Source of the DNA: a virus
Reading direction: 5' to 3' (one strand)
IMG/VR virus record: IMGVR_UViG_3300032242_001749
Location: 1-26,213 of that record
Length of the DNA: 26,213 bases
Part shown: one piece after another, positions 1 to 26,213 of the stretch
How positions within the stretch are numbered: the stretch's first letter is position 1
How the letters are laid out: the number at the start of each line of letters is the position of its first letter
Position numbers and translations under genes: made by a program
Notes under the pieces: model-generated
What the model was told of the DNA's origin: nothing
The model's input: the letters and a program-made list of their open reading frames with translations, nothing else
Database searches by the model: none

Positions 1-999
1 ACCGCCAATAATAATCTTGGCTCCAGCAGCAAAGCCGTGATTAGCGGCAGTAATAGTTGCCGTAGTGCTTCCGTTTGAACGGCTAACAGCAGTAATGTTG
101 CGACTGTTATTGTCAACTACTGACGTAGTAAACTGTTGGGCTACTGCTACGCTTCCACGTTGCGGCAAAAGTACAGCGCCAAAAGTATCTTCCCAATAAT
201 CTCCAGTAAAATTGATAGTAGTGCTGAAAGGGAAGTTTTGGTAAGCACTTAACTCACCACCTTCAGTAATCCATGCCACAGGTTTATCACCATAAGTAGT
301 CATGTCAATGTGAGCACGCTGTGGGAAAGAACGGTCATCCACTTCTTGTGGCTTATAAACAGGTACATAACGACCCGTTGTTTTGGAGATACGTCGGAGA
401 CTGTACACATCAATGTTGTACAAACCAATACCCAAGTTGTAACACAAGTCACGGTATTGGGCTTGACGAGCCTGAACCATGTCCATCAACTGACGGTAAC
501 GTTCAGAACGTGGGATGCTTACGCCATCAGGCGCTGCAATGTCAATGTCAAACGAAGCATCAGTAGCAAGAGTGTAAAGCGCCAAAGTTACAGCGTAAAT
601 GGCTACAGGGTATTCTTCTACAGCAGACAAAGTGTCTATTGTGGTTTTTCTACCCACAGAATCTACGTGCCCAGAAGAGTGTTGCGCTACTGCATCAGTA
701 ACCAAAGAAGTTAACTCAACATCGCTAAAATAGCGGTAATAAGTTCCACTAACAGTAATAACTACTTGGTCAGCAGGAATAGCGACCAAAGTTAAATAGC
801 CAGTAGATTCCTCTACAAAAGAAGTAGAAGTAACATCAGTGCTTCCCACAAGTACATGAACACTTGCTGCATCAACAGGAGAATAATCAAGTTTAAAACG
901 ATTCGTCGTTCCATCAGAAATAATCTGGGATACAAAAGAGCGACCGTTGTCGCCAAGTTCTACACGAACACGACTGACGAGGCTTGAGGTAGTAGCCAT
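1..999 (-). CDS. Virion connector or tail protein, partial
   Basis: This leftward gene starts with an ATG at 999 and stays open to the left edge (333 codons seen, C-terminus missing). A strong GGAGGAAT ribosome site lies just upstream. I do not recognise the family. The N-terminal half is a soluble mixed fold without membrane segments. The last ~33 visible residues hold a beta-module (ITAV, TITAANHGF, GAKIIIGG) that also occurs five times in the large protein at 9122-10855. Its place after terminase, portal, scaffold and capsid suggests a head-tail connector, tail or fibre protein. It has its own terminator-like hairpin upstream (1064-1105), so it may be transcribed separately. The virion role is inferred from position; the reading frame itself is secure. 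Confidence 0.75.
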   Translation of the reverse strand, partial: MATTSSLVSRVRVELGDNGRSFVSQIISDGTTNRFKLDYSPVDAASVHVLVGSTDVTSTSFVEESTGYLTLVAIPADQVVITVSGTYYRYFSDVELTSLVTDAVAQHSSGHVDSVGRKTTIDTLSAVEEYPVAIYAVTLALYTLATDASFDIDIAAPDGVSIPRSERYRQLMDMVQARQAQYRDLCYNLGIGLYNIDVYSLRRISKTTGRYVPVYKPQEVDDRSFPQRAHIDMTTYGDKPVAWITEGGELSAYQNFPFSTTINFTGDYWEDTFGAVLLPQRGSVAVAQQFTTSVVDNNSRNITAVSRSNGSTTATITAANHGFAAGAKIIIGG

Positions 1000-1063
1000 A
1001 ATTCCTCCGAAATCTTCTCTTCTATGGTCTCTTATCTGTTACGGAAAAACAGGGTAAAAGAAA

Positions 1064-1105
1064 GCCCATCCTGCTGGTGAGGAGGGCGGGACCAGCAGGA
1101 TGGGC
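1064..1105 (-). terminator. Rho-independent terminator, leftward
   Basis: A perfect 15-bp inverted repeat (GCCCATCCTGCTGGT and its complement) flanks a 12-nt loop. On the minus strand the stem is followed by TTTCTTTTAC. It lies after the gene ending at 1120 and before the gene starting at 999, where it would end or attenuate the capsid transcript. Confidence 0.72.
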
Positions 1106-1119
1106 AACTTAAGGGAGAG

Positions 1120-1488
1120 TTACTGTCTCCAGATGTAACCGAGGCTCTCAAGATAGTTAGCAAGGTCAACTGGTACCGAGTACTTGACTCCAGCCTTAAA
1201 GGTGTACAAGTTACCTACACCATAAGTCATGTCTTCAATGTCCTGGTGGGTACGAATAACCACCTTGTCATTGTTCACTGAAACTCCGACTTCCTCAATC
1301 TCGTCAATAAGAATTGGGGCGTCTGGCTTCTTAGGGTCAAAGACTGCTGTTTCTAGCAGTTCCTGCTCTGCTGCACGAGACAATGAAATCTCGTCCTTGC
1401 GCTTGGCAAGTTCATCAGCATTGTGCTTGGCAGCGTTTTCAACTGCACGTCCTGTTGCGTCCATTGGACTGGTTGGGGTATTTGCCAC
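1120..1488 (-). CDS. Small head-associated protein downstream of capsid
   Basis: A 122-residue acidic protein with a GTG start at 1488 and an AGGAAG ribosome site about 9 nt upstream. Residues 1-60 are charged and probably helical (AKRKDE, SRAAEQELLE). Residues 60-122 look like a compact beta domain ending in LANYLESLGYIWRQ, with YTFKAGVKYSVP before it. Short proteins of this build follow the capsid gene in many phages and can be head-completion or decoration proteins, but I cannot name the family. It lies between the capsid gene and a strong leftward terminator, so it is probably the last gene of the capsid transcript. Confidence 0.8.
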   Translation of the reverse strand: MANTPTSPMDATGRAVENAAKHNADELAKRKDEISLSRAAEQELLETAVFDPKKPDAPILIDEIEEVGVSVNNDKVVIRTHQDIEDMTYGVGNLYTFKAGVKYSVPVDLANYLESLGYIWRQ

Positions 1489-1527
1489 GATGTTTTCTTC
1501 CTGTTAGTTATTTATTTGTTTGTGTTG

Positions 1528-1553
1528 GGGGGGGCTGGTGAACCAGCCCCCCC
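1528..1553 (-). other. GC-rich hairpin after the capsid gene
   Basis: Seven G then CTGG, a TGAA loop, then CCAG and seven C form an 11-bp stem between the capsid stop (1571) and the next start (1488). The minus-strand sequence after it is A-rich, so it is not a classic terminator. It could protect the 3' end of the capsid message or attenuate transcription. Confidence 0.5.
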
Positions 1554-1570
1554 TTCACGAAGTGCGGCTA

Positions 1571-2701
1571 TTAGTTGGTGTAAACCTTGTTGATAGCCTG
1601 GTCGGTGATGATGCCGAGACCCCAGATGGCGTACCATGCAAGAGCGTGCTCACGACCAAAGTCAAGAACACCACCGTCACGGAGTTCAACTGGGAGGGCG
1701 ATTGCGTGACCAAAAGCGTTGTCACCAATCATGATTGACTCATAGACGTCAGCGGCAGGAGTGGTACCAGAAGTACCAGCGGTCGAACCAGCGTCAGAAG
1801 CCTCAGGGTTACCACCACCACCTGGGTAGGTGTTAGCAGTTACAGGGACAGCAATCTGTGATGCAGGAGCACCAACGTTTGCAGTCTGGCTGTACAGTGT
1901 GCTCTGTGCGAGCAACTTAACCTGAGTGGTCTCGATGAACACGGTGTCGTATAGACGACCGATTTCACCAAGCATGAAGTTACCTGGGGCAGCGTACTTG
2001 GTTACTTCAATGAACTCTGGGTTCGAGCGAAGGTCACGAGACTGCTTAGGGTGGATGAACATGACATAGGTCTCACCGATGCGTGGAATGTTTTTCTGTG
2101 CAAGGGTTAGAGCCGAGTCCTTGATGGCACCAGTGGTCAACTTGTAGTTACCAGTCAACGATGCAAGCGAAGTACCAACGGTACCTTCTGCATAGGTGTT
2201 GAAGGTGGTAGACGACGATAGACCTGAGCGGTCGTAACCAAAGGTTGCTGAAGTAGCAGCCGATAGAGTGTTACGAGCCTGGGTGTCAAGGTACTGTGCC
2301 ATGTGACGACCAAGTAGACGTGAAGCCGATGCCATGATGTCGTCGAACGAAGCGTTCAGTAGCAGTTCTGAAACTGCAACTGCGTAGCCGTGCTCTGCAA
2401 CGGTGATAGCAATCTGCTCTGCGGTCAGAGCGTTGGTGGTTAGACGAACACCTTCAACTAGTGGAGTTGGGTCCACGCTGAAGTTCTTGTAACGAAGGAA
2501 GTTAACACGTAGACCAGGAGCAACACCAAGTTCAGTCTTCTTAACAGCGAACTGCTCGAAGCGTAGAATAGGCATAGCCTGGAATAGGATTTCCTTCGAC
2601 CAGATGGTCTGGATAGCCTGGGACAACTGTGAGTTGCTACCCGAGTAGGCTGTTGGGGCACCAGCAAGTTGGCTGGAACCAGTAATAGCAGAACCTGCCA
2701 T
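1571..2701 (-). CDS. Major capsid protein, N4-gp56-like
   Basis: A 376-residue protein, the usual size for an HK97-fold major capsid protein. The N-terminal half carries the pattern of the N4-gp56-like capsid family: an IWSKEILFQAMPILRFEQFA helix region, then VEGVRLTT, then AEHGYAVAVSELLL, then a long helix around SRLLGRHMAQYLDTQ. A Gly/Ser/Thr-rich stretch lies near residues 290-315. The ATG at 2701 has a GGAG ribosome site 8 nt upstream. It follows the coiled-coil scaffold gene by 30 bp, the classical portal-scaffold-capsid order. It forms the icosahedral shell. The exact family name is from memory of the pattern and less sure than the capsid call. Confidence 0.88.
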   Translation of the reverse strand: MAGSAITGSSQLAGAPTAYSGSNSQLSQAIQTIWSKEILFQAMPILRFEQFAVKKTELGVAPGLRVNFLRYKNFSVDPTPLVEGVRLTTNALTAEQIAITVAEHGYAVAVSELLLNASFDDIMASASRLLGRHMAQYLDTQARNTLSAATSATFGYDRSGLSSSTTFNTYAEGTVGTSLASLTGNYKLTTGAIKDSALTLAQKNIPRIGETYVMFIHPKQSRDLRSNPEFIEVTKYAAPGNFMLGEIGRLYDTVFIETTQVKLLAQSTLYSQTANVGAPASQIAVPVTANTYPGGGGNPEASDAGSTAGTSGTTPAADVYESIMIGDNAFGHAIALPVELRDGGVLDFGREHALAWYAIWGLGIITDQAINKVYTN

Positions 2702-2731
2702 TAGGTATCTCCTTTCAAGAGATGATTAGGG

Positions 2732-3499
2732 TTAGTAGTTTCCGAAGAGACCCTGACCTCGGTTGCTGCCAGCCGTACCTAGAAGTCTGGAACGGTTTTT
2801 TGCATAGTCAGCCTGAGACATGTTTTGGATGGCTTCAGGCGTAAATGCTTGCGACGAATCGGAATCAAGGGGTCCAGAGGCAGGTGCAGTGATGCGTGCA
2901 CCAACCATTTCTTTGCGAGTCTGCTGAGACGCAGCCTGTACAGACTCTACAATTTGAGCGGTCTTTTCTTTGAGCCTAAGGATGCTCTGCTCAATGGCGT
3001 CCTTAGAGTCGCCCGCAATCATGTCAACCAGTTCAGGCATGATGTTTGCCCGCTCTGCTTCAACACGCTGTTGACGATACTGCTGAAGTTCCTGGAACTC
3101 ACGCTCACGCTCAAGAAGTGCAAATGCCTTCTCACGCTCTGAACGCTCCTGCTCAATCTGAGCCTGGAACTCCTGCTCTTTTTTAGCAAGAAGTTCACGA
3201 AGTTCGAGTGAAGACTCTTCCTCCGCTTTCTTTTGCTTGGCTAGTTCTGCGTCACGTGCAGCACGCTGTGCCTTACGCTCGGCTTCCTTAGCCTCTCGCT
3301 CTGACTCCTTCTGGCGAAGAAGGGCGATTTCCTCCTGCAACTTTTCGACCTGAGGATACAACTTAGCCTTCTCCTGAGCACGTGCTTTTTGAATTGCTTC
3401 AATGACATTCTCAGTGTTAGGTAGTGCTGTGTCCTCAGCAAGTGCGTCTGCTGAAGGGGTGTCGATAGTAGGCGTACCTACCTCTGTGTTTTCATCCAT
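2732..3499 (-). CDS. Capsid scaffold protein, coiled coil
   Basis: A 255-residue, highly charged protein. An acidic, disordered N-terminus (1-30) is followed by a long coiled coil from about residue 33 to 190, dominated by Glu, Lys, Arg, Gln and Ala (LYPQVEKLQEEIALLRQ). The short C-terminal region ends in Asn/Gly-rich sequence (SRLLGTAG, QGLFGNY). This architecture and the position between portal and capsid are typical of internal scaffolding proteins, which guide procapsid assembly and then leave. No protease motif is visible, so head maturation may not involve a protease fused to the scaffold. The ATG at 3499 is preceded by GAATCC and a weak AGAAGAGA ribosome site. Confidence 0.85.
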   Translation of the reverse strand: MDENTEVGTPTIDTPSADALAEDTALPNTENVIEAIQKARAQEKAKLYPQVEKLQEEIALLRQKESEREAKEAERKAQRAARDAELAKQKKAEEESSLELRELLAKKEQEFQAQIEQERSEREKAFALLEREREFQELQQYRQQRVEAERANIMPELVDMIAGDSKDAIEQSILRLKEKTAQIVESVQAASQQTRKEMVGARITAPASGPLDSDSSQAFTPEAIQNMSQADYAKNRSRLLGTAGSNRGQGLFGNY

Positions 3500-3619
3500 A
3501 AGGATTCTCTTCTCATTCTCAGGGTCGTTTTCCGAATTAATACCACATGACCGTAACTGTTATTACGAATCAAGTTAACGGCAACAAAGTATTATTTGTC
3601 AGCCTTAACTTAATTTTTT

Positions 3620-5341
3620 TTATTCTTTGTCAACTGTTCTGCGACTTGGGGGTTTTTGCCCAAATGCATCATTCAACAAATTCTGTCTGACGTTTGCTTC
3701 AGCCTCAAGGTTCTGCTGCTGCACGGCAGGGTCAACACCCTTACCAACCTCAGGACCAATCTGACCGTCACCAAGCACATCACCATCACCCATCATCATT
3801 GGGTCCATAGGAGTAGCCGTACCATCAGGTCCAGCCATAAAGCCTGTAAGGTCAATAATCTGTTTCTGAATCTGTACCTTAATAAGGTTGAGAGCACCTT
3901 CGGCTTCAGCATCATCAACAAGTTCTGCACGAATCTCTTGGAGTTTTTCTTCAGGGAACTCTTCACCAAGTGCACGAAGTGCACCTTCCTTTGACTCCAG
4001 ACCCATAGACATTAACTGCTGAAGTTCGTTCAACAAAACAATTCGGTCTAGAGGTAGTGGTGGATTGAAGTGTGCGTAGTTAACGTAAGTTAGCGGGTCG
4101 TTTGGGTCCAACTGGTCTAACTGGTCTTCACCAATAGGACCATCAGTATCAGGGTTGTATCTAAAAGTCTCTGGTTCTTTGACCGCAAGGTTAAGAAGAA
4201 CAAGTTCGTTAATGCGCTCAAGACCTTTGCCGTACACAGAAATTTTTTGTGAATAACGGTTCATCAATGGCTGGTATTGAATGGACAGTGCAACACCAGA
4301 AGTATTAGAAATGCCCTGTACTTGACCCAAAGCAGTTTCTGGAATGTTCATAAGTTCGTGCATTGAACGTTTCAAAGTATCCAAATACTGAAGAGCACCT
4401 TGAATACCTGCAGCGCCACCCTCAAGGTTAAATACTTGAGAATCCTTAGGCAGACCAGCCCAAACCTTCTTTGCACCTTTTTCAAGGTTAGAAGCCTTAG
4501 CACCAATAACAATGGTCACAGGAGCAGCATGATAGTTAATAATGTCTGCGATGTCGGTAGAAATTTCGTTGTACGAACGGTTCACAGTAATAATGTCGTG
4601 AGCGTCTGACAGACCCCAAGGCGAACCTGACACAGGAACATTAGGTATGTGAACTACAGGAATCATACCCAACGGGTTAACTCGAGAGTCAATCAGTTCA
4701 TCGTTTACATACTCTTCGATAACATCATCAGTAAGGATTTCAGTGTAAGTAAAAACTTGACGAGTACCTTCAAGAGATGTTCCCCAGAAACGGTACTTTT
4801 GCTTAAATCTGAGCAAACGAGTTCTGTCATGTGGGTGAAACTCTGGAAAAGCAAACGCTGGGTTTAGCGGAAGAATACGTACACGACCTGGGTGCAGTCT
4901 GCCAATACCATCTTCCCAAGCCTCTTCGTAAGCAACTTTGACAAAACAGTCACCAGTAATGCCACCAGTTTGCGCCATCTCAAGAAGGACACGCTCTTTG
5001 TCATTGTCAATCTCCCAAACTCTTTCAAGTCTGTTAGGAACAATAGCGCCAGTTGCTTTAGGGCTGCGGAAATGGACGCCAGGTCCAAAAGTAAAACGAG
5101 CAAGATAGTCAAGAAATGCTCTGTAATAGTTGAGCGAAATCTGCATTTCGCCCTGCTCACGACGGTAACCCCAGTGGTGACCAAGATACATAGCCCAGTT
5201 AAGGCTGTATCTGTTTAGGCGAGGACCATGGACCTCAAACTCTTCATCAGCAAGTTCCACCAAACCAAGTGGTGAAATGGAGATTGTAAGGTCAGAAGAA
5301 GCCGCACGATAACTCGGCGGAGAAAAGTCCATAAAAGACAT
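3620..5341 (-). CDS. Portal protein
   Basis: A 573-residue protein of the length and position expected for a portal of the SPP1 gp6-like type. Portals form the dodecameric ring at one capsid vertex through which DNA enters. Supporting stretches are ITGDCFVKVAYEE (about 130-142), NPLGMIPVVHIPN, NRSYNEISTDIADIINYHAAP and PETALGQVQGISNTSGVALS, the stem and wing region pattern of this family. The C-terminal ~90 residues are Met/Asp/Gly/Gln-rich and probably flexible. The ATG at 5341 has GGAG upstream, inside the end of the preceding gene. It sits between a small basic gene and the scaffold. A 120-bp A/T-rich gap separates it from the scaffold start; no clear promoter is seen there. Confidence 0.9.
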   Translation of the reverse strand: MSFMDFSPPSYRAASSDLTISISPLGLVELADEEFEVHGPRLNRYSLNWAMYLGHHWGYRREQGEMQISLNYYRAFLDYLARFTFGPGVHFRSPKATGAIVPNRLERVWEIDNDKERVLLEMAQTGGITGDCFVKVAYEEAWEDGIGRLHPGRVRILPLNPAFAFPEFHPHDRTRLLRFKQKYRFWGTSLEGTRQVFTYTEILTDDVIEEYVNDELIDSRVNPLGMIPVVHIPNVPVSGSPWGLSDAHDIITVNRSYNEISTDIADIINYHAAPVTIVIGAKASNLEKGAKKVWAGLPKDSQVFNLEGGAAGIQGALQYLDTLKRSMHELMNIPETALGQVQGISNTSGVALSIQYQPLMNRYSQKISVYGKGLERINELVLLNLAVKEPETFRYNPDTDGPIGEDQLDQLDPNDPLTYVNYAHFNPPLPLDRIVLLNELQQLMSMGLESKEGALRALGEEFPEEKLQEIRAELVDDAEAEGALNLIKVQIQKQIIDLTGFMAGPDGTATPMDPMMMGDGDVLGDGQIGPEVGKGVDPAVQQQNLEAEANVRQNLLNDAFGQKPPSRRTVDKE

Positions 5342-5345
5342 TTAG

Positions 5346-5609
5346 TTACTTCTCCTCATGTTTGCCCTTACCCTCATGTTTTCTCTTAGCAATCTGCTCT
5401 TGACGTTCTTTTAGTTTACGTTCAAACGCAGCCTTCGCCATTTTACGGCGATGAGTGTGCTCTGTACTATCTTCAAACTTACCACCAAGTTCAATGTAAT
5501 GCTGGTGAACCCAAGCACTCGCTCCAGGCGATGGGTAAGTGTTGTACTTGGTTTTTGCTTGAAAAACAACCATCGTCCAGAGTTTCAAGTTTGTTGGTTT
5601 TTCAGCCAT
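5346..5609 (-). CDS. Small basic protein, DUF5872-like pattern
   Basis: An 87-residue protein. Residues 8-45 contain LWTMVVFQAKTKYNTYPSPG followed by SAWVHQHY and a GG pair. This resembles the YPS-x-x-AS-x-WV...Y...GG pattern of DUF5872-like proteins found in many viruses; the resemblance is by eye. The C-terminal 40 residues are a Lys/Glu/Arg-rich helix, suited to nucleic-acid or capsid contact. It ends 4 nt before the portal start and supplies the portal ribosome site. Function is unknown. Its position between terminase and portal suggests packaging or head assembly. Confidence 0.72.
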   Translation of the reverse strand: MAEKPTNLKLWTMVVFQAKTKYNTYPSPGASAWVHQHYIELGGKFEDSTEHTHRRKMAKAAFERKLKERQEQIAKRKHEGKGKHEEK

Positions 5610-5635
5610 AAGAAACTCCTTGGTAGTTGAAAGTC

Positions 5636-5663
5636 ACCCTGCCCTGTGGAAGAAGGGCAGGGT
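5636..5663 (-). terminator. Intergenic hairpin, possible attenuator
   Basis: A perfect 10-bp stem (ACCCTGCCCT and complement) with an 8-nt loop lies between two leftward genes. On the minus strand it is followed by GACTTTCAACT, only a short T run, so termination would be partial. It may set portal levels relative to upstream genes. Confidence 0.45.
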
Positions 5664-5678
5664 AACCATCAAACTTTA

Positions 5679-6074
5679 TTAGTCGTTGACGACTGTTGGG
5701 TTCATACGCATTGTGCGTCCACCCGAAACAATCTTGGTTTCAATAACCTGCTCTGAGTTCTGTGAAAAAGAACCCTGTGCAAACTCGCCAAGGAATGTTG
5801 GTGCTTCAATCCATGCAGCCGAGCCAACGTGGGCACGCTCTGCTAGGGTTTCAGCGGCTGGCTTCTGCCATACTGGTGCGTTGCGGTTTGGGCGACCAGG
5901 AGCGGCAGCAAAGCCGTTCATGATGCCTGTCTCAAAGTCCGAAGGAACGTCAGTGTCAGTAGCGACACCTTCTTCGAAACGTAGTGGACCACGACGCTCG
6001 GCGTTGTCCGCCAACTTGCGTTCGTAAATCTGAGGCGAACGCTCAGGGAACTGTGGTGCTGGGGCGATACCCAT
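5679..6074 (-). CDS. Hypothetical protein between terminase and portal
   Basis: A 131-residue protein without recognisable motifs. It is Pro/Ala/Glu/Arg-rich with no membrane segment (FPERSPQIYERKLADNAERR near the start, FETGIMNGFAAAPGRPNRN in the middle). The last 35 residues (SQNSEQVIETKIVSGGRTMR) look like a small beta element. The ATG at 6074 has a good AAGGAG ribosome site about 6 nt upstream. The place in the packaging-head cluster suggests a minor virion or assembly protein. I see no catalytic signature. Confidence 0.75.
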   Translation of the reverse strand: MGIAPAPQFPERSPQIYERKLADNAERRGPLRFEEGVATDTDVPSDFETGIMNGFAAAPGRPNRNAPVWQKPAAETLAERAHVGSAAWIEAPTFLGEFAQGSFSQNSEQVIETKIVSGGRTMRMNPTVVND

Positions 6075-6153
6075 GGGTACTCCTTAAGGGTTGGAATGGA
6101 AAACTCGAGTATTTCCAATACTAAGTTTCTCTATTTCTCAGAAAAATGTCTTG

Positions 6154-7746
6154 CTAAAAGAAAACATTTCCGCTCACCTCAACAGATGGCATAATCATCT
6201 CACGAGTAAGGTCACAAGCGATGGCTAAAGAGTCAACAAAGTCATCATGTGCATACGCTTCTTTTGGAGCAGCAACCATAAAGTTTGGACCTTTAAACTG
6301 CACCTCAGCATCAGTCATTTGTTGGTAGAACCTTTTCCACACATTCAGGCGACGAGTTTTAGCGTGAGCAGGAAAACTTAAAGCATCACGCTGAATGAGT
6401 GCTTGTAAGTGCTTAAATCTCCGTGACTGCTCCGACTGGCTAGAAGTCAAAGGGATAACTTCTGTGCGAGGCATCAATACTTTAAGGCGTTGGGCTACTG
6501 CATCACCAACACCGTTTCCGTCTACTCCCAAAGCAAGCACATCATAATTGCTAAGAAAGTTAACAATCTGAAAGTATTGTTCTTCCCAGTCATCGCCCTG
6601 AATTTCAAGCCAGTTAAGGATACGGTGGTCAAAATACCCAAACTCATCGGGTCTATCCCAGTCAACCCACACCACTGTAACAACAGTAGAGTCAGTTTTA
6701 CGGGCAGGGTCAATGCCTACAACTACAGGAGTTTGATGCCACATCTTTACAAGTTCTTGCGAAGTATCACCAAGTTCATCCATTTTTGTAGATGTAACAA
6801 ACATGCCTCGCTCCAACAGCCACTTACAGTTGTAAGACATTTGAAACTCATCAGAATCTTCGCCAATGCGAAGCATTTCTTTACGAATGTGTTTTTCGTA
6901 GTTTCCGTTAACTTTTGCTACGTCACGCCAATCCCATTGGAAATGATTTTGTTTAGATTTACGCCCAGTTTGGCGACGCTTGTTGAACTGGATAGCCTTA
7001 TAAAAGTTGTTTTTAGAAGTAGTCGGTGTCCCAGTTTTAACCATAGTTCCAGCGTAATACGCCATCATTGGCGCAATAGATTTGTCCACTACATAGTCAT
7101 CTGCTTCTTGACACTCATCAATGACAATAAGATGAAACGATTTAGATTCAATCTTGGCTCGTGGGTTAGCGGTCATCATGGTAATGGTAGAGCCAGAATT
7201 TTTTAGTTTAATTTGACGAGTTACACCACCAATACGAATGGCAGAGTCGTCAATTTCGGCATCACCCAAAATAGCATTTGCTTGCTCAGAAGTAAGGCGG
7301 TTGACGGTTCGCCCAAACAAAGTTTCAGCCTGACCTTCAGTAGGAGCAAACAACCCTACCCAAATACCTTCTTTAAATCTTCCAAGAAGGTCAGGGTATC
7401 TTTTTGCCAAAATAGGCAACAACACCATAAGCGTGGCTACTGTGTCAGCAATAGTTTCAGATTTCCCTGACTGACGAGAAGCCAACGCTGTAATCTCAGA
7501 ACCATCATTAATGATTACTGATTCCATGATTCTACGAGCCAAAGGCTTTTGATACGGGTGCAAATCGTGACCCACCAATGCCACCAAGAAAATCATCATC
7601 TTATCAACCAACTTATTAACAAACTCTTGAGTAAGTTGGTCAACCTCAACATCTAAACTTGAAAGGTCTTCTTCTTCAGTGTCATGCTCTTCGAGATAAA
7701 AATTAGGGTCAATTTCCTCAAATTTATCTTCAAACTCTTCACTCAT
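6154..7746 (-). CDS. terL: Terminase large subunit
   Basis: A 530-residue packaging motor. The N-terminal ATPase has a Walker A loop ASRQSGKSET at 89-98 (Lys95) and a Walker B LIVIDE at 206-211 (Asp210, Glu211 as catalytic carboxylate). The TGTPTTSKN stretch at 238-246 fits the coupling motif. The C-terminal RNase H-like nuclease shows GIDPARKTDS (Asp346), LGVDGNG (Asp409) and AHDDFVDSLA (Asp501, Asp502, Asp505) as likely metal ligands. It cuts concatemeric DNA and pumps it into the procapsid through the portal. The first ~45 residues are an acidic extension. Its ATG overlaps the TGA of the upstream gene (ATGA), which suggests translational coupling. No classical small terminase subunit is evident next to it. 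Confidence 0.95.
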   Translation of the reverse strand: MSEEFEDKFEEIDPNFYLEEHDTEEEDLSSLDVEVDQLTQEFVNKLVDKMMIFLVALVGHDLHPYQKPLARRIMESVIINDGSEITALASRQSGKSETIADTVATLMVLLPILAKRYPDLLGRFKEGIWVGLFAPTEGQAETLFGRTVNRLTSEQANAILGDAEIDDSAIRIGGVTRQIKLKNSGSTITMMTANPRAKIESKSFHLIVIDECQEADDYVVDKSIAPMMAYYAGTMVKTGTPTTSKNNFYKAIQFNKRRQTGRKSKQNHFQWDWRDVAKVNGNYEKHIRKEMLRIGEDSDEFQMSYNCKWLLERGMFVTSTKMDELGDTSQELVKMWHQTPVVVGIDPARKTDSTVVTVVWVDWDRPDEFGYFDHRILNWLEIQGDDWEEQYFQIVNFLSNYDVLALGVDGNGVGDAVAQRLKVLMPRTEVIPLTSSQSEQSRRFKHLQALIQRDALSFPAHAKTRRLNVWKRFYQQMTDAEVQFKGPNFMVAAPKEAYAHDDFVDSLAIACDLTREMIMPSVEVSGNVFF

Positions 7747-7982
7747 GATTCCATCCGTTTAATAAGTTCGTCAGTAATCGCCAATAAGGCTTCAGCACCC
7801 ATACGAGCCTCGTACAAGGCGTCAAGAGACTTATCCCGCTGGTGATGAGTAATGCCTTTGCCAATCACGTATAAAGCGTTCTCTGACCAAGAGATTAAAT
7901 CACCAGTCCCAATTTTCGAGACTCGTTTCTGAATCTTGGTTTGGGGCTGGTTGCCACCCTTTATCTTTGTCAAAATCTTCAT
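7743..7982 (-). CDS. Small protein coupled to terminase
   Basis: This frame overlaps the end of the upstream gene and stops inside the terminase start (ATGA). The longest form begins at 8030 (95 residues), but that ATG has no ribosome site and overlaps the preceding gene by 131 bp. I prefer the ATG at 7982 (79 residues, AAGGACGGG upstream), though a still later GTG is possible. The C-terminal half is probably helical: SWSENALYVIGKG, then HHQRDKSLDALYEARMGAEA and LLAITDELIKR. No family is recognised. Being directly before terminase it may have a packaging role, and a non-canonical small terminase is one untested possibility. Confidence 0.6.
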   Translation of the reverse strand: MKILTKIKGGNQPQTKIQKRVSKIGTGDLISWSENALYVIGKGITHHQRDKSLDALYEARMGAEALLAITDELIKRMES

Positions 7983-8226
7983 CTTGTAATACCCGTCCTT
8001 GCATAGCGTTATTGAGTGCCGTTTCTTCATCAGGTTGTGAACCAGTCCACTTACCTATAACTAGCGTCCTATAAAAGGGTAGTCGAATCATGTAAGGTTT
8101 CGCTATGCGAAATGGTGGGGCTATTTCTTGAGATGACCCTCTAACAATAACTTTAAACCCCCATTTAGCAGGATAACGAAAGTATTGGATAAAGTATTGT
8201 TTTCCGATGTTGTGGACCTTTGGCAT
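7900..8226 (-). CDS. Hypothetical protein upstream of terminase
   Basis: A 108-residue protein. The N-terminal ~65 residues look like a beta-rich domain with aromatic and basic residues (GKQYFIQYFRYPAKWGFKV, PYMIRLPFYRTLVIGKW). The tail is acidic and Trp-containing (DEDFDKDKGWQPAP, LENWDW). The ATG at 8226 lies 5 nt after the preceding stop. The end overlaps the next reading frame. No known family is recognised, and no catalytic motif or membrane segment is visible. It is probably a late gene, from its neighbours. Confidence 0.7.
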   Translation of the reverse strand: MPKVHNIGKQYFIQYFRYPAKWGFKVIVRGSSQEIAPPFRIAKPYMIRLPFYRTLVIGKWTGSQPDEETALNNAMQGRVLQDEDFDKDKGWQPAPNQDSETSLENWDW

Positions 8227-8231
8227 TAACC

Positions 8232-9116
8232 CTAACTTGCTTTCTTGTATGGATTTCTTCCTGCGCTGCGACTTGGATTAGTTCCGCCACGAGTTTGAGA
8301 AATGTCTTTCTTAAGTCTATTAGGAACATTCATAGAAGGTCTGCGTTGTTTCGGACTATCTTCCAAACCGTAATAGTTAGCGGTTCTTGGTTTAGTTTTA
8401 TAAACTTTTTGGATAGTGCGACCCTTTTTGGGCTTAGTTTTAATCTGAGCACTTCTAGCAACACGATAAAGGGCTTCACGAATCTGAGGGCTAACATTGT
8501 TCATGTCCCCAGCATTTCCACGAGGTTTATTGATAAACAACCCATCAGAAGCCTGATTTTTGTTTTTTCGGTTTAACCAAGGCTTACCTTTGGAATACGA
8601 AGCATGGAACGCTTCCCATTCAGTAGGTGAAACTTTGTAATAGTTGTAAAAAGTTCCGTCACGGAAAACAACAGTCATAGTTCCATTAGCAGGATTAGAT
8701 GGGTCAGGGGTGTAACCTGCGGCTACTGTACGAGGCTTTTCATAGTTAGTGGAAGATGTTGGAACTTCCCATTCCACAAACAGCGAAACATCTCCATTAA
8801 CTGCATTATTTAACTGTCTTTGAGTAACAGTTTGAGCGTCCTCATAATAGTTGCCATTTACTTTGTAATAATCGCCAGCGTTCATCATTCCAGCGTCAGT
8901 ATCGCCAGAATTCACTTGGTCTTGGTAAATGCGATTGACCTGCTTGCCATACAAGAAACGGCGGTCAACATTTAACTCGCTGGCAGCGCTACTAGCATTA
9001 CCACGAGTTAGGCTATCAAAAGTTTCGGAGGTACTCTCCAAAAATGGTTTCAGGAGTGCCGAAAGTTCTTGGCGGGAAGGGTAGTTCCCACCGCTCGGCA
9101 CTCCTGAATTAGCCAT
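8232..9116 (-). CDS. KTSC-like domain protein with basic tail
   Basis: A 294-residue protein. Residues about 146-183 (TMTVVFRDGTFYNYYKV, then EWEAFHASYSKGKPWLN) match the KTSC domain pattern: a beta-hairpin with aromatics, then a helix and a Ser-Lys-Gly turn followed by LN. KTSC domains are small, proposed to bind nucleic acid, and frequent in phage proteins. Residues 225-294 are strongly basic and disordered (KTKPKKGRTIQKVYKTKPR), consistent with DNA or capsid binding. The N-terminal 145 residues are unassigned. It lies two genes before terminase. Function is unknown; a virion or packaging accessory is plausible. Confidence 0.75.
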   Translation of the reverse strand: MANSGVPSGGNYPSRQELSALLKPFLESTSETFDSLTRGNASSAASELNVDRRFLYGKQVNRIYQDQVNSGDTDAGMMNAGDYYKVNGNYYEDAQTVTQRQLNNAVNGDVSLFVEWEVPTSSTNYEKPRTVAAGYTPDPSNPANGTMTVVFRDGTFYNYYKVSPTEWEAFHASYSKGKPWLNRKNKNQASDGLFINKPRGNAGDMNNVSPQIREALYRVARSAQIKTKPKKGRTIQKVYKTKPRTANYYGLEDSPKQRRPSMNVPNRLKKDISQTRGGTNPSRSAGRNPYKKAS

Positions 9117-9121
9117 TTTTA

Positions 9122-10855
9122 TTAGGCGATGTAGGTCAACGTAATGCTTGCTGCTTCACCAATAGTTCCAGCACCTGGAGCAACGCTCTGAGTGTAAACG
9201 TACTGGCTCTTAGCCGATGCGTAAACAGTACCTGCAGCCTGTGGAATCGACACGATAGTTGCGACACCAGCCTGTGTTGCGGTAGCAGTTCCATTTACGT
9301 TCGAAGTGATAGTGAAGTTAGAACCTGAAGTTGTTGCAACAACACCAGTGATGTTTAGCGAAGCACCAGTCGTAGCAACCAAACCAGTAATCTGAACAGT
9401 GACACCAGCAGTTGGGTTCATTGTCGAAGTAAAGGTTGCGGTTGTTCCGTCACCAGAAGCAGCAGTAACAGTTCCTGCAGTTGGCAGGGTGTAGCCTGAT
9501 GGCTTTGCAATGGTGAAGGTGTTGGTGGTTACAGCCGTAATCTGAGTCTGGCTTGCAAGGTTTGATGTAACTGCGTTGCTAACACCAGAGGTGGTAGTTC
9601 CGTTAACAGTTACATAGTCATTAACAGCAAAACCGTGACCTGCAGCAGTGAATACTAGCGGGTCAGCCTTAGGGTTAACTGCGGTAACAGTCTTAACCTT
9701 ACCCAAAGCAAGTGCCTGAACCGAGGTTGATGGACCAATTGCGTAGACAGTACCAGTGGTGTCAGCCTTCGAAGTGATGGTCTGTGCAAGAGCATAGGTC
9801 ACCGAAACGTTAGCCACAACCGAAACAACAGTTGTCTGATAAGCGACAAAGTTTGTGTCGGTAGTTCCAGCAACCCAAATACGGTCACCTTCAAGAACAG
9901 CGTGGGTACCAATAGTGACAGTTGCGTTTGTACCATCAGCAGCAACGTTGGTGATTCCATACTTGCGAGAAGTCACACCTTCGACGATACCAGTGTCAGC
10001 AGCAGACGCAATAAGCGAACCAGAACTACGGGTAAAGGTAAAGGTGGTGGTTGTCGGAACAGTAGCGACTACACCAACAAGACCGTCAAGAGCAGTTGCA
10101 GTTGCAACACCCTTGAGGCTGATGATTTCACCAGCAACATAGCCGTGTGGCAGTGCGGTGGTAATAGTTACAGTCGAGATGTTCGATGCAGCAGCAGTTG
10201 CAGCAACGTTGGTAATCTGTGCTAGACGGCTACCAGTAACCATTGCCGAACCAGTACCGCTTGAAAGTGCAGTAGTACCGTTTGAACGAACAGTGAAAGT
10301 GTTGGTTGCAACGTTGGTAATAACAAAAGTTCCGTTTAGGTCAGCAGCAGTTGATGTAAATCCAAACAGCGAAACAACGTCACCAACCTGGAAACCGTGG
10401 TTGTTAGCGGTAAGAGTTGCACCTGAGGTAGAAACGGTACGAGCAACCGAAGTTACACCAATAGCGCCGTTAACGTTAGTTGCAGCCGAAGGAGTGCCAT
10501 AACCAGCAGCAAGGTAACCTGCGTCCTTTAGGGCGTCCTGTGCGTCGCTTAGACGCTGACCAACTACGCTTGGTACAACAACGTAAGGGGTGTAAGTGTA
10601 GGCAGAACCAGTGAACTTACCCTTGTCGCCACCTGTGAATAGTGGGTAGTTGTTCCAACCGCCGAGAATCATGGCGTGTGGGTTCTTCGACGAAGCAGCC
10701 GAAGTAGACAAACGACCGTTTGAAGCACCAGGAGTAGCGTTTGGGGCTACGTCTGGACGCAAATCGTTTGGCTGCATAGGGAGGTTTCCCCATACAAAGT
10801 CAACAACGGGGTTACCCGAACTGTCAACCAAGTGGTTGTTGTTATTAAGAGCCAT
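9122..10855 (-). CDS. Large structural protein: split PASTA and five beta modules
   Basis: A 577-residue Thr/Val/Ala/Gly-rich protein, almost certainly a virion protein (tail, fibre or head decoration). A TTG at 10861 would add two residues, but the ATG at 10855, 2 nt after the upstream stop, is the better start. Residues about 92-118 (VVVPSVVGQRLSDAQDALK, then DAGY) match the first half of a PASTA domain. The last ~25 residues (YTQSVAPGAGTIGEAASITL) match a PASTA second half. Between them lie about five imperfect 75-residue modules with the pattern HGF-x-x-GD-x-V...NGTF-x-I-x-x-V...TFT-V, near 137-208, 210-288, 298-373, 385-463 and 463-538. PASTA domains bind peptidoglycan, so a cell-wall-contacting role is possible. 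The same module ends the partial protein at 1-999. Confidence 0.85.
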   Translation of the reverse strand: MALNNNNHLVDSSGNPVVDFVWGNLPMQPNDLRPDVAPNATPGASNGRLSTSAASSKNPHAMILGGWNNYPLFTGGDKGKFTGSAYTYTPYVVVPSVVGQRLSDAQDALKDAGYLAAGYGTPSAATNVNGAIGVTSVARTVSTSGATLTANNHGFQVGDVVSLFGFTSTAADLNGTFVITNVATNTFTVRSNGTTALSSGTGSAMVTGSRLAQITNVAATAAASNISTVTITTALPHGYVAGEIISLKGVATATALDGLVGVVATVPTTTTFTFTRSSGSLIASAADTGIVEGVTSRKYGITNVAADGTNATVTIGTHAVLEGDRIWVAGTTDTNFVAYQTTVVSVVANVSVTYALAQTITSKADTTGTVYAIGPSTSVQALALGKVKTVTAVNPKADPLVFTAAGHGFAVNDYVTVNGTTTSGVSNAVTSNLASQTQITAVTTNTFTIAKPSGYTLPTAGTVTAASGDGTTATFTSTMNPTAGVTVQITGLVATTGASLNITGVVATTSGSNFTITSNVNGTATATQAGVATIVSIPQAAGTVYASAKSQYVYTQSVAPGAGTIGEAASITLTYIA

Positions 10856-10857
10856 GC

Positions 10858-11094
10858 TCAATCTTCTTTCTCACATAAGTGACTTGATGTTTCGTCCCCG
10901 TAAAGGATTTCGCCACAGTCCCGACAACGGAACATGCGGACATCGTCTAGTGCTTCGTGCAAAGAGTCCAAATTATTGTGCGTGTACGACCGAGGATTCT
11001 GTGCGAGAACCTCGGGCGGAAACGGTCCCAAGGGACGGGTGTAACCATGCGGGACAAGGTGTCCCTGCACAGCATCTTTCCGAATAACAGGCAT
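10858..11094 (-). CDS. Small zinc-ribbon-like protein
   Basis: A 78-residue protein. The C-terminal part has CRDCG followed about 13 residues later by HLC, a likely zinc site of the Cys-Cys-His-Cys kind. The N-terminal half is Pro-rich (GYTRPLGPFPPEVLAQNPRS). The ATG overlaps the last base of the upstream stop (TAATG). The stop lies 2 nt before the ATG of the large structural protein, so the three are probably cotranslated. No specific function is recognised. Confidence 0.72.
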   Translation of the reverse strand: MPVIRKDAVQGHLVPHGYTRPLGPFPPEVLAQNPRSYTHNNLDSLHEALDDVRMFRCRDCGEILYGDETSSHLCEKED

Positions 11095-11327
11095 TACTCT
11101 GTTACCGAATCAACTACCGTATCTGTAGTTGAATCTTCTGTTACCTTCTTCTTAGAAGACTTAACAACAGTTTCTTCGACTACAGGGGTCTGTAGCGGAA
11201 TTTGACCAGCGTCACGTCTCGAAAGCAAAAACTTTGGAAGGCAATCATCGCAATAATTTTGCTTGATTTCTTCATTGATTTGATAAGTGTACAATGCTTC
11301 GTTTGTACAGTTAGCGCAAACTACCAT
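11094..11327 (-). CDS. Small zinc-finger protein
   Basis: A 77-residue protein. Residues 1-30 contain two CxxC pairs, CANC and CDDC, about 22 residues apart, a typical treble-clef or zinc-ribbon arrangement. The rest is a Thr/Val/Ser/Lys/Glu-rich low-complexity tail. It precedes another small Cys/His protein. Function is not recognised. Small zinc proteins of this type are common between structural genes of actinophages; a folding or regulatory role is a guess. Confidence 0.72.
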   Translation of the reverse strand: MVVCANCTNEALYTYQINEEIKQNYCDDCLPKFLLSRRDAGQIPLQTPVVEETVVKSSKKKVTEDSTTDTVVDSVTE

Positions 11328-11336
11328 TTATTTTTC

Positions 11337-11996
11337 CTATTCGTTTAGCGAGGGGATGCTGGCAGACGGGTTTTTGCCACCACCAACTATTTTGCGGTGA
11401 ATGTCTTCGGCAGTCCTAGGGCTTTTTCCACGCTTAACTTTGTCACTAGCCGAATCAAACTTACGATTAGCGTTAGCAGTTGCACGCTTAATGCCATTCT
11501 CAGGCTTTTCACTTTCAATTGCCTTTGGTTCAATTTTAAAAACGTTTGGGTGGTCAGCCAAAGATTCGTGTTTTTCGCCGCCGCTAAGTTCGTGCTGTGG
11601 TCCACGACCAGTAACAGCGCTTTGTGCTTTACGCCCAGTCAGAGCGCCCTGGCGAGCGTTCTCATAGTGGTTACGAGTTTCTGTACGGAAACCTGCAGCA
11701 TCGTGCGAATCACCCTTTTCAGCGGGTTTGCTTCCACCTTTAGTAAACTTGGTAATGTGCTGACCACGTTCATTTACGTTGTGGCTAATTTCAGTTCCCT
11801 CAGCAGCCATGCTGTGAACCTGATTAAGGCTATTAGTAAAGTGTTCGTGAGCCTGTTGCTGGGCATGAGCATTAAACAGCCCCTGAATAGCAGTAGCGTG
11901 AACATGGTTAGCACCATCTGCGGCACGAGAAACCATGCCAGCGGCTTTACGACCTGCACCAGCAACAGCACCAGCCAAATAATTTCCAGAAGCCAT
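11337..11996 (-). CDS. Hypothetical Ala/Gly/His-rich protein
   Basis: A 219-residue protein with no recognised domain. The start (NYLAGAVAGAGRKAAGMVSR) is a small-residue-rich helix that could be amphipathic or membrane-associated. Residues 25-75 are rich in His, Gln and Ala (NAHAQQQAHEHFTNSLNQ). The rest is polar, basic and probably disordered, with repeated Lys/Arg clusters. The ATG at 11996 overlaps the stop of the upstream gene by one base. The composition fits an internal virion or DNA-associated protein better than an enzyme, but this is inference. Confidence 0.72.
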   Translation of the reverse strand: MASGNYLAGAVAGAGRKAAGMVSRAADGANHVHATAIQGLFNAHAQQQAHEHFTNSLNQVHSMAAEGTEISHNVNERGQHITKFTKGGSKPAEKGDSHDAAGFRTETRNHYENARQGALTGRKAQSAVTGRGPQHELSGGEKHESLADHPNVFKIEPKAIESEKPENGIKRATANANRKFDSASDKVKRGKSPRTAEDIHRKIVGGGKNPSASIPSLNE

Positions 11997-12364
11997 TAGT
12001 CTCCCTTTCGATTCATGTCCGAAATCTTTTGTTCAATAGAACCAAAACGCAGATTTCCTTCATCAAGTCTCTCAATAATTTGTTTCTGTGTCTGCTCAAC
12101 TCGATTTAAAGCATCTTTCATAGAAGAGCCGCCGTTACGCTTCAATTCGCCGTCCATACGATTTAAGCGCTCCATGACACCTGGCACGGCGGAACGACCA
12201 GGTGATGCGGGTTCTCCCGCCCAATCCCTCATAAACTTGTCCAATTCGTCCATAAAAGCGTGAACACGGTCACACAATGGTTTTAAAAGTTTCCATAAGA
12301 TACCCACTGCACCTCCGACAGCAATAATGGCTGCGGACCATGTCAAAATTGTTTGGTCCAACAT
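11996..12364 (-). CDS. Membrane coiled-coil protein, DUF2746-like
   Basis: A 122-residue protein. One hydrophobic segment at about residues 7-30 (LTWSAAIIAVGGAVGILWKL) is followed by a charged helical region and a C-terminal coiled coil (DALNRVEQTQKQIIERLDEG). The NGGSSMKDAL stretch resembles the N-GG-S-x-x-DA motif of DUF2746 proteins found in actinophage lysis cassettes, by eye. It lies directly after two other genes of the lysis region and overlaps the upstream stop (TGATG). A holin partner or spanin-like membrane role is plausible. Confidence 0.75.
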   Translation of the reverse strand: MLDQTILTWSAAIIAVGGAVGILWKLLKPLCDRVHAFMDELDKFMRDWAGEPASPGRSAVPGVMERLNRMDGELKRNGGSSMKDALNRVEQTQKQIIERLDEGNLRFGSIEQKISDMNRKGD

Positions 12365-12549
12365 CAGTGACCTACTTTACTTCCGCCACCAAAACCTTCA
12401 CCATTTTGGCGACCTGGACGCAAATAGTGAAAAATAGTTGAACGTTCATTTGATTTAGGGTATTTAACAGAAAAAGCCCCTGACGCCAATTCCCGTTGCA
12501 GCGAATTCACTGTACGGTTATTTGGTGTCAGGGGCTTTCTTGGAATCAT
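12364..12549 (-). CDS. Small protein overlapping a terminator hairpin
   Basis: A 61-residue basic protein (residues NSLQRELASGAFSVKYP, then LRPGRQNGEG). It has one-base TAATG and TGATG overlaps with both neighbours, which supports a real, translationally coupled gene. No domain is recognised. A long terminator-like hairpin (12473-12538) lies within its first 26 codons, so its expression and that of downstream genes may be limited by premature termination. The alternative is that the frame is incidental and the hairpin ends the holin transcript. Confidence 0.55.
   Translation of the reverse strand: MIPRKPLTPNNRTVNSLQRELASGAFSVKYPKSNERSTIFHYLRPGRQNGEGFGGGSKVGH
12473..12538 (-). terminator. Terminator-like hairpin inside the lysis region
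   Basis: A 17-bp stem (AAAGCCCCTGACGCCAA and its complement, one G-U wobble) with a 32-nt loop. On the minus strand the second arm ends GGGGC followed by TTTTTCTG, the layout of an intrinsic terminator. It sits 11 bp after the holin-like gene stop and inside the following small coding frame. Confidence 0.58.
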
Positions 12550-12830
12550 TACTTTTTGTTCTGCTCGTCAAGCGCCTTTTGGACAGCCTGAGAAAACGCT
12601 GAAGTAATGTCAAGGTCGGTAACTTTACCAGTTGTAGCAATCGCAACGCCAAGAACTGTAGCAACAATAGCCACGGTGCTTGCCCAAGCAATAACGCCAC
12701 CCATGACCCAGTTACCTCCAGGAATGGCAGAGCCAATACCCATACCGCCTGGAATTGTAACTAGACCTAGACCGAAACTACGCCAAATGATTTGCCAAAT
12801 GAGATTCAATGTGGTTTTCATTGGAGACAT
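12549..12830 (-). CDS. Holin-like membrane protein
   Basis: A 93-residue protein with two hydrophobic segments, about residues 8-32 (LIWQIIWRSFGLGLVTIP, Gly-rich after) and 42-66 (VMGGVIAWASTVAIVATVLG). A short charged C-terminal tail follows (QAVQKALDEQNKK). Size, topology and the position right after the endolysin gene fit a phage holin, which makes the lesions that release or activate endolysin. The ATG at 12830 has AAAGGA about 8 nt upstream. No sequence-level family assignment is claimed; an r1t-like holin is one possibility. Confidence 0.78.
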   Translation of the reverse strand: MSPMKTTLNLIWQIIWRSFGLGLVTIPGGMGIGSAIPGGNWVMGGVIAWASTVAIVATVLGVAIATTGKVTDLDITSAFSQAVQKALDEQNKK

Positions 12831-12846
12831 AGCATTTCCTTTTTTA

Positions 12847-12870
12847 ATTTCCTGCGATTGCCGCAGAAAT
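12847..12870 (-). other. Hairpin between endolysin and holin genes
   Basis: CTGCG and CGCAG with a 5-nt loop, extended by ATTT/AAAT across one bulged base. On the minus strand it follows the endolysin stop directly and ends just before the holin ribosome site. It could modulate holin translation or RNA processing. No T run follows on the minus strand. Confidence 0.35.
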
Positions 12871-13509
12871 TTACTCTGCTTTAACAGCAGTAGTTTTTAC
12901 AGGAGCAGCGTGTGCGTCAGCAAGTGTAGCCAATGGCTTAACATCTGCAGGAGCAGATGCAACAGTTGGGGCACCAGTTGCTGAATGAACTTCACGCTGA
13001 CCAGGGTGTACCTCTGGAACAACCGATGCTGGAGCACCAAACTCGACTAGTCGAGCAAAGCCAGCAACCCACTTAAGTGAAACAGTGTTAACTGTAACAA
13101 TTCCAGGGATTACAGGTCCAGTATCAGCCGAAACATAAGTGACGGTGTTTTTCTTTACGTCAACAGACATAACCATACCAATGTGGTCGGTTTCTTTGTT
13201 TTTGCCAATCCATGCACCAGTTTCCCAGTCAAATAGAACAGCGTCGCCAGGAAGTACCTTTTTGATGTCCAAGTTCCAAACCTTGTTAGCAATAGCCAAA
13301 TTTTTTACTGCCGTGCAAGACACCTGAACAGGACGTAGACCTGATGCGTACGAGAATCCTAGAGCACAGTCGTAAAAGCCGTGAACACGGTTAGGAAAGC
13401 CCTTTAGGGTACCGTTTAGCCACGGCAACTCTTCACGCTTCTTGCCCATAAATGACTTGAAGTGATTGATGATTGCGTGAGCATCATGTGGGTTTTGTTG
13501 AATAGCCAT
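12871..13509 (-). CDS. Endolysin, CHAP-like peptidase
   Basis: A 212-residue cell-wall hydrolase candidate. The N-terminal ~155 residues resemble a CHAP/NlpC-type cysteine peptidase. FYDCALGFSYASG offers the nucleophile (Cys48), LPGDAVLFDW (86-95) is the conserved pre-histidine strand, and TDHIGMVMSV carries the likely catalytic His109. VTYVSADTG follows as the next strand. CHAP enzymes cleave peptidoglycan peptide bonds. The last 55 residues are an Ala/Pro/Val-rich linker-like tail without a clear wall-binding domain. No signal peptide is seen, so release would depend on the adjacent holin-like protein. Cys65 is an alternative nucleophile. Confidence 0.75.
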   Translation of the reverse strand: MAIQQNPHDAHAIINHFKSFMGKKREELPWLNGTLKGFPNRVHGFYDCALGFSYASGLRPVQVSCTAVKNLAIANKVWNLDIKKVLPGDAVLFDWETGAWIGKNKETDHIGMVMSVDVKKNTVTYVSADTGPVIPGIVTVNTVSLKWVAGFARLVEFGAPASVVPEVHPGQREVHSATGAPTVASAPADVKPLATLADAHAAPVKTTAVKAE

Positions 13510-13565
13510 TATAAACTCCTTAAGTTCAAACTCTATTGTCGGTTATTTAATTTTAAATTTCTTGG

Positions 13566-13904
13566 TTAAGCGGCAGCAGTTCCGCCTTGGGACATGCCCT
13601 GTGTTGGTGCTGCATCGCTGGTATCAGCCCCTGAAGGACCGCCACCAACTTTCTCCATGTTCTCTTCTGATGGAGTTCCAACTGGTACACCTGTAGTTGT
13701 GCTCATGCCGCCATAGCCTGATTGTCCCGCAATCATGCCAGGATACTGTGTCCAAAATGCTCCATAGCCGTTGTAGCCCATAAGAGGGTCTCCTACACCA
13801 GCAAAACTGTACGCCCCTCTAGGACGAATACGACCTCTAGGTCCACCAAACATTCCCGTTTCCTGCTCAGGGAACGGCTGCGAAGCAGATAAAGGAGCAG
13901 TCAT
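13566..13904 (-). CDS. Gly/Pro-rich hypothetical protein
   Basis: A 112-residue low-complexity protein rich in Gly, Pro, Tyr, Met and Ser (GAYSFAGVGDPLMGYNGYG, YPGMIAGQSGYGGM). No domain, membrane segment or catalytic motif is seen. The ATG at 13904 follows the upstream stop directly (TAAATG), so the pair is probably cotranslated. Composition suggests an intrinsically disordered virion component. This is a guess from composition and context. Confidence 0.68.
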   Translation of the reverse strand: MTAPLSASQPFPEQETGMFGGPRGRIRPRGAYSFAGVGDPLMGYNGYGAFWTQYPGMIAGQSGYGGMSTTTGVPVGTPSEENMEKVGGGPSGADTSDAAPTQGMSQGGTAAA

Positions 13905-14099
13905 TTAGACTTGCGCCTGAGTTCCAATAGGACCAGAAGACGAACCCATACCGCTTTCGTTCTTTTCACCAATACCACCGCCAGTGGAAGCACCAGCACC
14001 TTCAAAGGTTTTATCTTGCGGACCCGCAACACCCTTGTCAGAGTATGCAGCATTTGCGTCACCGTGTTGGACGCCACTTAGAAAGTCTTCAATAGCCAT
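13905..14099 (-). CDS. Small Gly/Ser-rich hypothetical protein
   Basis: A 64-residue protein. The first 20 residues (MAIEDFLSGVQHGDANAAYS) may form a short helix; the rest is Gly/Ser-rich (GAGASTGGGIGEKNESGMG). It directly precedes another disordered protein and follows a terminator-like hairpin. Function is unrecognised. Confidence 0.62.
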   Translation of the reverse strand: MAIEDFLSGVQHGDANAAYSDKGVAGPQDKTFEGAGASTGGGIGEKNESGMGSSSGPIGTQAQV

Positions 14100-14112
14100 A
14101 CCCCAAGTATGA

Positions 14113-14147
14113 CAAAAGGCTTGAACATTGTCTGCTCAAGCCTTTTG
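14113..14147 (-). terminator. Intrinsic terminator after lipoprotein gene
   Basis: A perfect 12-bp stem (CAAAAGGCTTGA and complement) with an 11-nt loop. The T run lies at the end of the stem on the minus strand (GCCTTTTGTCAT). It starts 9 bp after the lipoprotein stop and may separate that gene from the next leftward pair. Confidence 0.55.
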
Positions 14148-14155
14148 CCATTTAT

Positions 14156-14704
14156 TCAGTTAGTTTTTATAAGCCTTGTAAACGTTACGTTACTCGTCCA
14201 ATTTTGTTTTGCCCAAGCCCATACCTTAATACGCTGTGTGCGTACCCCTGGATGAGGAGCGTGAATCATGTACCCGTTACCGACATAGATACCGACATGT
14301 CCAGGAAACCCGATGATGTCACCAACTTTTGCTTTTGTTTGAGAATACTTGTGAGGTGTCCCACTGTATTTCTCTACATAGGCGCTGTGGTGCAGCGTGA
14401 TTCCTAGTTGCTCGTAATACCACATAACAAGTCCCGAACAGTCCCACCCTTGTGGGGTGTTTCCTGAAAATACGTACCATGTTTTATTTACGTACTTGTT
14501 CAGTTCTTTAGTAACAGTTTTTACACGTTGAGCATAATGGAGGGCTACAAGCCCTTTCATGCTCAAGGGATTCCACAATCCCTGTTCCACCTTTGATGTG
14601 GTGGCTGTGGAGACGGTCTCCACTTTTATTGCAGCGGCTGCCTCAGAGGCAGAGCAACCTGCCAATGTAAATAGCAGGACTGCGATTGCAATGAACTTCT
14701 TCAT
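14156..14704 (-). CDS. Secreted NlpC/P60 lipoprotein, cell-wall peptidase
   Basis: A 182-residue protein with a lipoprotein signal peptide: KK, a hydrophobic core at 4-13, and the lipobox LAGC with lipidated Cys17. The C-terminal domain is NlpC/P60: WDCSGLVMWYY carries nucleophile Cys89, KVGDIIGFPGHVGIYVGNG carries His136, and MIHAPHPG carries His148. NlpC/P60 enzymes cleave D-Glu-diaminopimelate bonds in peptidoglycan peptides. It would be exported and anchored to the outer face of the membrane, unlike the CHAP-like enzyme at 12871. It may help lysis, entry exclusion or wall remodelling. A 112-bp gap upstream and a terminator downstream suggest an independent unit. Confidence 0.88.
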   Translation of the reverse strand: MKKFIAIAVLLFTLAGCSASEAAAAIKVETVSTATTSKVEQGLWNPLSMKGLVALHYAQRVKTVTKELNKYVNKTWYVFSGNTPQGWDCSGLVMWYYEQLGITLHHSAYVEKYSGTPHKYSQTKAKVGDIIGFPGHVGIYVGNGYMIHAPHPGVRTQRIKVWAWAKQNWTSNVTFTRLIKTN

Positions 14705-14783
14705 TTAGCGACCTACCTTTCCTTGCGTTAGTAATCGGTCGTTTATTGTCAAAGTGACACTATTCAGTTGTAGTAAAACCCTA

Positions 14784-14796
14784 GCACAAATTGTGC
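14784..14796. promoter_or_regulatory. Palindrome upstream of lipoprotein gene
   Basis: GCACAA-A-TTGTGC is a perfect 6-bp inverted repeat around one base in the 112-bp gap upstream of the NlpC/P60 lipoprotein gene. On the minus strand a TTGACA box lies between it and the gene, without a convincing -10 at standard spacing. It may be an operator; only symmetry and position support this. Confidence 0.3.
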
Positions 14797-14816
14797 CAAA
14801 GCCTACTTGTTACTAT

Positions 14817-14987
14817 TTAACGACCAGAACCCCAGCCTGTGCCGTTAAATTTGACCGCACCAACACCAGGAATCTTCTTACATGCTTTGCCACATTTTGA
14901 GCAAAGCACTTCAGGAGAGTCCATCATTGGGTGGTCAACTTCTTGATTGATGTTACATTCAACGCATTTGTACGTGTATAGCGGCAT
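14817..14987 (-). CDS. FmdB-like zinc-ribbon protein
   Basis: A 56-residue protein. It begins MPLYTYKCVECN and continues with CSKCGKACKKIPG, the two CxxC knuckles and MPLY start characteristic of the FmdB/regulatory-protein zinc-ribbon family. The end is Gly-rich (KFNGTGWGSGR). FmdB-type proteins are small zinc binders of uncertain, possibly regulatory, function, and are frequent in phages. The ATG at 14987 lies 2 nt after the HNH gene stop, so the two are probably cotranslated. Confidence 0.82.
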   Translation of the reverse strand: MPLYTYKCVECNINQEVDHPMMDSPEVLCSKCGKACKKIPGVGAVKFNGTGWGSGR

Positions 14988-14989
14988 GG

Positions 14990-15427
14990 TTAAACCATCT
15001 CTTCGACTTTAGATAAACCTGAACGGGTGAAAGTGCGTTTGCGGTGACAGTTAGAGCACACCAGTTCGCATTTAGCGATTTCGCTAAAGATTTTCCATCG
15101 TGCAGCACCGTTACGAATCATTTCGGAAACAGATTCAGTTTTTTTACCCACAACATGGTCGTAGTCCATCACATAGTGAGGGTAGCGCATGTCACAGTCG
15201 TGGCACGGGTTTTCTTCTTTAAGTTTACGCACATCGGCTTTGATTGAGTCCATGCGTTTGTTTTTTGCCAAACGCTGCTTCTCTGCGTTAACTTCACGGT
15301 TCTTATGGTACTGAATACGCCCATACTCCCGTTGACAGACTTTGCAGTAAGACTGCACCCTGTTTTTGGTTTTTTTGTTGAAGTCTTCTAGAGACTTTGT
15401 TTCGCCGCAGCGATTACATTTTTTCAT
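14990..15427 (-). CDS. HNH endonuclease
   Basis: A 145-residue protein with an N-terminal zinc ribbon (CNRCGETK, then CKVCQREYG) and a C-terminal HNH nuclease. In the latter CHDCD and CSNCH flank the metal fold, MDYDHV provides the first catalytic His, and CSNCHRKRT the last Asn-x-x-His. A basic helix links the two (about 45-70). HNH enzymes cut or nick DNA; in phages they serve in packaging or as homing nucleases. It lies beside a tRNA gene and far from the terminase in gene order. A homing role is possible but not shown. Confidence 0.9.
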   Translation of the reverse strand: MKKCNRCGETKSLEDFNKKTKNRVQSYCKVCQREYGRIQYHKNREVNAEKQRLAKNKRMDSIKADVRKLKEENPCHDCDMRYPHYVMDYDHVVGKKTESVSEMIRNGAARWKIFSEIAKCELVCSNCHRKRTFTRSGLSKVEEMV

Positions 15428-15468
15428 AGTTTAAGCATACACGCTTCGAACCGCAAATACATACTCGG

Positions 15469-15540
15469 AGCCTCTAGAAAGAATCGAACTCTCATCTGCT
15501 GTTTACAAGACAGCCGTTCTAACCGTTGAACTATAAAGGC
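15469..15540 (-). tRNA. tRNA-Thr (anticodon TGT)
   Basis: A complete cloverleaf reads leftward. The 7-bp acceptor stem is GCCTTTA/TAGAGGC with one G-U pair. The D stem is GTTC/GAAC, the anticodon stem GCTGT/ACAGC with loop CTTGTAA, and the T arm GAGAG-TTCGATT-CTTTC. Bases 34-36 read TGT, decoding ACA (Thr). The 3' end continues CCG, so CCA would be added after transcription. It lies between Hsp20 and HNH genes. Confidence 0.9.
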
Positions 15541-15545
15541 GTATA

Positions 15546-15579
15546 CCCCCACGCATCCAGCCGAAACTGCCCGTGGGGG
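15546..15579 (-). other. Hairpin between Hsp20 and tRNA genes
   Basis: An 8-bp stem CCCCCACG/CGTGGGGG with an 18-nt loop lies 16 bp after the Hsp20 stop and 6 bp before the tRNA 5' end. No T run follows on the minus strand, so RNA processing or message stabilisation is likelier than termination. Confidence 0.42.
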
Positions 15580-15594
15580 ACTATTAACCACAGT

Positions 15595-16110
15595 TTACTT
15601 GATAGTAATAACCTTAGGTTTCTTTTCTTCAGGTAGTTCCTTGTTGAACTGGATGGTGAGCATACCGTCCTCAAGGTGGGCGTTAGTAACTTCCCAATAC
15701 TCTGCCACAGCCAACTGCAACTTGAAATCACGAGTAGCGATACCCTGATAAACAACGTCACCAGTCTGCTTCTCTTCCTTCTTACCTTCGATTGTCAGGA
15801 CGGAGTCCTGCACGGTTACGTTGATTTCTTTCTTAGAGAAACCCGCAATCGCCACATTCAGAAGGTTAATGTCATCCTTCAAGGCGACAATGTCATACGG
15901 AGGATAAGAGGGTTTGTTGTTGGTTACTTCCTTGAGAGTTTCAAGGAGCGGAGACCAGCCAATGGATAGGCGGTCTAGACGTGGGAACAAGTCAGCGATA
16001 GTCACTGGCTTAGGAATTGGTGGTAGTTCCCAATTCTTTTTCATGTTCTTATCCCAAGGGTCATGAGGGCTGCGCTCATAAGGACTTGGATAGTTATTGC
16101 TGTAATTCAT
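15595..16110 (-). CDS. Hsp20 / alpha-crystallin small heat-shock protein
   Basis: A 171-residue small heat-shock protein. The N-terminal arm (1-70) is Pro/Asn-rich and variable. The alpha-crystallin domain spans about 70-165: YPPYDIVALKDD, VAIAGFSKKEINVTV, LTIEGKK, then DFKLQLAV and LEDGMLTIQF. It ends with a short KPKVITIK tail containing the conserved I-x-I anchor. These ATP-independent chaperones hold unfolding proteins; phage copies may assist virion assembly. The ATG at 16110 has an ideal AAGGAG ribosome site. It lies just downstream of the effector island in the same orientation. Confidence 0.92.
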   Translation of the reverse strand: MNYSNNYPSPYERSPHDPWDKNMKKNWELPPIPKPVTIADLFPRLDRLSIGWSPLLETLKEVTNNKPSYPPYDIVALKDDINLLNVAIAGFSKKEINVTVQDSVLTIEGKKEEKQTGDVVYQGIATRDFKLQLAVAEYWEVTNAHLEDGMLTIQFNKELPEEKKPKVITIK

Positions 16111-16202
16111 GTTGTCTCCTTAGACGACAACTGTGCCTCAGTTATAGTTACTGCCCGAAGCACAGTATTTGATAAGACACCCGATTGGCGTGTCTAAGAA
16201 GA

Positions 16203-16544
16203 TTATAGCAAACCTTTTTCTTGAAGTCTAGTGAAAAACCCCTCCCCTTCATCAGACTCTACTTCAGAGCGAGACGGAGAAAACCCTTTTGATTTTGCAT
16301 AACGGATTAATCCTTCACCAATTCCTTTACCTGATTTATCTACTTCAATGTTGGCAACTTCATTACTAGGCATACCTTGATAGTCTGTAGTATCAGTATC
16401 CCCATGAAGTTCCAAAAATCCTACTTGGCTGCCTTCGTGGTGAGCAGTAAATAAATGATTGTTTTTTCCAGGTATGTAACTAGACGGTTGTTTACCTTTG
16501 TGCTCGTAAGTTACCCCGTGGAAGTCTGCATTATTTCTAGTCAT
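16203..16544 (-). CDS. Tagged GNAT-like acetyltransferase (island gene 10)
   Basis: A 113-residue protein starting with the island tag MTRNNADFHG. The rest looks like a compact GNAT N-acetyltransferase: VGFLELHGD strand, then NEVANIEVDKSGKGIGEGL, where GKGIGEG resembles the acetyl-CoA pyrophosphate loop (R/Q-x-x-G-x-G/A), then a helix RYAKSKG. It ends SDEGEGFFTRL, a motif shared with the GNAT-like proteins at 19357 and 18623. The substrate is unknown. The ATG overlaps the upstream stop (TAATG). It is the last gene of the island. The acetyltransferase call rests on pattern only. Confidence 0.72.
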   Translation of the reverse strand: MTRNNADFHGVTYEHKGKQPSSYIPGKNNHLFTAHHEGSQVGFLELHGDTDTTDYQGMPSNEVANIEVDKSGKGIGEGLIRYAKSKGFSPSRSEVESDEGEGFFTRLQEKGLL

Positions 16545-16798
16545 TACAGACCCCTAGACTTTCGTATAGTCTTTTCGCATTTCGCACATTCAACCCACTG
16601 CATAGGGTAGGAGTACTCGTCCTCATCGAGGCGAGCAACAGGGTTGTCGTGCTCTGGGTAAACAGTGGCACCACACAATGCTTTTTCGCCCTCACCATTT
16701 GGTGCAGAGTTAGTATGTGCGTGCCAGGTGCCTGATTGAGTAGCAGCGGCATAAAATTTGTTTACACCGCCATTAAACTCTGCATTATTTCTAGTCAT
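16544..16798 (-). CDS. Tagged Cys/His zinc-type protein (island gene 9)
   Basis: An 84-residue protein with tag MTRNNAEFNG. The body contains WHAHTNS, ALCGATVYP and WVECAKCEKTIR, a His-Cys...Cys-x-x-Cys layout that resembles short zinc domains of the DUF3039 type by pattern. No catalytic residues are apparent. The ATG overlaps the stop of the upstream island gene (TAATG), as does its own stop with the next ATG. It shows that the tag is also joined to a non-enzymatic-looking domain. Confidence 0.7.
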   Translation of the reverse strand: MTRNNAEFNGGVNKFYAAATQSGTWHAHTNSAPNGEGEKALCGATVYPEHDNPVARLDEDEYSYPMQWVECAKCEKTIRKSRGL

Positions 16799-17133
16799 TA
16801 GTAATCTTCATTCATGCGCCAATGCATTACAGGCACAGTAGTATTTGGCAAAACTTTAGATAAAGCACGAACACGGTGATTACCGTCAATAATAACGTTT
16901 TTATTGCGGTAATACCCAATAGTGATAGGCATAGGGTGACCTTCAAACTTTGGAATAGTTTTAGGGTCTAAACCTTTAGCGTATTTCTTTTCCAAACCTG
17001 ATTCGGCGTTTTCGTTATCAATTTCTTGAGGAGTACCTTCATGTTGTGCGGTTGCCAAAATTTCGGCAGGAGTCATCATGGTTATAGATTTGTGTTCTGG
17101 TACCCCACGGAAGTCAGCAGTATTTCTAGTCAT
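16798..17133 (-). CDS. Tagged ParB-like protein (island gene 8)
   Basis: A 111-residue protein. A longer frame opens at 17226, but the tag MTRNTADFRG at the ATG at 17133 fixes the start by comparison with its neighbours. Residues about 60-105 match the ParB N-terminal (ParB/sulfiredoxin) pattern: a PMPITIGYY strand, then VIIDGNHRVRALSK carrying the G-x-H-R signature, then a TVPVMHW strand. Domains of this fold bind or hydrolyse nucleotides and occur in phage polyvalent proteins. The start overlaps the upstream gene by 8 bp in the sequence ATGACTAG. Confidence 0.75.
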   Translation of the reverse strand: MTRNTADFRGVPEHKSITMMTPAEILATAQHEGTPQEIDNENAESGLEKKYAKGLDPKTIPKFEGHPMPITIGYYRNKNVIIDGNHRVRALSKVLPNTTVPVMHWRMNEDY

Positions 17134-17482
17134 GGTCATCGTCCCAAGAATACGAGCGACCATGCTTTTCGTTGAACTTATCAAACAAATGCTGTGCCGC
17201 AGGGTGAATAATTTCTCCCCAGTCAATGTTATGTCTGGGGAACTTTTGGTAAAAATGTGAGACTAGTTTTTCTGCATGTCCTTGACCCGAATGTGGGGAG
17301 CGTAAGTAGTCGATGTATGCTACTCCAACAGGGTCTGTATGGTACTCCAAAGAAGCGACATTTTTAGATTCAGAAGAATGGAGTCTCAAAATGCGAGCGT
17401 TTTCATAATCAGGGTTATCAAAGGACTCATCAGTAATGGTGTATCCCTGACCACCTTGGAAGTCTGCATTATTTCTAGCCAT
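17126..17482 (-). CDS. Tagged GNAT-like acetyltransferase (island gene 7)
   Basis: A 118-residue protein with tag MARNNADFQG; the ATG at 17482 is chosen over an ATG 18 bp upstream because of the tag and the TAATG overlap. The body has ARILRLHSSESKNVASLEYH, then VGVAYIDYLRSPHSGQGHA, where SGQGHA fits the acetyl-CoA loop, then helix EKLVSHFYQKF and HPAAQHLFDKFNEKHG, the usual last helix of a GNAT fold. It is a different subfamily from the other island GNATs because it lacks their late S/T-D/E-x-G motif. Substrate is unknown. Confidence 0.72.
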   Translation of the reverse strand: MARNNADFQGGQGYTITDESFDNPDYENARILRLHSSESKNVASLEYHTDPVGVAYIDYLRSPHSGQGHAEKLVSHFYQKFPRHNIDWGEIIHPAAQHLFDKFNEKHGRSYSWDDDHD

Positions 17483-17922
17483 TATGCAAACACCGTCCAT
17501 GGTGGGTCAATTTTACGGGTATGTACAATTTTAGGGAGTTGAGTTTCAGGGTCATACACAGTCTTATGAATGGCGTGAACGTGCACAATTCCTCCCCTTT
17601 TAACAGGGATTTCTTTTTCGTAATCTGCACCCAAATCATAATGCGCTAATTTTTCTGGGTCAGTTTCTCGTTGACCTTTAGGAAGAACCCCTTCTAAAAC
17701 ATGCCCAGTGTTTTCCTCATCCCCAAACATAATTTCATTATCATCTGGGTGCAATCCAACGCCAAACCTAGCCGCAATTTGTTTGCTAGTAGTCCAATGC
17801 ACTCCAACGGGCTTATCAAGGTTAGGTTCGCTTTCAAGGTCGTAGGCGTTAAGTCCTCGGTATACTTTTGTCCCAATGTGTTTAGATTGAACACCTGCCT
17901 GAAATTCATTGTTTCTACCCAC
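17482..17922 (-). CDS. Tagged ADP-ribosyltransferase-like protein (island gene 6)
   Basis: A 146-residue protein. The GTG at 17922 is chosen as start: it has GAGGAGG 6-7 nt upstream and begins a variant tag, MGRNNEFQAG. The body fits the Arg-Ser-Glu class of ADP-ribosyltransferases by pattern: KVYRGLN supplies the Arg, VHWTTSKQIAARFG resembles the Ser-Thr-Ser strand and helix, and DYEKEIPVKRGGIVHVHAI resembles the E-x-E region. Such enzymes transfer ADP-ribose from NAD to host proteins; T4 Alt is a packaged phage example. Activity is not proven. It overlaps the upstream fusion gene by 8 bp (GTGGGTAG). Confidence 0.7.
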   Translation of the reverse strand: MGRNNEFQAGVQSKHIGTKVYRGLNAYDLESEPNLDKPVGVHWTTSKQIAARFGVGLHPDDNEIMFGDEENTGHVLEGVLPKGQRETDPEKLAHYDLGADYEKEIPVKRGGIVHVHAIHKTVYDPETQLPKIVHTRKIDPPWTVFA

Positions 17923-18622
17923 GACATTCCTCCTCTGGATGCCAATGGACTTCAGTATGACCATTTGGGTTTTGATAAAAGTGACCCACACGTTTGACGT
18001 CGCTGACCCTAACGTTGCCAGGAATGTACTGGTCACCAGTCAACTTGTGCGTTCTAAGCACTTCTGCTTTTTTTTGTGCAACTTGATAGATGTCATCACC
18101 GTAAAGTTTTCTTGGAGGGTTACCTACGAAAACCCCACGCTCGTCACCTAGTCGTTTCTTAGCGGCATCCGTCATCTCGGTAAACTTTTCGTAACCAGAG
18201 TTACCTATTAGTCCTCTAGTTTCAATAGAGGAACGGTTCATACGAGGACTGACGTGGAATAGCCCAGTGCTGAAATCTTCATGTTGAGGGCTTAGTCCTG
18301 CTTGTTTGGCATACTCCCACATGCCTTCTTCAACGCCTTTGCGTTTGAACCCAGTCATACCTCCTTGTTCGAAAGTATCTACGTTTAGAGTTCTACCGCC
18401 ACCCTCATGCGGTGGGTTGAATGAAAACTTGCCGATACCGCCCACAACCCATGGGTGATGGGCAGTTACCATTGCAGAACCATCGTCAAACACTTTGTGG
18501 CTGTAATACACGTGTTTCATTAGTTCTTCTTTAGGTAACTTATTAGAGTAACCACCGTATTGCTGCGCCAACCGAGTAAGTTCGGCTTTATCATCTGGAG
18601 TAAGAGTTGGTCTATCTACCAT
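17915..18622 (-). CDS. Untagged GNAT-ART fusion (island gene 5)
   Basis: A 235-residue protein, the only island member without the tag. Residues about 40-120 look like a GNAT-type domain (GGIGKFSFNPP; GFKRKGVEEGMWEYAKQAG; SPQHEDFSTG). From LFHVSPRMNRSSIETRGL (about 121) onward it is closely similar to the whole protein at 19002. Shared parts are a SIE..GL start, GV-[F/Y]-VG, YGDDIY, SD-x-KRVGH, and EVH-x-HPEE-x-C near the end. That domain resembles an ADP-ribosyltransferase fold. AGGAG lies upstream of the ATG at 18622. It probably arose by fusion of two cassettes, with the late GNAT motif lost at the joint. Confidence 0.7.
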   Translation of the reverse strand: MVDRPTLTPDDKAELTRLAQQYGGYSNKLPKEELMKHVYYSHKVFDDGSAMVTAHHPWVVGGIGKFSFNPPHEGGGRTLNVDTFEQGGMTGFKRKGVEEGMWEYAKQAGLSPQHEDFSTGLFHVSPRMNRSSIETRGLIGNSGYEKFTEMTDAAKKRLGDERGVFVGNPPRKLYGDDIYQVAQKKAEVLRTHKLTGDQYIPGNVRVSDVKRVGHFYQNPNGHTEVHWHPEEECRG

Positions 18623-19009
18623 TTAGTATCTCCTCGTCCTAGTAATGACGACAGCATCCTCTTCTGGGTCATACTCGTTCTCAGGAAGATGCCCACCAAC
18701 ACTTCTAGCCCAAGCGTCGCCCGCTTCGGTGCGCTCTTCACTGTGTTCAGGTGACGGAATGCTCCCGCCGCTCGCCGCAGCCAACTTCTGTGCAAACCGA
18801 TACATGCCAGTTGCGACACCCTTGTTACGGTGCGCCATCTCGGTGTTGATGTGTCTGATGCGCCCAGACTCTTTATCCCAGTAAAGACTGCCTGCTTTTT
18901 GACCAGAAGAGTCTAGAGCAGTGACTTTGTGATACTCCCCACCAAGGAATGGTTCGCTAGGCGAATGCGTGAACGTATAACCGTGGAAATCTGCATTATT
19001 TCTAGTCAT
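18623..19009 (-). CDS. Tagged GNAT-like acetyltransferase (island gene 4)
   Basis: A 128-residue protein with tag MTRNNADFHG; the tag places the start at 19009, not at an upstream frame extension. The body shows KAGSLYWDKESGRIRHINTE, then AHRNKGVATGMYRFAQKLA, where RNKGVATG fits the acetyl-CoA loop Q/R-x-x-G-x-G/A, and finally PSPEHSEERTEAGDAWARSV. The last, HS-x-x-RT-x-AG-x-WA, recalls phage GNAT-like proteins I know from actinophages. The ATG overlaps the upstream stop in ATGACTAG. It lies next to the ART-like gene 19002. Confidence 0.75.
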   Translation of the reverse strand: MTRNNADFHGYTFTHSPSEPFLGGEYHKVTALDSSGQKAGSLYWDKESGRIRHINTEMAHRNKGVATGMYRFAQKLAAASGGSIPSPEHSEERTEAGDAWARSVGGHLPENEYDPEEDAVVITRTRRY

Positions 19010-19364
19010 AGATTGACGCTCCGTCACAATGTTCTTCAGGGTGGAGATGCACTTCGGAACGACCAAGACGGTCATGAAATACGTGACCTACACGTTTGAA
19101 GTCGCTGGTTTTTATGTCCCTTGGGATTATCTTTGCGCCATACTCCATGTCATCTTCTAGAACAGGTTCGTTTTTTGCTACTTTGATTTCATAAATGTCA
19201 TCACCATAGCCAAGACCCGTGCTAGGACCACTACCGACGTAAACGCCTTTAGGAGAACTATCCCACGGCTGATTGGCTTTTAAACCATTTTCTTCGATAC
19301 TGCGTCGGTTCTGTTTCCATGAAGCGTGGTAAAAAGTATTGAAATCTACATTATTTCTAGCCAT
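19002..19364 (-). CDS. Tagged ART-like protein (island gene 3)
   Basis: A 120-residue protein with tag MARNNVDFN. Directly after it FYHASWKQNRRSIEENGLKA has the Y-H-x-S...SI-x-x-x-GL start seen in many ADP-ribosyltransferase-like domains, followed by KGVYVGSGP and GYGDDIYEIKV. The end, DFKRVGHVF and SEVHLHPEEHCDG, matches the C-terminal half of the fusion protein at 17915, so the two are paralogues. AAAGGAAG lies upstream of the ATG at 19364. It overlaps the upstream gene by 8 bp (ATGGCTAG). Catalytic activity is inferred from fold pattern only. Confidence 0.7.
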   Translation of the reverse strand: MARNNVDFNTFYHASWKQNRRSIEENGLKANQPWDSSPKGVYVGSGPSTGLGYGDDIYEIKVAKNEPVLEDDMEYGAKIIPRDIKTSDFKRVGHVFHDRLGRSEVHLHPEEHCDGASIYD

Positions 19365-19737
19365 GGTAGTTCACTTCCTTTCCCGTATCGCCATTCATGG
19401 TGTAACCATACGATGGTACATTCAAAAGACCGTTACGCACAGCCTTTTTAGTGAACGCTTCACCTTCATCACTGACACTTCCTGGAACGTCAAGTATTTG
19501 CCCCCCATGCGCCCTTGCAGCCCCAAGTAGCGCAGACATTACGCCCATACGCTGATAGTTGGGGTGAACATCCATAGAAAGAACACCAGGGGCATCATCT
19601 GGGTCGTTGCTCCATTTAAGTTCCCCAATTGTTTTACCTGTGTCACGGTGTAGGGCTAAAGTTTTTAAGACGTTACGTTCTTTAGTTTTTTTGTGCACAA
19701 TGTCGTAACCGTGAAAGTCAGCGTTGTTCCTAGCCAT
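19357..19737 (-). CDS. Tagged GNAT acetyltransferase (island gene 2)
   Basis: A 126-residue protein with tag MARNNADFHG, encoded with different synonymous codons from its neighbours. The GNAT core is clear: TGKTIGELKWSND, then VLSMDVHPNYQRMGVMSALL, where V-x-P-x-x-Q-R-x-G-V is the classical motif A, then AARAHGG and SDEGEAFTKKAVRNG as the closing helix. It should transfer an acetyl group from acetyl-CoA to an unknown amine. It follows the island's first gene by 9 bp and overlaps the next by 8 bp. Confidence 0.82.
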   Translation of the reverse strand: MARNNADFHGYDIVHKKTKERNVLKTLALHRDTGKTIGELKWSNDPDDAPGVLSMDVHPNYQRMGVMSALLGAARAHGGQILDVPGSVSDEGEAFTKKAVRNGLLNVPSYGYTMNGDTGKEVNYHG

Positions 19738-19746
19738 TAGTAACCC

Positions 19747-20385
19747 TCATTTTTTACTAAACATTTCTGAAAACTGTTTGCTAGTGTGAATACCTACAGG
19801 TCGAATAGCATGAGGTTTGTTCAACACTGCTTGTAGGCTTTCTGGTTTTCCCCAGTTGTGTAGTTGGTGTTCATCGGTAATAAAAGAATCAAAACCTGCA
19901 AATGGTGCAGCATGTCCTAAATCCCTAGAATCGTTGTTTTCTACACCACGACGTAACTTATTCAACTTCTCTAGAAGGTAACCCCCGTGGACGTCTGGAA
20001 TCTTTCCTGCTACTACACGGTTTTTGATGTCTTCTTCACGTCCAGCCAAAGCCTTCATGATTATGTCTTGGTGGTTAGGGGTTACTACTCCATGGATTCT
20101 ATCGGCATACACTAGAGGGTTTCTGCCAGTGAACTTAGACCGAAGCACAGAGCCGCCGCTTTTAGATTCTTCGTCACTTTGGTTTAGGTAGTAAGCAACG
20201 TCATCTGGGTGGGAAGCCATGTTAAACCCAGGACCGTATGTGCCACCATCGTTTTGACCAGGTTCGCTAAGTTCAGGCTGACGGATACCCTGATGGACGA
20301 TGTCGCTTAGTTGATGTGTGCGACCAGCGTGATACCAATCAATGGATTTTGCATGAGCCAAAAAATCATCAATGTTTCTACCCAT
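19747..20385 (-). CDS. ART-like protein with degenerate tag (island gene 1)
   Basis: A 212-residue protein. It starts MGRNIDDFLA, a diverged form of the island tag, then IDWYHAGRTHQLSDIVHQGI. This Y-H-x-G start, the GTYGPGFNMASHPDDVAYYL segment and the later GFDSFITDEHQLHNW match ART-type domains in phage polyvalent proteins (first strand His or Arg, then the A-x-x-Y helix, then a D-x-x-x-x-x-D strand). It is the longest single-domain island member and the first transcribed. No ribosome site is obvious before the ATG at 20385, which lies 5 bp after the preceding stop, so coupling is likely. Confidence 0.7.
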   Translation of the reverse strand: MGRNIDDFLAHAKSIDWYHAGRTHQLSDIVHQGIRQPELSEPGQNDGGTYGPGFNMASHPDDVAYYLNQSDEESKSGGSVLRSKFTGRNPLVYADRIHGVVTPNHQDIIMKALAGREEDIKNRVVAGKIPDVHGGYLLEKLNKLRRGVENNDSRDLGHAAPFAGFDSFITDEHQLHNWGKPESLQAVLNKPHAIRPVGIHTSKQFSEMFSKK

Positions 20386-20390
20386 TAAAG

Positions 20391-20612
20391 TTACTTACGT
20401 GACTCGTGAACGCCTTGAGCCATGTGCTGCGAACGTCCATTAGCGCCACCAACGACACCTGTGATACTGCCCAATAGTACGTTTGCACCTGTTTTAGCCC
20501 AACTTGAGGTTGCGCTTGGGTCGATGGTTGCACCTGCGATTAGCCCTGTGGTGGCACCTATTGCTGCGTTGCCTAGTACGTTGCGTACTTTGCTAAACTT
20601 TTTGCTTGCCAT
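20391..20612 (-). CDS. Small glycine-zipper membrane protein
   Basis: A 73-residue protein with a basic start (MASKKFSKVRN). Two short Gly/Ala-rich hydrophobic segments follow: NAAIGATTGLIAGATI (about 14-29) and GANVLLGSITGVVGGANG (about 42-59). The tail is polar and basic. The small-residue spacing is of the glycine-zipper type that packs helices in membranes. AGGAGACCTT precedes the ATG. It is immediately upstream of the effector island, and could be a holin-like or DNA-ejection channel component. Both roles are guesses. Confidence 0.68.
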   Translation of the reverse strand: MASKKFSKVRNVLGNAAIGATTGLIAGATIDPSATSSWAKTGANVLLGSITGVVGGANGRSQHMAQGVHESRK

Positions 20613-20657
20613 AAGGTCTCCTTGCCCGCACAGCGGGGCGTTTATTTTTTGGGTGGG

Positions 20658-21026
20658 TTATTTTTTGTGGGTTTCGGTGTGTGAGTTGTAGCGGGCAATG
20701 TGTTTTGCTTTGTTGATGTTTGCGCCTTTGCCCATTGGGGATGGTTTTGGTCCTTTAGGTTTCTTTGGTAGGAGGGTGCCACGGTCTCCGTAACCGTTGG
20801 TGTCTCCGTCGCCGCCACCGTTGTTGATGTTGTATGGGTTTGGGAATTTGTGTGATGTGTAGATGGTTTGTGTGCCTACACGTTTGGCTGTTGCCGTGTA
20901 ACCGCCACCGATTGGGGATGGTTTTGGTTTTGGTTTTTTGGCTGGGCTGCCTGGGTTGTATGGGTTGCCGTCTCTGCCGTTACCTTCGTATGGTGACGGG
21001 AACTGGTGTGGGTTCATGTTTGGCAT
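20658..21026 (-). CDS. Pro/Gly/Lys-rich disordered protein
   Basis: A 122-residue low-complexity protein rich in Pro, Gly, Lys and Asn. Two related blocks are visible: a FPSPYEGNG/FPNPYNINNG start and a KPKPSPIGGG/KGPKPSPMGKG block, suggesting an internal duplication of about 55 residues. No fold is predicted. The coding strand is unusually rich in A and C compared with the island genes next to it. The ATG overlaps the upstream stop by one base. A disordered virion or scaffolding role is possible. Confidence 0.65.
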   Translation of the reverse strand: MPNMNPHQFPSPYEGNGRDGNPYNPGSPAKKPKPKPSPIGGGYTATAKRVGTQTIYTSHKFPNPYNINNGGGDGDTNGYGDRGTLLPKKPKGPKPSPMGKGANINKAKHIARYNSHTETHKK

Positions 21027-21514
21027 TAGTCTTGGAACCTTTCTGATGCTGAACGGGTGATACCGTTTTCGTCAAATGCTTGTGGAAAGAACTGGCGTCC
21101 TAGGTAAGTGTTGGCTCGTTTTGCTGCTGCACGTGAGTTGCGGTCACGGGTTTGTGCGCCTCGGGCTGCTGCTGTTTCACGGTCTGGTTTGGCTACTACG
21201 GCTGGTCCTGCGGTGCGTGATGGGATTGGGGCTGCACCTGTTTGTGTTGGGATTGCTGCGTCTGCTTGGTGGTGGGTGTCTGTGGCTAGTGCATCGGTGT
21301 GCATTTGAGACTTTTCTAGCGGACCTAGGTCGAAGTCTAGTGACCCGTTGTAGTGGGTTGGTGTTGTTCCTTTGAAGAACACTGCTTGACCACATTTGGC
21401 GCACTTTGGTACGGCAGCCCATGCTGCTTGACGCATCGCTGGGTCTGGGTGCTTGTTGCGTCCCGTGAACAAACGTTCGTGTGTTCTGAGAGCAAAATTC
21501 GGGTCGGTTGCCAT
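21026..21514 (-). CDS. Hypothetical protein with one CxxC knuckle
   Basis: A 162-residue protein, the first gene of the leftward block. Residues 30-45 contain VPKCAKCGQAVFF, a single zinc-knuckle-like pair. The central part is Ala/Thr/Pro-rich and flexible (DAAIPTQTGAAPIPSR). The end is basic and helical (AKRANTYLGRQFFPQAF). No family is recognised. GGTCACC precedes the ATG at 21514. It faces the divergent control region at 21515-21642. Confidence 0.7.
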   Translation of the reverse strand: MATDPNFALRTHERLFTGRNKHPDPAMRQAAWAAVPKCAKCGQAVFFKGTTPTHYNGSLDFDLGPLEKSQMHTDALATDTHHQADAAIPTQTGAAPIPSRTAGPAVVAKPDRETAAARGAQTRDRNSRAAAKRANTYLGRQFFPQAFDENGITRSASERFQD

Positions 21515-21537
21515 CGTGGTGACCTTTCAGTATGATG

Positions 21538-21543
21538 ATTCTA
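21538..21543 (-). promoter_or_regulatory. Possible -10 of the leftward promoter
   Basis: TAGAAT on the minus strand, 24 bp upstream of the ATG at 21514, fits the actinobacterial -10 pattern TANNNT. No good -35 is found at 17 bp (TTTTAA instead). It is the best candidate for a leftward promoter in the divergent region. Confidence 0.3.
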
Positions 21544-21581
21544 TTGTGAAGGGTTTTGGGTTAAAAATCTTTATAAACGAT

Positions 21582-21600
21582 TGTTATCAATCTGTTATCA
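21582..21600 (+). repeat. Tandem TGTTATCA boxes in divergent region
   Basis: TGTTATCA occurs at 21582-21589 and 21593-21600, an 11-bp repeat period, about one helical turn. Both lie between the divergent start regions and just upstream of the rightward -35. They could be a regulator binding site. Confidence 0.45.
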
Positions 21601-21606
21601 AAAACA

Positions 21607-21636
21607 TTGCGTTCCTTGAACCGCATAGGGTAGATT
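21607..21636 (+). promoter_or_regulatory. Rightward promoter, probably leaderless
   Basis: TTGCGT (21607-21612), an 18-bp spacer and TAGATT (21631-21636) form a good -35/-10 pair. The ATG at 21643 lies only 6 bp after the -10 and lacks a ribosome site, so the transcript would begin at or next to the start codon. Leaderless genes with TANNNT at this distance are common in actinobacteria. Confidence 0.55.
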
Positions 21637-21642
21637 TAAGTT

Positions 21643-21831
21643 ATGGATAAAAACCTTAACTTATGCAAACCGCACAACTGGTTGTTCGACGAGTTCGAAG
21701 AGCCATGCCCGCTCTGTGAAGCCATTAAGACTGAACAAGAACGCATCCTTGCCCTACTCAACGCTTGGGTATACGACGACAACGGCGACTGGGACAAAAT
21801 GATGCTCGCCATCAAGGGAGAGAACAAGTGA
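21643..21831 (+). CDS. Small zinc protein with KTEQxRI helix
   Basis: A 62-residue protein, the first gene of the rightward arm. CKPHNWLF and CPLCEAIKTEQERILALLNA give a Cys/His-type knuckle followed by an amphipathic helix. The next gene has a related KTEQ-D-RIIKLLE helix, so the two are tandem relatives. Short proteins of this kind are frequent in actinophage early regions; their function is unknown to me. Its stop overlaps the next GTG start (GTGA). Confidence 0.75.
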   Translation: MDKNLNLCKPHNWLFDEFEEPCPLCEAIKTEQERILALLNAWVYDDNGDWDKMMLAIKGENK

Positions 21832-22106
21832 GCATACTAAATGAGCCAAGAAAACCTGATTGCGATGTTTGCGATTGGGCGACGTCCTCTTGGTGGGCAC
21901 ATGGATTGAACTTGTGCCAAGCGGATTTTGAACTTATTCGTAAAGTGGTCAAGACAGAGCAAGACCGCATTATCAAACTGCTAGAGGACGAAATCCAACG
22001 CCTAGTAGACATGGCTGGTCAGCGTGAAGGCGGACCTGCATGGCGTAGTGCTGGCATTGAGAACTGTGAACACCTTATCGCTCTTATCAAAGGAAAGAAC
22101 AACTAA
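21828..22106 (+). CDS. Small Cys-containing protein, relative of previous gene
   Basis: A 92-residue protein. The GTG at 21828 is chosen because it overlaps the previous stop (GTGA) and has AAGGGAGAG upstream; the open frame extends further but lies inside the previous gene. CDVCDW and NLCQADF give a zinc-like pattern. KTEQDRIIKLLEDEIQRLVD forms a helix related to the previous protein, and a NCEHLIALIKGKNN end matches its MLAIKGENK end. Tandem duplication is likely. Function unknown. Confidence 0.75.
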   Translation: MSILNEPRKPDCDVCDWATSSWWAHGLNLCQADFELIRKVVKTEQDRIIKLLEDEIQRLVDMAGQREGGPAWRSAGIENCEHLIALIKGKNN

Positions 22107-22366
22107 TGGCTACATGGACAGACGACTACGGGCACCAACTAGAATTCGTTCACGAAGTAAACACCTGCCACGGACCACGATGCCCAATCCACAACCCCAG
22201 CGACCATGCCCTCCGAGACGCCAAACAACGCTGGAACATGGAAAAACGCATCATGGAACGGGTCTGCAAACACGAAATTGCCCACCCAGACCCAGACGAC
22301 TACAAAGCCGCCGCAGTCACCCGACTACACGGATGCGACGGCTGTTGCACACCAGTCGTGGATTAG
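22106..22366 (+). CDS. Actinophage-type Cys/His small protein
   Basis: An 86-residue protein. CHGPRCPIHNPSDH, then RWNMEKRIMERVCKHEIA, HPDPDD and HGCDGCC form a Cys/His pattern I know from many small actinophage proteins (C...C-x-I-H-x-P-S-x-H, HPDPDD, HGCDGCC). Zinc binding is likely; biochemical function is unknown. The ATG overlaps the previous stop (TAATG), so the first three rightward genes form one translational unit. This is one of the better clues to an actinobacterial host. Confidence 0.82.
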   Translation: MATWTDDYGHQLEFVHEVNTCHGPRCPIHNPSDHALRDAKQRWNMEKRIMERVCKHEIAHPDPDDYKAAAVTRLHGCDGCCTPVVD

Positions 22367-22507
22367 AACCATACGTCGCAGTTCGTTAAACGCCGTATAA
22401 CGACGTCACACACCCGACAAAAAAGGCTACTGCCTCAACCCCAAAATCACACCCATGGGGATTACCTGTCCGTATCTGACCCACGCTTGCGGTAAAGGGG
22501 TCGATTT

Positions 22508-22522
22508 TTAGGGAAACGGATT
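22508..22522 (+). repeat. Arm element copy 0 (partial)
   Basis: Only the 5' part of the element, TTAGGGAAACGGATT, is present; the sequence then diverges and has no CCAATCC arm. It is the only copy that is not followed closely by a gene. Confidence 0.7.
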
Positions 22523-22609
22523 GGCTATTTGGCTACTGCGCCACGGGGCTACACGGCACTAGGCGTATGGACAGACTAGGGACAGACCCCCCGTGTTGTT
22601 ATCAACTAT

Positions 22610-22644
22610 TTAGGGAAACGGATGCTCACCAATCCACCCCACCC
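22610..22644 (+). repeat. Arm element copy 1
   Basis: Full 35-bp copy starting TTAGGGAAACGGAT and ending CCAATCCACCCCACCC; centre GCTCA. The next gene starts 38 bp later (22683). Confidence 0.85.
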
Positions 22645-22682
22645 TATGGTGTCGGAGTCAATCGAACGAAAGGACACTCACG

Positions 22683-22922
22683 ATGAACCTTGATAACGCA
22701 CTACTCAACGACCTAATCGTTGCCGAATCTGAATACCTTGGTCTTCCAATCCCGAAGGGATTGAACTTGAACACCATCCGTGCCAGAATCAACCGCCAAT
22801 CCCGTCTCACCCCAACCGAATCCTTCGGATACTTGACGGGGTCTGAGCAGGAGCAGGAACGCTTGGATGCCCTATCCCTTGCCATCGCTTCTGTTATCCG
22901 TTCTCTCTTCACCAACAACTAA
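22683..22922 (+). CDS. Hypothetical small protein
   Basis: A 79-residue protein without recognised motifs. It looks helical: ALLNDLIVAESEYLG, then LNLNTIRARINRQSR and QERLDALSLAIASVIRSLF. The ATG at 22683 follows a full repeat element and an AAAGGA ribosome site. It is followed by a hairpin and the next element. Early or middle phage gene is inferred from its place in the arm. Confidence 0.72.
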   Translation: MNLDNALLNDLIVAESEYLGLPIPKGLNLNTIRARINRQSRLTPTESFGYLTGSEQEQERLDALSLAIASVIRSLFTNN

Positions 22923-22938
22923 CCATCGGTCTTGGGAG

Positions 22939-22957
22939 CAGGGGGCTTTGCCCCCTG
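22939..22957 (+). terminator. GC-rich hairpin after gene 22683
   Basis: CAGGGGGC and GCCCCCTG with a TTT loop (8-bp stem). It lies 16 bp after the stop. No T run follows, but the same hairpin plus TGACCCCCACCGA recurs at 24011, in both cases directly before a repeat element, so the unit appears duplicated. Confidence 0.45.
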
Positions 22958-22970
22958 TGACCCCCACCGA

Positions 22971-23005
22971 TTAGGGAAACGGATTGTTACCAATCCAACC
23001 CACCC
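22971..23005 (+). repeat. Arm element copy 2
   Basis: Full 35-bp copy with centre TGTTA, allowing a GGATTG/CAATCC stem. It follows a hairpin and does not contain an upstream stop. The next gene (GTG at 23042) starts 36 bp later. Confidence 0.88.
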
Positions 23006-23041
23006 TTAGACGAACCACCGAACACCACTCAAAGGAGCATC

Positions 23042-23233
23042 GTGAAAGATGACATTTTACTTGACTTTACTATCCGCATCATCGTAGATGATGTCTCGCC
23101 AGACAACAAGCCACGCTCAGAGTTTAGAGCGTCTGTCTATGACGAAGAAGACCTGCTTTCTGACGGCTGGGGAGACACCATTGACTCAGCCATAAGCAAC
23201 GCTATGGACAAATGGACAACCACCGAAGATTAG
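23042..23233 (+). CDS. Small acidic protein
   Basis: A 63-residue acidic protein with a GTG start at 23042 and AAAGGAG upstream. A beta-strand-like start (DILLDFTIRIIVDDV) is followed by FRASVYDEEDL and a helix DTIDSAISNAMDKW. This resembles a small alpha/beta domain, but no family is recognised. Its TAG stop is the TAG of the next repeat element, so gene and element are fused at that point. Confidence 0.72.
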   Translation: MKDDILLDFTIRIIVDDVSPDNKPRSEFRASVYDEEDLLSDGWGDTIDSAISNAMDKWTTTED

Positions 23234-23264
23234 GGAAACGGAATCTCACCAATCCAACCCACCC
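23230..23264 (+). repeat. Arm element copy 3
   Basis: Full copy with centre ATCTCA; GGAATC cannot pair fully with CAATCC, so the hairpin is not strictly conserved. Its TAG at 23231 stops the upstream gene. The next gene starts 28 bp later (23293). Confidence 0.88.
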
Positions 23265-23292
23265 AAAGATGAACCACCAACGAAGGAGCAAC

Positions 23293-23562
23293 ATGACCAC
23301 CACAATAGGAATAGGGCAACACCTAGCCGATAGCCTTTGGCTATTGAACCGCAAGAACCGCCGAGAGAGCATCACCAAGTTGCTCGTTCAGCAGGAGCGC
23401 ATCAAGGTCAAGATTGACCGACTCAACCGCTACTCAATCCTAGGGCAGGATTGCGTGGCAAGCGACAGCCAGAAGTTCGTCTTCGAGTGCTGGTGCGCCG
23501 AGTGTAAAGAGATTACCAACACCATCATCAAGTACGACCGACTACCTGATTGGTTGGCATAG
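23293..23562 (+). CDS. Hypothetical protein with CWCAEC motif
   Basis: An 89-residue protein; the ATG at 23293 is chosen because GAAGGAG lies 7 nt upstream, whereas the open frame extends into the repeat and the previous gene. The centre is helical and basic (LLNRKNRRESITKLL, QERIKVKIDRLNR). ECWCAECKEITNT is a cysteine cluster that may bind metal. No family is recognised. Confidence 0.75.
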   Translation: MTTTIGIGQHLADSLWLLNRKNRRESITKLLVQQERIKVKIDRLNRYSILGQDCVASDSQKFVFECWCAECKEITNTIIKYDRLPDWLA

Positions 23563-23570
23563 CCAACCGA

Positions 23571-23605
23571 TTAGGGAAACGGATTCCCACCAATCCAACC
23601 CACCC
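23571..23605 (+). repeat. Arm element copy 4
   Basis: Full copy with centre TCCCA, 8 bp after the preceding stop. A 5-bp GGATT/AATCC stem is possible. The next gene starts 33 bp later (23639). Confidence 0.88.
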
Positions 23606-23638
23606 AAAGATGAACCACCCAACTGAAAGAGAGATACC

Positions 23639-24022
23639 ATGTCACTAGATTGGAACGCAACCAAGGTTACAAACCTTGACGAACTCAACTCAACCGAAGA
23701 AGGCAAGTCAAAGACTATCAACCTTTGCTGGTTGCTCATGGCAACAGGCATCGGAAGAGTCACCGAAGCCAACTACATCGAAGTCTTCAACCGCATCAAC
23801 ATCTACGAACGAGTCAATGGAGCACTACTCTCATCCGTAAATGAAGATGACGAACTCGTCAAGCACTTTTACACCCTTGGAGACATCCGAGACCGCATCG
23901 GATACAGCACCAATGTCTCAACCGAGACATCGGCTCAATGGCTCAAGCGATTCTTTACCACCAAGGTAAAGGAGACCACTTGGAACGAGACCCAACGCTT
24001 GAAGGAGTTGCAGGGGGCGTAA
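23639..24022 (+). CDS. Hypothetical protein
   Basis: A 127-residue soluble protein. The start SLDWNATKVTNLDELN leads to a helical body (SKTINLCWLLMATGIGRV, EVFNRINIYERVNGALL) and a basic C-terminal helix (WLKRFFTTKVKETTWNE). No family or catalytic motif is recognised. The ATG has AAAGAGAG about 6 nt upstream. The last codons and the stop lie in a GC-rich hairpin (24011-24030). Confidence 0.75.
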   Translation: MSLDWNATKVTNLDELNSTEEGKSKTINLCWLLMATGIGRVTEANYIEVFNRINIYERVNGALLSSVNEDDELVKHFYTLGDIRDRIGYSTNVSTETSAQWLKRFFTTKVKETTWNETQRLKELQGA

Positions 24023-24030
24023 GCCCCCTG
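24011..24030 (+). terminator. GC-rich hairpin at end of gene 23639
   Basis: CAGGGGGC and GCCCCCTG with a GTAA loop that contains the TAA stop. It is followed by TGACCCCCACCGA and the next repeat element, as at 22939-22970. The two copies look like duplicates of one gene-end unit. Confidence 0.45.
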
Positions 24031-24043
24031 TGACCCCCACCGA

Positions 24044-24078
24044 TTAGGGAAACGGATTGCTACCAATCCAACCCACCC
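24044..24078 (+). repeat. Arm element copy 5
   Basis: Full copy with centre TGCTA and a perfect 6-bp GGATTG/CAATCC stem around CTAC. The next gene starts 37 bp later (24116). Confidence 0.9.
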
Positions 24079-24115
24079 AACAATGCAACACCAACCACCA
24101 AGAAGGAGCAACACC

Positions 24116-24454
24116 ATGGCAACAAAGAACACCACCATCAACCCATCGGTCAAGTCATACACCAACGACCTAATCATCGAAGGTCTCCGCAAGTTGGCAC
24201 TCCAGCGAGACACTCTCCGTAAGTACGCTTCAGATGAAGAGTCTGACTCGTTCGATGAAGAGCGTGCCGAGCAGTACGCCGAAGACATCACCGCCATCCG
24301 TTCGGTGCTCGTCACCTTTGGAGACACCAAGCCACTCGTCTTGAAGTCAGAGCGCAAGGCTAAGGCTAAGAAGGGCAAGGCATCTATCAAGGTGACCAAG
24401 GCTAAGGCAACCAAGGTTGCCAAGCCAACCGCCAAGGCATCGGTCAAGGCGTAG
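24116..24454 (+). CDS. Protein with histone-like Lys/Ala tail
   Basis: A 112-residue protein. AAGGAGCAACACC precedes the ATG at 24116. Residues 1-75 are a helical, acidic domain (GLRKLALQRDTLRKYASDEE, then EQYAEDITAIRSVLV). The last ~32 residues are a Lys/Ala/Thr/Val tail (KAKAKKGKASIKVTKAKATK and on) very like the C-terminal tails of histone H1 and actinobacterial HupB. Such tails bind DNA non-specifically. Function is inferred: DNA compaction or competition with host nucleoid proteins. The head domain is not recognised. Confidence 0.78.
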   Translation: MATKNTTINPSVKSYTNDLIIEGLRKLALQRDTLRKYASDEESDSFDEERAEQYAEDITAIRSVLVTFGDTKPLVLKSERKAKAKKGKASIKVTKAKATKVAKPTAKASVKA

Positions 24455-24478
24455 CCACCACCACCTGAGTAGGTGGCT
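24453..24478 (+). other. Hairpin overlapping the stop of gene 24116
   Basis: AGCCACC and GGTGGCT form a 7-bp stem around a 12-nt loop, starting inside the TAG stop. It occupies the place where other genes of the arm have the 35-bp element. Confidence 0.38.
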
Positions 24479-24547
24479 AAACTGCTCACTCCCAAGCCAG
24501 AAGGCGTAAGGGTTATGCGACCTGAGCAAGTCAGCCAAACTGCTCAC
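24479..24547 (+). repeat. Direct repeat AAACTGCTCAC at an element-free junction
   Basis: GC-[T/C]-AAACTGCTCAC occurs twice, with the shared 11-mers at 24479-24489 and 24537-24547 (58 bp apart). This is the only junction between 22.6 and 25.3 kb where the 35-bp element is missing and genes do not overlap. Confidence 0.45.
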
Positions 24548-24573
24548 CACATCCACACCACGAAGGAGACACC

Positions 24574-24843
24574 ATGAACACGGACGAAGTCAAACTTGAT
24601 TGGTCTGAAGAGAACATCACCATCGAATACCAAGATGGTAAGTACTACCTGAACCTGTACGCCAGAGACTCGGAGACGGGTGGCTGGGATGTCGTTCGTA
24701 CCGATGAGCACCGCTCCATGTTCGATGCCCTGAAGGGCGCAGTTCAATGGGTCGAAGTGGAGCGAGAGCAGGAGCGCAAGTTTGATGCCATGTACGAAGA
24801 GCACCAGCGTTGGCTTGAACTGCAAGACCCCACCGAAGATTAG
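24574..24843 (+). CDS. Small acidic protein
   Basis: An 89-residue protein. The first half looks like a beta-sheet (ENITIEYQDGKYYLNLYARD, GGWDVVRTDEH), followed by a long charged helix (DALKGAVQWVEVEREQERKF). AAGGAG precedes the ATG. The TAG stop is the TAG of the next element. No family is recognised. The strand-then-helix build resembles small phage inhibitors, but no target can be named. Confidence 0.75.
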   Translation: MNTDEVKLDWSEENITIEYQDGKYYLNLYARDSETGGWDVVRTDEHRSMFDALKGAVQWVEVEREQERKFDAMYEEHQRWLELQDPTED

Positions 24844-24874
24844 GGAAACGGATTCCCACCAATCCACCCCACCC
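24840..24874 (+). repeat. Arm element copy 6
   Basis: Full copy with centre TCCCA and CCACCCCACCC end. Its TAG at 24841 stops the upstream gene. The next gene starts 34 bp later (24909). Confidence 0.88.
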
Positions 24875-24908
24875 TTAGACGAACCACCAACCACGAAGGA
24901 GCAACGCC

Positions 24909-25280
24909 ATGGCTGTAACTGCACAGCAAGCCATCAAGAAGATGGCATCATCCATCAAGTTCCAAACTCATGGTCACCTAAGCGGTGGCTACGATTGGCA
25001 CGATAACTACACCATCTATTCATACGACACCGCCATCGCTAGAGTATCTAAGCGAGGTCAAGTCTGGGTCACTACTCGTTGGTACTCAAGGACTACCAAC
25101 AAGCACATCCGTTATGTTCTTCAAGCGTTCGACAGGGGTGTTGTTGTTTATGCATCGGACTACGAAGTAGCCAAGGGCACTACGAAGTGGCGTGACCTAG
25201 ACGCTACACTACCAGCACCAGCACCAACTCCTGCACCAGCACCAGCACCGCTAACCCCGAAGGAGATAGACATTGTCTAA
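24909..25280 (+). CDS. DUF8033-like protein with Pro/Ala tail
   Basis: A 123-residue protein. DNYTIYSYDTAIARVSKRG, then VWVTTRWYSRTTNKHI, follows the Y-S/D-T-x-I-A...W-Y-S-x-T-T-x-K-H pattern of DUF8033-like domains, which occur in many viruses and have no known activity. After residue 95 an Ala/Pro linker (PAPAPTPAPAPAP) leads to a short end. GAAGGAGCAACGCC precedes the ATG. The gene at 26038 may carry a related start. Assignment is by eye. Confidence 0.75.
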   Translation: MAVTAQQAIKKMASSIKFQTHGHLSGGYDWHDNYTIYSYDTAIARVSKRGQVWVTTRWYSRTTNKHIRYVLQAFDRGVVVYASDYEVAKGTTKWRDLDATLPAPAPTPAPAPAPLTPKEIDIV

Positions 25281-25446
25281 ACTTTACACGATGACCCGTT
25301 ACTACTACACACTCGATTGGCTCGACCAGAATCCTGCGGTCGTGTTCTCGTTCGACTCACACTACCGAAGCCAAGCCGATGCTATGGCTCGTGCGTTCTT
25401 CGGTGAAGGTGAGACCCCCATCTTCCACAGCCAAGAAGAACTTTAG
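25273..25446 (+). CDS. Small protein with TTG start
   Basis: A 57-residue protein. AAGGAG at 25260-25265 lies 7 nt before a TTG at 25273, overlapping the end of the previous gene by 8 bp; an ATG at 25291 lacks a ribosome site. Residues include MTRYYYTLDWLDQNPAVVF and YRSQADAMARAFFGEGE, an aromatic strand then helix. No family is recognised. The TAG stop lies in the next element. Confidence 0.68.
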   Translation: MSKLYTMTRYYYTLDWLDQNPAVVFSFDSHYRSQADAMARAFFGEGETPIFHSQEEL

Positions 25447-25477
25447 GGAAACGGATTGCTACCAATCCAACCCACCC
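25443..25477 (+). repeat. Arm element copy 7
   Basis: Full copy with centre TGCTA. Its TAG at 25444 stops the upstream gene. An ATG (25482) in the conserved flank is in frame with the next gene, but AAAGGAG favours the ATG at 25509. Confidence 0.9.
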
Positions 25478-25508
25478 TTAGATGAACCGCCCAACCAAAG
25501 GAGACCTA

Positions 25509-25802
25509 ATGGATTACATCCACGAAGCAGAGACCCTGCGAAACAACAACCCCGAGTGGAGCACCGACAACAACAACGCTTTGCAGAAGATTATGGTCGA
25601 AGTTGTCCGTGTCGGTAAAGGAGTATGGCTCGTCCGTCCCGATAAGGACGAGCGATTCTATGGCTACACCCCGAGCGTAGTAGATAACCTAATGTTCTTC
25701 TCGGCTGGTGGCTACGCTGGTGGCTTGTTCATCGAAGGAGACTTAGCCCGATTCATCTGCGAACTCACCAGCGAAGGCAAGCGACTACCTGCAACCGCCT
25801 AG
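25509..25802 (+). CDS. Hypothetical protein
   Basis: A 97-residue protein. The ATG at 25509 has AAAGGAG 6 nt upstream; the in-frame ATG at 25482 belongs to the flank of the repeat. A helical start (DYIHEAETLRNNNPEW) is followed by VEVVRVGKGVWLVRPDKDE and a hydrophobic stretch (VVDNLMFFSAGGYAGGLFIE) that is probably core rather than membrane. No family is recognised. Confidence 0.75.
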   Translation: MDYIHEAETLRNNNPEWSTDNNNALQKIMVEVVRVGKGVWLVRPDKDERFYGYTPSVVDNLMFFSAGGYAGGLFIEGDLARFICELTSEGKRLPATA

Positions 25803-25854
25803 CACACACACCCCCCCAAGAGTTTGTGTTGGGGCATCACACGAAGGGAACAAC

Positions 25855-25977
25855 ATGACCACCAAGTTTGGATGGTGTCTTACGGGACACCACGGACAAT
25901 GCGCCACCACACTCACATCGAACGACCGCAAGTACGATTGCGGATGTTCATGCCATGCACACGACCCAGCAGATTAG
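25855..25977 (+). CDS. Tiny Cys/His zinc protein
   Basis: A 40-residue protein. GWCLTGHHGQCATTL and YDCGCSCHAHDPAD place four Cys and several His in a C...H-H...C...C-x-C-x-C-H pattern, probably one zinc site. Similar very small C-x-C-x-CH proteins are common in actinophages. GAAGGGAACAAC precedes the ATG. The TAG stop is the TAG of the next element. Confidence 0.72.
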   Translation: MTTKFGWCLTGHHGQCATTLTSNDRKYDCGCSCHAHDPAD

Positions 25978-26008
25978 GGAAACGGATTGCTACCAATCCA
26001 ACCCACCC
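25974..26008 (+). repeat. Arm element copy 8
   Basis: Full copy with centre TGCTA. Its TAG at 25975 stops the 40-residue gene. The next gene starts 29 bp later (26038). Confidence 0.9.
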
Positions 26009-26037
26009 ACTAGTGAGACACCAACGAAGGAGATACG

Positions 26038-26213
26038 ATGGCTCGAATACCTACTCGTCAAGTAGTTCGCTTGAACGAGATACCGAACATGATTCAAGCG
26101 AGACTTGGGTTCTCGTCATGCAACAATACACTTGTCGGATTCACGGACAAGGATGGCGATTACATCGTCAAGTCTTACGGACAAGTCTTAGCGGTGTTCT
26201 CAACCGAAGGTGA
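26038..26213 (+). CDS. Hypothetical protein, cut by right edge
   Basis: An ATG at 26038 with GAAGGAGATACG upstream opens a frame that continues past the window end (58 codons seen). LVGFTDKDGDYIVKSYGQVL followed by AVF recalls, weakly, the strand pair of the DUF8033-like protein at 24909. No family is certain. It follows the last visible copy of the 35-bp element. Confidence 0.7.
   Translation, partial: MARIPTRQVVRLNEIPNMIQARLGFSSCNNTLVGFTDKDGDYIVKSYGQVLAVFSTEG

Follow-up and report, generated by a model that had tools for sequence, protein, structure and literature searches.

The window analysed here is the whole stretch of 26,213 nucleotides of the IMG/VR virus record IMGVR_UViG_3300032242_001749 (positions 1 to 26,213). 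Between 16203 and 20385, nine out of ten successive minus-strand genes begin with the peptide M-[GTA]-R-N-[N]-x-[DE]-F, hereafter called the tag. The genes of this cluster are tightly packed head to tail, and stop and start codons overlap in several of them. A previous reading made from the letters alone (the sequence-only reading) had described a consecutive set of proteins sharing one start peptide and diverging completely after it. When the sequence was checked, all nine tagged starts were recovered at their positions with the expected peptides, including the copy at 17922, which had correctly been reported to be one residue short. The cluster is nevertheless interrupted by the gene at 17915-18622, the product of which starts with MVDRPTLTPDD and carries no tag. 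Behind the tags lie GNAT, ART, ParB-like and Cys/His types of protein (the bodies). However, three of the GNATs (starts at 16544, 19009 and 19737) are homologous, so that calling the bodies completely unrelated was a slight overstatement.

Features of the tagged cluster and associated genes in the window
Feature	Position	Strand	Start peptide	Basis and relatives
Large terminase subunit, family marker	6154..7746	minus		72-87% identity in 20 tagged contigs
Hsp20 small heat-shock protein beside the cluster	15595..16110	minus		Pfam HSP20, 1.2e-15
Tagged GNAT-like	16203..16544	minus	MTRNNADFHGV	Weak Pfam Acetyltransf_7 match, E 0.0034; body in the GNAT cluster
Tagged small Cys/His, zinc-finger-like	16544..16798	minus	MTRNNAEFNGG	Weak Pfam zf-HC3 match, E 0.0019, under cut-off
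Tagged ParB-like	16798..17133	minus	MTRNTADFRGV	ddrB-ParB, E 0.022; aligned with a family, one member of which matches ParB_N (8e-6)
Tagged GNAT-like	17126..17482	minus	MARNNADFQGG	Sole GNAT basis a weak Acetyltransf_CG match, E 0.22; homologue L134 4763-5173 starts MGRNTAAF
Tagged ART-like, tag one residue short	17482..17922	minus	VGRNNEFQAGV (GTG codon)	Co-clusters with ART-like bodies bearing LGxQF and DRAxDxxR tags elsewhere
Untagged cluster member, GNAT-like and ART-like regions in one chain	17915..18622	minus		ART-profile match, alignment
Tagged GNAT	18623..19009	minus	MTRNNADFHGY	AlphaFold2 model, PDB acetyl/acyltransferase matches
Tagged ART	19002..19364	minus	MARNNVDFNTF	AlphaFold2 model, PDB ART/PARP/Tpt1 matches
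Tagged GNAT	19357..19737	minus	MARNNADFHGY	Acetyltransf_7, E 7e-4; 37% identity with a stretch of Rhodococcus phage E3 gp70 (structural protein by annotation)
Tagged 212-aa protein, unknown fold	19747..20385	minus	MGRNIDDFLAH	Homologue L024 6454-7119, 50% identical, starts MGANLDDFLAH
Cys-containing protein with LGRQF near the C-terminus, begins the minus-strand gene run	21026..21514	minus

A tRNA-Thr (TGT) gene also adjoins the cluster (15467-15540, minus strand). Elsewhere in the window, the head-gene run contains an NlpC/P60 protein with a lipoprotein signal (14156-14704), possibly a lysis or cell-wall enzyme. A KTSC-domain protein is located at 8232-9116. The protein encoded at 9122-10861 is long and repetitive and begins with a conserved region containing VDFVWGN; it is present in 16 related loci. 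In the loci of the Streptomyces phages BRock and LuckySocke, no match was found to this gene or to those at 7743, 10858 and 11996. The head genes of the window include the MCP (1571-2701), the scaffold (2732-3499) and the portal (3620-5341).

Spread of the start peptide and level of conservation

Scans of IMG/VR located the tag at the beginning of ORFs in about 65 contigs. Searching 50 tagged records with the loose pattern ATGNNNMGNAAYNNNNNNGAYTTY returned 72 matches, all on a single strand within each record, versus 3 matches for the reversed pattern; as these records were preselected for having a tag, the comparison gauges a clean background and not prevalence. Viral matches were mostly no more than a few residues away from the beginning of an ORF. 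When a tighter pattern was applied to 257 Gb of bacterial and archaeal genomes, only 23 matches were obtained, mostly inside long ORFs where they could be scored, and one match at an ORF start was NusA-like by eye. A bacterial origin of the tag was therefore rejected. A broad N-terminal [DEQ]F motif, enriched about 4-fold at residues 6-10 (24 families vs about 6), was too loose to use.

Positions fixed by the search pattern are unusable for claims of conservation. Outside the pattern, residue 11 was Gly in 49 of 90 tagged ORFs, and residue 2, left free in the first scan, was always G, T, A or P in these ORFs. Any of these four residues at position 2 would permit removal of the initiator Met. 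The core codons of the tag were written by 34 different nucleotide words in the same 90 ORFs. Within the window, Arg3 is encoded by AGA in eight of the nine copies, this codon making up 14% of Arg codons, and same-codon pairs in the tags number 90 vs 77 expected from codon usage (P 0.10).

The preference for AGA and the packed genes with their overlapping stop and start codons might reflect conservation of the DNA or RNA itself, either as a translation-start element or as a recombination site copying the start onto new genes. However, the same-codon pairs are not above chance, the core residues vary synonymously across the family, and such an element leaves swaps to unrelated peptides on the same body (described below) unexplained. 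Synonymous variety together with the replacement of tags led to the rejection of a DNA-level element; this explanation is disfavoured and we hold it to be very improbable. Judged from these sequences, the tag is conserved as a peptide, not as DNA.

Bodies behind the tags and interchange of tags

The bodies of 173 non-redundant tagged ORFs were clustered by pairwise similarity after removal of the first 12 residues. Three start peptides were considered: tag 1 (RNNxDF-type), tag 2 ([LIV]-G-x-Q-F) and tag 3 (D-R-A-x-D-x-x-R). The analysis yielded 77 body clusters, tag 1 being present in 51 of them, tag 2 in 7 and tag 3 in 25; this set still holds a few chance ORFs, and clustering on pairwise similarity splits remote homologues, leaving at least two ART groups.

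Homologous bodies can carry different tags. The same ParB-like body was found behind MGRNIGDF, MGRNNGDF, MGANNADF, MVSEENIGQQL or MTLSPSQF, and ART bodies were found behind MARNNVDF, MTPENVGQQF, MGANNADF or MSRNEEF (tags 1 and 2). Another ART-like cluster, containing the window protein that starts at 17922, bears all three tags, and tags 1 and 3 alternate on two small-protein clusters. ART, GNAT and ParB profiles with the tag masked were also searched; they detected 43 genes in the fetched regions, with tag 1 or 2 on 33 of them, in a search blind to the tag yet performed on contigs preselected for one. Several of the ten remaining genes start with near-variants (MGRSEHF, MTDAANVGQQM, MTLSPSQF) or correspond to a miscalled start of window 17133.

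Tag 3 occurs in part of the phage family, on about 25 body clusters including an ART-like body. Examples of the form M-x-x-D-R-A-x-D-x-x-R are L078 6458-6883, L032 3588-3896, and L068 4788 and 5047. For tag 2, scanning with the pattern M-x-x-E-N-x-G-x-Q-F gave few true starts, the remaining matches being ORF-internal. LGRQF also occurs near the C-terminus of small proteins (window 21026-21514, L006 5986-6123 and L042 2636-2911). Tag 2 thus need not be N-terminal, and these sequences suggest that it may function at either terminus.

The sequence-only reading had proposed a short modular tag on GNAT, ART, ParB-like and Cys/His bodies, had advised searching phage genomes for it on further unrelated domains, and had named its confinement to one homologous domain family as evidence against the proposal. 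The search bore the proposal out: the RNNxDF-type tag is present on about 50 body clusters, and tags are swapped on homologous bodies. The idea of one tag, in contrast, proved too narrow, since at least three are interchangeable. The three homologous GNATs of the window might point to simple descent, the tag being a functionless leftover of recent gene duplication. However, it is kept on about 50 body clusters, on bodies without detectable similarity and in phages with terminases differing by up to 28%. Simple descent is therefore disfavoured as well, and is the least probable of the explanations considered.

Profile searches identified some of the bodies. In the GNAT group, 10 of 14 members matched Acetyltransf_1. 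One ART group matched Arr-ms (10 of 14 members) and Pfam ART-PolyVal (two members), and ParB_N was matched by one member of the ParB group. PHROGs and PADLOC searches with the window proteins returned no useful match, and PHROGs gave two weak matches for 19 other tagged proteins. No effector domain could be recognised in many of the small tagged proteins.

Structure prediction, which had been recommended for each body, was performed with AlphaFold2 on two of them and returned GNAT and ART folds. The model of 18623-19009 has a pLDDT of 72, with residues 1-7 under 50; the model of 19002-19364, from the second ART group, has a pLDDT of 80, with residues 1-5 under 50. Foldseek E-values are 1e-3 to 1e-2, so that the fold calls rest on agreement among matches: the listed PDB matches of the first model are acetyl/acyltransferases (best E 1.2e-3), and those of the second are mostly ART/PARP/Tpt1 folds (best E 5.8e-3). 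In both models, the fold begins at residue 8-12, after the low-pLDDT residues of the tag. The tag is thus predicted to be disordered and to lie outside the fold.

Phage family and gene position

Terminases, in the tagged contigs that hold one, are 72-87% identical to that of the window, which assigns the tagged contigs to one phage family on sequence grounds. Several tagged contigs without terminase distantly matched the tail sheath of LuckySocke, indicating contractile-tailed phages. By head genes, the nearest cultured relatives are BRock and LuckySocke (Borockvirus-like), with identities of about 61-62% for the MCP, about 57% for the portal and about 51% for the terminase; the scaffold is less similar to theirs, at 33-35%. 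Tag 1 was missing from all four cultured phages examined (BRock, LuckySocke, Rhodococcus phage E3 and Mycobacterium phage Dandelion), and a tblastn search with one ART body against cultured phages gave no match.

In 20 of 20 records, the tagged genes and the terminase gene are encoded on one strand, in agreement with the orientation shared with structural genes that had been noted for the window. In the larger group of records, the tagged genes are located 2-13 kb upstream of the terminase. In a second group, terminase and tagged genes are tens of kb apart, which would correspond to a roughly constant site past the tail genes if the map is circular. From strand and neighbours, the tagged genes are probably expressed late.

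An hsp20 gene adjoins the cluster in most, not all, tagged contigs. The untagged phages BRock, LuckySocke, E3 and Dandelion yielded no match to Hsp20. The tag could mark its bearers as clients of the phage Hsp20 chaperone, or as subunits belonging to one multi-subunit complex. However, many phages display just one or two tagged genes, and the tagged records G019 (96.5 kb) and G036 (92.3 kb), of uncertified completeness, gave no match to Hsp20. Hsp20 as an obligatory partner was rejected on these two 92-96 kb records, and a chaperone or complex role of either kind seems improbable.

A possible virion-loading signal and its comparison with known systems

A flexible and replaceable start peptide, effector-type bodies and head-gene neighbours fit a loading signal. 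We therefore consider it probable, at roughly 60%, that M-[GTAP]-R-N-N-x-[DE]-F at the N-terminus, frequently with x-x-G after it, acts as a portable signal for loading injected effectors into the virion. Late in infection, the phage would make small, mostly single-domain effectors of ART, GNAT, ParB-like and zinc types, together with many of unknown type. The tag would bind a common partner in the assembling head, for instance a scaffold, portal or shell protein, and all cargo would be taken into the head together, to be ejected with the DNA and to act on host targets at once. The [LIV]-G-x-Q-F and D-R-A-x-D-x-x-R motifs may serve the same role. The failure to find tag 1 in the four cultured phages, the distance between tagged genes and terminase in the second group of records, and the many small tagged proteins lacking a recognised effector domain weigh against this explanation.

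The tags could instead mediate docking to one shared partner inside the infected cell, such as RNA polymerase, the ribosome or a phage hub protein. Any common short N-terminal motif that is free and flexible could do so; the models display a free tag, and no sequence feature links it to the capsid. However, the tagged genes are on the head-gene strand, their domains are of the types that other phages inject, and docking by three different peptides on the same bodies would call for either three separate sites or a single tolerant one. Docking in the cell is thus an unlikely explanation.

In the literature searched, the string RNNADF was absent from papers and no such tag was described outside T4, P1 and giant phages. 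A start peptide common to dozens of families provides a sequence-only listing of the probable injected proteins of a phage, the majority of them without a recognisable domain. If virion loading is the correct interpretation, the injected effector set of uncultured lineages would be readable from sequence, and the tags would be portable loading signals for head-packaging studies. Moreover, it would show how phages may swap effector repertoires without rebuilding giant fusion proteins.

Phage T4 brings a diverse set of anti-restriction internal proteins into its head by means of a 10-residue N-terminal capsid-targeting sequence (CTS) (PMC3012670, PMC10229621). As in IPI-III of T4, about ten N-terminal residues are common to otherwise diverse small proteins here. 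The sequences themselves are not similar: IPII and IPIII start with MKTYQEFIAEA, and by eye just the acidic-Phe pair, near residues 6-8, recurs in MGRNNADFxxG. In contrast to the T4 CTS, the tag consensus has no conserved Glu as a cleavage site, and there are three alternative tags. As to a head protease, no Peptidase_S78 was found in 16 records; the S77 search had no working positive control. By analogy, the signal most likely acts like the T4 CTS while being unrelated to it in sequence. In P1, the anti-restriction protein DarB is directed to the capsid by an N-terminal signal, its first 30 residues also bring a reporter there, and the Dar proteins share no common N-terminal consensus by BLAST (PMC9024508). 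The tag resembles DarB in its proposed N-terminal packaging signal; unlike in P1, the consensus is strong and present on dozens of families.

Polyvalent proteins contain ART, ParB-like and GNAT domains, are encoded near virion genes and are injected (Iyer et al. 2017, PMC5512222). The parallel with their repertoire drawn by the sequence-only reading is confirmed by the ART, GNAT and ParB-like profile matches among the tagged proteins, ART-PolyVal matching two of them. The tagged genes also lie among virion genes, consistent with late expression. However, polyvalent proteins join several domains in one chain, whereas the tagged proteins are mostly separate polypeptides, each with its own tag; at least two disparate domains are joined only in the untagged 17915-18622 protein. 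Domains of these kinds also occur in other phages. Dandelion gp89 (L168 11311-13629), a ParB-annotated protein of 772 aa encoded upstream of the portal and with ART-like stretches by eye, is a candidate polyvalent protein in Bxz1-like phages, and E3 gp70, structural by annotation, includes a GNAT region.

The T4 and P1 precedents, the fused domains in Bxz1-like phages and E3 gp70 lead us to propose separate ticketed cargoes instead of one polyvalent chain. A further-reaching possibility, which we rate below even odds, is an address code. It would consist of at least three interchangeable start peptides, each with its own virion site, able to load and inject any new small protein, so that separate changeable cargoes would replace the single chain. 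If so, about ten added residues would suffice to load a newly acquired small protein.

Follow-up and report, generated by a model that had tools for sequence, protein, structure and literature searches.

The DNA analyzed here, which we refer to as the window, is the complete IMG/VR record IMGVR_UViG_3300032242_001749 (26,213 nt), and window coordinates are those of this record. Positions 1..123 are identical, over exactly 123 bp, to the end of IMGVR_UViG_3300032242_001185 (61,916 bp; the contig below), and the two therefore belong to one virus of at least 88 kb. The virus comes from fresh water, is uncultivated and is related to Streptomyces phage BRock (Borockvirus, KX925554). Like BRock, it has a short rightward arm in which wide gaps separate small genes of unknown function, all genes outside this arm run leftward, and the arm has a SigA-like site at its head. 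In BRock this site is TTGACA-17-TACAAT. In the window it is TTGCCA-17-TATGAT (10/12; 21508..21536, + strand), the only SigA-like match on the + strand of the arm, although the number of such matches is not above that in shuffled sequences (3 vs 3.8). BRock differs in what the gaps contain: its hairpins there are strong and varied, several carry TTGAC in their loops, and no repeated element is shared among the gaps. The virus encodes a WhiB protein, a MarR-like protein and, within the rightward arm (contig positions 6105-6344), an XRE-type HTH protein.

The gaps of the rightward arm contain a repeated element. The exact 13-mer TTAGGGAAACGGA occurs nine times in the window, always on the + strand, starting at 22508, 22610, 22971, 23230, 23571, 24044, 24840, 25443 and 25974. 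A previous reading of these letters, made from sequence only, had reported eight full copies and one partial copy at these positions, with a conserved right block shared by the full copies, and both the sites and the consensus (read in 8/8) were reproduced. Allowing one mismatch, the 13-mer had nine forward and no reverse matches in the window, a reversed-pattern control had none, and the next-best matches had three mismatches. The consensus of the eight full window copies, TTAGGGAAACGGA-N5-ACCAATCCA[A/C]CCCACCC (35 bp), is bipartite, with block A (TTAGGGAAACGGA) and block B (ACCAATCCA[A/C]CCCACCC) separated by five variable bases. With a ninth full copy in the contig, the virus has nine full copies and one partial copy, or ten sites. 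A given 13-mer is expected about 0.003 times in 88 kb (both strands) and this one is seen ten times, which excludes chance. All nine full copies have the same orientation, and 28 of the 35 columns are invariant among them, with 7 variable. The flank had also been thought to be partly conserved, and it is: column 42, the seventh base after the element, is G in 9/9 copies, and weaker conservation reaches about column 49, with columns 43-49 tending to AACCACC. Downstream of block A the sequence is rich in C and poor in G (41% and 10%, compared with 29% and 23% for the arm).

The full copies are positioned relative to gene starts. On the + strand of the window, copy 1 (22610..22644) is 38 nt upstream of the ATG at 22683, copy 2 (22971..23005) is 36 nt upstream of the GTG at 23042, and copies 3 (23230..23264), 4 (23571..23605), 5 (24044..24078), 6 (24840..24874), 7 (25443..25477) and 8 (25974..26008) precede ATG codons at 23293, 23639, 24116, 24909, 25509 and 26038 by 28, 33, 37, 34, 31 and 29 nt, respectively. 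Copy 9 (contig positions 2517-2551) has one difference from the consensus and a start 26 nt downstream. Thus, the start codon follows the end of the element by 26-38 nt in the nine full copies and by 28-38 nt in the window, so that the start linkage claimed previously holds and its range of 28-40 bp does not. A separate Shine-Dalgarno (SD) sequence is always found between the element and the start codon. The position of the element tracks the start and not the upstream stop, which is -4 to 243 nt away, and the probability of this start-association within the arm is about 6e-14. The full copies are intergenic, except that four of them (23230, 24840, 25443 and 25974) share their first 4 nt with the 3' end of the upstream gene, which uses the TAG in TTAGGG as its stop codon (23042-23233, with its stop at 23231-23233; 24574-24843; 25273-25446; and 25855-25977). 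In these four copies, therefore, at least the 5' end of the element is within a translated frame. An ATG at +4 after the element is not an alternative start, as it is out of frame in some copies and ACG in others. The partial copy (22508..22523, + strand) consists of block A only (TTAGGGAAACGGATTG), has no gene start within 100 bp, and is a weak match to the sequence model (15.4 bits, columns 1-16).

The genes behind the nine full copies are small, early genes of the rightward arm. Most are orphans, and none has a confident family match. Three arm genes (24574, 25273 and 25855) have no element copy. When relatives of arm genes were sought for comparison of leaders, none was found for two genes, and the contig gene after copy 9 had matches in the same virus only.

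The element is specific to this virus among the sequences searched. The sequence-only reading had proposed looking for the 13-mer in the rest of the genome and in relatives; the former contains full copy 9 and the latter have none. No further copy was found in the 88 kb, in seven sister phages, in 100 kb of BRock, in IMG/VR or in GTDB genomes. The pattern AGGGAAACGGA-N5-ACCAATCC had 0 matches in GTDB genomes, which argues against a host-derived element, and the IMG/VR matches were to the same virus only, which argues against an element widely shared among phages. The arm had no match in isolate phages, sequence and structure models run over 1.2 Mb of relatives found no additional full copy, and an upstream-vs-upstream comparison found no comparable multi-copy element in the seven sister phages or BRock. 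One sister phage, G008, contains a short CCRACTACAAAAAA motif. In another, G003, a compact junction that lacks the element follows the homologue of gene 25855, and a different gene comes next. The copies are not CRISPR repeats, since they are about a gene length apart (259-796 nt), with coding sequence in between. Integron attC sites are defined with a GTTRRRY partner site, and the conserved part of the element has none.

Start-linked repeats without an agreed function have been described from several actinobacteriophage groups, and the element almost certainly belongs to these start-associated repeats, as a known kind with a new sequence and a putative mechanism. The parallels offered previously, the start-associated sequences (SAS) of Cluster K and the stoperators of Cluster A, are fair as parallels of different sequence, but the motifs of Clusters EC and EI are geometrically closest. 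The EC motif of Microbacterium phages such as Quhwah (18 bp, 12 copies) precedes the RBS at 21-30 bp upstream of starts, and was called unexplained; the EI motif of MementoMori is 30 bp with 5 copies (PMC7302621). Measured as in the window, the EC motif in Quhwah is 19-30 nt from the start, compared with 26-38 nt here. Like the window element, the EC and EI motifs are asymmetric, have one orientation, are found in short intergenic gaps upstream of the RBS and precede small non-structural genes. However, the EC consensus, TAGaCTATaGGTgTaAgC, has a -35/-10 spacing of 17-18 and, judged by its letters, reads as a SigA-like promoter, TAGACA-17/18-TAGACT, and the -10 of the EI motif is TAGAGT/TACAGT. 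Neither the pair nor such a -10 is present in the window element. In addition, the EC and EI phages encode a sigma factor, whereas none was found in the window virus.

The Cluster K repeats are more distant. The SAS is a 13-bp sequence, GGGATAGGAGCCC, that overlaps the SD/RBS and is 3-8 nt from the start (PMC3203893). SAS and the extended form (ESAS), like the window element, are repeated start-linked motifs of the non-structural genome half, with one orientation in nearly all cases, and upstream stop codons may fall inside them. The window element differs from the SAS in its sequence, its distance of 26-38 nt from the start and its separate SD. An ESAS is a pair of 17-bp imperfect inverted repeats adjoining the SAS, with a SigA-like promoter, whereas the window element has an internal inverted repeat of only 3-6 bp and no SAS.

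All nine full copies are predicted to fold with the same minimum-energy core, a small hairpin of GGG/CCC and GGA/UCC with AAAC/A[A/C] as its internal loop. The sequence-only reading had described a GGATTG/CAATCC stem in some copies and not at 23230. This stem is complete in four copies (22971, 24044, 25443 and 25974), shortened to 5 bp in two others and to 4 bp in one, and only 3 bp at 23230. The same reading held that primary sequence matters more than the hairpin. Conservation is indeed mainly of primary sequence, and unpaired blocks are conserved as strongly as paired blocks, but the part concerning the hairpin is only half settled, as GGG/CCC and GGA/UCC are kept in 9/9 copies, including 23230. 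Variants with the 6-bp stem fold better than shuffled sequences (z -2.1 to -2.4), those at 23230 and contig 2517 do not (z +0.5 and +0.3), and no copy is beyond z -1.2 when folded with its whole leader. There is no compensatory change among copies because the 6 core pairs never vary (9/9). All 7 variable columns are outside these pairs (hypergeometric P about 0.04), a weak result because five of the 7 columns are contiguous. An Rfam search of 21500-26213 had no match up to E = 5. The hairpin has no downstream U-run, and so is not an intrinsic terminator. Nor does it appear to protect the SD, since no difference from arm genes without the element was seen in how accessible the SD and start are predicted to be (P 0.44).

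Based on these results, we think it very probable that the element has a regulatory function tied to gene starts in the early rightward arm of this virus. We lean tentatively, and short of an even chance, toward RNA as the level at which it acts, as a 5'-leader element read by a regulator. The arm would be transcribed from one promoter at its head, and the element would be part of the mRNA 5' leader of each gene. A phage- or host-encoded factor could recognize the exposed conserved bases of the hairpin (GGG/CCC, AAAC/A[A/C] and GGA/UCC) and the C-rich, G-poor tail, and its binding might set translation, stability or continued transcription gene by gene. We count for the leader reading the start-linked placement, the single orientation, the invariance of 28/35 columns in front of genes without a family match, the four copies whose 5' end falls within a translated frame, the common fold core, the better-than-shuffled folds of the 6-bp variants, the variable columns all outside the core pairs, the C-rich tail, the lack of a SigA pair and of a sigma factor, and the SigA-like site at the arm head. 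Against it we count the lack of compensatory change, the two copies that fold like shuffled sequences, the whole-leader folds that stay within z -1.2, the equal conservation of unpaired and paired blocks, the unchanged accessibility, and the fact that a DNA-binding regulator would yield the same placement and orientation.

Such a regulator is the basis of the main rival, which we consider somewhat unlikely: a phage or host DNA-binding protein would bind the bipartite element and repress or halt transcription at each gene, following the logic of an operator or stoperator. In Cluster A phages (L5, TipsytheTRex), stoperators are likewise asymmetric, intergenic sites near starts, oriented with transcription, with rigid ends and a variable middle, and the repressor reads its site as one monomer with two DNA-binding domains (PMC9283540). 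The two rigid blocks of the window element resemble such a site, and the XRE-type, WhiB and MarR-like proteins are candidate regulators. However, known stoperators are 13 bp, with at least 20 sites genome-wide, some of them away from starts, operator copies at promoters and a known repressor, whereas the window element is at least 35 bp and all of its full copies are start-linked. In addition, the related phage BRock is reported to be virulent (PMC7453282).

We consider it unlikely that each copy is a promoter for its gene, recognized by a phage polymerase, by host polymerase with the help of an activator or through a sigma factor of a non-standard type. A distance of 26-38 nt with the SD in between would suit a promoter and short leader, the EC motif, its counterpart in Microbacterium phages, does read as a SigA-like promoter, and the ESAS of Adephagia contain SigA-like promoters (PMC11373665). 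GC hairpins are found directly before copy 2 (GGGGGC-TTT-GCCCCC, 22941..22955, + strand; best local fold -24.7 vs an arm mean of -8.8 kcal/mol) and copy 5 (GGGGGC-GTAA-GCCCCC, 24013..24028, + strand; -27.2 kcal/mol). A third hairpin, directly before copy 4 and spanning the upstream stop (GGTTGGC-ATA-GCCAACC, 23552..23568, + strand), has a fold of -12.3 kcal/mol, within the control range (5th percentile -14.8). A SigA promoter as such was rejected: there is no conserved -35/-10 pair in the element, and a promoter scan found none at the elements. In the best hexamer column, A2 and T6 occur in 4/9 copies, compared with 11/11 in the Quhwah control, the TATAAT-likeness after the element equals that of shuffled leaders (P 0.61), and the conserved right half is C-rich. 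The same test applied to the EC motif of Quhwah, as a positive control, recovered TAGACA-17/18-TAGACT in 9/11 copies. Models of sigma regions 2 and 4 matched nothing in the 88 kb. A single-subunit RNA polymerase (PF00940) was found in 0/9 records, in a search in which no control genome matched and part of this genome is missing.

It is very unlikely that the repeats are mainly a signature of recombination or spreading, with element and leader as an exchangeable cassette boundary conserved by recent copying rather than by regulation: copies 2 and 5 do share a 56-nt block at 98% identity, from the upstream hairpin through the element, the genes behind the elements are mostly orphans, the element is absent from sister genomes and G003 has its element-free junction, but beyond this one pair the flanks have diverged while the 28 columns and the distance to the start were held, for which copying alone is insufficient, and the copies have a single orientation without a recombinase site or inverted-repeat ends.

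A more specific form of the leader reading is distinctly improbable. One phage factor might read a leader of about 45 nt on nine unrelated early mRNAs and switch them together, and new small genes would join by acquiring this lineage-specific RNA tag. If true, the nine genes would form a post-transcriptional regulon of the phage that does without a promoter at each gene.

The element ranks among the longest and most strictly conserved sets of start-linked repeats and, in contrast to the EC motif, cannot be read as a SigA promoter. The promoter reading of the EC motif, a side result, can be put directly to the test in isolates. If the leader model is true, it illustrates how a phage can place a shifting collection of accessory early genes under common control, by marking each start with the same tag.

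Nine exact copies of the 13-mer TTAGGGAAACGGA are present in the window, all on the forward strand and exactly where the sequence-only reading had placed them. Alignment bears out its division into eight full copies, of the form TTAGGGAAACGGA-N5-ACCAATCCA[A/C]CCCACCC, and one partial copy at 22508 (forward), which has only the first 16 bases of the 35-base element. Half-sites resembling either conserved block are not found elsewhere in the window. When IMG/VR was scanned, the element turned up in a single contig, IMGVR_UViG_3300032242_001185 (61,916 bp), with an additional full copy at contig 2517-2551 that differs by one base. Columns 1-13, 19-27 and 29-34 are invariant across the nine full copies, and columns 14-18, 28 and 35 vary. 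The partial conservation previously claimed for the flank is seen past column 35: all nine full copies have G at column 42, and columns 43-49 tend to AACCACC. Copies 2 and 5 have a 56-nt block in common, upstream GC hairpin included, which points to recent duplication. A separate short repeat, TGTTATCA, occurs at 21582, 21593 and 22597, forward in each case; the first two lie in the gap between divergent genes where the rightward arm of small genes begins, and the third is directly ahead of the first full copy.

The window is an entire virus record (26,213 bp), and its bases 1-123 are identical to the final 123 bases of the contig (61794-61916). Assemblers leave such overlaps between neighboring contigs, and we take both records as parts of a single virus that is at least 88,006 bp long. 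The arm begins near window 21.6 kb, passes off the window end over a gap, and finishes at about 6.9 kb of the contig; outside it, nearly all genes are leftward. Streptomyces phage BRock has the same genome plan. Comparison with Streptomyces phages LuckySocke and BRock gives identities of 62% for the major capsid and 52% for the terminase; many of the closer relatives come from metagenomes. Within 16203-20385, at least eight leftward genes (minus strand; e.g., 16203-16544, 16544-16798, 17126-17500, 18623-19075, 19002-19364 and 19357-19737) encode an N-terminal peptide near M[TA]RNNADF[HQN]G on otherwise different content, which looks like a common tag for targeting or packaging attached to varied cargo.

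Full copies in the window end, in order, 38, 36, 28, 33, 37, 34, 31 and 29 nt upstream of a start codon, and the contig copy ends 26 nt upstream; a separate Shine-Dalgarno sequence intervenes in all nine. The proposed link to starts thus stands, with a measured range in the window of 28-38 nt rather than 28-40. Only 3.4% of arm positions satisfy a 26-38 nt rule (P about 6e-14 for nine of nine). The spacing after the preceding stop codon ranges from -4 to 243 nt, and in four copies the TAG of the element is itself that stop codon. That four upstream genes end at the element and the other gaps vary shows that the element goes with the start downstream of it. Three arm genes (24574, 25273 and 25855) are without a copy. 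In the gap ahead of the first of these (24455-24573), ACCTGAGTAGGTGGCTAAACTGCTCAC and ACCTGAGCAAGTCAGCCAAACTGCTCAC form a separate imperfect duplication, and there is also a hairpin, CCACCTGAGTAGGTGG. The element is a start-linked, orientation-fixed and virus-specific repeat, and its placement and conservation argue strongly for a regulatory role.

A canonical SigA promoter at the element was rejected. TATAAT-likeness after the element is not enriched (P 0.61), and when all column pairs were scanned, the best -10 column (36-41) had A2 and T6 in four of nine copies, whereas the published Cluster EC motif of Microbacterium phage Quhwah (MH271321) had them in 11 of 11 (e.g., 2777, 5317 and 45587). 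Since the scan recovered the Quhwah motif, it is able to detect a promoter, and it detected none at the element. The EC motif, whose role was given as unknown (PMC7302621), reads as a SigA-like promoter, as TAGACA or TAGACC lies 17-18 nt upstream of TAGACT in 9 of 11 copies; for the Cluster EI motif, all four copies in MementoMori contain TAGAGT or TACAGT. A SigA-like site at 21508-21536, of a type no more frequent than chance, is likely the arm promoter, and a SigA-like site occupies the corresponding position in BRock. Given the rejection of canonical promoters and the likely promoter at the arm head, we tentatively put first a role for the element as part of the 5' leader, where it would be read by a specific factor, the level of action being the part we infer.

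Every full copy has a predicted fold GGG-AAAC-GGA...UCC-A[A/C]-CCC. The GGATTG/CAATCC stem had been described as present in some copies and absent at 23230, and this holds for the complete stem; a GGG/CCC and GGA/UCC core is common to all full copies. Copies with the complete 6-bp upper stem fold better than shuffles (z -2.1 to -2.4), unlike the copies at 23230 and contig 2517 (z +0.5 and +0.3), and no copy folded with its leader goes beyond z -1.2. All seven variable columns fall outside the core pairs, which is weakly compatible with RNA; the nine full copies offer no covariation to score. Shine-Dalgarno accessibility does not differ between element genes and arm genes without the element, and Rfam gave no match.

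After a leader element, a DNA site bound by a regulator is possible though less probable, and the virus encodes candidates (XRE-HTH, WhiB and MarR-like products). A non-standard promoter is somewhat more doubtful still. Models of Sigma-70 regions 2 and 4 detected their controls and had no match in the 88 kb; an uncontrolled search for a single-subunit RNA polymerase had none. That the element is a mere signature of cassette boundaries is improbable.

Known repeats of this broad kind include SAS and ESAS of Cluster K (PMC3203893, PMC11373665), the 17-bp palindromes of Cluster O (PMC4351075), the EC, EF, EG and EI motifs (PMC7302621) and stoperators (PMC9283540). Membership of each named family was rejected on its defining sequence or position. 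The Cluster K and Cluster A parallels drawn by the sequence-only reading are of the same broad kind, but the EC and EI motifs are nearer in geometry; the element is longer and more conserved than these. It is a previously unreported member of the broad kind, outside all named families.

The element had no match in GTDB genomes, in IMG/VR contigs other than the virus's own, in isolate phages, or in seven sister phages (77-95 kb) and the 100 kb of BRock read; the 13-mer search suggested earlier for the rest of the genome and relatives yielded the contig copy and nothing in these relatives. Sister phage G008 repeats a short motif, CCRACTACAAAAAA / CCCGCCTACAAAAAA, upstream of several genes (e.g., 83241- and 86777-), and BRock 6132-11809 has strong hairpins in most wide arm gaps, several with TTGAC in the loop. 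An arm protein of 682 aa (contig 412-2460) is about 31% identical to Gordonia phage proteins annotated as CobT-like (cobalamin biosynthesis) and has no IMG/VR relative outside the virus itself. Genes downstream of elements have at best weak matches to families of unknown function, and in sister phage G003 a compact junction without the element, and then a different gene, come after the homologue of gene 25855. From these absences, the weak gene matches and the G003 junction, we conclude that the element belongs to the accessory arm of this lineage itself.
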